A DNA stretch of 64,000 nt from Haliclona indistincta (taxonomy: Eukaryota > Porifera > Demospongiae > Haplosclerida > Chalinidae): NCBI GenBank assembly GCA_964017065.1, contig OZ024788.1, positions 8,721,761-8,785,760 of the forward strand. Reading direction: 5' to 3'. This document shows positions 1 to 64,000 of this stretch, in pieces. The position numbers were made by a program, and so were the translations under genes. The notes under the pieces were generated by a model. It made no database searches and had not been told where the DNA came from. It saw nothing but the letters and a program-made list of their open reading frames with translations. Within the stretch, counting starts at the first letter, position 1, and every line of letters starts with the position of its first letter.

Positions 1-317
1 CCAAATTTAATGTACCTGAACTTACTTATGCCAGCTGCAGGTGCAACAGAAGGTAGAATTTGTGAACTTGAAGACGTTATTAGGGAGGCACGGTAGTGAC
101 TCCCTATGTAGGGATGAACGAGAAAACAAGATGGCGGCTACATACACTGTATTAGCGTTCAAACGCTGATATTTCGCCTGGTGTTGAATTTTATACGTCT
201 TTAGACACTTAGATCTGCTCTCTGGCGTTGCTCCATCTTACAGTAGCAAGGAGATTGCTCGAAATTGTTACTAAAGTGACGAACCTGGAAACGGTGAAAA
301 TCGAGTTTCGTCATCTT

Positions 318-325
318 CGTTTTCT

Positions 326-391
<66 letters not shown>

Positions 392-604
392 TTCCTTCCT
401 TCCTTCCTTCCTTCCTTCCTTCCTTCCTTCCTTCCTTCCTTCCTTCCTTCCTTCCTTCCTTCCTCCCTTCCTCCCTCCCTCCCTCCCTCCCTCCCTCCCT
501 CCCTCCCTCCCTCCCTCCCTCCCTCCCTCCCTCCCTCCCTCCCTCCTTCCTTCCTTCCTTCCTTCCTTCCTTCCTTCCTTCCTTCCTTTCTTTCTTTCTT
601 TCTT
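318..604. repeat. Compound tetranucleotide microsatellite (CTTT/CCTT/CCCT)
   Basis: The tract runs CTTT, then CCTT, then CCCT, and back to CCTT and CTTT. The strand is almost purely pyrimidine for about 285 bp. It sits inside repeat family A at a place where other family copies have only a short pyrimidine run (for example 40385-40403 and 58270-58310 on the opposite strand). Long open frames on both strands here are only products of the repeat. Confidence 0.95.
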
Positions 605-1159
605 CCACTCGCCTAGCGCCTTTACGCGAGCAGTGCCGAGTCCAAAACATCCACGAACAGTCGTGAAATTCTCCTGGCATGTGCCTTTTGAGCTTTGTTT
701 TTAGCGTAACGGCGATCGAAGTTTCGCGGTTTCTCGATCGTGATCCATTGTGTTAGACGCCATTATTGTGATTGCGCAATACGCACGTGACCAAGCAATG
801 GGTAGCGCACGTGACCAAACAGCTAAAGTATCGCTGCGCCGTGTGGATCACTATCACGGAGAACACACACCCGGCATTTGTCTGGAGTCTTCGAAGAACG
901 GTAAGCTCGTGTAGGATCGTCATTCTGCACTTGCCAAATAATTATAACCGTCTACAAACAAGTGTGGGCGGGGCTCGTATGTACTGCATGCATGCGTAGG
1001 CGACAAGGCAGACCTGATACGTGCAGCTTAACAATTTTAGCTACAAGTTTAAGAAAAGCCATCAACAACAGCAATACTAAACTAATGGTGGAAACAAAGA
1101 CTTCTCCGTACATGCATGATTATTGAAATGCACTTCACTAAAAAGAAAAGGGACACAAA

Positions 1160-1551
1160 CAAGAAATTAAAAAGATTTCTATCGAAATCAAAAGGATGTA
1201 GTGATGAAGAAATCTACCACTGGTTCACATTGTAAACCAACAAGAAACGGGCATAGAATGGTAACACGATTGACTTGCTAACAGACCATAGATCCCTACA
1301 TCAGTGGCTGTACATAAGATCAATATTTTGTCACAAGCTGAATTCTATTCAAAGTGTCAGTCAACAGTAAATAGCTTAACTAGCTATAGTCTGGCCACAG
1401 CAGCCACTGATGTAGGGATCTATGGTCTGTTAGCAAGTCAATCGTGTTACCATTCTATGCCTGTTCCTTGTTGGTTTACATTGTGAACCAGTGGTAGATT
1501 TCTTCATCACTACATCCTTTTGATTTCGATAGAAATCTTTTTAATTTCTTG
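1160..1551. repeat. Foldback (inverted repeat) at the end of family A
   Basis: The left arm starts AAAAAGATTTCTATCG and the right arm ends with the reverse complement, CGATAGAAATCTTTTT. Arms of about 145 bp flank a short unique centre. Related foldbacks close family A copies at about 7205-7555, 40970-41324, 49322-49629 and 57312-57695, so it travels as part of that element. Confidence 0.8.
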
Positions 1552-1949
1552 TTATTGTTGAAACAGTTGTAAAAAATTCTTCTGGTATCAATTGTGATGC
1601 AGACGTTATTAATTGAATTGTGCTTGATAAAGATGGTGGTAGTATTGTTGTAAAAATTTCCTCTGATATCAAATGTGATGCAGACATTGTTGATTGAATT
1701 GTGCTTGATAACATTGATTGTAGTGAACTTGAAGTATACATGGTTGATTGAGTTGGAGAGTCGAGACCTAGGTTTAATAAAATCAAGTCGTGATTATTAT
1801 AAATAACTGACCAAGTGTGCATCTTGGTTTATGTTCGGCTGAATACAAGTTAAGTTCAGGCCTCCTTGTATCACGGTCGTCCACATAGTAACATGCTGTT
1901 AGCACACACTCTCCTGTCTCGGTCAGTGCAGGGAGGTCATCTACACTGA

Positions 1950-2252
1950 ATATTCTATTAGACCATACCACGTGACTTTTAAATGCACACTTACAGAGGT
2001 TTGCAGGTTGCTTGACCAAACAATTTCCTGTTAGCGCATGCGCATAGAGTGTTTTTGTATACTAATTGTATAGAAAACGTACTGTGCGCATGCGCTAGCA
2101 GTAAATTTTTGGTCAAGCAACCTGCGAACCTCTGTAAGTGTGCGATTAAGTTCTTAATGCACACTTTTAGTAACGCGCACTTTATTAATGCACACTTTTA
2201 GGTAAACAAAGCAAACAAAGATTGGTCGAAAGTCACGCAGTATGGTCTAAAA
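1950..2252. mobile_element. MITE with TTAGACCATAC-type ends, hosting a nested foldback MITE
   Basis: The ends read TTAGACCATACCACGTGACT on the left and the imperfect complement AGTCACGCAGTATGGTCTAA on the right. A related copy lies at 6862-7042 in the intron before the membrane exon of receptor copy 2. Inside is a second inverted-repeat element (about 1988-2143, arms of about 55 bp around GGTTGCTTGACCAA and GCGCATGCGC). Together they interrupt exon C of receptor copy 0. Confidence 0.7.
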
Positions 2253-2589
2253 CGTTTAGACCACACTAGGCGGTGCATTACGCGATATAAAGCACTTAAC
2301 CTATCCTTCTCCATCAAATCCATTAACAGGTATAGTTGGCTACAGTAAGAAAATGAATATCAATCACATGTGCTTTAATTTGTTGCAAAAACTTTTAACT
2401 TATAGAAATCACATGGTGGTTTCCAACCGGCACTGAACTGATAATGTTGAAAATAGACAATGAAGATTAAATAAAAGATTCCAGAGATAATGAAACACAA
2501 ACAGTCACTTTATTCCTGCTTTATTCAATTTAAAACGACACATGTACATAGTAATACAATTTTACAATGAAGTAGTTCAAGTAAAAAGC

Positions 2590-4345
2590 TTAATCATACA
2601 CACTAAAATCATAGATGTAGTCATCTGATGCCAACATGTGCTGTGGAGCTTGTGCTGTCTGTAAATTATTTGATATAATTATAGCTTGTTTCACTGTGAT
2701 TCATATTGGATGCGTGTATATAGCTCGTTTCACTGTGATTCATGTTGGATGCGTGTATACAGGTCGATTCACTGTGATTCTTATTGGATGCAACATCAGC
2801 AGTAACCTGGCTTGAAACTGATTCTGCATCAATGTCTTGAGATCGTGGACTCATAATATGTGGTAATGAAGAGTCTGAACTGTCACTGGATGTAATTTAC
2901 TGCATTCTGATACTGATGGGGACTTTGGGTCCAGAGGTTGTGTGAGTGTCACTATTGATCCAGAGTAAGACAATGTCACAATAATTTTATCCTGCATGTA
3001 ATTATGACAATCATAATTATTATGACAATCAACACATATAATTTTCTTACCTCTTGCTTAAAATCAAGTTCAAAATCGGCCAGTCCATTTCTACAAAGAA
3101 ACAATATAATTATTGTCATGCTATTATTATAATTATTTAACATACTTTACTCCAATCCCTATTCTTCTGATACATATGAACAATGCTAGTATGAGCACGA
3201 GTAGGATGACAACTAGCATTATAGCCATTGGAATAGTAGACACTAGCAATATTGTCTGATTACCTGCAAATTTTCAAATTGAATAGCATTGTGAATGAGA
3301 ATGACATGCACATTAATTGTCTTGTATGTCTCTTTGTATATACAAAACAACTTAAACCTAAAACTCAAGTGAATAATTTTCAGTATAAAACATATTTCCC
3401 CAACTAAATAAGAGAACAGCTGGTATAAGAGAACAGTGGGTATAAGAGAACAGTGGGTATACGAAAACGAGAACAGCCAATTTGGAAACATAAATCTAGT
3501 AGTAGCAAGGTGTATCTAGTAGCCTATACTGAGAAATCTGGAAACAAAACCCTAAACTCTTATCTTCATAAAAGAACTGAATCCAGTAAAGTCATGGGAA
3601 ACTCACAAAAATGATAAGTTTCTCAATCAGGAGAAGAAATTACTGATAGGCAGATAATTAACATGAAATTTGGCTTCTGGTATTATTAATAGACGATCGG
3701 TTGAAGATGGCTAAACTTGTCAATACCTATTATATGCAAGTACGTTACGCATTTGAAAATATTTGCAAGAAATTCTTATTGTCAAGCTCAAGCAATCTAC
3801 ATACACAATCATCATTATAATCCCCAGGCAAGTTCTCTAAACTACAGGGGTGGAGCTGGCCGGCCTGGGGTGTGGTTAACATTACAGACCAACTTTAATG
3901 TACCTGAACTTACTTATGCCAGCTGCAGGTGCAACAGATGAAGGCAGAATTTGTGAACTTGAAGACGGTATTATTGTTGAAACAGTTGTAAAAATTTCTT
4001 CTGATATTGAATGTGATGAACTCTTGGATGCAGACATTGTTGATTGAATTGTGCTTGATAACATTGATTGTGGCGAACTTGAAGTATACATGGTTGATTG
4101 AGTTGGAGAGTCGCGACCCAGCCTTATAAAATCAAGTTGTGATTATTATTGAAATTTCAAATTAACTGACCAAATGTGCATGTTGGTTTATGATCTGCTA
4201 GATATAAGTTATTGTCATCCCGCAATATATCAGGGTCGTCCACATAGTAACACGCTGTTAGCATACACTCTCCTGGCTCATTCAGTGGGAGGTCATCAAC
4301 TCTGAATGTTCTATCAGTCTTTCCTACTCCATCATATCCATTAAC
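2590..4345 (-). pseudogene. Receptor family copy 1, decayed (exons C, D, membrane, tail)
   Basis: Minus strand. Exon C is at about 4345-4157, the stalk at about 4122-3914, the membrane exon near 3265-3150 with the same hydrophobic segment as copies 2 and 3, a short juxtamembrane exon near 3090-3050, and the tail from about 2991 to the stop at 2590. Lesions relative to copy 2: the tail carries a 5-nt insertion (AAATT after the SEC codons) that shifts the frame; exon C has lost its 3' splice acceptor region (the CTACAG side is replaced by an A-rich tract); and the stalk acceptor CCTAG is altered. Signal-peptide and B exons are missing except for a B remnant near 4685-4735. It still ends in the family signature YIYDFSVYD. 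It looks like a dead duplicate. Confidence 0.75.
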
Positions 4346-4424
4346 AGGTTGCAAAAAAAATTAACTGATAGAAATCACACTGTGGTTTCCAACCATCACT
4401 AACAAGTGCTGCTGCCATGCATGC

Positions 4425-4690
4425 AGGGGGTACGACAAGCTAATTTATTCTGACGTTGCTCCACATAGGGTAAATTGCGACTTTTCTGGTCTGCTATGTC
4501 TTTAGAGAACAATTTTAATGGTAAGTATGTTGCGAAAAGGATACTGAGCTTTCTTTTAAGCTACCTTGCCCCATCCTTACCTCTTTAGTTTTTGCAGTTC
4601 AGAGAGATGAAGATAGAGAATTGGTTGGCAAAATTATTCACCCAAGAAAGCACTGACAAATCCGCAATCGATTACATTACGTCTCAGTAC
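4425..4690. mobile_element. Truncated copy of the GGGGGTACGACAAGCTAATT element
   Basis: The sequence matches the left half of the 629-bp element at 38115-38743, starting GGGGGTACGACAAGC and continuing through a stretch beginning ATGAAGATAGA. The right inverted repeat is absent. It lies upstream of receptor copy 1, where exons A and B would be expected. Confidence 0.6.
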
Positions 4691-4827
4691 TGACCTGTTG
4701 GTTGACGATTCCAGTGCCATTGCATAGTGCATGTCTTTGTACATCATACTAATTATCAATGATCATTCCAAGAAACAGTCACTTTATTCAGTTTAAAACG
4801 ACACATGTACATACATAGTAATACAGT

Positions 4828-4835
4828 TTATTTAT
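4828..4835 (-). promoter_or_regulatory. Likely polyadenylation signal, receptor copy 2
   Basis: On the minus strand this reads AATAAATAAA, about 30 nt after the stop codon at 4862-4864. That is the usual spacing for an animal polyadenylation signal. Copy 3 has AATAAA at the equivalent place (44033-44038). Confidence 0.6.
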
Positions 4836-4861
4836 TACGAAGTAGTTCAAGTATAAAAAGC

Positions 4862-7800
4862 TTAATCATACACACTGTAATCATAGTTGTAGTCATCATA
4901 CGCACTGTAATCATAGTTGTAGTCATCTGGTGCCAACATGTGCTGTGAAGTTTGTGCTGTCTGTAAACTGTTTGGTATATAGCTCGTTTCACTGTGATTC
5001 ATATTGGATGTGTATATATAGCTCGTTTCACCGTGAGTGCGTATATACATGTAGGTCGTTTCACTGTGATTCATATTGGATGCAACATCAGCAGTAACCT
5101 GGCTTGAATCTGATTCTGCACGATCAATGTCTTGAGATTGCGGACTCATAACATGTGGTAATGAAGAATCTGAACTGTAACTGGATGTACTGCATTCTGA
5201 TACTGATGGGGACTTTGGGTCCAGAGGTTGTGTGAATGTCACTATCGATCCAGAGCAAGACAATGTAGCAATAATTTTATCCTGCATGTAATTATGACAA
5301 TCATTACAAGTAATAAAAACATTTTAACCAAAATGCAAGAGATTTAGGGTTGGTACATTTGTCAAAAAAGAATGGAAACAAGATTTTGAAATGAAATGGA
5401 TTGTAACAATAGCAGTGTAATGCTACCTCCCTATTAAATTAACCACAACTATCGAAAGCAGTTAATTTAGGGAGGTAGCATTACACTGCTATTGTTACAA
5501 TCCATTTCATTTCAAAATCTTGTTTTCATTCTTTTTTGACAAATGTACCAACCCTAAATCTCTTGCATTTTGGTTAAAATGTTTTTATTACTTGTTTATT
5601 TTCTTTTTTTTTTTAATGACTTAGTTGGCACTTATGCTAATACAGTGTATAAAGAGAACTAGTTCAGCTGACTGCACTGCCAAGCCCGGCTCTTTCGACT
5701 CTGCACTGCATGCATGCATGCAACACGTACCATGCAACATTAGCTAAGCTTAATCTAGCATTCTTGCAAGCCTGAACAGACAAATCCAGTGTAACCATAA
5801 AGATTTGCACATTGTCTGCCGTGAACAACACTGCTAGAGGCAGCAGCACTCGCGTTCCAAGCAATTTGTACTAAGGTGCGCTTGTATTAGAATAATTACA
5901 TACACGGGCGTGCGCGAGTAGGCGTAACCTAGTAACGGAGTTCAAACAGAATGATGGAACGGAGTCTGTTATGGATCCAAAATCGCTGTTTTTCTGGAAA
6001 TACTCGCTTCTGTTAGTGTTTTAGGCTTAAATAGATATCAGGTGCACTGCTCACAACGAATACTGTAGTTTCTGTATAGCTTTTGTTTCGAATAGCTCAA
6101 TCGCCACGGCGCTAGGCTGGCGGGAGAAGAAGAAGAAGAAGAAAGAAGATGAACAAACGGGTGACCACGTGAACTCTGGTTTACCACCTTAGACGTGGAT
6201 TCTTTTGCTTCTAAAGGTCTCTTTGCCATCGCATAAATCGTACAAGGTGCTTCAGAACGTTAGATTCTCTTGAAAGGCCCGTAAGGCGAAGATATGGTAG
6301 TGCCGTACTTATGCCTCGAGGCGAGACGCCATCTTACCATGCCCATGGCAACTGCCCTTATAGTCTTTATTAGTAGACTATTTGTAAGCGCTCACCTCTT
6401 AGGATAGCCCCTAGGTAGTTAAAATACCCCTGATGTAGTCAACAGCCAAGATATACGTGAATTATTGTGTTTAGCCTAAGTGTAGCCGCCATCTTGTTTC
6501 CGCCCAACCCTAAATATGCCACGTCTACCGCGTGGCATAATTATGACAATCAACACATACAATTTTCTTACCTCTTGCTTAAAATCAAGGTCAAAATCGC
6601 CCAGTGCATTTCTACGAAGAAACAATATAATTATTATCATGCTATTATTATAATTATTACACTTACTTTACTCCAATCCCTGTTCTTCTGATACATATGA
6701 ACAATGCTAGTATGAGCACGAGTAGGATGACAACTAACATGATAGCCATTGGAATAGTAGACGCTAGCAATATTGTCTGATTACCTGCAAATTTTCAAAT
6801 TGAATAGCATTTTCAAAATGAGAATGACATGCACATCGTTTTGCATGTCTTTTTGTATACATTATTAGACCATACCACGTGACTTTCGACCAATCAGATT
6901 GCTCAAAAAGTGTGCATTAAATAGCTTAATGCACACTTACGTGTGCATTAAGTTCTTAATGCACACTTTTATTAATGCCACTTTATTAATGCACACGTTT
7001 AGGTAAACAAAGTGAACAAAGATTGGTTGAAAGTCACGCGGTATAAATATTACTTAAACCTATAAAACTCAAGTGATTAATTTTCAGTATAAAACATAAT
7101 TATTTCCACAACTAAATAAGAGTGCAGCCGGTATAAGAGAACCAATTTGGGAACATAAATCTAGTAGTAGCAATGGAGTATAGCAAGGTTTATCTAGTAG
7201 CATAATTTAAAAAGATTTCTATCGAAATGAAAAGGATGTAGGGTCGTGAAATCTACCTACATCCTCCTACATGAAAACCCTTCACAACCCTGTAGATTTC
7301 TCCTACAGGGTTGTGAAATCTACCTACATGACATCTGAAGATGTCATCATCAGATGTCAGTCATCATCAGGTGTCAGTCAACAGCAACTAGCTGAACTAT
7401 AGCTATAGCCAACCACAGCAGCCACTGATATGGTCTGTAAGCAAGTCAATCGTGTTACCATTCCATGCTTGTTCCTTGTTAGTTTGCATTGTGGACCAGT
7501 GGTAGATTTCACAACCCTACATCCTTTTGATTTCGATAGAAATCTTTTTTATTTTCTTGTTTGTGTCCTTTTTTCTTTTTCAGTGAAGTGCAGTTCAATA
7601 TCATGCATGTTCTGAGCCATCTTTGTTTCCAACATTGTTTAATTTTCTTGTTGTTGATGGCTTTTCTTTATTATTAACAATTTTAAACTTGTAGCAATTG
7701 TTATGCTGTACAAATCAGCTCGCCTACGCATGCATGCATGTATATGTAGTGCATACGAGCCCCGCCCATACCTGTTTGTAGAAAAGGAAGGTGGTTATAA

Positions 7801-10800
7801 TTATCTGGCAATCGCAGAATGGTGTTCCTATACGAGCTTACCGTTCTTCGAAGACTCCAAACAATTATGTGATATATGTGGCGCGTGTGGCGATACTCAA
7901 GCTAAAGTGATTGGTCACGTGCGCTAACCACTGCTTGGTCAAGTGCGTATTGCGCAATCACAATAATGACGTCTAACACTTAGCTGACAATGGATCACGA
8001 TCGAGAAATCGCGGAATTTATATCGCCGTTTCGCTAGAAACAAAGTTCAAAAGGCACATGCCAGGAGAATTTCACGACTGTTCGAGGGTGTTTTGATCTC
8101 GGCACTGCTCGCGTAAAGGCGCTAGGTGAGTGGAAGAAAGAAAGAAAGAAGAAGAAAACGAAGATGACGAAACTCGATTTTCACCGTTTTCAGGTTCATC
8201 ACTTTAGTAACAATTTCGAGCAATCTCCTTGCTACTGTAAGATGGGGCAACGCCAGAGAGCAGATCTAAGTGTCTTTGGACGTATAAAATTCATCACCAG
8301 GCGAAATATCAGCGTTCGAACGCTAATACATTGTATGTAGCCGCCATCTTGTTTTCCCGTTCAACCCTACATAGGGAGGCACTACCGTGCCTACCGTGCC
8401 AATAGGCACGGTATTGGCACGGTACCGGTAAAGGGTTAATAGCCAGATTTATCAGTATTGGCACGGTAGGCCACTACCGTGAAGAAATTACTGATAGGCA
8501 GAAAATTAGCATGAAAGTTGGCTGCTGGCATATTAACCCTTTAATCACTAAATTATCTTGCTGAAATTTTAATCTCGTAAATACTGACCACTTCCCTCTC
8601 GTGAATATCTCGTGTGTCTTTTGTGCTACTGGTCTCAAATTTCCGTCCTTTTACGCCAGTGAGTAGCCGCAATTGCTCACACTCAAGTCAGTCGATATGC
8701 CCCTCCCACTTCGAAAGTGAAGCCGATAAAGTGCAACGACCTCGTCAAATTTTGCTCAAAGTTAGAACTTTGGGGCTGGATACTGAAAAGTACACACAAA
8801 TAGCAGTGGTTTTGGTGAGTGCAAAATGTAGCCCAGATCATAGAGAATGCACAAAAATGTGTTTCCGAGCACCCTGAAGCCATAAAATGTCCAAATTTTC
8901 TTGGTTGCCATTTTTTCTTCCTAAAATGTTGTGGAATTTGCACTGAAGCCATAGAAAAATGCCATCGCCAATACGTTTAGCGCAGGGGTCGCGCCGAAAA
9001 CCGGTCAATTTTTTGGGCGGTTATTTGTATTCTTCAATTTAGCTTAATTTCTCAATAAAAATTATTTTAACACTTTTTGATATGGTGTCTGAAGTATGTA
9101 TGTCGCCAAATGGCGACAATAGGGGTTAAAGGGTTAATAGACGATCGTTGAAGATGCTAAATTTGTCAATACCTATGCAAGTACGTTAAGTAAGTGAAAG
9201 TATTTGCAAGAAATTTTTATTGTCAAGCTCAAGCAATCTACATGCACATGTAGCATCATTATAATCCCAAGGCAAGTTCTCTAAACTACAGGATGGAGCT
9301 GGCCGGCCTGGGGTGAGGTTAACGTAACAGACCAAATTTAATGTACCTGAACTTACTTATGTCAGCTGCAAGTGCAACAGAAGGTAGAATTTGTGAACTT
9401 GAAGACGGTATTATTGTTGAAACAGTTGTAAAAAATTCTTCTGGTATCAATTGTGATTCAGACGTTATTGATTGAATTGTGCTTGATAAAGATGGTGGTA
9501 GTATTGTTGTAAAAATTTCCTCTGATATCAAGTGTGATGCAGACATTGTCGATTGAGTCAAGTGTGATGTAGACATTGTTGATTGAGTCAAGTGTGATGC
9601 AGACATTGTTGATTGAGTCAAGTGTGATGCAGACATTGTTGATTGAGTCAAGTGTGATGCAGACATTGTTGATTGAGTCAAGTGTGATGCAGACATTGTT
9701 GATTGAATTGTGCTTGATAACATTGATTGTAGCGAACTTGAAGTATATATGGTTGATTGAGTTGGAGAGTCGAGATCTAGGTTTAATAAATCAAGTCATG
9801 ATTATTATTGAAATTTCAAGACAAATAACTGACCAAATGTGCATGTTGGTTTATGTTCAGCTGAATACAAGTTAAGCTCAGTCCCCCGTGTATCAGGGTG
9901 ATCCACATAGTAACACGCTGTTAGCACACACTCTCCTGGCTCAGTCAGTGGGAGGTCATCTACACTGAATGTGTCATTAGTCATTCCTACTCCATCACGT
10001 CCAATAACTATAGTTGGCTACAGTAAGAAAATAAATATCAATTAAGTGTGCTTTGTTGCAAAAACATTTAGGTGATAAAAATCACACGATGCATGGTTTC
10101 CAACCGGCACTAAACTATGCTGGTCATTGACAAGTGCTGCTGCCACTGTAAGAAAGGCGCCTAGAGTTTGGGCAGTGAGTCAGTCAGCTAATCTGCACGA
10201 ATGTTTGATGCAGCAGTGCAGTGCTGTGCAAGTCAGGGCCTGGTCAGTTCTTTCAGCACACTAATAAAAAAGCCGGCTGTAGCACCTGCAATTCATCTTC
10301 GAAGCGCTGTGACACAACTGACTACTGACAAGTCTGCAATCAATTACATTACGTCTACTGACCTGTTGGTTGACAATTCCAGTGCCATTGCATCGTGACT
10401 CGACCAACACCCAAGTTATTTCGACATCGTCTTGTTGATTTGAAAGGCTAAATACTCCACTGGAGCAGTTAACATTGAACAACAGGTTGCCGCTATAGAC
10501 TGAGCTATCTGCAATAAACACGACAAATTCAATTATCACACAATGAGTGATAGTAATCATACATACTTATTGCATTGTCGCAGGTTGATGAGCCTGAAAT
10601 AGGTAAGTGAACGTTACAGACCATTAACTATAATGTAGCTGAACTTACTTAAGCCAGCTGCAGGTGCAACAGTAGGCAGAATGTGTGAACTTGAAGATGG
10701 TATTATTGTTAAAACAGTTGTAAAAATTCCTAAATGTGATGCAGACGTTGTTGATCGAATTGTGCTTATGGTTGGTTGAGTTGGAGAGTCGACATCTAGG

Positions 10801-13800
10801 TTTAATAGAATCAAGTCGTGATTATTATTGAAATTTCAAGACAAATTGACTGACCATATGTGCATGTTGGTTTACTATCTGCTAGATATAAGTCATTCTT
10901 GTGCCCCCATGTACCATCAGGGTCATCCACAAAGTAACACGCTGTTAGCACACACTCTCCTGGTTCGGTCAGTGGGAGGTCATCTACACTGAATGTGTCA
11001 TTAGTCATTCCTACTCCATCACGTCCAATAACTATAGTTGGCTACAGTAAGAAAATAAATATCAATTAAGTGTGCTTTGTTGCAAAAACATTTAGGTGAT
11101 AAAAATCACACGATGCATGGTTTCCAACCGGCACTAAACTATGCTGGTCATTGAAAAGTGCTGCTGCCACTGTAAGAAAGGCGCCTAGAGTTTGGGCAGT
11201 GAGTCTGTCAGCTAATCTGCACGAATGTTTGATGCAGCAGTGCAGTGCTGTGCAAGTCAGGGCCTGGTCAGTTCTTTCAGCACACTAATAAAAAAGCCGG
11301 CTGTAGCACCTGCAATTCAACTTCGAAGCGTTGTGACACAACTAACTACTGACAAGTCTGCAATCAATTACATTACGTCTACTGACCTGTTGGTTGACAA
11401 TTCCAGTGCCATTGCATCTTGACTCGACCCTCACCCAAGTTATTTCGACATCGTCTTGTTGATTTGAAAGGCTAAATACTCCACTGGAGCAGTTAACATT
11501 GAACAACAGGTTGCTGCTATAGACTGAGCTATCTGCAATAAACACGACAGATTCAATTATCACACAATGAGTGATAGTAATCATACATACTTATTGCATT
11601 GTCGCAGGTTGATGAGCCTGAAATAGGTAAGTGAACGTTACAGACCATTAACTATAATGTAGCTGAACTTACTTAAGCCAGCTGCAGGTGCAACAGTAGG
11701 CAGAATTTGTGAACTTGAAGATGGTATTATTGTTAAAACAGTTGTAAAAATTCCCAAATGTGATGCAGACGTTGTTGATCGAATTGTGCTTATGGTTGGT
11801 TGAGTTGGAGAGTCGAGACCTAGGTTTAATAGAATCAAGTCGTGATTATTATTGAAATTTCAAGACAAATTGACTGACCATATGTGCATGTTGGTTTACT
11901 ATCTGCTAGATATAAGTAATTTTTGTGCCCCCGTTTACCATCAGGGTCATCCACATAGTAACATGCTGTTAGCACACACTCTCCTGGCTCAGTCAGTGGG
12001 AGGTCATCTACTCTGAGTGTATCATCAGTCTTGCCTACTCCATCATATCCATTAACAGGTTTAGTTGGCTACAGTAAGAAAATTATCAATCAAGTGTGCT
12101 TTGTTGCAAAAACTTTTAACTGATAAAAATCACACGGTGGTTTCCAACCAGCACTGAACTATGCCAGTCACTGACAAGTGCTGCTGCCATGCATGGTAAG
12201 AAAGGCACCGGGGACATGCCGCGGGGACTACTAGAGTTCAATAGATTGGGATAAAAGAATAAATCGAAGCGGTAGCATCCCCGCAATTCAATGAGCTAGA
12301 ACTTCGAAGCGCTGTGACACAACTGACTACTGACAAGTCTGCAATCAATTACATTAGAGTAAGCCACCTATATTCGGCCACCATCTATTATCGGACACTC
12401 GCACGTACATTTGCAAATACGCTACACAGATCAAACTTGACCGACGTATAGACACACTCTTCCTCTGCCTGCATTGCAAATTTGAAACTCGTAACTGCTT
12501 CTTTGTCCATTGTGTAGACGAAGAAAGTGGGTAGCCGAAAACAAAGTTGATGTTCGGCAAAAGTAATCGAATTTCGGACACCAGTCCTAGTGACTGATAG
12601 ACGAATAGGGCGGGATTGCAAGTCAGTACTGCAAACACCTTCATCCATCAGCATTACAACGAGCTACAATTGAAAACCTCTCGTCTTGCCGTCCGGGTAA
12701 TATTCTTTCCCAAAGACCCCGGGGTCGAGCAATCTATGTTCGGCAACTCATGATATAGTTTCAGTGCAATTTGTGCACAAAGAAAACACGATTGCGATAC
12801 AGAAACACGTTAGTTGAGTAGAGCAATCTCCTGTCTATCACAATCACCAAAAATTCAGTAACCCTGCGTTCGTCTCTTGATCGCGCAAGCTGCAAACAGC
12901 CAAACTAGTGGGCGTGGCTTCCAAGGAGTAATGCAGTGGTTGTAAAACAACGAGTAAACCGAGCTCTCTAGAAGTTAAATTTGATTCTAAGCCTCTTTGT
13001 CTGCACTAGCGAAGTAGTTTAGCGCTGATCAATGACTGCACTAGTGATGGATAGTAATTTTATAATGGAGTCCTCAAATCAGCAAGCACTGTCCACCATA
13101 TCCACCACGAGTGCAGTGAGTGAAGTCACTAAAGTACTTTGCGAGTGTAGACAAAGAGGCTTAGAATCAAAATTAATTTAACTTCTGGAGTGCTCGGTTT
13201 ACAACCACGGGATTACTCCTGTCCTTGGAAGCCACGCCCACTAGTTTGGCTGTTTGCAGCTTGCGCGATCGAACGCAGGGTTACTGAATTTTGGTGATTG
13301 TGATAGACAGGAGATTGCTCTACTCAACTAACGTGTTTCTGTATCGCAATCGTGTTTTCTTTGTGCACAAATCGCACTGAAACAATATCATGAGTTGCCG
13401 AACATAGATTGCTCGACCCCGGGGTCTTTGGAAAAGAATATTACCCGGACGGCAAGACGAGAGGTTTTCAATTGTAGCTCGTTGTAATGCTGATGGATGA
13501 AGGTGTTTGCAGTACTGACTTGCAATCCCGCCCTATTCGTCTATCAGTCACTAGGACTGGTGTCCGAAACTCGATTACTTTTGCCGAACATCAATGTTTT
13601 CGGCTACCCACTTTCTTCGTCTACACAATGGACAAAGAAGCAGTTACGAGTTTCAAATTTGCAATGCAGGCAGAGGAAGAGTGTGTCTATACATGGGTCA
13701 AGTTTGATCTGTGTAGCGTATTTGCAAGTGTACGTGCGAGTGTCCGATAATAGATGGTGGCCGAATATAGGTGGCTTACTCTACGTCTACTGACCTGTTG

Positions 13801-14098
13801 GTTGACAATTCCAGTGCCATTGCATCGTGACTCAACCGTCACCCAGACTATTTCGACTCGGGCTGGTTGATTTGAAAGGCTAAATGTTCCACTGGAGCAG
13901 TTAACGTTGAACAACAGGTTGCCGCCATAGACTGAGCTATCTGCAACAAACACGACAGATTCAATAATAATTAGTGACACAATGAGCGATAGTAATCATA
14001 CTCATTGCTTTATCACAGTCTGAGCCTGATGACAGGTGACACCACACCGCCAGGAAAATACACATCCGGCAGCAATGGATCCTCCAGAAGCGATACAT
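4862..14098 (-). CDS. Receptor family copy 2: secreted N-terminus, three 6-Cys modules, Ser/Thr stalk, one membrane helix, Tyr-rich tail (15 exons, about 813 aa)
   Basis: Not a family I recognise. My exon model, 5' to 3' on the minus strand: 14098-14002; 13940-13795; 12068-11879; 11819-11673; 11617-11591; 11532-11387; 11041-10855; 10795-10649; 10593-10567; 10508-10363; 10017-9834; 9776-9357; 6784-6667; 6611-6572; 5281-4862. Every junction is GT-AG, phases agree and no stop interrupts. MYRFW plus a hydrophobic stretch (CRMCIFLAVWCHLSSGS) looks like a signal peptide. Each module (short exon, B, C, D) is about 170 residues with six cysteines, around NVNCSSG, VESRCNGTG, GECVLTACY and KPTCTYG, and is bounded by phase-1 introns. 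The last stalk is enlarged by an in-frame repeat. The membrane exon holds a hydrophobic helix ending LFICIRRTG. The tail is acidic and Ser-rich and ends with a doubled DDYNYDYS. A cell-surface recognition or adhesion role is inference only. Confidence 0.75.
5307..5595. repeat. Near-perfect 289-bp palindrome (foldback)
   Basis: Two arms of about 130 bp are almost exactly complementary, from CAAGTAATAAAAACATTTT on the left to AAAATGTTTTTATTACTTG on the right, around a short centre near 5445-5461. It sits in the intron between the juxtamembrane and tail exons of receptor copy 2. Copies 1 and 3 lack it there. No clear target duplication was found. Confidence 0.85.
5596..6537. other. Inserted intronic DNA with no recognisable gene
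   Basis: Together with the palindrome to its left, this stretch of about 1.2 kb is absent from the matching intron of receptor copies 1 and 3. It contains short reading frames without family features, a GAA-rich run near 6126-6150, and a segment near 6470-6520 resembling the GCCGCCATCTTGTTT ... CAACCCTA end of repeat family A. I see no gene in it. Confidence 0.5.
7205..8393. mobile_element. Repeat family A, copy 2 (inverted orientation)
   Basis: It begins with the foldback end (AAAAGATTTCTATCG) and ends with GCCGCCATCTTGTTTTC ... CATAGGGAGGCACTACCGTG, the reverse of copy 1. The foldback arm is partly rearranged (repeated ATCTGATG-type segments at 7325-7375). It lies in the large intron between the last stalk exon and the membrane exon of receptor copy 2. 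Confidence 0.75.
8537..9133. mobile_element. piggyBac-type non-autonomous element (TTAA target)
   Basis: TTAA at 8533-8536 and 9134-9137 flank an insert whose ends are CCCTTTAA and TTAAAGGG. The unoccupied equivalent in receptor copy 1 (near 3690) reads straight through the site. TTAA duplication with CCC/GGG ends is the hallmark of piggyBac elements. The internal open frames of 87-89 codons show no transposase features, so this is a deletion derivative. Confidence 0.75.
9531..9708 (-). repeat. In-frame 30-bp tandem repeat in stalk exon of receptor copy 2
   Basis: Five to six near-identical 30-bp units, GATTGAGTCAAGTGTGATGC plus AGACATTGTT, repeat inside coding exon 9776-9357. Because 30 is a multiple of 3, each unit adds the ten residues TMSASHLTQS on the minus strand and lengthens the Ser/Thr-rich stalk without a frameshift. 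Stalk exons elsewhere in this gene are 147 nt; this one is 420 nt. Confidence 0.9.
10013..12060. repeat. Tandem duplication, unit about 1,024 bp, carrying one receptor module
   Basis: 10013-11036 and 11037-12060 align along their length with few differences, in introns as well as exons. Each unit spans a complete set of phase-matched exons (short A', B, C and D). High intron identity implies recent duplication or ongoing gene conversion. A third, more diverged module follows and ends at 13940. Confidence 0.85.
12357..13781. mobile_element. Long foldback transposon, copy 1 (1,425 bp, TA target duplication)
   Basis: The ends are GAGTAAGCCACC and GGTGGCTTACTC, flanked by TA at 12355-12356 and 13782-13783. 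The two halves are inverted copies of each other, about 700 bp per arm, meeting near 13050-13090. The empty paralogous site in the two neighbouring modules reads ACATTACGTCTACTG, which confirms ends and TA duplication. It lies in an intron of receptor copy 2 only 11-13 nt from the 5' splice site at 13795. TA duplication suggests mobilisation by a Tc1/mariner-like transposase. Arm reading frames of 88-98 codons mirror each other and have no recognisable domain. Confidence 0.9.
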
Positions 14099-14969
14099 GG
14101 CTCCGTCAGTCTTGCAGTGACACTTAAATGAACTAGGCACCAAAGGTGCAGATGCCTCGGTGGAACATTTGACATACACATGTACAGTAAATTGCAGCTT
14201 TTGTACAGCAATCACAATGCAGTGCTTTAGTTATGCAATCAGAAGCCAATCAGTGCTGACCACAGCCCCCACGCATACTGAACACGAGCGAAATAGCTTT
14301 CATAGCTTGCTTACACAATTTCTCTGGACCTGCGCCCGCTGCTATCCTGTAGTGAAATTCTAACAGCTTCTAGGTAGTCAACTGTGGATAGCTTTGCCTT
14401 TGAAGAACTCCAGATCGCCAGCAACAGCCATGATCAATCACGAGTCACTGAGTAAATTGCGCCATAACTCACGAACTAAGCTTCGTATAAAGTTTTCACA
14501 TGATCGAAAGCGAAATAATACTGTGTTCTACTTGCATTGCTAGTTTCAGAGCTTAAATTTCAGCGCGCGCTACAAAACCGAACCTCAAGCAAAAATGCAC
14601 CATTGGTGCGGGTTATGCCTCGGTGGATGTGAAAATTTGAGCATGTACAGCAAGTCATAATAATAATCATCATTATTATCATCTATGATATTATAAACTA
14701 TGTATATTGCCATAATGAGTCCATGCTACAGCTTGTACTGTATCGTTGACATGTGACATGCCTTATGCGTACTCCTATTAACAGTTCTGTTAAAGAATGG
14801 AATGCAACCATTTCACATACACAGCAAACTGCAGCTATCATACCTTTCTGTACAGCAATCACGCAGTATAATAGTTATGCAATTAGAAGCCAATCAGTGC
14901 TGACCACTAATTCAACTGGGCGTGTCTATAATGTTCAGTTCGAGTGCAGGGCACAGCACACGAGCGAGA

Positions 14970-16990
14970 TAGCGTCCATAGCTTGCTTACACAATTTCTT
15001 TAGACATGTGCTTAGGGTCTCCAATGAAAAAATCGACAGTCACAGATTCAGCGGGCTTGCATCTCGGTGTGTAGAATGGTTCGACCCGAACATAAAACGG
15101 ACAAACAGAGAAGCACCAAGTCCTTCCTTTTGCAGGAAAAAATAAAAACACTCGAAATAACTGGACGGAGCTAGCCAATCGTAAGTAAATACTTTTGTTC
15201 AAACCACATTCAGCGACAAAGCTTAATTTTGTTGGTAAGGATGCACAGGATCATGCTGTCAAGATTTCCAAGCTCTTTGAAAGAGGGCGGGGCCCCAAGA
15301 CGATGACGAAAATAGACTTAGGACTCCAGCGCTTTTGTAAATTGTGCTGTAGCAACCCTAATGCACATTTTACTTAGTTAGGTATCAATGCATCTGCACA
15401 ACAAGTTTTATGAAGTTCATACACTTCCTTCCATCTGCCTCAAAAAACCAAAAACTAAGGGACTACACGGCGAACTATAGAAACGGCTCGATTTGCGTGC
15501 TGTTTTTTTCTGGCTCACCATCTAGTACTTCACAGCGACTGCTGGGCGGTCCTAGGGTGGAGCTAGAGGGCCGAGGGACCCAAATGTTTTACGAAATAGT
15601 TTTTCTTTAATTTAAAGGTAGCAACCAGGGTGGGTGGGTGGGAGGGCGGGCAAGCGGAGCGGGTCAATAGGCGGGGAGGGGCAGCGGCCAGACTAACCTA
15701 CCTCTGGCGCCACAAATGACCTTGCTGCGTTCTTAGCTGGCCTCTGTAGCTCAAGTCTTGTGCAAACCACGAAACTAATTAAATATTCGCGGCCTTAACT
15801 AATTAAATATTCGCGGTCTTGTGACTGACAGACTGAACACTTTACGCAAAAACGCATGCATACGTTTGCTCACCACGAGCCATTCAGTTCACAAATCCAT
15901 TTTGGTGGGCGTGGCTTGTCCGCTCATTGAATAAAATTTTTACTCTTTCTACAGTGTTTGCTCCGCCCACAAGCAGATTTGTGAGTTTCTTTGATGATAA
16001 CTGTCTTTGACCACGCTTTGTTTGCCCGAAGAAACTGAAATTTTCGTCATTCTGATGTTCGACGTACTGTAGTCCCTTAAACAGAAAAATTTTGAGCCAG
16101 ATGGAAGGAAGTGTATGAACTTCATAAAACTTGCTGTGCAGATGTATTGATACCTAACTAAGTAAAATCTGCATTAGGGTTGCTACAGCACAATTTACAA
16201 GAGCGCTGGAGTCCTAAGTCTATTTTCGTCATCGTCATGGGGCCCCGCCCTCTTTCAATGTATGGCCTGGAAACAGCGCACAAAGATCGCTGCGTCGTCG
16301 AAGAGCTTGGAAATCTAGTGATGGGCGATACCTGAAAATTTTGATTTGATACGATACTGAGTATTTTGTGAAATTATCGATATAAAACGATACGATACTA
16401 TAGGTATGGATACACAAAAGTGAAAAGTCAGAAAAAAAGAGTCTGGCCGAGAAAACAGAATGAAAATAAAACTTGATTACAAGTTCTTGTTCAAAAACAA
16501 AATTTTGTCTACATTACTTGGCTTTAGGTTGCTTCTCCTGGCCTGAACCAACCTGTCCAGCCTTAGAAAACGTGGCGTGGCGCGGCTGAAGACTCCGCCC
16601 TGTCCCGCCTACAACTGGTATCGGTATCGATTTTGTCTAGTACTCAATATCGATACATGGTATCGGTATCGATATATCGGTGGTATCGATAGTTTTGGTA
16701 TCGTATCGCCCATCACTATGGAAATCTTGACAGCATGATCCTGTGCATCCTTACCAACAAAATTAAGCTTTGGCGCTGAATGTGGTTTGAACAAAAAGTA
16801 CGATTGGCTAGCTCCGTCCAGTTATTTCGAGTGTTTTTATTTTTTCCTGCAAAAAGGAAGGACTTGGCGCTTCTCTGTTTGTCCGTTTTATGTTCGGGTC
16901 GAACCATTCTACACACCGAGAAGCAAGCCCGCTGAATCTGTGACTGTCGAATTTTTTCATTGGAGACCCTACATGTGCTGCTATCCTGTA
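14970..16990. repeat. Large inverted repeat (foldback) with a MITE in one arm
   Basis: About 500 bp of the left arm (from roughly 14970 to 15470, including GTTCGACCCGAACATAAAAC and AAGAGGGCGGGGCCCC) returns in reverse complement between about 16085 and 16990. The right arm is lengthened by the insertion at 16316-16718. The unique centre (15480-16080) holds no credible gene. Confidence 0.8.
16316..16718. mobile_element. hAT-type MITE (8-bp target duplication TGGAAATC)
   Basis: The ends are TAGTGATGGGCGATAC and GTATCGCCCATCACTA, flanked by TGGAAATC at 16308-16315 and 16719-16726. The left arm of the surrounding inverted repeat provides the uninterrupted version. The interior is rich in TATCGATA-like motifs and has no transposase. 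Confidence 0.85.
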
Positions 16991-18049
16991 GTGAAATGCT
17001 AACCTATCAGCTTCTTGGCAGTCAACTGTGGATAGCTTTGCCTTTGAAGAGGGGAGGCCAGGGAGGACAAAGCCCCCCCAGATTTTCTCAAGTTATGAAT
17101 ATTAATCATTCACACGCCCAATCGTTTATGCGTTTTACATCAACAGGTGTTACTGTACAAACCACTGAACCAGGAGCTCCTGTCTAAACATATGTGGTCA
17201 ACTGGCTCTGTAGTTCAGCTCAACTATGTCTAGACAGCTAATTGACGAGTTTGCCTCTTCTGACAAGAACCGAAGAACATAATAACCAGTGGACACGCCT
17301 CTTATATTAATTATGAATAATTGGGTTACATCTTTTTAATTAACTTTGCCCTCCCTAAAGTAATAGGCTAGATCCGCCACTGAAATTGCGCCATAACTCA
17401 CGAACTAAGCTTCGTATAAAGTTTTCCAATGTTCTAAAGCGAGATAATACCGTGTTCTACTTGCATTGCTAGTTTCAGAGTCTAAGCAGGAAGCACTGTA
17501 TGCCCCGTGGCTCCGCCCACCGAGGCATAATTACAAGCAGTGTGTTTTTTATGAGCATACTGTGGGCGTAGCTCAAGACTTCCTACAGCTTGCACAACAC
17601 TAACAGAGTACGTTGTGACAATGCGACAGCGGTTCTGGTGGTCTCATTGTGTGCTCCTAGTACTACACCTACAGGCTCACTCTGGTACTGGCCTGCCGCT
17701 TGTGACTGCTCGCAGCGTAAATAAAACAATCGAACACCTGAACAAGCTGGTAGCCGAAGCACAGGTAGGCGAATATACACTCAAAATTAATCAGTAAGAT
17801 ATTTTAGGACACAGCCGGTCGACACATGTTTCTGAATCTAGGTTAAACATGAAACAAAGGAAGACCCTTTTGCGCAAAAGCAGTTTGGTGTCTATCCCTC
17901 GCAAATCAAGCTGAACTTCATGGGAGGTCCGATAGAAACGCTTTTACGCGATCAGTTCGAGGTGTTCGACGACAATGGGTTTGTTACAGAATGGATCACG
18001 TCTACATTGCTGGAAGTAACTCGATTTTCAGGCGGTCCTCGTCCATCAG

Positions 18050-21000
18050 TAGTCCAGTAATTTTGTGATTTGACCTCCCACAAATTGCAACAAAAATCAT
18101 TCCACTGTTTTTGCATACTTAATGGTATCCTCTTTAACATATAAAAAGTCCTAAGGAATTCTGTTGGGGGAAAGTGACTAAATTTAAGAAAATTTGTACC
18201 ACTTAACGAGGTGTTAATTATCAACTAAAACTTTTGCAAAAAGTGTATGTATATCAAAAATAAGTCCTTCTCTACAGTCAGCATTGCCACTTAAGTGCCA
18301 CATTTGCACATAGCTTATATGGAAGTGTAATAGTCAGCATATTTCTTGAGCACATGGTAGGCAGCTAAAGCATTTCTGTGCATGAGAGTGGTCTCTTTCT
18401 TTGTTAAGAGCTGTTTTGTGGTAAGTTATACTTTGGCTTAACTTCTGTAACTTATTCTTGATGTCTACAATGTATATCAGCCATGGAGGTGCCTGAAGTC
18501 TGTGCTATTTGTAAACAACCACTAGACCCAAGTGATAGTGTATCAACTCTCAGAGAAAAGGGAAGTACAACCATCAACCAGGTCAGCATTACAAGAAATG
18601 ATGAGATTCACACAGTACCTGGGGAAAGAGTGCACAAAGATTGTCGAAAAATGTACTGCAACCCACACCAGGTAGCTAAGGATACTAAGGGAGATACATG
18701 TAATTCAGAGCATGCAAGTACAAGCAGTGAGCGATATGCACTTAGGTCATCAGAGGAAGAGTTTTCTTTTAAAAGTGATTGCTTCTTTTGTGGAAAACCC
18801 GCCAAGGTTGGTAGAAAAAGAAAGAGGCAGGATGTTCTTCAAGTAAAAACAATTGGCTTGAAGGATGCAGTCTTGGCAACATGTGATGAACGTGGTGATA
18901 GTTGGTCAGACACAGTAAAGGCACGCATAATGCATGTGCATGACCTGCATGCAGCAGATGCTGTTTATCACCAGACCTGCAGCGTTAACTTTCGTACGAA
19001 AAAGCAAATGCCAATGGCTCAGGTGACAGACACAGAAGACACTAAAAGGGCAAAGCTTGGGCGGCCTCGAGATGACAGGAGGGCTACAGCATTCTTAGAA
19101 GTTGCCAATTACTTTGAAGAAAACGATGACGAGCAAATTACTATCAATGACCTGATCAATCTCATGGAACAGAAACTAGCTGACACTACACATCAAGCGT
19201 ATGGCTACACACATATGAAAAAAAGGCTCGAAGAACACTTTGGTGAGAGAATAGTCCTGACCGAAATTAATGGCAAAGCTAGTGTAGTCACCTTCAGGAC
19301 TAAAGCTAGTGTAGTGCTTCAGGAATATTACAGTAAGCAGCAACAAGAAAACAACACTGATGAAGAGAAGATAAAATTAGTACAGGCTGCTGCTAAGCTT
19401 ATCAAAGAAGACATCAAATCCATTGAAACAGCACATAAAGTCTACCCATCCTGTGATGATTTGGAATCGCAAGAGGCTGGTATCAATTACCTTCCGGAGA
19501 CTTTGAAGACACTACTGAAAGAGCTTTTTTCTGGAAAGAAAACTGATGTCAAAGTAGCTTCAATTGGACAATCTGTGATGCAAGCAACAAGACCGAAAGT
19601 CCTTCTGGCACCATTGCAGTTTGGCTTAGGTGTGCAGTTATATCACCACTTCGCATCACGATTCCTCATTGACACACTTCACACTCAGGGATTTTGCTGT
19701 TCATATCAGGAGGTACAAAATTTCGAGCAAAATGCTGCTAAATCCCACAAAACTGACATCCCTAACTTAACATCAGAGTTTGTTCAGTATGCAGCTGATA
19801 ATGTTGACCATAACGTTCGTACAATAGATGGCCACAATACCTTTCATGGAATGGGTATGATTGCTGCTATTACTCCTGGAACCGCTGTACAAAAGCAACC
19901 AATTCCTAGAGCTAAGGTAACCTTTGCTGATGTAGCACTGATAGGAAAAGTGCAAATAAGATACTACAAGGAAGAAAGTCGCGAGATGGTAGAAATAGTT
20001 TATCAGAAGCTAACTAATCTAAGAGCTCAAAACCACTCTCAAAATCTTGATCTTCTTTGGAAAACATCCATAATGTTAGGGTCTCCTAGACCTGCATGGT
20101 CAGGAATGATGCAGTTCGTACATAAAGGTAACCACCATCCTGGCAAGGCAGCTGTTATGTTTCTACCCATGATCGACTTAAACCCCAGCGACAACACTTG
20201 CATATATTCCACCCTGACGTATGTTAGTGAGCATGCTCAAAGACATAATGTCACTCCGATCATCACGTTTGATCAGCCACTCTGGTGGAAGGCTCTTATG
20301 ATAGTAAAATCTGAACCAATAGGGAGCAATTTGAAAGGTCTCGTCTTACGATTGGGAGGTTTTCACACTGAGATGAGCTTTCTGGGATGCATTGGACACC
20401 TGATGGCTTCATCAGGCCTTCAAGAATTGTTAGAGACAATCTATGCTCCCAATGCGATAGTCCATATGATGAGTGGCAAAGCAATTTCTCGAGCTGTACG
20501 TGCACACCTGATTGTTGATGCAGCCCTCAACGCTCTGATGCTGAACATGATTTTCAACGTCCCATTGCCAGACAGTGACAACGGTCTAGAATTGGCTGAT
20601 ACATCAGAGCAACAATCTGTGGAAAATTCAGATCTACATGAAGCTTTCACACTCTTCAAGATGCTGATGGCTGGAGATGTATCTTTTGAAGAAGTCAACA
20701 CATCTGAAGTGCTGAACAGAATTAACTTCAGTCTTGAGAAGCATCGTGAGTCTGTTAAGTTGTCTTCCAGAACAGCCGCACTGTGGATTCAATACATGTG
20801 CACTATGGATATCTTACGAAAATACATCAGGGGAGAACGGACTGGTAAATGGGAGTTACATTTACAGGCTCTTCAGGAAATGCTTCCTTACTTGGCAGCC
20901 TCTGGCCATAACCTGTACACCAAATCTGTTAGAGTATACCTGCAGCAAATGACTAACCTCAAGGCTGAACATCCTCACGTTCAAAAGCATTTTGAAGAAG

Positions 21001-23380
21001 GGTTTCATGTAATTCGACGTAGTGATCGGTTATGGGCAGGACTTTCAACTGATTTGGTTATCGAGCAAGTTCTGATGAGAAGTTTGAAGACTAGTGGAGG
21101 GCTCACAAGAGGACGAGGTATGACAGAAAATCAGCGTTTGCTTTGGGTACTATCAAGGCCTGCATGTGCTGATATCAACCAAGCTATGCAACAGTTTACA
21201 AGAGTTAACTACAACACTGGGGAGCAAAATAAAGACATGACCAAAGCAAGGCAACTGCGCGACTGGAAAGATACACTGGCTGCATTGCAGTATCTCCAGG
21301 AACGAAATCCATTCAGCAATGAAGATCCAAGTCTGCGAAGTATTGCAACTGGACTTCATGCCCACTCTACTGTTAATGTTGATACAGCTCTTACTGTTGG
21401 AAACACTATATTAGAGTCAATGAATGGAAAAAAATCTACGGAGTATACCTTTACAAAGAAGAGCCAAGCAGTCACTCTTGCGACAAAGTCATCTGTCAAA
21501 ATTGATGGAGAGCAAGTCCAGATTGACCCACAGCTTCTATTTCAGAGGCTAATCACTGTGATGCACTCATCTGATGAACTTGAGTCAGTTTTCAAGTACG
21601 AGCTATGCAGCTACCCATCATCTCTATTCGATTCATCTCTTCTACTACGAGAAGCAGACAAACCAGCTTTTGCTGATGCTATCTGGCATCTCAGTGAGCC
21701 ACATGATACAGCAAATGTCTTACAAGGTACTGTTCAATATGTCTTAGATGGTGGAGCACTTCTTCATCGCATACCTTGGCCTCGTGGATCTACCTACAAA
21801 GATATCTGTCACCGTTACACAGATTATGTCACAAAAAAGTACAAAGATGCTATTGTGGTATTTGATGGCTACAGCACTACCAACACAAAGGATGTGACAC
21901 ACCAGAGGCGGGCAAAGGGAAAAGCTAGTATGACTGTAACATTTACAGCAGACATGTATGTTACCACCAAGAAGGAACAGTTTTTAGCCAATAAGGAGAA
22001 CAAACAAAGATTCATTTTTATGCTCAGTGAAGAGCTGCAGAAGAAGAATTGTCAGACACACCATGCATCTGGAGATGCTGATCTGCTTATTGTGTTAAAG
22101 GCTATCCAGTCTGCTACCACCACAAACACAGTGCTAGTTGGAGATGACACGGATCTTATTGTCCTACTTTGTTACCATGCTAGTCTCGATTCTCATGATC
22201 TCTTGTTCCGGCCAGAGCCAAAAAAGACAACGAGGAAACCCCGAACCTGGAACATAAAAGCAATAAAGCAAAGACTCGGCCCAGAAGTGTGCAACCACAT
22301 TCTTTTTATGCATGCATTCCTTGGATGTGACACTACATCTCACCTCTTTGGAATTGGTAAGGGAACATCTCTCAAGAGATTTAGAGCCAGTACTACCTTC
22401 CGTGAGCAAGCTGCAGTATTCAATTCATATCCAGTCAACCCAGATGATGTGATAGCAGCAGGCGAGAGAGCATTAGTTATCGTTTACAATGGAAAATCAA
22501 CTGACTCCTTGGATTCTCTTAGACATCAGCGTTTTTGCGAGAAAGTGGCTTCAAAATCATCACAGCACGTTAAACCACAAACCTTACCACCAACTTCTGA
22601 GGCAGCGAAGTACCACAGCTTGCGGGTATATTTTCAAGTCCAGCAATGGAAAGGAGCAGCAGACAGTCTTCATCCAACAGACTGGGGTTGGCAGGTATGT
22701 GACGATGGATTTGTGCCACAACAGACAACACGAGCTCCAGCCCCTGAACGTTTGCTACGCATCATCAGATGTAACTGCAAGACAGACTGCAGTACCACAA
22801 AATGCACTTGCAAAAAACACAACATAGAGTGTACTCCAGCTTGTGGTAACTGCAGAGGATCTGGCTGTACAAATGCATCGATTTTTGAAGATAGTGATGA
22901 AGAATATGCAGATGAAGACTATCTGGACATTGACACAGACTGTATTGATATGTATTGATATGTTCTAAATATTATTTACTTCATCAGACATAACATTACT
23001 TCATGCAAAGTTGGTTGAATGGTTTAGGAGGAACAGGGTCATTTGTATTTTAGGTCGTAACTCATTCAGACTTTGTCTCACTTACATGTTGTTGGTCTCA
23101 AATGATAGCTCATACACAGACCTTTCCAATGGTAATAATTGTATATGCTATAAGTAATATTTAAGCTTTAAAACAGCTTTTTAAATACAGATAATTAATA
23201 ATTCAAAGGTGTCAAAATGAGAATAATTATTAAGTGATTTCACATATTTCCCCCCATGGGATTCCTTAGGACTTTTTTTCAGTGATTGTAGATATGTTAA
23301 GGAAACAAATGCAGTTGAGTTTGCTTTTGTTGCAATTAGTGTGAGGTTTGGCCTATATTTTCACTAAAATGACTGGACTA
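18050..23380 (+). mobile_element. 5.33-kb autonomous DNA transposon, Academ-like, 3-bp target duplication CAG
   Basis: CAG at 18047-18049 and 23381-23383 flank ends TAGTCCAGT and ACTGGACTA. The imperfect inverted repeats continue inwards for about 150 bp, including AATTGCAACAAAA and AAAAAGTCCTAAGGAAT on both sides in inverted order. Removing the element plus one CAG restores the host reading frame (RPS then DEQLTNT). The single intronless ORF is intact, so it may be a young insertion. A 3-bp duplication together with a transposase that carries an XPG-like nuclease fits the Academ superfamily as I know it; the assignment is by features, not by search. Confidence 0.75.
18483..22958 (+). CDS. 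Academ-like transposase with XPG-like nuclease and CXC domains (1491 aa)
   Basis: One uninterrupted ORF inside the element with TAGTCCAGT ends. Order seen: Cys/His-rich N-terminus (CAICKQPLD ... HKDCRKMYC, then SDCFFCGKP and YHQTCSVNF); a basic RKRKR patch near residue 115; a central region with FDQPLWW (Asp about 597) and LGGFHTEMSFLG (about 622-633), which I take as part of the RNase H-like catalytic core; a PIN/XPG-like region with GDADLLIVL (about 1197), GDDTDLIVLL (about 1220) and FLGCDTTS (about 1280); then a tesmin/TSO1-type CXC region (CNCKTDC ... CTCKKHNIEC ... CGNCRGSGC, about 1430-1465) and an acidic end. It would act in the nucleus, cutting and joining the element ends. The first ATG in frame lies about 430 bp inside the left end. 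Confidence 0.75.
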   Translation: MEVPEVCAICKQPLDPSDSVSTLREKGSTTINQVSITRNDEIHTVPGERVHKDCRKMYCNPHQVAKDTKGDTCNSEHASTSSERYALRSSEEEFSFKSDCFFCGKPAKVGRKRKRQDVLQVKTIGLKDAVLATCDERGDSWSDTVKARIMHVHDLHAADAVYHQTCSVNFRTKKQMPMAQVTDTEDTKRAKLGRPRDDRRATAFLEVANYFEENDDEQITINDLINLMEQKLADTTHQAYGYTHMKKRLEEHFGERIVLTEINGKASVVTFRTKASVVLQEYYSKQQQENNTDEEKIKLVQAAAKLIKEDIKSIETAHKVYPSCDDLESQEAGINYLPETLKTLLKELFSGKKTDVKVASIGQSVMQATRPKVLLAPLQFGLGVQLYHHFASRFLIDTLHTQGFCCSYQEVQNFEQNAAKSHKTDIPNLTSEFVQYAADNVDHNVRTIDGHNTFHGMGMIAAITPGTAVQKQPIPRAKVTFADVALIGKVQIRYYKEESREMVEIVYQKLTNLRAQNHSQNLDLLWKTSIMLGSPRPAWSGMMQFVHKGNHHPGKAAVMFLPMIDLNPSDNTCIYSTLTYVSEHAQRHNVTPIITFDQPLWWKALMIVKSEPIGSNLKGLVLRLGGFHTEMSFLGCIGHLMASSGLQELLETIYAPNAIVHMMSGKAISRAVRAHLIVDAALNALMLNMIFNVPLPDSDNGLELADTSEQQSVENSDLHEAFTLFKMLMAGDVSFEEVNTSEVLNRINFSLEKHRESVKLSSRTAALWIQYMCTMDILRKYIRGERTGKWELHLQALQEMLPYLAASGHNLYTKSVRVYLQQMTNLKAEHPHVQKHFEEGFHVIRRSDRLWAGLSTDLVIEQVLMRSLKTSGGLTRGRGMTENQRLLWVLSRPACADINQAMQQFTRVNYNTGEQNKDMTKARQLRDWKDTLAALQYLQERNPFSNEDPSLRSIATGLHAHSTVNVDTALTVGNTILESMNGKKSTEYTFTKKSQAVTLATKSSVKIDGEQVQIDPQLLFQRLITVMHSSDELESVFKYELCSYPSSLFDSSLLLREADKPAFADAIWHLSEPHDTANVLQGTVQYVLDGGALLHRIPWPRGSTYKDICHRYTDYVTKKYKDAIVVFDGYSTTNTKDVTHQRRAKGKASMTVTFTADMYVTTKKEQFLANKENKQRFIFMLSEELQKKNCQTHHASGDADLLIVLKAIQSATTTNTVLVGDDTDLIVLLCYHASLDSHDLLFRPEPKKTTRKPRTWNIKAIKQRLGPEVCNHILFMHAFLGCDTTSHLFGIGKGTSLKRFRASTTFREQAAVFNSYPVNPDDVIAAGERALVIVYNGKSTDSLDSLRHQRFCEKVASKSSQHVKPQTLPPTSEAAKYHSLRVYFQVQQWKGAADSLHPTDWGWQVCDDGFVPQQTTRAPAPERLLRIIRCNCKTDCSTTKCTCKKHNIECTPACGNCRGSGCTNASIFEDSDEEYADEDYLDIDTDCIDMY

Positions 23381-25697
23381 CAGATGAACAGCTAACGAAC
23401 ACACTAAAGGCACTAGCTACTTATCATGACAAGAACAAACCACGGGATAGCTCTGTCATGACATTCTGGCCTGAGACATACAACTCAACTACGAAGATTT
23501 GGTCTCAATCGCCTCTCAACCTCACACCAATGGTGAAGGACTATGACATATTCGAAGCTCAAATACTTAAAATTTTGAAGAAGCTCCACTTGGAAAACCT
23601 TTGGTACAAGTTTGCAAAACTATTTGATTCATTGTAAGTATAAACATGCACACATTGATGCAGTTTGTTTAGGATTTGTACTTTTGGAGTATAACATTTC
23701 ATATAACTATTATGTATCATGTGATCATGCATAGTAATGTGACTGGATGCCTATAGCATGCATGTGTAACTAATGAATCATATACTAACACTATTTATAC
23801 TAGCCATTTTCTGCATTAACAAAGTTATTTTAAGGGCTTCCGTAGCTACCGCATTCTGCATTCCTGCCGATTTTGACGATACGGCTGTGAACATGGGGTT
23901 AGGGGCTTTGTTAAAGCAGTATGCCAGCACTACATCAACAAGTGAGCATTACGAGCAATGGAAAGCCGTCAATCCAAGCATCTCTGAAGTCATTCCGTAC
24001 TTGAAGAAATATGCCTACAGACCATTCAGTACCAACGAAGACAGTAATATTATTGATCCACGAACCTATTTCTATGCACGTGACTTTCTCCATGAGCACA
24101 CAGGACCACTTGCTCTCATTCCAACCTGGGTTCAAAACTTGACTGAAAACAGGCGTTTCTTTGATAAACGATATCGAATGCCTCTCAATAGCAACAATGT
24201 AGACTTGACTGTATCTAGTAATATGATCTATGGACTGACAGCTGCAGTTCTAGGCCAACTGGAGGGAACCGAGAGCTGGTTTGACGATACTGATCTACAA
24301 ATGATTTACGAGAACACTTCAGCGCTAATGGCGTGGGAGATCAAGAGAAACTTCTCAAATCGAATGGACTTAGCGCTCACTTACTACCCGTCAGAATACA
24401 GCTTTTACTGGTTTACAGCAAGGACTGTCAATTTACTCAATTCAGCTAATGACCTTCCACACCCAGTGATGGTGAGAGTGAGAGACATTCTGACCAAGGC
24501 ACTTCGCTACAATGCTACAGACACTATTGTTGCAGCTGCTGTCAATGAAGGAGAGTATGTATACTATGATGGTTTTCTCGGAAACTGAGACAAAAATGAA
24601 TTTGGTAAGTTATTATGAATTTAAGCTGTCTGGTATTTATTATTACAACTAGACAGTGCTGCATGTTCCACAACATTAAGTACTGTCCACATTCCAGCTA
24701 GGGTAGTGAAGACTTCAGTATGGTGCATGCACAGGTCAATGGGTGGTTTAAAATCACTGACTTGTTGGCTGGTGTTATCAAAATTTTTAAATTGTGGTAT
24801 CTTTTGGTCTTATGCAAACTTTAACTTCCAATGATTATCAATTCATTGCAGGCAAACCAATCTCTCATGGTGAAGATCGAATTTATTCTACAGCAATGGC
24901 TGTAAATGCCCTACTCTACTCATGGACTGAGCGAGGCAAACTCCTGGCTGAGACACCAGCATCAATGAGGGACACAGCCACTAGAGCAAGCAAGTGGCTA
25001 CTAGAGTACAGCCTCAGTGATAAATACAAACCGTTCAATGCTTTCTTCTCAGGATCAATTAAAGGACCAGATGTAGGTTTACCAGAAAACTGACAAGTTA
25101 CGTCCACAAATGTACCACACTCACAAATTTTTAAAGAGGGAAATTTCTCATGTGTTAAAGTTTGTTCACCTTTGTTGGAGATAATGGGATATTATTTTGG
25201 CAATTTAAGGCCTCTGAGAGTGATTTTGAGGCATCCAATTTTTGGACACTAATACAGCAAAATTAACTTTCTAACCATGACCCATGGACAAACAGGGAAA
25301 ATACCCTTTTCCCAGGGTAGCCCTAGTTATGAAGTTCATTTGCATAAAACTACTTTTGCACATGCATCTATAATAAATTTTATTCAGTGCTGTTTTCTTC
25401 TGCAGCAACTCTCATTTTTCTTCCCTGCCAATGTGCTTGAATATCTAAACGGAACTGCTATTCCTGCAGATCACACTATTACAGCAGCCGACGATGATGC
25501 AATAACTGGTGTCAGTGGAATCATTCCTGAACAACAATACCAGCAAATGCTGAAGAAGAAACACTTCGGAGAAAACAGCTCCTCAAGTGTTTCACGGATT
25601 CAACCAAGAAGCATTTCCTTTCTGGTCCTCAAAACCAATGACCTACGCTACAGTCATGCTGGCTCTCACTCAGTATCAGACTCTTCTAGAAACCTAA

Positions 25698-27405
25698 AAT
25701 TGTGTTTATAAAGATTTTATCTTGCTGTGAATACATTTGTGTTGAATTCTTTCTATGATAACTCATTTGAGTCTGTCTGCTTAAGTTTTGATAAGCCAGA
25801 CTATGGTAGGGATTGTAAGAGTTCTGAAGTACAACAGGAATCTCAAGAACAGTAGTCTATTGTTTAATATTAATGAGAATAGAGGGAATAATAGTGTTCA
25901 CATGTAGCATCATAGCAAAGTGACTTAGTCAGAATCTTGAATTTTAACACGAATAGGAGTCTGTTGAACCATCATACTGATTGAATACAATAATTTGACT
26001 AAACTGAACAGAGTCCTGTGAAAGTAAGTCAATAAGTTAACTCAATATCATGCAAGAAGCAGTATATATAGTACCAATAGTAACACCTTGTACATGTGTC
26101 TGCCCGTGCTTGCCTGTTTAGCACGCAAAAATGAAAGAAAACATCACAGTACATGCAGCTGCATCGTAATACTTATTATTGTGCCACATAATATGGCTGT
26201 ATAGAACAGTAAATTCTCGCTCATGCATATTGGTAAACTTAATAACAAACTACCAAGAGTAAGATTATTAATTTTATTCTTGAAACTATACCTAAAGGTG
26301 TTTCAGTGGAACGGTATACAACTGTACAGCTGCTACCACACACATAACAGCTAGCTGTGTGTGGGGTTTACTATCACATAAGTAACTCTCTGCATGGGGT
26401 AAAGTTAGTACATGTACACAGGCAGAGCCACATCCTGTTCTTGACTTTGGCTGCGAATACTATACACGCCTCCGTACAATAGATAATGATACTATTCTAT
26501 CAATGGTCCACACTAACTTCTGAAAGTGTCTTGTGTCAAAAATCCTTAATATGCAACAAGGAGCCTGTAACTCAGTCATACTATCTAGATTACACAATGT
26601 GTTAGTGAGAAGTATGCACAAAAGCGGCATAAATGGACTGCTTACATGATTTATGTCGTGAGGTAATGTGAAAGTGCAACTGCAAAAATATTAAATGCAG
26701 TGTTCATGTACTAAATGTCTAATTACATGACCAGACACTCACAGCACTCACTGCAGCTTATCCTTATGGTCTTATCATACAATAAATCACAAGTTATCAT
26801 GAAGTTGTCATGAAAGAGTGTTTGCTAGTGATGAACTAGACTAAAGTGCGAAAATGTTTTACTGTTCGTTGTCTCACAAAGTCAAGTTATTAGTTAAACT
26901 TTCATTGTTTTAACTTATGGTCAGTACTGCTGTCTGTGTACGTTACCACTAATTATTAATTTTTCATAAGCTACCACAAAATGTAGACCCCACCACTACA
27001 TCGAGACACCTGACTAAGAGTGTAGCTACCACAACACTAACCAATACTTGTACATCTACAGGAGAGAATTCCCAGAAACCCAATTTGATTTCATCTTATA
27101 CACAATATGTAGTTTTTAGTTATCACATGTGCATACATCTTCACTGCTTTTATATTGATCTACAGATAGCTAGATAGCTAGTGTGTGTGTCCACTTGACT
27201 TATACAGTATAGTTTACAGAATATGACAGGAAAAGAGTGCAAATAGAGATTAGTCTGAAAAGAGTGTACAAAAGGAGAGAAGAGAAAAAGAATTTGGTTA
27301 CCAGATGGATTATCGCTGCCGTCAAACATCACAGCATTAAATCACTTGTTCATTGCAGCGAAATAATATTGAGTAGAACAATAAATAATAACACCCAGTG
27401 TTCTA
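25698..27405. other. Intergenic DNA, nothing recognised
   Basis: This is AT-rich sequence between the convergent DxDDTA gene (ends 25697) and the TMEM245 copy (last exon 27931-28069). Only short random open frames are present. I see no RNA gene or repeat family in it. Confidence 0.5.
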
Positions 27406-27665
27406 TGTGAGCGGATTTGAGAAAAGGGGTCACTTCGCGCATGTAATTTTTGAACGCACGCCTGTTTTCAAATGGCTGTTAGTCGGTCAAATATTATTGA
27501 AACTCAATGAATTTTTTTTGTATATAATATTTGATCATTCTGCTTGCTGTATATCAAATTTTAGAGCCATGGGACCAAATTTGGATGAATGCAAGCAAGT
27601 TGAAAACATGCGTTAGTTCGAAAATTACATGCGCGAAGTGACCCCCTTTCTCAAATCCGCTCACA
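27406..27665. mobile_element. 260-bp MITE with TA target duplication
   Basis: Flanking TA lies at 27404-27405 and 27666-27667. The ends TGTGAGCGGATTTGAGAAA and TTTCTCAAATCCGCTCACA continue as inverted repeats of about 65 bp (GGGGTCACTTCGCGCATGTA). TA duplication indicates a Tc1/mariner-type family. The open frames within come from the repeats. Confidence 0.85.
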
Positions 27666-27933
27666 TATAGTTTAAAAACTGCATTGTGTGATATTATAGA
27701 AAGGTTTGACAACAAATGGTCATTATTTTGTTTGTGCATGATCATGACCACATTTGTTACATTTGTTATCTATACTACGGTATTCAGAGTTGCATGCCCT
27801 CTTGCCGCTAAGGTTCGATGAGCCCTTGATATAATGAATGATCAATTATTAGAGATATCATGGGTACACTTGATAATCAGAATGATAATAATAATAGAGT
27901 TTGTGATAATACTGTTGAATTTCATTGTAACTA

Positions 27934-28790
<857 letters not shown>

Positions 28791-28928
28791 CTGTACCGCA
28801 TCCTGTGACAGCATAAGGGTTGGCACCAATATGCTACCATAGATATTAGAGCTTCACCACTATAGTTTCTTTAATAGTTACCAAAGATAACTTGAGGCAA
28901 TACTAGGAAGTGAGTTCCTAGTAACCAG

Positions 28929-29235
28929 TAGGGCTGAAACGAATAACACATTTTCATGTTCGAATAGTCACTAGCTAAAACGAACGAATAGTCGAATACT
29001 CTATTATCGGAATAAAACTAGCTCTAGCAACCAGTGCCCAAGAACAAAATATGTTAGAAAGTTATATATTAACATAAAGTCAGGGCTCAGGCTTGATTTG
29101 TGGACTGGTTACAAATAGCCCAAGTTTCCCAACTGCTAAGAGACTTCAAACGAATATTCGAATAGCTGCAATAGCATTCGAATACTGTCAAAACGATCGA
29201 ATAGTCGAATAATACAAGTATTCGTTTCAGCCCTA
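28929..29235. mobile_element. 307-bp hAT-type MITE (8-bp duplication GTAACCAG)
   Basis: The ends TAGGGCTGAAACGAATA and ATTCGTTTCAGCCCTA are flanked by GTAACCAG at 28921-28928 and 29236-29243. The interior repeats CGAATAGTCGAATA-like motifs. It is absent from the second TMEM245 copy. Confidence 0.9.
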
Positions 29236-30516
29236 GTAACCAGACTGCTCACATGGCGCCCATGTGGTACACAACAGATGTACTCTAACCACTAAGCAAT
29301 GCTTCAAGCAAGCATGCATTGCTGTATCAGCATTACTGTTTCCTTGCTGATTATTGCTATAATGGGTTAAAAACCTCAGCAATTTCCAAATTGCTGCAGT
29401 GCTTCCTAACTAGGTCTGGTGGTATAAACTGTTAACAACTAGTTCAAAACAGGAGAAAAACAATAACTCACACACACTCAATCCGTTTTAATTTTGTGGA
29501 AGTAATAATTTATTATGTACTATAATAATGTACTTACCCTTTGATTTCACTGTTAATGAGAGGATCTATGACAAATGATGGAAATAAGAACAACAGGAAC
29601 ACAAGAAGAGCTGTCAGCGGCCGATCATCAAGCAGCCACAGGTCCAATATGGCAGGCAGAGAGAGAACCAGTACGGACCAATGAACGGAACAGTACCAGC
29701 CAATGCTGCCAGCACTACAGTGAGAAAACATTGACATAACTCAAACCACATTCAACTACTAACAGTAAGTGCTCATCATGTAATGTGAAGTAAAAAGCAT
29801 GAGACTCTTCACCGAGTGCTGTGGAGTGTGTACAACACGTAGTGCGGAGTGACATAAAAATAGTGAAAATGTTCGGCATTAGAATATTTTCCACTCAAGG
29901 ATAAAATTTTTGTCCATGAGACAAAAATTAACTTGTGAAATAAATATGCATTTACACGCCAAGCCAGTGAAACAATTCACGAAATTTTTATAGACAAAAA
30001 TTTCCCTGTCTATGGTAGAGTTGTTATGCAATAGCGCTTGCACACTAGGAGTACAAAATTGGTGGTGTTTTTATGCACCCAGGCAGTATTATAAAAATAA
30101 TTGTACACAAAGTTCCTAGTGCTCCTCAGATAAGTACTATTGTACCTGATGGTAAGAATATGACGTCCTGACCAAACACTGAAAGAACTAGCCAACTGTA
30201 GAACCCATAAAACAAGGTTCTCCTGAGAGCAGCTTGAAACACACTCCTGTATGAGGGAAGGAAGGAAAGAGAGAGAGAGAGGCAGAGAAAAGGAGGGACA
30301 AAAGACAGTCATAGACGTGAGAAAAATTGAGAGGAATAAGCGAAGTGGAGTGGAGCACAATAGCAGCTACATTGTATCATTCATGTGGGTGTACCTGATG
30401 ATTCTAGAGAAGTTGTTAGTCTTATCGCTGCTGTCAAACCTCACAACATCACTGATCTAGTGCAGAGGAAGATATTGTTGATTAGAGTAGATCAGTAAAT
30501 AAAACAGTGTTGTGAT

Positions 30517-31231
30517 CAGGGGGTGCCAGTGGCGGAAATTGTCGACCCCAGGCCGGTTTTTTACATAGCCCCATTACCCACCCATCCACTACGTCATAAC
30601 GTGTCATATAATGATATTCACAATGCGAGCTAATTAATATTCATGAAAAGATGGCGATCGCATACACGTAGCTCGTCGTCGATAGCGCGAGTGTAGTATC
30701 GATCGCGATCATACAGAACACTGCTGCAGCAAGCAGAGATCAGAAAGCGACTGCACTACCGCTGTGAATATGGCCAAGATTAAGCGACTACACGTTTCAG
30801 AGAGTGCTCGTCGCAGAAAACGCACCCGATGCTGCTAAAACTCCACGATTTGATAGCTTCTTTCGACGGAAGAACAACACTCAAGGGCTGAGTGCAACTG
30901 AATCTACTGCAGAAGCTGGTGAGTAGAATAACTGCCTGGCTTAGCCACGCCTCCAGTCCACACCCTTCACAGCATAATGCATGCATGATGCCTTTATTTA
31001 CCTGCTTTTTACAGTGTATGTGGATACACACTGTAAATAATAACAAAAGCATGTTATATCTGCATGATATAGACCTCTTCTGGTGTCAAGAACCTGTAAA
31101 ACAACTCTACAGAGCACCAGAAATGTAGTGGCTAAAATTTACGCAAAATGACTTTTTGTGTAAAAACCCTCTCAACCCACCCACCCACTTTTTGGCCTGG
31201 GGTCGGTAATTTTTCTTTCTGGTACCCCCTG
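30517..31231. mobile_element. 715-bp hAT-type element inside a TMEM245 exon (duplication GTTGTGAT)
   Basis: The ends CAGGGGGTGCCAG and GGTACCCCCTG are flanked by GTTGTGAT at 30509-30516 and 31232-31239. The second TMEM245 copy has the empty site (GTTGTGATGAAAATAACC, near 51615). Inside, from about 30771, a short plus-strand frame (FDSFFRRKNN) ends at a possible donor near 30910 and may be the remnant of a transposase start. The insertion splits a membrane-spanning exon. Confidence 0.85.
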
Positions 31232-32372
31232 GTTGTGATAAAAATAACCTGCACAAAGAATACAAACACAAAATTTACTGAATAAAGCAAATCTGTGAGC
31301 AAATTCATTAACACCAAGACAATTTCCCCTAAGGCATTCAGAGTACTGGAGGCACCTTTGAACTTGTATGGTATCATACTTTAAAGGCTGTTAGTGGGAC
31401 TATATTTCTGGGAAACATCTGCTACTAGACTGCTCTCAACATGGGGTAAACCAAGAGTTCATAACTCTTGACCACACACATTAACAAGAAGCTAAAGAAG
31501 TACATGTAGTACTATTTGCAGAATTGTTCAGACAGATGTTTTCAACAAACAGCTTATACCACATGTACACTACACTAAGTAACCAGCCAGCCTGGCAGGA
31601 CACAGCTTAGATTACCAATGTAAACACATGAAAATGTGAGCTGGTTGGCCTGGGAAAGCAGGCTGGCCTGCCCACAGCTTTGATTGTTATACCCCATTCA
31701 CACAGTATGTTGGAACAGCACTGAACCAAACCATGCCACACAAAGTTCTGACACAACCATGCTGGAAGCAGCCCACCTATGGTTGGGGTGCTGTGATGGT
31801 GCAGTTCAGTTGTAACTCAGTTCAGTTGCGTTCATACTGTCAGAGATTGCAACCGGGCCGGCCCGGTTCGGTTCTAGCGTATAGTGTGAACGCGATATTG
31901 GTGTAAATGCCAACAACATGGCTGGGCCAGGCCAGGCCTGATTGTTTTTACCACTGCTATGGTGATCTAGGCTTCACCAAATGAAGAAACAATAATACTC
32001 GGCGAGTCCGTCTTGAAAAGGAAAGGGCCAGGTAATAGAGGACGCCGGCAAAGCGTACATAATGCATTGCATACCTTCAGCATACTGCTGTATGCCCATT
32101 GTTACCCATTCCATCAAAAGCTGTACAGAACAAATGCAACAATACATGCACCAGTACAGATACAAACTCGCTTCAGCTATCGTTGCTATGTAGTTGCCAT
32201 TTTATTCTCCCCATGTGATGAAGTCTCCGCCTTTTATAATTGACTTGGCCCGGTAAAATATTGTGCAGTGTAAACGCGTGCAAGAACCGTGCTGGGCCAT
32301 GCCGTGCACCCCCAGTGCAAACACGGTAATACATTGCTAATCAAACACTACTTTGTATCACATAGATGATTA

Positions 32373-32896
32373 CCGTATAACCGGTAATTTTCGGCACCGA
32401 AATATTTCGTACATTAAATTTTAGATAGGATTTAATTTTCGTAATGCTTCCGCCTTTCGAAATTAAATCACACCAAAATTTAAAATTGCCATAAAATTAA
32501 TTATGACTAAAATTAATTTTGACGCACTCGACACACTGAGGAGGACAGAGAGACGACGACTGTTTCTAGTTATGTAAGAGGCTATCATGTATAGTTGGAG
32601 AAACACTTGCCTGCCGTCAGAAGTTACCGTAACGCGGTGGCTTTGGTTAGAACCGACACGGAGATAGACAGAAACAGATGCCGCCACGACTGCAGGGCAT
32701 CTGCCACGGAAAATATCTTGCCCATGTTCTCTTTCTTTGTCGTAGCGGTACCATCGACAAGCAGGGCGTTGTATACGTGTTCTAGGTGGCATGGCAACAC
32801 AAATTTTCGTTACAAAGTAATTTTTCGAAAGTTTAATTTTCGTCATCTGGAGCACTTACGAAAATTAGAACTGTACGAAAATTACCGGTTATACGG
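32373..32896. mobile_element. MITE with CCGTATAACCGG ends and TA flanks
   Basis: The ends are CCGTATAACCGGTAATTTTCG and its complement CGAAAATTACCGGTTATACGG, with TA on both sides. The second TMEM245 copy has the unoccupied site (GATGATTATTGTGGG, near 52281). The family recurs as the CCGTATAGCC elements at 36388-36514, 43142-43331 and 55577-55762. The 214-codon and 130-codon frames crossing it are not credible genes. Confidence 0.75.
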
Positions 32897-32989
32897 TATA
32901 TTGTGGGCACGTACATATAGACGTCCAAGAGTAAGCATGTATGCGTTTCATCAAAAACACAGCTGTTTACTGTCCTACCCTCATACAGC

Positions 32990-33510
32990 CCATTCACACT
33001 TGAGCTTGGAACGGTTCTGTAACTATTCCAAGTTCAATGTGAACAGACGCAGAACCGTTCCCAACCGATCCGTTCTGCTTGGATCGGTGAGACAGAGGTT
33101 CAGACCGATCCAGAACAGTTATCTTTTGCAGCGTAAACAGAAACGGTCTCTAGAACCAGTTATTGCGAGCATTTGTGTGCTACAGCCGACTAGAAAGGTG
33201 TCTTGCTACATGCTGTTTGGCTGCAATAAGAAAGTATAAGCTAATGAAAGTGTTTCAGTATCACGGATCGCCTACAACGCTGTGTTTGGTGTCCTGTAGC
33301 TGTCAGTAGCAAAGCGCTTTAATGCCTAAGCCAAGAAGGATATCTTTAAGCGCTGAGGCAAGCAGTATAATCGAAAAAAGCTGCAACAAGACACAACAAT
33401 TGAACAATGATGAGTGGGTGTGGGTGTAATAATTATGGGATGGTTAATGGTCACCAGAACCGTTACTGGAAACCATTCCAGAACGGTTCTTCAAGTGTAA
33501 ACACGTTGTA
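32990..33510. mobile_element. Insertion with CCATTCACACTTGA-type inverted ends
   Basis: CCCATTCACACTTGAGCTTG and GGAACGGTTCTG near 32990 face GAACGGTTCTTCAAGTGTAA near 33485 in reverse complement. The segment is absent from the second TMEM245 copy. A related GTGTAAAC/GTTCACAC-type insert seems to occupy about 31690-32330. The ends are approximate. Confidence 0.45.
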
Positions 33511-33690
33511 AGATCACCATGAAATAGCTTGGATGTGCAAATAATCTTTACTCTTCAAAAGATGCCCGCAATGTCGAGAGAGAATTCAGTTGGCTATCCA
33601 CAGGTTTCTAATAACTGCATCACCAACTAGAATACTAAAGTAACTAGTTGTTAGAAAGCAAGACTGAGTGAGTATTATGCGAAATTTACT

Positions 33691-34305
33691 GCTCTGTGCT
33701 GGTGTGCTGCAATGCCCAGGGTACACATGCTCTGTGCTGGTGTGCTGCAATGCCCAGGGTACACATGCTCTGTGCTGGTGTGCTGCAATGCCCAGGGTAC
33801 ACATGCTCTGTGCTGGTGTGCTGCAATGCCCAGGGTACACATCCTCTGTGCTGGTGTGCTACAATGCCCAGGGTACACATGCTCTGTGCTGGTGTGCTAC
33901 AATGCCCAGGGTACACATGCTCTGTGTTGGTGTGCTACAATGCCCAGGGTACACATGCTCTGTGCTGGTGTGCTACAATGCCCAGGGTACACATGCTCTG
34001 TGTTGGTGTGCTACAATGCCCAGGGTACACATGCTCTGTGATGGTGTGCTGCAATGCCCAGGGTACACATGCTCTGTGCTGGTGTGCTGCAATGCCCAGG
34101 GTACACATGCTCTGTGCTGGTGTGCTGCAATGCCCAGGGTACACATGCTCTGTGCTGGTTTTGCTGCAATGCCCAGGGTACACATGCTCTGTGCTGGTGT
34201 GCTGCAATGCCCAGGGTACACATGCTCTGTGCTGGTGTGCTGCAATGCCCAGGGTACACATGCTCTGTGCTGGTGTGCTACAATGCCCAGGATACGCATG
34301 TATAG
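33691..34305. repeat. 38-bp minisatellite, array 1 (about 16 units)
   Basis: The unit is GTGCTGGTGTGCTGCAATGC followed by CCAGGGTACACATGCTCT, with GCTGCA/GCTACA variants. Because 38 is not a multiple of 3 and the unit lacks stops in most frames, all three frames on both strands stay open and give false Cys-rich ORFs up to 228 codons. It lies in an intron of TMEM245 copy 1, and the orthologous intron of copy 2 has its own array. Confidence 0.95.
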
Positions 34306-35254
34306 AACTCTAGTTGTTAAACAACACAATCACATTATCCACTTACAAAGTTGAAGAGCATTGTGCCGCCACTGAACAGCAGAGAGGAGAGTAAGGTGAG
34401 GATTGAGACAGCAATGGAGAAATTGACCGATATAAAAGTACACAGAGATCGCAGGATCTACAATGAAACAAACACGACAAGTGATTGAGTTGAGTAAATA
34501 ACTGTTATATTTCACAGGTAAATAAAAATGCAGTTGTGTATTGTATTGGTTACTATGGTGATTCTGTTGCCTTGCTGCAGTGCTCCCCACAGTGAGTTGA
34601 TCTTGTCTTCAGCAGTAGATGACTTGAGATTAGTGACGTTCTAGAGAGAAAAGAGAGAACACACAATAGCTTGGATTGTACAACCTTCAATAGTGTAATG
34701 GTGAACTGGATTGCGGTATTTTATGTATAAACACATGTTTAATATTGCTCATAGTCCTGTTACATTTATTTTCTGTTGTATGTTACAGATAGTCCAAAGG
34801 TAGCATTGTACAGGCTCTCGGACGGGCTGTGTGGGTGGCTATTGAGCCTGGTACGCATTGCACGCGCATGCGTCAGATTTTGAAAAGCGCGGGAGAATTA
34901 TCAAAAGACATCGCCCTCGCCCGCCTTTAAAATTTATGCATTAATGTGAACAACGCTGGAATAATATTGTTTGGGATCCAACCACGCTCAGGTAAGCTGC
35001 TGCATCTATACTTGGCCGCTTGTCCAGGTACACACGACCAAATTGTGAGCAATTGGAGATCTGTCTAGACATAGAACACTTACTTTGTCGAAATCAGGCC
35101 AAAATCGAGAATATTTGCTGCTTGTGGCGCTCGATACGGCTTGAGGCAGTACAATGCTTCATCGTGGCATGCTTAGCCGGCGTAAACACTGCTGCTTCTG
35201 TGTTTTTTTCTTAACTAACAATGAGTATCCTGATATAAGCAAGAGTGCACGGAC

Positions 35255-35897
35255 TAGTCTGGGGACCCGCCCCTTTCGCATTAACAGGAAAGTGGTCTGG
35301 TCGCTTCGGCATACAGTACCCGTACCACAGCGCAGGGATTCTTGATGTCCAACCAGATTGCGCCACGTCATAAATAATTGCGTTACGTCATAAACTGACT
35401 GTAGCAAAATGGAGTCTAGCACGGTGAGCGAAGTGATAGACCGAGCAGTGCAGCAGTTGGGTTATACAGCTACTAAAGAACACTAGCGAACGGTAGTGGA
35501 AGGACTTGTGGGTGGCAAAGATGTATTCAGTATACTGCTGACTGGATACGGAAAAAGTTTGTGCTATGCTTGTCTACCATTGGTTTTTGATCATCTGAGG
35601 CATTGGGAGAAAGCAGATTGCGTATATCCTTGACTCTACTAGTAAGATCTTCACCGCAACCAATGCAGAGAAACAAATCCTGATCTGTTACAGCTGTATC
35701 CATGCTGTTGGGCGTAACGCATACACGTGGATCGGGGCGTTACCATACTTGTACGCAAGCGATGCATGCGGATGGGCACGAGACTTGAATGGGGCTACGC
35801 AGAATGCGCGTACGAAAAAGTCCATTGGTACAGGTATTGTATGCTGAAGCGACCAGACCCTTTCCTGTTAATGCGAAAGGGGCGGGTCCCCAGACTA
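35255..35897. mobile_element. 643-bp Pack-MULE-like element carrying a RecQ helicase fragment
   Basis: The inverted repeats are about 65 bp, starting TAGTCTGGGGACCCGCCCC and continuing TTTCGCATTAACAGGAAA. They are flanked by TGCACGGAC at 35246-35254 and TGCACAGAC at 35898-35906, a 9-bp duplication with one mismatch. The cargo between the repeats is a helicase gene piece rather than a transposase. It is nested inside the element at 34801-36014. Confidence 0.75.
35409..35634 (+). pseudogene. RecQ-type helicase N-terminal fragment
   Basis: The frame from ATG at 35409 reads MESSTVSEVIDRAVQQLGY, then a stop near 35484, then VVEGLVGGKDVFSILLTGYG followed by KSLCYACLPLVFDH. The G-x-G-K-S P-loop region (here TGYGKS) and the following SLCYACLPLVF are typical of RecQ-family DEAD helicases. 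Only about 75 codons are present; the rest of the helicase is missing. One in-frame stop and truncation make it non-functional. It is flanked on both sides by transposon inverted repeats. Confidence 0.75.
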
Positions 35898-36387
35898 TGC
35901 ACAGACATTTTACTGTAGTATACGATGTAACCATCAGATGGTTACATTACGTCATTTTTCGCGCATACCAGACTCTCTAATAGCCACCCACGCCGATGGC
36001 CTGGGTACGAGGCTAGTCCAAAGGATGAAAAACACTGACAGGCAAGGGAGATTATCAAAATCTCACAGGGAAGAAGAGATTTGAAGTGAGTGTGTGTGAG
36101 TGTGTGTGAGTAGTGAGTACCTGTAGGACGTATGAGTGATAGAGGTTATCGTACGTCTGCAGTACTTGCTCAATCACAATGCTGCTGTGCTCTTTACCGA
36201 TCATATCCTGGAGATGGGTGGCTAGCCGTTCCCGACTACTGTGGAACCCTTTCTCAGAAAATTGCTCCATAGTTGCCTTCAAATTATTGTTCTTGCCATC
36301 AACAACACTGCAGATAACATTGAAATTTTCACACAACATAATGTACCCCGTAGCTAACAAAATGAAGACTGACACATTAAAGAATTA

Positions 36388-36514
36388 CCGTATAGCCAGT
36401 TTTTTTTCGCTGGTCAAATATTTCGTTAGCCAAATTTTGGCTGGGTCTGATTTTCGTCACAGAGTCACGTCACAGATGAACATGATCCACATGAAAATAA
36501 CCGGCTATACGGTA
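36388..36514. mobile_element. CCGTATAGCC MITE, short copy
   Basis: ACCGTATAGCC and its complement GGCTATACGGT bracket about 127 bp. The same insertion in TMEM245 copy 2 (55577-55762) is longer, so copy 1 has an internal deletion. The shared position shows it was present before the two loci split. Confidence 0.75.
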
Positions 36515-38114
36515 CAATGAAATTTTATTTAGCGTTCTTGTGAGAATGAGTCTTCTAAATAAACACAAAATTTGGTACCCACTGGATACAAAAGTTTTAT
36601 AAGCTATATTCCTGGAATAAATGCAATGTACTGTTCTAACCTGTGTAGCCAGGGACTATCAGCAACAGAGCTGTTGAGCGTCTGTACTGTCAGACCCACT
36701 GTGTTAGTCAGCTCCAGCTGTATCTGGGCAACCAGTAGCATAGCCACACCCACACACCCTATCAGCATTCCAGATATCATACACAAGCTGACTATACTGC
36801 CGACAAGATCTTGCGTAAAGTGTAAAACACGTTTGTCCACCTGGATAAAAAAGTTGTACAGCGTTGGAAGCGGATGAGGAAACAATGATGAAGAATGGTG
36901 ATCGATCCACACAAGGATATTCTGTGAGGTTGATTTACAGAGATACACCATTCTGTGAGTGACTTGGAATTTTGACGATAGTCGCTTTAAAATGCTCCAA
37001 GCTACAATAGGAGCCAAGAGGAGTAGGAAGAGAGGATGTCGCCATAGCAACACCACCATACAACACGTATAGAGCAGTAGAAACAGCTGGTCACTAGGAC
37101 AATGAGTGTTAGAGATTTCTTCCTCAAATTCACTCAAGTGACGTTGTTTCTTTTTAGATCTTCGAGGCGTTCGATCGCCATCAACTTCGTCGTCTTTCGT
37201 ACTAGACTATAAGCAGGGGAAGACGGTGTTTCTTGAGGGGTTGGTGACACTTGGAGAAGGGGTTCGGTGAAATGCACCAATGACTGTTTCTCGGCTAGTT
37301 CGTCCTGATAAGATGAGTCCGATACCACCTCAGGTTGGTCATCATCTGGCTGCCATCGCTCCTCATCTTGATGGTGAGATATTTCTTGCACTGTTGCTGA
37401 CGACAAGCTCTTGAGACTGTCACTAACAACGTCAGCGATACTCGTCTGCTTCTTCAGTGATCTCGGTGTGGAGGGAGATTTGCTGTAGAAGAGGCTAGCT
37501 AGCAGAAATAGGAACGTCATTAGAGGCAGCGCCATGCTCCCGAGGCACCAGCTGGTGATGTTAACAAGAATGAGGAACCACAGAGACACATGCAGAGAAT
37601 ATTTAAGCAGAGGTTTGGGATGGTAGAGACGAGAGCTGACGGCAAGTATATACAATCATTTGAACATCAGCTGTTGGAAGAAAACAACAAATTCAACATA
37701 CATTGTACTGGTATATGTCCCCCTCTGATATTTATAACGTTGGAGTATTATACAACAATAGGCGGGCCCGTATAGGCAGCTTCAAGAAGAGAGGTCAGAA
37801 AAAATGGACCAATATCTAGAAAAATCTAACTTGATTTATTACGTACGATCGGTGGCTCTTTTGCTGGCGATCTGGAGTTCTACGTAGACATTAATATCCA
37901 CAGTTGACTGCCTAGAAGTTGATAGGTTAGAATTTCAATACAGGATAGCACTCACACGTCTAAAGAAATTGTGTGTAAGCAAGCTATGGACGCTATCTCG
38001 CTCGTCACTGCTCGTGTGCTGTGCTCGTGGCCTCGTGCTGAACATTATAGACACGCCCAGTTGAATCAGTGGTCGACGGTCAAGCGCACCAGACTGACCA
38101 GAGGAGGTTGGCCA

Positions 38115-38743
38115 CAGGGCCTAGGGGGGTACGACAAGCTAATTTATTCTGACGTAATGCTGACGTAGCTTCACGTAGGCAATAATTTAGTAAACCAGAA
38201 TACATTGCGTCTTTCCTGGTCTGCTACGCCTTTCGAGGACAATTTGACCTGTAAGTATGTTGCTAAATAGATTCTACTGCCCAAGACCTTTCGTTTAAGC
38301 TACCGTACCCCACCCGTACCTCTTTTAGTTTTTGCAGTACAGAGAGATGAAGATAGATAATTGGTTGGCAAAATTATTCACCCAAGAAAGCACCAACGTG
38401 ATCAAAACAGCATTGCTATCGTTCTTGAGCATCAGTCGGTTAATAATGTAAAGAAATTGCGACTGTGACGCACAAACTCTGGCTGCAATACGCACAAATG
38501 TTGTCCAATCACTCGGTAACAGCAGAAAACTTGTTTCAGCTATTTTCAGTAGATTGTTCTGGAATATTACTTGCCTTGACCTGGAGTGTAAACAATGCAC
38601 GCTTGAGCTCGATATCATGTACTATAGCGCGATGGCAAACTGTTTAAACTATCCTGCATACATTCCTGCATATCATTATTCGTTAGTGGGCGTGTGGTAT
38701 GTCAACAATACGTCATATTAAATTAGCTTGTCGTACCCCCCTG
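38115..38743. mobile_element. 629-bp element with 9-bp duplication GGTTGGCCA
   Basis: GGTTGGCCA at 38106-38114 and 38744-38752 flank ends CAGGGCCTAGGGGGGTACGA and, in reverse, CAGGGGGGTACGACAAGC. The inner repeat CAAGCTAATTTATTCTGACG is partly conserved. A short frame starting MKIDNWLAKLFTQES near 38347 may be a transposase leftover. A truncated relative lies at 4425-4690. Confidence 0.7.
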
Positions 38744-38759
38744 GGTTGGCCACGCATCA

Positions 38760-39900
38760 TACTTACACGCACGATCACATGACATTGAAATAGCAAAGAG
38801 CCCCACCCACTGATGCTGCAGCAGAGCTGCTGGCAGTCCAGCTACAGTTAGTGCTGTGCGAATAGAGACCAAATGTTCACGAGGCTGTCCACGAGTGATG
38901 TAGAACTGCTGCTAGCAGTGAATGAATGCTGTAGCCTTGACTGGCGGTAGGCTGTGCTCAATATGCTGTACGACTGCTATAAGCGGTCCTACAATAATGT
39001 TGGCAAGCTCCAATGCTGTTTCAAATGCTCACAGCCGGTAGGCATGAGCCTATTATTCTTTTAATTTTTCCTATTATTCTTTTTAGAATTTCTCAAAATT
39101 TTAACCTATTATTCTCACAAAATTGACCGATTATTCCAACATTATTCTCAAAAATTCCGCCAAATAAAAGTTTCCTTCACTTAATCACATGATTGCTCAT
39201 TAAATTTATGCATTTATAAAGTATCTATAATAAAGATGATTGCTATAAGAAAGATGATTTAAAGATACATGCATGTATTTCACAAGTACTGGTAAGTACC
39301 ATTTTTGTTCATGCATTGTAGAGGCATGCATCGAAATTCCTGAAGTAGCCTGTATAGGTAGCCATTAATCTAGGCTTTGATAGGCATCTACACACCCTCA
39401 GAGCTGTCCTGCAGTTTACATGAAATCTACAAGTACACCGCTATTGCTGCCTGAGAAGTGTAAGATGGCCGTCAAGGTGAGCCAGCCATAACTCAAGAAC
39501 GAAAGCACTTTAGCAAAATCCGCGAGTCAGATTGCAAACCATTGTCGTGCTTAGCCTCTCGGTTCATACCTTAGAAAGAATGAACGTCGTTTACTGCGTC
39601 CATCGGCTTCCACTCATCGTCCTGATGATGCACACGTGACCATGGGTGATCAAATTTGACCAACTATTCTCGAATATTCTCAAATTCTTTCAGTTACCTA
39701 TTATTCTAAAAATTATTCCAGCATAATAGGCGCATGCCTATGACACAGCGTTCCTTCGTCGCTCATGGTCACCGTAGACCATCTTCTGTTTCTTCCCAAT
39801 GTTTCACAGTGTGGCAACCAAAACGGCCAAGCCGAGCCAAGCCTCCTGAAATACGATCTTCTTTTGGTCGGTTAACAACTTCTTGAACGCTTGCAAACAG
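38760..39900 (-). other. Possible coding remnants split by an inverted-repeat element
   Basis: On the minus strand, 39900-39750 has an open stretch (RAKLFASVQEVVNRPKED ... GLARLGRFGCHTVKHW), and 39025-38790 another (FETALELANIIVGPLIAVVQ, then one stop, then FYITRGQPREHLVSIRTA). Between them lies a 702-bp element (39039-39740) with ends TAGGCATGAGCC and GGCGCATGCCTA. I do not recognise the protein, the two pieces do not join in a simple frame, and a stop is present. Treat as a candidate gene remnant only. Confidence 0.3.
39039..39740. mobile_element. Inverted-repeat element with TAGGCATG ends (family of 53382-54453)
   Basis: The ends TAGGCATGAGCCTATTATTC and AATAGGCGCATGCCTA, plus AT-rich TATTATTCT motifs inside, match the style of the hAT-type element at 53382-54453. 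No clean target duplication is seen here. Confidence 0.6.
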
Positions 39901-40160
39901 TTTCGCTCTGTCCTGCGCCTCCAACTAGTTGCAAATCAGCAAATTCATATAATATGAATAAATTCATGAGGTTCCAAAAGGTGAAGTTATTCATGTTGGA
40001 ATTACGTCCGGCCTGTGCGGTCACATGAACTCGGCCTACGCATTGCATACGTAGAAATGATGATCGATGACGCGTGGCCAACCTCCTCTCCAAGCGCACG
40101 GTAGTGCCTCCCTTAGCCTCGGCCCCACGCTCTCCAATACAGAGAGCCTGGGGACGAGGC

Positions 40161-41324
40161 TAGTGCCTCCCTATGTAGGGCTGAACGAGAAAGCAAGATG
40201 GCGGCTACATACAATGTATTAGCGTTCAAACGCTGATATTTCGCCTGGTGACGAATGGTATACGTCAAAAGACACCTAAATCTGCTCTCTGGCGTTGCCC
40301 TATCTTACAGTAGCAAGGAGATCGCTCAAAATTGTTACTAAAGTGACGAACCTGGAAACGGTGAAAATCGAGTTTCGTCATCTTCGTTTTTTTTCTTTCT
40401 TCGGCGCGTCTAGCGCCTTTACGCGAGCAATGCCGAGACCAAAACACCCACGAACAGCCGTGAAATTCTCCTGACAGGTGCCTTTTGAACTTTGTTTTTA
40501 GCGAAACGGCGATATAAACTCCGCGATTTCTCGATAGTGATCCATTGTCGGCAAAGTGGTAGACGCCATTAATGTGATTGCGCAATACGCACGTGACCAA
40601 GTAGTGGTTAGCGCACGTGACCAGGGACTAGCTTGAGTATTATCGCCGCGCCGTATGGATCACGGAAAACACATAGTTTGTCCGGAGTCTTCGAAGAACG
40701 GTAAGCTCGTATAGGATCACCATTCTGCGCTTGCCAGATAATTTCAACCGCCGAAGCAAGTGTGGGCGGGGCTCGTATCCACTGCAGGCATGCGTAGGCG
40801 AGCTGATACAACGATTATTTTTAGCTACAAATTTAAAATTCTTAATAATAAAGCAAAGCCATCAACAACAGGAACACTAAACCAATGGTGGAAGCAAAGA
40901 CAGCTCAGTACGTGCATGATGTTCAACTGCACTTCACTGAAAAAGAAAAAAGGACACAAACAAGAAAATAAAAAAGGATGTAGGGTTGTGAAATCTACCA
41001 CTGGTCCACAATGTTAACTAACAAGGAACAAGCATGGAATGGTAACACGATTGACTTGCTAACAGACCATTGATTCCTAAATCAGTGGCTGTTGTGATTG
41101 GCTATAGCTAGTTCAGCTAGTTGCTGTTGACTGACACCTGATGTGCATTCAGCTTGTGACAAAATATTGATCCTATGTACAGCCACTGATGTAGGGATCT
41201 ATGGTCTGTTAGCAAGTCAATCGTGTTACCATTCCATGCTTGTTCCTTGTTAGTTAACATTGTGGACCAGTGGTAGATTTCACAACCCTACATCCTTTTG
41301 ATTTCGATAGAAATCTTTTTATTT
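40161..41324. mobile_element. Repeat family A, copy 3
   Basis: Same orientation and body as copy 1, from GTGCCTCCCTATGTAGGG to the closing foldback ending GATAGAAATCTTTTT. The pyrimidine tract is short here (about 40385-40403). Just to its left is a GCCTGGGGACGAGGCTAG motif, which also occurs at 60705-60762 and resembles the end of the 34801 element. Confidence 0.75.
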
Positions 41325-41329
41325 TCTTT

Positions 41330-42480
41330 ACTGCATTGTGATTGCTGTACAAAAGGGTATAATGTGTATGTGAAATGGGGCATTCCACTGAGGCATCTGC
41401 ACCTTTGGTGCTTCATCAGTCAGAGGGGTATTTTGTATCACCAGTATTGGGATTATAAGCAACTGATTTGCTTGCTCTGTATGTTCCATGATGCAAGCGT
41501 TATGATATTTGGGCAATGAAGAAGTGATTGATTGATGCTAGTAGATTGAGGTATTGTAATAGTCAATAAAAATTAATAATTACACCTAAAGGCACGTTGT
41601 AGCAGCTCCTGCTAGTATTGTCGCTTATAGCACTCGATCATGTTTTAAGCGGCCACATGTTCGTACAATCGATCACTCAGATCTTTTGCATACCTGATTT
41701 TCTTTAGTAATAATGATTATTCATTATTTTTTTGTAGGAATCTTGTGCATGATGTCTCTGGGAGCCTCCTCCAATACAACTGTTTTGAATATCCATATCA
41801 TTCAAGGCAAGTAGCTAAATCGATTATTAGATTATTATGTCGAACAATTCTATGTGAAATAATTATCTGTAATGATAATGAGGTGAATTCCTTCTCCCAC
41901 CAACCAGTTGAGCTCTATTGTCATTGATGCATCAGATGTGTTTGAGGCTATTATCTCATCTCTAAATCCTTCAAAAGCTCCAGGCATAGACAACGTAGAC
42001 AATTAAGATCTGTCCTGATCCCTTCCTACTACAATTTACTCATCTTCTTAACAGTTATTTTGACTCGTGCTCTTGGCCGAATGACTAGAAAATCCACAAA
42101 ATCACCTCAATCCACAAAGGAAAGAGCCTTTCTGATGTTGCAAACTACAGGCCTATATCTCTGTTGTGTATTATGCAAGGTGCTAGAATCAATCATCTTT
42201 AGCAAGATTATTGATTTCATATACCCTTGCCTCTCAACACTTCAATTTGGGTTTCTAAAAGGTTGATCTTGTCTAACCCGACCCAGCTGCTTACCTTCTT
42301 CTCCAAAGTTTTTGATTCTATTGATGGTATATACACCTTGTGATGTGATCTACCTAGATTTCAGGAAGGCATTTGACTCCATCCCTCATCCTGAGCTTCT
42401 GTATAAACTGTGGTTGTTTGGTATAACTGGACCCTTCGGGTTCTGGTTTAGATCTTACCTTAATGATCGATTCTAAGAGA
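41330..42480 (+). pseudogene. Non-LTR retrotransposon remnant (reverse transcriptase, copy 1)
   Basis: Broken frames translate as LNPSKAPGIDNV (near 41965-42000), then LESIIFSKIIDFIYP and LQFGFLKG, then CDVIYLDFRKAFDSIPHPEL (about 42335-42395) and GFWFRSYLNDR. LNPSKAPG, LQFGF and DFRKAFDS are standard blocks of LINE-type reverse transcriptase, and the Asp of DFRKAFD is the first catalytic residue. Several frameshifts and stops separate the blocks and no YADD box is present, so it is a dead 5'-truncated copy. The stretch upstream (41330-41900) is shared with the second copy at 60771-61260. Confidence 0.75.
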
Positions 42481-42690
42481 GATACTAGTAGTATCGACTG
42501 TTTGTGTTTGAAGAGAATGGTTGGTTTTAAGCACCTGGGCAACGATTGGAGCTTCATTATCTGATATTCCTAAGTTGTGCATATTCAAGTAAACGTAAAG
42601 TGACATTATCTTCGAGGCCTTGAAACAGGGATTGAATCAACTGATGTGGTAATAATTTGAAAGATCAAGATGTGTAAGTGACGTTTTCAT

Positions 42691-43020
42691 TTAGCATTTA
42701 TTGTGAGAGACAAAACAGTGTTCCTTTAATGCCAGTGGGTTTAAGTACATGTATATATTGAAAAACATGCCACGTAAGATGTATATTAAAATCAATGTTA
42801 ACTGAGCAGTAGCAATTGTCCTTAACATTGAATCAAAAGAGGAACTTCCCTGGTAAAGGTTACAGACAATGTTTGATGAAAGAAAATCACTCAATACTTC
42901 AGCACATCTTTCATCATCAGTAGAATATTCTTTCAAGTAAGTATGAGGGTTAAAAATATTATGTCCACCAAAAGAATAGACCAAATCTTCGTTGAAGATC
43001 AGCTTGACCAAAGCGTTCAT
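42691..43020 (-). other. Unidentified 109-codon open frame, possible exon
   Basis: An open minus-strand frame (NEDLVYSFGGHNIFNPHTYL, then KEYSTDDERCAEVLSDFLSS) has a protein-like composition, unlike the repeat-derived frames nearby. I cannot assign a domain. It lies downstream of the leucine-rich-repeat remnant on the same strand and could be part of that decayed gene. No clear splice sites were established. Confidence 0.3.
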
Positions 43021-43141
43021 ATTATTTTTTTTGCATTTTGAATGATCTTGAATAAACCAGTATTATCTATGCTTCAGACTATTCAAAAATTCAGTAAGCT
43101 CCTGAATCAGAGAAATATTATTTCTTCAAAAGATCAAGATA

Positions 43142-43331
43142 CCGTATAGCCTGTTATTTTCATGTGGATTTAATTTTCGAATGGCTGGTGCGGGTCGAAA
43201 ATTAGATTTCGAAAAATTCTGTTTTCCTATTTAAAGTTATGTGACGTGGCTCTGTGACGAAAATTAGACCCAGCCAAAATTTGGCTAACGAAATATTAAT
43301 TTTGACCAGCGAAATAAACAGGCTATACGGT
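43142..43331. mobile_element. CCGTATAGCC MITE
   Basis: ACCGTATAGCCTGTTATTTT and AATAAACAGGCTATACGGT form the inverted ends. The inner blocks (CATGTGGATTTAATTTTCG, TTGGCTAACGAAATA) match the copy at 55577-55762 in inverse order. It sits between two pieces of possible coding sequence. Confidence 0.8.
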
Positions 43332-43388
43332 AAGTTAGTGACTTGTTCATTTGAAGCATTTTAATAAGAGCTATACCATTTTGTTTTT

Positions 43389-43560
43389 TAGCAGCAAATC
43401 TACAAAGCAAAGATGTATTTGTGTAAGTGATAGGTTAACCTGCAGTGCTTCTGCAATGTGTAACAGACCATCTATGCCACAATCATAAAGTGTTAATCTA
43501 GTGATGGTCGTTTGAGCTCCCTGTCCAGTAATGGATGATGTATAAAAGTTAATTGAGCAC
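43389..43560 (-). pseudogene. Leucine-rich-repeat remnant (RNase-inhibitor/NLR type)
   Basis: The minus strand reads TTITRLTLYDCGIDGLLHIA followed by EALQVNLSLTQIHLCF. The spacing L-x-L-x-x-C-G-I then I-A-E-A-L then N-x-S-L-T is the consensus of the 28-residue LRRs found in RNase inhibitor and NLR proteins. Only about one and a half repeats are visible and the frame closes at a stop near 43391, so this is a fragment. A link to an innate-immune NLR gene is inference. Confidence 0.55.
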
Positions 43561-43639
43561 TAATCTCCCCGACAAAGAATTGGCACAAAGTTCGAATTTT
43601 AGCAGATATACCTTTGTTTCTGTACATCATAATAATTAT

Positions 43640-44032
43640 CAATGATCATTCCAATAATTAAACAGTCACTTTATTCAGTTTAAAATGACGCATGTGTTGC
43701 AAAGATATTTCAGCGCAGCAACGTTGTGGTATTACCAAGAAGATATCAATTATCAATCAAAGCAGCAATAAACAGCAAGAAGAATCGAGTATAGAATAAA
43801 ACCTTAAAACAGAAAAGCATGCATCACTTATATAGAGTAAAAAATGCTGACTAAGTGAGAAACAAAAGAAGAAAGACGTGAATAGAACTGCTGACATACA
43901 ATAGAATGAAAGAAGTGACAAACATTGACATTGCAACACTGAATACATGAGAGTAACGCAAACACCTAGCTACAAAAGAATTGTTCTGACAAGTGTCATT
44001 TCTCAACAACATGTACATACATACTAATACAG
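43640..44032. other. Non-coding stretch beyond receptor copy 3
   Basis: 3' flank of the receptor gene. Parts match the 3' flank of receptor copy 2 (CAATGATCATTCCAA, CAGTCACTTTATTCAGTTTA), interrupted by an AG-rich segment at 43700-43985 that I cannot assign. Confidence 0.4.
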
Positions 44033-44038
44033 TTTATT
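44033..44038 (-). promoter_or_regulatory. Likely polyadenylation signal, receptor copy 3
   Basis: AATAAA on the minus strand, about 28 nt after the stop codon at 44066-44068, in the same relative place as in receptor copy 2. Confidence 0.6.
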
Positions 44039-44065
44039 TACAACGAAGTAGTTCAAGTAAAAAGC

Positions 44066-46922
44066 TTAATCACTGTAATCATAGATGTAGTCATCAAATG
44101 CCAACATGTGTTGCGGAGTTTGTGCTGTCTGTAAATCGTTTCGTATATAGCTCGTATCACTGTGATTCATGTTGGATGCGACATCAGCAGTAGCCAGGCT
44201 TGAATCTGATTCTGCATTAATGTCTTGAGATTGTGGAATCATAATATGTGCTAATGAAGAGTCTGAACTGTCACTGGATGTACTGGATTCTGATACTGAT
44301 GGGGACTTTGGGTCCAGAGGATGTGTGAATGTAATTATTGATCCAGAGCAAGACAATGTAGCAATAGTTTTTTCCTGCATGTAATTAGGACAATCATATT
44401 ATGACAATCAGCACATAATTATAATTTTCTTACCTCTAGCTTAAAATCAAGCTCAAAATCAGCCAGTGCATGTCTACGAAGAAACAATATAAAAATATTA
44501 TCATGCTATTATCATAATTATTTCACATACTTTACTCCATGCCCTGTTCTTCTGATACATATGAACAATGCTAGTATGAGCACGAGTAGGATGACAACTA
44601 GCATTATAGCCATTGGTATAGTAGATGCTAGCAATATTGTCTGATTACCTGCAAAAATTTCAAATTGAATAGCATTGTCAAAATGAGAATGACATGCACA
44701 TTGTCTTTTTGTATACATACAGAACAACTTAAACCTAAAACTCGAGGGAATAAATTTCAGTATATAATCATATTAAATAAGAGAACAGTGGGTATTGGAG
44801 CCAATTTGGAAACGAGAACAGCCAATTTGGAAACATTCAGTGCGTACAAGTTACGCGCATACTGCATGGGTGGAATGCACACTGTGAATATCATTAGGCG
44901 GCGACCACAGCCAAGAATGTGTACCTGTATCGTTATTTAGTTCAATATGGGCTAACCTACTCAAAGCTAAGTAAATTTTGCAGGTGTGGACGAAGCGTTT
45001 TGTTGACTCATGCTGAACATAGCTGTTTATGCACCGACAAACATGGGCGTCACTGCAAAATCAGCACCTAGAAATGGTTATAGGAATTGAATTTCAGCTG
45101 GTAACCTTTGCTGCACGGTTAGCCAGGGGAGAGTTTTTTGCTAGAAAAATGAGTATCCGTACGATGTCGATTATTCTTTAGTGTAGAATATTGTGCAACG
45201 TTTCAAGCTGCACTATACATTGAGACACACTCGATGATGCATTAAAGTGAGTTTCACGCTGCTAGCGTTGCTCTGTCACGAGTTACAGATAAAGAAAGGC
45301 ATCCATTAATATTCACAAAGCGGTATACCGCCACCTTAACTAGAACTGAATCCAGTAAAGTCATGGGAAACTGACATGCACAATCATCATTATCATCCCA
45401 AGGCAAGTTCTCTAAAATACAAGGGTGGAGCTGACCGGCCTAGGGCGAGGTTAATGTTACAGACCAAATTTAATGTACCTGAGCTTACTTATGCCAGCTG
45501 CAGGTGCAATAGATGAAGGCGGAATTTGTGAACGTGAAGATGGTATTATTGTTGAAACAGTTGTAAAATTTTCTTCTGATATCGATGGTGATGCGGACGT
45601 TGTTGATTGAATTGTGCTTGATAACAATGATTGTAGCATACCATTTGTAGTTTTTTTGATGGTTGATTGAGTGGGAGAGTCGAGACCCTCTGATTTCAAA
45701 TGTGATGCAGACATTGTTGATCGAATTGTGCTTGATAACATTGATTGTAGCAAACTTGAAGTATACTGTACATTTGTATAATATGTTGTTTCTTTAATGG
45801 TTGATTGAGTTGGAGAGTCCAGACCTAGGTTTAATTAATAGAATCAAGTCATGATTATTTTTGAAATTTCAAGACAAATTAACTGACCAAATGTGCATGT
45901 TGGTTTATGATCTGCTAGATAAAAGTCATTGTCGTTCCCCCGATTATCAGGGTCGTCCACATAGTAACACGCTGTTAGCATACACTCTCCTGTCTCATTC
46001 AGTGGGATGACATCTTCACTGATCATGAATGTTCTATCAACCCTGCCTACTCCATCATATCCATTAACAGGAAAAGTTGGCTACAGTAAGAAATTAATAT
46101 CAATCAAGTGTGTTTTGTTGCAAAAACTTTTAATTGGTACATGTAGAAATCACAGTGGTTTCCAGAACTATGCCGGTCACTGAAAACGGCTGCCATGCAC
46201 GGTAAGAAAGGCGCCTATAGATGTCGCGGGGACAACTTAGTCACGAGCGCATAACCCAACCCAAGGAAAGTAGTTGGGTTTGGCTTCCCTGGGGTTGGAC
46301 TAGGGACAACTAGAGTTCAACTTAGATGGGATCATAACTGAGCTAGAATGAATCGAAGCGGTAGCATCCCCGCAAGTCAACTTCGAAGCGCTGTGACACA
46401 ACTGACTACTGACTCAGACAAGTCTGCAATCGATTACATTACGTCTACTGACCTGTTGGTTGACGATTCCAGTGCCATTGCATCGTGACTCAACCGTCAC
46501 CCAAGTTATTTCGACTCGGTCTGGTTCATTTGAAAGGCTAAATGTTCCACTGGAGCAGTAGACGTTGAACAACAGGTTGCTGCTATAGTCTGAGCTATCT
46601 GCAACAAACACGACAGATTCAATTATTAGCTAGGGAGGCACGGTGTGCCTCCCTCTGTAGGGATGAACGAGAAAACAAAATGGCGGCTACATGCAATGTA
46701 TTAGCGTTCAAACGCTGATATTTTCCTTCGCTGATCCTTGTGTGTACTCCCTCGACCAGCCGACCATATTCAATCTCTATCCTAACTATTATCTATCCAT
46801 GCTTATCCTGCTGGGTTGTAAAGCTCACAATAATAATAATAATAATCATTTTTATCTTAAAGACATCTCATAAATTCGTAATGTTTTATCTACTGTATTT
46901 TGTTGTGTTTTTTTGCTTATTG

Positions 46923-46987
<65 letters not shown>

Positions 46988-49755
46988 GCTGCTTGACCTG
47001 AAGGTGACTTTTCAAAACACGAAGAACATAAAAGTAAACGAAGTACGGAAGTTACTCCATTCCACAGAGAGTGGGTGAGGGAAATAATAATAATAATAAC
47101 TTTGCCTGGTGATGAATTTTATGCGTCTAAAGACACTTAGACCCGCTATATAGCGTTGCCCCATCTTACAGTAGCAAGGAGAATGCTCGAAATTGTTACT
47201 AAAGTAACGAACCAAGAAACGGTGAAAATCGAGTTTCGTCATCTTCGTTTTCTTCTTTCTTCAGAATCTTCTGTCTTCAGCGCGCCTGGCGCCTTTACGC
47301 GAGCAGTGCCGAGACCAAACGCACACGAACAGTCGTGAAATTCTCCTGGCAGGTGCCTTTTGAACTTAGTTTTCAGCGAAACGACGATGTACATTTGATG
47401 AGTTCACGATCACGAACGGTTTTCAGCTAAGTGTTAGATGCCATATTGTGATTACGCAATACGCACGTGACCGAATTCTAGAAGTAGAGTATCGCCGTAT
47501 GGAGGGCGTCTGGAGTCTTCGAAAAGGATTCACCGAGTAAGCTCGTGTAGTAGAGTAAGCCACCGATATTCGGCCACCATCTATTATCGGCCACTCGTTC
47601 GTACACTTGCAAATACGCTACACAGATCAAACTTGACCTACGTATAGACACACACTTCCTCTGCCTGCATTGCAAATATGCAGCTCGTAACTGCTTCTTT
47701 GTTTACTGTGGAGACGAAGAAAGTGGGTAGCCGAAAACATCGATGTTCGGCAAAAGCAATCAATTATCGGCCACCAGTCCTAGTGACTGATAGGCGAATA
47801 GGGCGGGATTGCAAATCAGTACTGCAAACACCTTTATCCATCAGCATTACAACGAGCTACAATTGAAAAGCTCTTGTCTTGCCGTCCGGGTAATTTTCTT
47901 TTCTAAAGACCCCGGGGTCGAGCAATCTATGTTCGGCAACTCATGATATTTGTTTCAGTGCAATTTATGCTCAAAAAAACACGATTGCGATACAGAAACA
48001 CGTCGGCTGAGTAGAGCCATCTCATGTCCATCACAATCACCAAAATTCAGTAACCCTGCGTTCGTCTCTTGATCGCACAAGCTGCAAACAGCCAAAATAG
48101 TGGGCGTGGCTTCCAAGGAGTAACCCAGTGCTTGTAAAACAAAAAATAAACCGAGCATTCCAGAAGTTAAATTTGATTCTAAGCCTCTTTGTCGGCACTC
48201 GCAAAGTAGTTTAGCGCTGATCAATGACTGCACTCGTGATTCGTGATGGATATGGACAGTGCTTGCTGATTTGAGGACTTCTCTATAAAATTACTATCCA
48301 TTACTAATGCAGTCACTGATCAGCGCTAAACTACTTTGCGAGTGCAGACAAAGAGGCTTAGAATCAAATTTGACTTCTGGAATGCTCGGTTTACTTTTTG
48401 TTTTACAAACACTGGGTTGCTCCTTGGAAGCCACGCCCACTATTTTGGCTGATTGCAGCTTGTGCGATCAGAGATATTATCTCTGGTGCGATCAAGAGAC
48501 GATCTCAGGGTTACTGAATTTTGGTGATTGTGATGGACATGAGATGGCTCTACTCAGCCGACGTGTTTCTGTATCGCAGTCGTGTTTTCTTTGAGCATAA
48601 ATTGCACTGAAACAATATCATGAGTTGCCGAACATAGATTGCTCGACCCCGGGGTCTTTGGAAAAGAAAATTACCCGGACGGCAAGACGAGAGCTTTTCA
48701 ATTGTAGCTCGTTGTAATGCTGATGGATAAAAGTGTTTGCAATACTGACTTGCAATCCCGCCCTATTCGTCTATCAGTCACTAGGACTGGTGGCCGATAA
48801 TAGATTGCTTTTGCCGAACATCGATGTTTTCGGCTACCCTCTTTCTTCGTCTCCACAGTAGACAAAGAAGCAGTTACGAGCTGCATATTTGCAATGCAGG
48901 CAGAGGAAGTGTGTGTCTATACGTAGGTCAAGTTTGATCTGTGTAGCGTATTTGCAAGTGTACGAACGAGTGGCCGATAATAGATGGTGGCCGAATATTG
49001 GTGGCTTACTCTATCACCGTTCTGCTGCTTGCCAGATAGTATCAGTGCCGGATCACAGCCGTGCCAAATTTTCGAAACCAAAGTGGGCGGGGTTCCTATG
49101 CTGTGCATTCCTGCAGCATCACCAGCACGCATTCTAGCACGCACGGTTTCTAGCAGCACGCAGCACGCACCAGCACGCACGGTTTCTATTATGAGCTACA
49201 ATTTAAAATAAAGCTCACATAAAGAAACTATCAACAAAAGCAAACCAAACTAATGGTGGAATCAAAGAGATGCATGATCTTGCCGAATTCCGCAACTCAC
49301 AGAAAAAGAAAAAAGGACACAAACAAGAAAAAAAAAGATTTCTAACGATATCAAAAGGATGTAGGGATTAAGAAATCTGCTACTGGTTCACAATGTAAAC
49401 CAACAAGGAACTAGCATGGAATGGTAACACGATTGACTTGCTAACAGACCATAGATCCCTACATCAGTGGCTGCATGACTACTGCAGTTCAGCTAGTTAC
49501 TGTGTAGGGATCTATGGTCTGTTAGCAAGTCTATCGTGTCACCATTCCATGCTAGTTCCTTGTTGGTTTACATTGTGGACCAGTAGCAGATTTCTTAATC
49601 CCTACATCCTTTTGATATCGTTAGTATTTTCTCACACAATGAGCGATAGCAATCATACTTGTTGCTCCATCGCAGACTGAGCCTGATGATGGGTGACAGC
49701 ACACCGCCAGGAAAATACACATCCAGCAGCAATGGATCATCCAGAAGCGATACAT
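44066..49755 (-). CDS. Receptor family copy 3: one 6-Cys module, stalk, membrane helix, tail (7 exons, about 412 aa)
   Basis: Exon model on the minus strand: 49755-49659 (signal peptide, MYRFW ... CIFLAVCCHPSSGS); 46598-46453 (LLFNVYCSSG ... VESRCNGTG); 46080-45888 (GECMLTACYYVDD ... KPTCTF); 45824-45489 (Ser/Thr-rich stalk, enlarged by an internal duplication of DSPTQST ... STIQST); 44648-44531 (membrane helix, MAIMLVVILLVLILALFICI, then basic RRTG); 44473-44434; 44374-44066 (tail ending HMLAFDDYIYDYSD). All junctions are GT-AG, phases match copy 2 and the frame is open, so I regard it as a functional gene or a very recent copy. It is the minimal form of the family. The 3-kb first intron is mostly a nested repeat family A element. 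The missing 0.2-kb-plus gap begins 239 bp upstream of the start codon. Confidence 0.75.
46725..47102. repeat. Nested insert with (AAT)n microsatellite
   Basis: Family A is interrupted between GCTGATATTTT and TTTGCCTGGTGATGAAT. The insert has an (AAT)n tract at about 46922-46987, shorter AAT runs at both ends, and a block (46882-46915) that is the inverse of 49840-49865. It may be a retrotransposon 3' end with a microsatellite tail. Confidence 0.6.
47553..49011. mobile_element. Long foldback transposon, copy 2 (1,459 bp, TA target duplication)
   Basis: Same family as 12357-13781: ends GAGTAAGCCACC and GGTGGCTTACTC, TA at 47551-47552 and 49012-49013, arms of about 700 bp. It is inserted in repeat family A; the unoccupied family A sequence at 40706-40740 (AAGCTCGTATAGGATCACCA) gives the empty site. 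This shows family A is older than this insertion. Confidence 0.9.
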
Positions 49756-49876
49756 GGTTTTGTCAGTCTTGCAGTGACACTAGTAAACTTATATTTTAAT
49801 GCTTTTATGATGCATGACCTGGAGGTACAGTAAAAACACAACAAAATACAGTAGATACAACATTACCCCCCCTCGC

Positions 49877-49993
49877 TCAGTCTGCGATGGAGCAACAAGC
49901 ATGATTGTTGCAACAAGTATGAGCAGCAAGTATGATTGTTGCAACAAGTATGATTGTTGCAACAAGTATGATGGAGCAACAAGTAGCAACAAG
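49877..49993. repeat. 18-bp tandem repeat next to the gap, built from a receptor exon/intron border
   Basis: GCTCAGTCTGCGATGGAGCA then ACAAGCATGATTG copies, in inverted orientation, the end of the signal-peptide exon and its donor in receptor copy 3 (49655-49690). GTATGATTGTTGCAACAA then repeats several times up to the gap. It may be the edge of another, inverted receptor copy hidden in the gap. Confidence 0.7.
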
Positions 49994-50193
49994 NNNNNNN
50001 NNNNNNNNNNNNNNNNNNNNNNNNNNNNNNNNNNNNNNNNNNNNNNNNNNNNNNNNNNNNNNNNNNNNNNNNNNNNNNNNNNNNNNNNNNNNNNNNNNNN
50101 NNNNNNNNNNNNNNNNNNNNNNNNNNNNNNNNNNNNNNNNNNNNNNNNNNNNNNNNNNNNNNNNNNNNNNNNNNNNNNNNNNNNNNNNNNNNN
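49994..50193. other. Assembly gap, 200 N
   Basis: Exactly 200 undetermined bases, a typical placeholder length, so the true distance is unknown. It separates receptor copy 3 from TMEM245 copy 2 and cuts the last exon of the latter. The join itself could be wrong. Confidence 0.95.
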
Positions 50194-50774
50194 CCAGTAT
50201 AGCTAGCCCAGTGAGGTAGGGATGACCACTATGAACAGAAAGAAGACAAGTACTGTTAATAGCTTGCATTATAGAGTACTGCTGTGACAGCATAAAGGTT
50301 GGCACCAGTATGCTACCATAGATATTAGAGCTTCACCACTATAGTTTCTAGTCTAATGAATATTTTTTCATAAGGCATTAACACTACTACTATGAATTTG
50401 CTTCCTAACTAGGACTTGTGGTAAACTGTGAACAACTAGTTCAAAACAGGAGAAAAACAATAGTTAACTGCGCTCACACACGATCTGAGGAATTTCCTTT
50501 TTTAATTTTGTGGAAATAACAAGTACTATAATATGTACTTACCCTTTGATTTCACTGTTAATGAGAGGATCGATGACAAATGATGGAAATAAGAACAACA
50601 GGAACACAAGAAGAGCTGTCAGCGGCTGATCATCAAGCAGCCACAGGTCCAATATGGCAGGCAGAGAGAACCAGTATGGACCAATGAATGGAACAGTACC
50701 AGCTAATGCTGCCAGCACTACAGTGAGAAAAATTGACATAACTCGAACCACATTCAACCACTAACACTAAGTAC

Positions 50775-51410
<636 letters not shown>

Positions 51411-52342
51411 GAGAGACAAAAGACAGTCATAGAGGTGAGAAAAATTAAGAGGAAGAAGTGGAACACAATGCTACATTGTATCATTCATGTGGGTGTACCT
51501 GATGATTCTAGAGAAGTTGTTAGTCTTATCGCTGCTGTCATACCTCACAACATCACTGATCCAGTGCAGAGGAAGATATTGTTGATTATAGAGTAGATCA
51601 GTAAATAAAACAATGTTGTGATGAAAATAACCTGCACAAAGAATACAACAGCTTTTATTCAACATTTTTAAATCTTAACCACATCTTAGCTCTAATGGCA
51701 CTTGAATACCGTAAACGTAGACATTTTCGCGGTAGCTTAATTTTCACGAATTTTGTGAGTGCTGTTTGATAGCGAAATTTACCGATAAATTTACCAATAA
51801 GCGCAATGCCCAAAAACACAGAATAAAGCAAATCTGAAAGCAAATTTATTAAAATTAACACTGCCAGTGGCATATCCAAGAGGTAGAATTGGAGGACAAT
51901 TCCCCACTATGCGATTTAGAGCACTGGCGGCACCTTTGAACATGTATGGTATCATAATTTAAAGGCTGTTAGTGCTATTATCTTTCTCAGCAAGGGTATG
52001 GTATTTCTGGAAAACATCTGCTACTAGACTGCTCTCAACATGGGGTAAACCACACCACACACACTAACAAGAAGCTAAAGAAATACATGTAGATGAATTG
52101 CTCCGATAGATGTTTTTAACAAACAGCTTATACCCCTTTTACACTACACAAAATACAGCAAGACACAGCTTAAATTGCCAATGTACACATGTGAAAATGC
52201 ATGCTGTGTCATGCCGAGCTGTGTGCTCCCCAGTGTAAACACATTGCTAATCAAACACTTTGTATCTCATTGTATCACATAGATGATTATTGTGGGCACA
52301 TACATGTAGGCGTCCAACACCAACATGTAAAGTTTACTGCTC

Positions 52343-53080
52343 AGTGTGCTGCAATGCCCAGGGTACACATGCTCTGTGCTGGTATGCTGCAATGCCCAGG
52401 GTACACATGCTCTGTGCTGGCGTGCTACAATGCCCAGGGTACACACGCTCAGTGCTGTTGTGCTACAATGCCCAGGGTACACATGCTCTGTGCTGGCGTG
52501 CTACAATGCCCAGGGTACACATGCTCTGTGCTGGCGTGCTACAATGCCCAGGGTACACATGCTCTGTGCTGGCGTGCTGCAATGCCCAGGGTACACATGC
52601 TCTGTGATGGCGTACTGCAATGCCCAGGGTACACATGCTCTGTGCTGGTGTGCTACAATGCCCAGGGTACACATGCTCTGTGCTGGTGTGCTACAATGCC
52701 CAGGGTACACATGCTCTTTGCTGGTGTGCTGCAATGCCCAGGGTACACATGCTCTGTGGTGGTGTGCTACAATGCCCAGGGTACACATGCTCTGTGCTGG
52801 TGTGCTACAATGCCCAGGGTACACATGCTCTGTGCTGGTGTGCTGCAATGCCCAGGGTACACATGCTCTGTGCTGGTGTGCTACAATGCCCAGGGTACAC
52901 ATGCTCTGTGCTGGTGTGCTACAATGCCCAGGGTACACATGCTCTGTGCTGCAATGCCCAGGGTACACATGCTCTGTGCTGGTGTGCTACAATGCCCAGG
53001 GTACACATGCTCTGTGCTGCAATGCCCAGGGTACACATGCTCTGTGCTGGTGTGCTACAATGCCCAGGGTACACATGTAT
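52343..53080. repeat. 38-bp minisatellite, array 2 (about 19-20 units)
   Basis: Same unit as 33691-34305, in the paralogous intron, with more units and more variants (GGCGTGCTAC, and shortened units lacking GGTGTGCT near 52945 and 53015). Open frames on both strands are products of the repeat. Confidence 0.95.
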
Positions 53081-53381
53081 AGAACTCTAGTTCTTAAACA
53101 ACACAATTACATTATCCACTTACAAAGTTGAAGAGCATGGTGCCGCCACTGAACAGCAGAGAGGAGAGTGAGGTGAGGATTGAGACAGCAATGGAGAAAT
53201 TGACCGATATAACAGTCCACAGAGATCGCAGGATCTACAATGAAACAAACACGACAAGTGATTGCTGTAAGAAGATACACTTCGGATATGGACCAGCCGT
53301 CACAATGCTAGCCTTGTTCTGAGTTGAAAAAATTTGGTCAAGAAAGAGATTGCCATGTCAACTTGCTAAGTGACATATAGC

Positions 53382-54453
53382 TAGGCCTGCGCTGATTATG
53401 CCAGAATAATTTTGAGAATAATAGGCAATGAAAAGAATTTGAGAATATTCTGGAATAATTGGTCGAATTTTGTTACGACAAGCGAATCACTATAGCTATG
53501 GCAGCTAAAACTGTCCCAGTAGAAGCAGCATGAGCAGCAATAGAAGAGTCGATCATGAGAGCGAATAGTGACGCCGATATCGACTACGAACTGTCTCTGA
53601 GTGATAGCGAAGAGGAAGCCAGTACAAACGATGAATTGTCAGACGATCAAACAGGATCACAGAATCATGTTGCTGCTATACCCGCAATGCAACGCCAGCA
53701 GCTGCTAAGCAAGCTGCAGCACCTAGTATTCTTACCGTGCTAGCTCCGTCCTCCAAGGCCTTCTGAACTGTCAAGGAAACAGAAGGCAATCGATCGTAAT
53801 CCACCTCCCAAGGGAAAGAAGCGGCCATAGGCTTAAGCTTTAAAAAGGCAAAGAAATGTTGTAGAAATTAATAGTGGAGGCACGCAATGATGAAGGTTTA
53901 TGACAGGGCTGAAAATCCTTTAGTAAACATTGCCTGAAGGACATCGTTTGTATCGCTATTTAAATATTTTACTTAATCTTCCATTTATAATTATACCACT
54001 GAACAAAGTTATCATAGCTTAGAGAAGAATTTCCTTAGAATGAGATTTCTTCTGAGTAATCGAGCTTACAGTTTTGGAATGACGATTCATCATCTGTTCC
54101 AAAACAGAGTGAAACAGCTCAAAATGCCTTTCTTCTTAGCCTTCTTCTGGTTCTGCAGAAAGTGTTTCTGTTTTGAATAACTCATTAATTTTAGGATGAG
54201 GCAGCTATCAACGCTTGAATATTATGTTGAAGCCTCTGTTATGCTACAGTAACGAACAGAATTAATGATTACTATAGGTAGTTTTTATTCACTTCACATG
54301 AATTTTGTAATTGTGTTTCAATCATATTTTTTTTGAAAACATAGGAATAATCTGAGAATAATCGGTCAATCTCATGGGAATAATAGGATTAAAAATTGAG
54401 AAATTCTAAAAAGAATAATAGGAAAAAATAAAAGAATAATCAGCTCAGGCCTA
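53382..54453. mobile_element. 1,072-bp hAT-type element (duplication CATATAGC)
   Basis: The ends TAGGCCTGCGCTGATTAT and ATAATCAGCTCAGGCCTA are flanked by CATATAGC at 53374-53381 and 54454-54461. It includes an acidic 62-codon frame from 53555 (LSLSDSEEEASTNDELSDD) that looks like part of a decayed transposase or associated ORF. It is absent from the matching intron of TMEM245 copy 1. Confidence 0.85.
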
Positions 54454-54494
54454 CATATAGCACATATACAACAACAGTAAAGTGGTTTGGATCA

Positions 54495-54648
54495 GGGTAC
54501 AGGGGATTGCAAGTTGCTTGACCAAACATTTACTGCTAGCGCATGCGCACAGTACTTTTATTGTACAATTAGTATACAGAAAACACGCTATGAGCATGCG
54601 CGAACAGGAAATTGGTTGGTCAAGTAAATTGCAATCCCCTGTACACTA
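54495..54648. mobile_element. Foldback MITE with TTGCTTGACCAA arms
   Basis: GTACAGGGGATTGCAAGTTG followed by CTTGACCAAAC returns in reverse as TGGTCAAGTAAATTGCAATC followed by CCCTGTAC. The inner palindromes GCGCATGCGC are conserved. It is the second member of the family nested at 1988-2143. Confidence 0.8.
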
Positions 54649-55576
54649 TTTCTTATGCAAGATTTCAAATAATTATAATTTTCAGTGAGCATTAACCCCT
54701 TCCGAATCATACAATTTGCTTCTGACTCTAAGAGAGTTGAGTAAATAACCCATAGGTAAATCACTTATTCAAAATGAAGACAATGCAGTTGTGTACTGTA
54801 TTGGTTACCATGGTGATTCTATTGCCTTGCTGCAGTGCTCCCCACAGTGAGTTGATCTTGTCTTCGGCAGTAGATGACTTGAGATTAGTGACGTTCTAGA
54901 GAGAAAAAGAGTGAACACACAATAGCTTGGATTATACAACCTTCAATAGTGTAATGGTGAACAGAACATAACTGGATTGTGGTATTTTGTGCATAAACAC
55001 ATGTTGAATATTGCTCATAGTCCTTTTACTTTTTTTCTGTTGTATGTTTACAGATGGTCCAAAGGATGAAAAACACTGACGGGCAAAGGACATTATCAAA
55101 ATCTGCAGTCAGTGATCGAAAATAAAATGTCGAAAATAACCGGCTATACGGTAATGCTCAGTCCTAGCCTGTTACATTTATTTTCTGTTGCATATTTACA
55201 GAGGATGAAAACACTGACGGGCCAGGGAGATTATCAAAATCTCACAAGGAAGAAGAGATTTGAAGTGAGTGATAGAGTGTGTGAGTGTGTGTGTGTGAGT
55301 GGCGAGTACCTGTAGGACGTATGAGTGATAGAGGCTATCGTATGTCTGTAGTACTTGCTCAATCACAATGCCGCTGTGCTCTTTACCGATCATATCCTGG
55401 AGATGGGTGGCTAGCCATTCCCGACTGCTGTGGAACCCTTTTTCAGTAAATTGCTCCATAGTCGCCTTCAAACTATTGTTCTTGCCATCAACAACACTGC
55501 AGATAACATTGAAAAATTCACACAACATAATGTTCCCCGTAGCTAACAAAATGAAGACTGACACATTAAAGAATTA

Positions 55577-55762
55577 CCGTATAGCCGTTTTTTTCGCTGG
55601 TCAAATATTTCGTTAGCCAAATTTTGGCTGGGTCTGATTTTCGTCACAGAGCCACGTCACAGAACTTTTTAAATAGGCAAAAAGAATTTTTAGAAATCTA
55701 ATTTTCGACCCACACCAGCCGTTCGACAATTAAATCCACATGAAAATAACCGGCTATACGGT
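55577..55762. mobile_element. CCGTATAGCC MITE, longer copy
   Basis: ACCGTATAGCC and GGCTATACGGT ends. Same position as the 127-bp version in TMEM245 copy 1 (36388-36514), so it predates the duplication and copy 1 later lost an internal piece. A fragment of the same family lies at about 55115-55155. Confidence 0.8.
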
Positions 55763-57311
55763 ACAATGAAATTTTATTTAGCGTTCTTGTGAGAATGAGT
55801 CTTCTAAATAAACACAAAATTTGATACCCACTGGATACAAAAGTTTTATAAGCTATATTCCTGGAATAAATGCAATGTACTGTTCTAACCTGTGTAGCCA
55901 GGGACTATCAGCAACAGAGCTGTTGAGCACCTGTACCGTCAGACCCACTGTGTTAGTCAGCTCCAGCTGTATCTGGGCAACCAGTAGCATAGCCACACCC
56001 ACACACCCTATCAGCATTCCAGATATCATACACAAGCTGACTATACTGGAGACAAGATCTTGCGTAAAGTGTAAAACACGTTTGTCCACCTGGATAAAAA
56101 AGTTGTACAGCGTTGGAAGCGGATGAGGAAACAATGAAGAAGAATGGTGATCGATCCACACAAGGATATTCTGTGAGGTTGATTTACAGAGATACACCAT
56201 TCTGTGAGTGACTTGGAATTTTGACGATAGTCGCTTTTAAATGCTCCAAGCTACAATAGGAGCCAAGAGGAGTAGGAAGAGAGGATGTCGCCATAGCAAC
56301 ACCACCATACAACACGTATAGAGCAGTAGAAACAGCTGGTCACTTGGACGGTGAGTGTTAGAGATTTCTTACTCAAATTCACTCAATTGACGTTGTTTCT
56401 TTTCAGATCTTCGAGGCGTTCGATTGTCATCAACTTCGTCATCTTTGACTATAAGCAGGGGAAGACGGTGTTTCTTGAGGGGTTGGTGACACTTGGAGAA
56501 GGGGTTCGGAGAAATGCACCAATGACTGTTTCTCGGCTAGTTCGTCCTGATAAGATGAGTCCGATACCACCTCAGGTTGGTCATCATCTGGCTGCCATCG
56601 CTCCTCATCTTGATGGTGAGATATTTCTTGCACTGTTGCTGACGACAAGCTCTTGAGACTGTCACTAACAACGTCAGCGATACTCGTCTGCTTCTTCAGT
56701 GATCTTGGTGTGGAGGGGGATTTGCTGTAGAAGAGGCTAGCTAGGAGAAATATGAACGTCATTAGAGGCAGCGCCATGCTCCCGAGGCACCAGCTGGTGA
56801 TGTTAACGAGAATGAGGAATCACAGAGACACAGAGAATATTTAAGCAGAGGTTTGGGATGGTAGAGACGAGAGCTGACGGCAAGTATATACAATCATTTG
56901 AACATCAGCTGTTGGAAGAAAACAACAAATTCATACATTGTACTGGTATATGTCCCCCTCTTATATTTATAACGTTGGAGTATTATACAACAATAGGCGG
57001 GCCCGTATAGGCAGCTTCAAGAAGAGAGGTCAGAAAAAATGGACCAATATCTAGAAAAATCTAACTTGATTTATTACGTACGATCGGTGGCTCTTTTGCT
57101 GGCGATCTGGAGTTCTACGTAGACATTAATATCCACAGTTGACTGCCTAGAAGTTGATAGGTTAGAATTTCAATACAGGATAGCACTCACACGTCTAAAG
57201 AAATTGTGTGTAAGCAAGCTATGGACGCTATCTCGCTCGTCACTGCTCGTGTGCTGTGTTCGTGGCCTCGTGCTGAACATTATAGACACGCCCAGTTGAA
57301 TCAGTGGTCAT

Positions 57312-58540
57312 TAAAATTAAAAAGATTTCTATCGAAATCAAAAGGATGTAGGGTTGTGAAATCTACCACTGGTCAACAATGTAAACTAACAAGGAACAAG
57401 CATGGAATGGTAACACGATTGACTTGCTAACAGACCATAGATCCCTACATCAGTGGCTGCTGTAGTTGACTATAACTAGTTCAGTTTAGCTTGTTGCTGT
57501 TGACTGACACCTGACGTGCATTCAGCTTGTGACAGCTTATGTACAGCCACTGATGTAGGGATCTATGGTCTGTTAGCAAGTCAATCGTGTTACCATTCCA
57601 TGCTTGTTCCTTGTTAGTTTACATTGTTGACCAGTGGTAGATTTCACAACCCTACATCCTTTTGATTTCGATAGAAATCTTTTTAATTTTCTTGTTTGTG
57701 TCCTTTTTTCTTTTTCAGTGAAGTACAGTTCAATATCATGCAATTACTGTGCCATCTTTGTTTCCACCATTGGTTTAGTTTTCCTGTTGTTGATGGCTTT
57801 TCTTTATTATTAACAATTTTAAACTTGTAGCTAAATAATTCTTATGCTGTAGATATCAGCTCGCCTGCGCATGCATGAATACAGAGCATACGAGCCCCGC
57901 CCACACTTGTTTACGACGGTTATAATTATCTGGCAAGGCAGAATGGTGATTCTGCGCTTGCTAGCTTACCGTTCTTCGAAGACTCCAGACAAATACGTGT
58001 TCTCCGTGAGCTATACGGCGTGGCGATACTCAAGCTTGTGCTTGGTCACGTGCGCTAACCACAGCTTGGTCACGTGCGTATTGCGCAATCACTATAATTA
58101 TTAATGGCGTCTAACACTTAGCTGACAATGGATCACGATCGAGAAATCGCGGAATTTATATCGCCGTTTCGCTAAAAACTAAGTTCAAAAGGCACATGCC
58201 AGGAGAATTTCACGACTGTTCGTGGGTGTTTTGGTCTCGGTACTGCTCACGTAAAGGTGCTAGGCGAGTGGAAGAAAGAAAGAAGAAGAAAGAAAGAAAG
58301 AAGAAAACGAAACTCGATTTTCACCGTTTCCAGGTTCGTCACTTTAGTAACAATCTCGAGCAATCTCCTTGCTACTGTAAGATGGGGCAACGCCAGATAG
58401 CAGATTTAAGTGTCTATGGACGTATAAAATTCATCACCAGGCGAAATATCAGCGTTTGAACGCTAATACATTGTATGTAGCCGCCATCTTGTTTTCTCGT
58501 TCAACCCTACATAGGGAGACACTACCGTGTCTCCCTAATA
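57312..58540. mobile_element. Repeat family A, copy 5 (inverted orientation)
   Basis: It begins with the foldback (AAAAAGATTTCTATCG), which is well preserved here (57312-57695), and ends CATAGGGAGACACTACCGTG near 58530. Its left edge is exactly where similarity to the TMEM245 copy 1 region stops (after CAGTTGAATCAGTGGTC). Confidence 0.8.
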
Positions 58541-59470
58541 CGGAAGCCCAGAGCGGACATTCCACTTTCCATTTTCTAGTTCCAGTTTCCACTTTCCATT
58601 TTGTAAAAAGCAAGGCAAAAACTGTAGAGCACACGCTGAAAGATGCATATTTAGCTTGAACCAGTAACCAGAGAGCGGTTGTAGCTCATTTCAGGCTTCC
58701 AGCGCGATGAGCACGCGGCTGGGATGTGTTCGCGAGCCTGAGCGAGCACACCCTTTCATCTCACAAAGAATGACATACAGCCGGGGTCAGTGCAATGACA
58801 TGCAAGGTACATGCACAGTACAATCACATTCGTGTGCTTTGACAAACATGCGGGTTATAAAATTATCATGGTTATATTTGTGACTGAGATGCACACGTTA
58901 ACTCTGAAGAATTATTTCAGTGTTAAAGCCGGCGCATCCAGTGAACGGTTACGCTGCCTAAGTTATGATAAGTAGCAGGATCACTACAATCGTACATTAT
59001 CTATGCTACAACTCTGTTGTGTGTGCCAAGATATATAGTCCATAACTGCACGCCGGCTTCATGCCAACAATGGTATGTCAGATTTAAAGTGTGCATCATG
59101 CATTGTAGTGATCCATTCCTGCATGCTGTTTGTTACACATCCATTCAATTCCAAATTTTGCAAATTTCTTGCTGCTTCTTTATTTTCATGTAACATGAAA
59201 TCTACAAACCGCCCTTAAACTTCGTTGTTTGACTGATAAAATTAATGTTCACATAGAGAGTGCTCGCTCAGGCTCACGAAGCACATGAGGACCAGGTGCT
59301 GGAAGCCTGGAATGAGCAACCGGCTCACCCCGGTATAACGGCGCGCTCTCTGGTTACTGGTTAAAGCTAAATATGCATCTTTCAGCGTGTGCTCTACGGT
59401 TTAAATGGAAAGTGGAAACTGGAAGTAGAAAATGGAAAGTGGAATGTCCGCTCTGGGCCGCTTCCGTACG
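58541..59470. mobile_element. About 930-bp element with about 180-bp inverted repeats
   Basis: The left arm, from TACGGAAGCCCAGAGCGGAC then ATTCCACTTTCC, through GCACACGCTGAAAGATGCAT and CCAGTAACCAGAGAGCG, returns in reverse complement at about 59275-59470. The interior (58730-59260) has no recognised gene. Target duplication unclear. Confidence 0.75.
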
Positions 59471-59826
59471 GAACGAATGACGGAAAGAAACGCGAAAATA
59501 GGGCCTGGTATCCATTGCAGGGGTATTGGTGCGCATGCGTTAGTCGTTAAACAAGATATCCTCGACCTTCTGATCAAAGAACATGATAATATTTTTAGTA
59601 TTATTTTTCCTAAATAGTGTGTTCCATGTTATGCCCTTTGGGTCTCGCATTATAATTATTAAACTTGAACTTGAACTCGAAACAGAATCTGTATAATCGG
59701 CAGGATATTCTGAATGAATCCTGTTAAGGGCAGACATTCAACTTGGGTCAAAGGTCGTCGCGCGCGTTCGTGTGCGCGCGCGTACAGAATTACTATAAAG
59801 GCTTGTTTGTAGCGCTAACCAGTCAG

Positions 59827-59900
59827 TTGGTTCGGTGGCACAGTGGTTTAGTATGGTGGCTTGTGATGCGGTCGGTCAGGGTTCGATTCTCGCTCAACGC
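59827..59900 (+). ncRNA. tRNA-like sequence, probably a SINE head
   Basis: TGGCACAGTGG (about 59835) fits the RNA polymerase III A box and GGTTCGATTCT (about 59879) fits the B box, about 35 nt apart. A run of Ts follows at 59904-59912, a natural Pol III terminator. The acceptor-stem halves pair poorly, so it is unlikely to be a working tRNA. It sits inside a larger inverted-repeat element. Confidence 0.5.
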
Positions 59901-59974
59901 ATGTTTTTTTTTCTGTTTTTTTTATTTAGAAAAGTTAAGTTTTTAGCTCCATCCTTTGTGAAGCCTGTTTATGA

Positions 59975-60112
59975 CGACTCTCCCGACGATCCTTAGGCTT
60001 ACTAAGGGCCGAAGGCCCGGTTTAGGACGATCCTTAGTTAGGAAGACCCTCCCGACGATCCTTAGTTAGGAAGACCCTCCCGACGATCCTTAGTTAGTTA
60101 GGAAGACCCTCC
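59975..60112. repeat. 29-bp tandem repeat (about 3-4 units)
   Basis: The unit is CTCCCGACGATCCTTAGTTA followed by GGAAGACCC. The first unit is altered around CTTACTAAGGGCCGAAGGCC. It is embedded in the inverted-repeat element at 59709-60258. Confidence 0.85.
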
Positions 60113-61263
60113 CTACTTTGCGCAGTTAGGAGAAGGTTTTTAGGGTTTTGGGTTTAGCTGTATGTTACTAAAAACAAGCCTTTATAGTAATTCTGTACGC
60201 GCGCGATGACCTTTGACCCTAGTTGAATGTCTGCCCTTAACGGGATTCATTCTGAATCCGTAACATTGTATTCTTCTAGGATACTGCGTCATTCCGTGTA
60301 TTTGTCTGTATTCTCGCTCTACTGTAATGGAAGTTCTCACTGCATGTGTGCACGTTTCTCTGCTTAGCGTAAAGATTGCAAACACGTGTGGCCCTAGTTC
60401 AGGAAGTCTAAGCCGATCTACTGGCGCCCTCACAAACTCCACGTGAAACTGTAGCGTACCAAGACTTTCACGAGTCCATTTTTCCAACTGAACGATGGTT
60501 TTACTGGCTGCCCTGGTTGTCTTCAGACTCCCTCGCGACGGATCAAATCTTCTAGAGTGTGTGTTTGCTTAGCTATATTTCGTTTCTTGTTTTTAAACTC
60601 GCTCTGACTCTTTAATTTTATTCATGCATGCGTACCATTAATCCTTGCAATAGAGACCAGGCCTTTATTTTTCGCCGTTTCGTTAATTTGCGTTTTCCGT
60701 TGCGAGGGGACGAGGCTAGTTTCGTTAATTTGCGTTTTCCGTTGCGAGGGGACGAGGCTAGCTTCTATTATACTGCATTGTGATTGCTGTACAGAAGAAG
60801 GGTATAAAGTGTATGTGAAATGGGGCATTCCACTGAGGCATCTGCCCCTTTGGTGCTTCATACTAGTCAGCAGTCAGAGAGGTATAATGTATCACCAGTA
60901 TTGGGATTATAAGCAACTGATTTGCTCGCTCTGTATGTTCCATGATGCAAGCGTTATAATTTTGGGCAATGAAGAAGTGATTGATTGATTGATTGATTGA
61001 TGCTAGTGGATTGAGGTATTATATGATAGTCAACATAATAATAGTGGTTAATAGTGGTTTATATTACAATAGTGGTTGTCGTCTACGGCACTTGATCATG
61101 TTTTAATTAAGCCATATGTTTGTACAATCAATCACTCAGATCTTTTGCATACCTGATTTTCTCTAGTAATAATGATTATTCATTATTAATTTTTGTAGGA
61201 ATCTTGTGCATGATGACTCTGGGAGCCTCCTCCAATACAACTGTTTTGAATATCCACATCATT

Positions 61264-62066
61264 ATGCCTCGATGGGCGGAGCCACGGGGCATACGGTAGT
61301 CGGTTTGTGTATGTGTGTATCTGTCTGTCTGTCTGTCGGCAGGATTTCTCGTCGCTCGCTGAAAACTAAGCGCTGAAACGTGCAACACAAGCTAAAGTCG
61401 ATATTTGCTTGAAAATGAATTGTAAGGATTTTGGTTATAAGGCTCTGTTCGTGAGTTATAGCGTGATTGCTTACCTCGCGATCGCCGGCTGTCGATCTAG
61501 TTGCTGATGTAACGACAAAATTGTCTATTGCTGGCTGCCTTACAGCTAGTGAGTTCGCCTTTACTTCAGAACAGCACGGAAGACTTGTATATGAAGCTGC
61601 GTTCTAGAGTTATGGCGTATAGCTTTGCTTACCTCGCGATCGATGGCCGTTGCTGGCGATCTGGAGTTCTCCGTAGACAAAACTATCCACAGTTGACTGC
61701 CTAGAAGCTGATAGGTTACATCGTATGTCTAAAGAAATTGTGTAAGCAAGCTATCTCGCTCGTTGTACGTGCTGTGCCCTGAACAATATAGACACGCCCA
61801 GTTGAATTAGTGGTCAGCACTGATTGGCTTCTGATTGCATAACTATTATACTGCATTGTGATTGCTGTACAGAAAGGTACAACTGCTGCAGTTTAACTTT
61901 ACTGTGTATGTTTGTAACAGCAACTGCTAAATAATGAGCTCAAGATCATGTTCAACTAGCAACAGCAGACTTTCATTACTGCTTGTGTATTTCAGTTCAG
62001 CGTATTTAGTCAGACAGGCATGTATGCATAACATTCCACCGAGGCATAAGCACCTTCGGTGCCTAG
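61264..62066. mobile_element. GAGGCATAA-type element inside the LINE remnant
   Basis: The left end is ATGCCTCGATGGGCGGAGCC and the right end GCATAAGCACCTTCGGTGCC then TAG. The LINE copy at 41790-41810 (CATATCATTCAAGGCAAG) shows the empty site. The interior (TAGTGGTCAGCACTGATTGG and neighbours) also occurs at 14240-14400, 14880-15010 and 37850-38070. Confidence 0.65.
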
Positions 62067-62528
62067 TTCAAGGTAAGAAGCTAAATCAATATTGTGTCGA
62101 ACAATTCTATGTGAAATAATTATCTGTAATGATAATGAGGTGAATTCCTTCTCCCTCCAACCAGTTGAGCTCTATTGTCATTGATGCATCAGATGTGTTT
62201 GAGGCTATTATCTCATCTCTAAATCCTTCAAAAGCTCCAGGCATAGACAACGTAGACAATTAAGATCTATCCTGATCCCTTCCTACTACAATTTACTCAT
62301 CTTCTTAACAGTTGTTTTGACTCGTGCTCTTGGCCGAATGACTAGAAAATCCACAAAATCACCTCAATCCACAAAGGAAAGAGCCGTTCTGATGTTGCAA
62401 ACTACAGGCCTATATCTCTGTTATGTATTATGTCCAAGGAGCTAGAATCAATCATCCTTAGCAAGATTCATATATCCTCGCCTCTCAAAACTTCAATTTG
62501 GGTTTCTAAAAGGTCAATCTTGTCTAAC

Positions 62529-62841
62529 CCAGGCGCGTGTCCAGGAATAAAGAGAGATAGGTGCGCGCGCGAAGCGCGCGCGCAAAATCTAATTAATATT
62601 CATATTATTCGTTAAATTACGTCATTTCGTCACTGTTATCGTGGCGCAATGGATTTGTTCCTCGCTGAAAACACCTTAGAATTGGATGTTGGCAGCTGTT
62701 AAGTTCTTTGTAATAACAGTTATATGATAAATTCATAGCCACAGCAGAGCCACAGTGTACTTTAATGCAATGAATAATTTAAAACTTCATTGCTGAGGGG
62801 GGTGCTAGAGCACCCGGAGCCCTATCGTGGACACGCGCCTG
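62529..62841. mobile_element. 313-bp element with CAGGCGCGTGTCC ends, duplication TAACC
   Basis: The ends CAGGCGCGTGTCC and GGACACGCGCCTG are flanked by TAACC on both sides. The other LINE copy reads CTAACCC near 42276 without the element. A perfect GCGCGCGCGAAGCGCGCGCGC-like hairpin lies near its left end (62560-62581). Confidence 0.8.
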
Positions 62842-62971
62842 TAACCCAGCTGCTAACCTGCTTCTCCAAAGTTTTTGATTCTATTGATGGAACATATACA
62901 CCTTGTGATGTGATCTACCTAGATTTCAGGAAGGCATTTGACTCCATCCTTCATCCTGAGCTTCTGTATAA

Positions 62972-63230
62972 ACTCAGGCGCGTGTCCAGGAATGAGGAAA
63001 GATAGGTGAGCGCGCGAAGCGCGCGCGCAAATTCTAATGAATATTCATTTATTCGTTAAATTACGTCATTTTCTCACTATTATCGTGGCGCACTGGATTT
63101 GTTCATCACTGAACTAATGGAAAAACAGCCTAAACTACCTTAGAATGGGATTTTGGCAGCTGGTAAGCTTGTTGCAATATCAGTTACGATAAATTGATAG
63201 CCAAAGTGTACTTTGATGCAATAGAGATGT
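62972..63230. mobile_element. Second CAGGCGCGTGTCC element, right end missing
   Basis: It begins CAGGCGCGTGTCCAGGAATG and follows the neighbouring copy through GTGTACTTTGATGCAATAGA near 63230, but the terminal GGACACGCGCCTG is absent. It interrupts the LINE remnant a second time. Confidence 0.75.
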
Positions 63231-63343
63231 TTCGTGCGTGGGCGTAATTAGAGGTGTGGCTTCCTGTCGGCCATCTTGGTTGGAGAGCGGCTGTTCTACG
63301 TCATATCATGATCGTACTAGTAGGCAACGTCACATAGTACAGA

Positions 63344-64000
63344 ATGACGAGCGCGAGCTGGAGCGAGTATCTGCAGCAACTTAGTAACGTAGCTAAGTGC
63401 AGATACAAACAAAAAGTGCTGCAAGCTGGTTTGCAGCAGGACCCCTACTGCATCTATGACGGCTGGGAAAAGAGTCCAGAGTTGCTACCAGCCATAGCAC
63501 TGAGTGATGTCATGGTTTATATGGTAGCTACACCAAGTCCATACACAGGAGAAGCAGTGAAGGTGCCTAATTAATGACTACGTCATATATAATACCTAAT
63601 CTACCATTTTAAGGCATGGAAAGGAATGCTAGATTCAGAGGGATTTGTTTCTGCTGGCTGGGTGTACGACCTAATGCTTCACAGTTTTCTAGTTGAGAAC
63701 AAAAGAAAGTTCTTGATAAAGGCAAAGGTATATACACAATGTACCATAGTATTCAGCTACATACAACAATTATTACATACATCAGGTAAATCACTCCCAG
63801 CGAACAAGTGCTACACCTTTGTTGCCATGGGTAATAGTTATGGAGGATGGATCAGTTGAAGCTGGACACTGTACTTGCATGGCAGGGTATGACTTGACTT
63901 CTGTCATATACTTTTTGAGCACTAATCAAATGCCTATAACTTACAATTCAGAATAGGTGAATGTTGTGCCCATGTTGCAGCTTTGCTAACGACAGTAGTC
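63344..64000 (+). CDS. SWIM zinc-finger protein, 5' part (runs off the window)
   Basis: Exons 63344-63562, 63614-63727, 63786-63886 and 63952 onwards join in frame with GT-AG junctions. The first begins MTSASWSEYLQQLSN, and later exons read SAGWVYDLMLHSFLVENK and NHSQRTSATPLLPWVIV. The last two join to give HCTCMAGIGECCAHVAALL, a C-x-C-x7-C-x-H SWIM finger. The HSQR ... PWV then HCTCMAG arrangement is typical of an invertebrate family in which the SWIM finger is followed by a YqaJ-type exonuclease domain; that domain would lie beyond this window and is inference. Introns are short (51-65 nt). The frame is open throughout. The start is the first ATG with upstream stops. Confidence 0.75.

Follow-up and report, generated by a model that had tools for sequence, protein, structure and literature searches.

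The four related loci of the window (the whole stretch analysed, 64,000 nucleotides, C6:8721761–8785760, from a 144-Mb assembly of 46 contigs) proved to be part of a larger gene family. Sequence comparison identified this family as real, modular and clustered, encoding predicted single-pass, receptor-like proteins made of interchangeable modules and tails. The four window loci were known beforehand; the analysis extended them to 25 or more loci and added genes with one to three modules, a second module class, two tail lengths and recombination between paralogues. Architecture, exon phases, copy number, tail classes, recombination and module constraint were determined from the sequence itself. 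We lean slightly towards regarding the family as lineage-specific, single-pass cell-surface receptors of the recognition type; splicing, surface expression, signalling, a recognition function and the role of the short-tailed forms are what we infer for it.

Family extent and gene structure

Family loci were collected by searching the genome itself with module, tail and signal-exon queries. These searches returned at least 25 loci, including fragments, 19 of which were clustered within about 240 kb of contig C6. At least 18 loci, fragments counted, were of type I (Table 1). Identical splice junctions recurred across four contigs.

Table 1. Positions of gene parts and type I loci. Plain coordinates count from the first letter of the window; those with the prefix C6 refer to the contig.
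Feature	Position	Strand	Description	Basis
Gene A exon 1	14002..14098	-	holds the start codon, a putative signal peptide and the first Cys of module 1; 97 nt, phase 0->1	spliced model
Gene A module 1, first half (M1 exon)	13795..13940	-	146 nt, phase 1->0	spliced model, genome search
Gene A module 1, second half (M2 exon)	11879..12068	-	190 nt, phase 0->1	spliced model, genome search
Gene A stalk exon behind module 1	11673..11819	-	147 nt, phase 1->1	spliced model
Gene A cassette 2	10594..11617	-	27-nt exon, M1, M2, stalk and introns; 1,024-bp tandem unit	
Gene A cassette 3	9357..10593	-	27-nt exon, M1, M2, 420-nt Ser/Thr stalk with repeated 10-aa unit	
Gene A membrane-helix exon	6667..6784	-	118 nt, phase 1->2; peak hydropathy 3.62	
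Gene A first cytoplasmic exon	6572..6611	-	40 nt, phase 2->0; short-tailed copies have lost its donor	
Gene A long tail exon	4862..5281	-	Ser/Tyr-rich, with stop	
Gene B exons	49755-49659, 46598-46453, 46080-45888, 45824-45489, 44648-44531, 44473-44434, 44374-44066	-		spliced model
Copy C	2590..4345	-	M2, stalk, helix, tail; without signal exon; frame of tail broken	genome search
Copy D, 5' part	1..2350	-	M2 and stalk, split by inserted DNA	
Type I loci g2, g4, g5, g6, D, C, A, B, g11, g12, g13, g14 (twelve)	C6:8.63-8.86 Mb			
Type I locus g15	C6:9.68 Mb			
Type I locus g16	C6:3.56 Mb			
Remaining type I loci	two on contig C1 (C1a, C1b), one on C4, one on C9			

An earlier note on the window had described two open models of about 813 and 412 aa, and both held when their exons were spliced by script. 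Gene A (14098-4862, minus strand; 15 exons, 813 aa) and gene B (49755-44066, minus strand; 7 exons, 412 aa, with a long tail) were open in every exon, with GT-AG at all junctions, and the models confirmed three modules in gene A and one in gene B. Exon 1 of gene A had 16 matches genome-wide, counting itself and one tandem duplicate in g6. Cassettes 2 and 3 of gene A, which form the tandem repeat, were 97.7–100% identical in the first 640 bp and divergent after it.

The same note had credited all four loci with the full set of parts, which was not true of C and D, for which no signal-peptide exon was found inside the window. Copy C, a pseudogene, retained only the last third of M1, further upstream. 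Copy D continued outside the window, where its helix and an open tail exon were located (about C6:8721205-8720625). Likewise, the tail proposed to be Tyr-rich was so in gene A (14 Tyr in 160 residues) but not in gene B (4 in 123).

Uninterrupted models were obtained for seven of the 18 type I loci: A (813 aa), B (412), g11 (396), g13 (441) and g14 (543) with a long tail, and g2 (283) and g4 (287) with a short one. Gene A had three modules, g14 two and the other five one each, so ectodomain size was variable, as had been proposed. In the second cassette of g14, the M2 exon was 192 nt long (phase 0->0) and was followed by a stalk exon of 232 nt (0->1); the two length changes cancelled and the frame stayed open. 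The pseudogenes reported beside intact copies were also found, C, D, g6 and g15 being broken. In g15 a stop lay at the end of the helix exon, and in g6 a stop 317 nt into the stalk exon preceded the sole GTAAG within the 800 nt examined. Loci g5, g12, g16, C1a, C1b, C4 and C9 were partial, disrupted or incompletely recovered.

The module and its relatives

The module did contain six Cys, but their placement in the module exons needed correction. Five were encoded across the M1 (146 nt, 1->0) and M2 (184-193 nt, 0->1) exons, and the sixth upstream, in the signal exon or the 27-nt exon. Because the module is divided between two exons, it is the cassette that is symmetric: the M1 and M2 pair, or 27 + 146 + 184-193 nt plus stalk, began and ended in phase 1, whereas neither module exon did so alone, contrary to the earlier claim for single exons. 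Judged from these phases, cassettes can be gained or lost without frameshift, as had been claimed for modules. A profile built from one class II module and 14 class I modules, without g13, had 23 invariant columns, five Cys among them. The module scaffold was conserved, and variable residues gathered in a loop of variable length.

Hydropathy analysis predicted one strong helix in five of five models. The putative signal peptide exceeded the 19-residue hydropathy threshold of 1.6 in only two of the five and was otherwise read by eye. The stalk was mucin-like, with a Ser/Thr fraction of 0.39–0.45 in five models.

The family had been proposed to be undescribed, and no match to a known domain was obtained in Pfam or the Protein Data Bank (PDB). 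None of 15 modules matched any Pfam family at E<=10, a search in which the HMMER filters conceal most very weak matches, and the module profile had no PDB sequence match at E<=10. Weak Pfam lines to RIFIN, Stevor and DAG1 fell far under the cut-offs of these families and were dismissed. No SRCR, TIR or NACHT Pfam domain was present in modules or tails.

The module could nonetheless be a very divergent Ig or FN3 beta-sandwich and the family an expansion of that superfamily, a reading that we hold possible without favouring it and that is compatible with a recognition-type receptor. On inspection, the length of about 110 aa, the alternating hydrophobic strands and the conserved Cys would suit such a fold. 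Against it stand the missing Pfam and PDB matches; sequence comparison with these two databases revealed no recognisable Ig domain, and profile–profile comparison covered FN3 only. FN3 kinship was rejected, as the hhalign score (11.05) was close to the mean of shuffled columns (10.6) and was reached by 40 of 100 shuffles, with a small FN3 profile of only five typed domains.

Queries with the full-length gene B model and two tail exons gave seven protein-database matches, seemingly all from the same species, and no match recognised from another species, in a database whose eukaryote coverage is possibly poor. The family is apparently lineage-restricted. P0005 and P0004 corresponded letter for letter, along their lengths, to the tails of genes A and B, and P0001 contained the tail exon of g11. 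P0002 differed from the tail of g14 in several residues and appears to be a variant of it, a hint of allelic variation in the family. According to table values only, P0006 had 93% identity and P0007 100% across 59% of the query. P0001 (type I) and P0006 (class II) both show 451,472 as the length of their longest contig and probably lie on one contig. Titles and abstract openings yielded no published description of the family; they leave subscription papers mostly uncovered and offer no search by sequence for an unnamed family.

Tails, module classes and possible function

Among the 16 type I helix exons read, seven were followed by a GT donor, an intron and a long tail exon (A, B, C, D, g11, g13 and g14, the frame of C being broken), in eight cases the small first cytoplasmic exon had lost its donor (g1, g2, g3, g4, g6, g12, g15 and C4) and one helix exon was disrupted (C9). 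In g2 and g4 the frame read through to a stop, leaving tails of about 35–37 residues. Short tails thus apparently derive from the loss of a splice donor, as far as the exon sequences indicate. In place of GTAAG, AAAAT was found in five copies, GAAAG in two and TTAAA in one; because these lesions differ, short tails may have had several origins. Paralogues with similar ectodomains carried both kinds of tail in open form (five long and two short models).

Tail motifs are given under their usual signalling names and meanings. Six type I long tails were compared, those of A, B and g13 whole and those of D, g11 and g14 as the tail exon only. They contained no ITIM and no ITAM, which gives no support to canonical tyrosine-based signalling in the window copies, and no NPxY, PPxY or YxN. 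The tail of gene A had a single ITSM-like TTYMYI, which 11% of shuffles reached. No charged residue (K, R, D or E) was seen in the hydrophobic span of the helix in 14 copies aligned and read.

A second class of module, about 40% identical to class I and with the same five module Cys and the same exon split, occupied four places in the cluster. In g17 (C6:8631 kb) and g18 (C6:8693 kb) it was followed by its own helix and a different tail exon of 148 aa. Five class II tails were found in the genome, one of them with a stop. Class II tails contained PPSY (PPxY; 1% of shuffles) and YxxQ, which is weak since 16–25% of shuffles reached it, and an ITIM-like SDYQKV occurred once each in g17 (25% of shuffles) and g18 (17%). 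In g1 (C6:8623 kb) and g3 (C6:8686 kb) the class II module was joined to the stalk, helix and short tail of class I; by their exon content, both are class II/class I chimaeras. The tail exons of the two classes opened with a similar GS-x-x-T-x-x-QPL. As hhalign aligned 16 columns with an E-value of 0.0038 but a probability of just 8.7%, position counts as much as sequence in the case for a common origin of the two exons.

We hypothesize that the signal peptide directs the protein to the surface, where one to three compact six-Cys modules on a mucin-like Ser/Thr stalk would face outward and the single helix would span the membrane. Long tails of about 120–160 residues, with Ser and Tyr, could then dock kinases or adaptors. 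Short-tailed forms, having the common ectodomain and being unable to signal likewise, might compete with the long-tailed ones, act as decoys or serve adhesion. Diversity would arise by tandem duplication, gain of phase-1 cassettes, swaps of ectodomains between tails and recombination of the variable loop within the module.

Adhesion, matrix or gamete-surface glycoproteins, with a fast turnover unrelated to immunity or allorecognition, would fit the mucin-like stalk, the type I tails without canonical ITIM or ITAM and the several members that are broken or short-tailed. We consider this rather unlikely: the long cytoplasmic tail exon was open in six copies, and class II joined a related ectodomain to a different long tail with PPxY and the weak YxxQ. 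Recognition is the function that we find best supported, by build rather than by test. Many animals assemble their families of recognition receptors in this way, from exchangeable exon cassettes and with a long or a very short inner tail.

Vertebrate receptors of the KIR, LILR and FcR-like kind, including Xenopus XFL, are described in the XFL account as evolving by birth-and-death and domain shuffling, with variable module number and long and short tails (PMC2413239). These receptors are Ig-domain proteins with motifs of the YxxV/L/I type, and two short-tailed XFL clones carry NxxR in the helix (PMC2413239). The present family resembles vertebrate paired receptors in its birth-and-death pattern, its domain shuffling, its variable module number and its long and short tails on similar ectodomains, but differs in lacking a detectable Ig domain, a charged residue in the helix and, in the type I tails, any canonical ITIM or ITAM. 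In the Alr allorecognition family of Hydractinia, intact genes lie next to pseudogenes and tails carry tyrosine motifs. Unlike the recognised Ig-like domains of Alr, the module described here is unrecognised, and it is known from sequence rather than from fusion and rejection genetics. Sponge SRCR, NLR and Ig-TIR genes are presented in two reports as expanded immune-type families of early animals (PMC12909245, PMC10855680); none of those domains was found in modules or tails here.

Recombination, constraint and selection

Locus C4 was a mosaic (Fisher p = 4e-5, from counts rounded from percentages). Its M1 was 97% identical to that of A1, its M2 96–97% to those of B, g13 and g14a and 79% to that of A1, and the stretch spanning the helix end and the first tail exon was closest to short-tailed g4 (88%). 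Over the initial portion of M2, module A3 resembled A2 at 95–100%. It was 83–96% identical to copy D in most blocks from the loop onwards, into the stalk; one intron block, where D is deleted, gave 55%. This similarity pattern marks cassette 3 of gene A as a recombinant, D-like in the 3' half of M2 and the start of the stalk. A PHI-like compatibility test on 35 informative sites indicated recombination (p = 0.0005). The alignments indicate that paralogues recombine within the module and that the exchanged part includes the length-variable loop.

Long/short-tail pairing with reshuffled binding loops is familiar mainly from the immune receptors of vertebrates and from a small number of allorecognition systems in invertebrates, and a family so built from an unrecognised module would have been invented independently. 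One could go as far as to see here a paired-receptor system that evolved independently in an early-branching animal, with a six-Cys module of non-Ig type as its building block. Recombination between paralogues would shuffle the binding loop and donor loss would turn signalling receptors into non-signalling partners; the locus would then be a candidate allorecognition or microbe-sensing complex. We regard this extended reading as speculative and unlikely. With a delimited 240-kb locus and its exons named, the question of recognition can be put to the test.

The modules were constrained. The 15 full-length modules contained no stop, compared with about 19 expected under unconstrained change on the same tree, a count that favours unbroken copies through the choice of full-length modules, and omega was 0.12–0.14 at 47–60% of module sites. 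Single-omega estimates were 0.77–1.47 over all exons tested; the tail value of 0.86 means that tail constraint, too, is weak. That the family is a decaying tandem array of mostly non-functional segmental duplicates, with open frames as young leftovers, agrees with the broken C, D, g6 and g15 and the single-omega estimates near 1 but is very improbable given the lack of stops, the low omega at these module sites, the splice junctions retained on four contigs and the offset length change in g14.

Selection was tested on 15 class I modules, without g11, the partial modules of C, D and g16, the fragment C6:9679129 and class II. Six exons (without the broken tail of C) entered the tail test, 14 of 16 (without g12 and C9) the helix test and 13 of 16 (without two on C1 and one g6 duplicate) the signal-exon test. 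Standard M1a/M2a tests on modules gave 2dlnL values of 89, 17, 34 and 52; in 37 null simulations for the set with 52, the maximum was 5.3. Control exons were positive as well (signal-peptide exon 25.6, helix 9.1, tail 7.0). The signal-peptide value may be inflated by ragged ends in g5 and g15. When synonymous-rate variation was modelled, with the exons fitted separately, 2dlnL was 4.83 for M1 (p = 0.09) and 6.26 for M2 (p = 0.044). Diversifying selection was dropped as proof of recognition on account of the positive controls, the low synonymous divergence of M1 and this model; recombination was also present. The reading as recognition or immune-type receptors, advanced at the outset, accordingly keeps the support of the build and has largely lost that of diversifying selection; we still infer it. 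Synonymous divergence in windows of the M1 exon (pS) was 0.016–0.27, compared with 0.249, 0.109 and 0.205 in adjoining intron stretches.

Leucine-rich-repeat-like remnants and a possible variant of a receptor tail

By eye, short leucine-rich-repeat (LRR)-like remnants were recognised directly downstream of several receptor copies, among them the chimaeric paralogue g3 and the broken copy g15. A Pfam search with the remnant in the window gave no match. Judged from the positions of the remnants, it is as if an LRR gene had formerly been part of the duplicated receptor unit. P0002, a protein-database match to the receptor family, differed from the tail of the two-module paralogue g14 at several of 106 residues and, from sequence comparison, is possibly an allele from another individual.

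Positions of the features (window coordinates unless contig OZ024788.1 is named)
Feature	Position	Strand
LRR-like remnant (by eye)	43371-43559	-
LRR-like remnant (by eye)	downstream of g3, OZ024788.1: 8688.2 kb	
LRR-like remnant (by eye)	downstream of g15	
Palindrome, gene A	12355-13783	
Palindrome, gene B	47551-49013	
N run	~49975-50193	
1,498-aa frame	18462-22958	+
Membrane-protein-like gene, two copies	36604-37655; 55853-56819	
Tandem-repeat arrays	~33.7-34.3 kb; ~52.3-53.1 kb	

Palindromes and a run of N

The introns of receptor genes A and B each housed one fold-back (palindromic) stretch of ~1.4 kb, with arms that were 94-99% complementary; the two palindromes resembled each other by eye. 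Upstream of the first exon of gene B lay a run of slightly more than 200 N.

Other genes in the window

An uninterrupted frame of 1,498 aa with a Cys-rich C-terminus, for which a Pfam search returned nothing at E ≤ 0.01, may represent a mobile-element or domesticated gene. A membrane-protein-like gene was present in two copies, 98% identical across 127 aa. Tandem-repeat arrays were located close to these copies, and together they probably reflect a segmental duplication inside the window.
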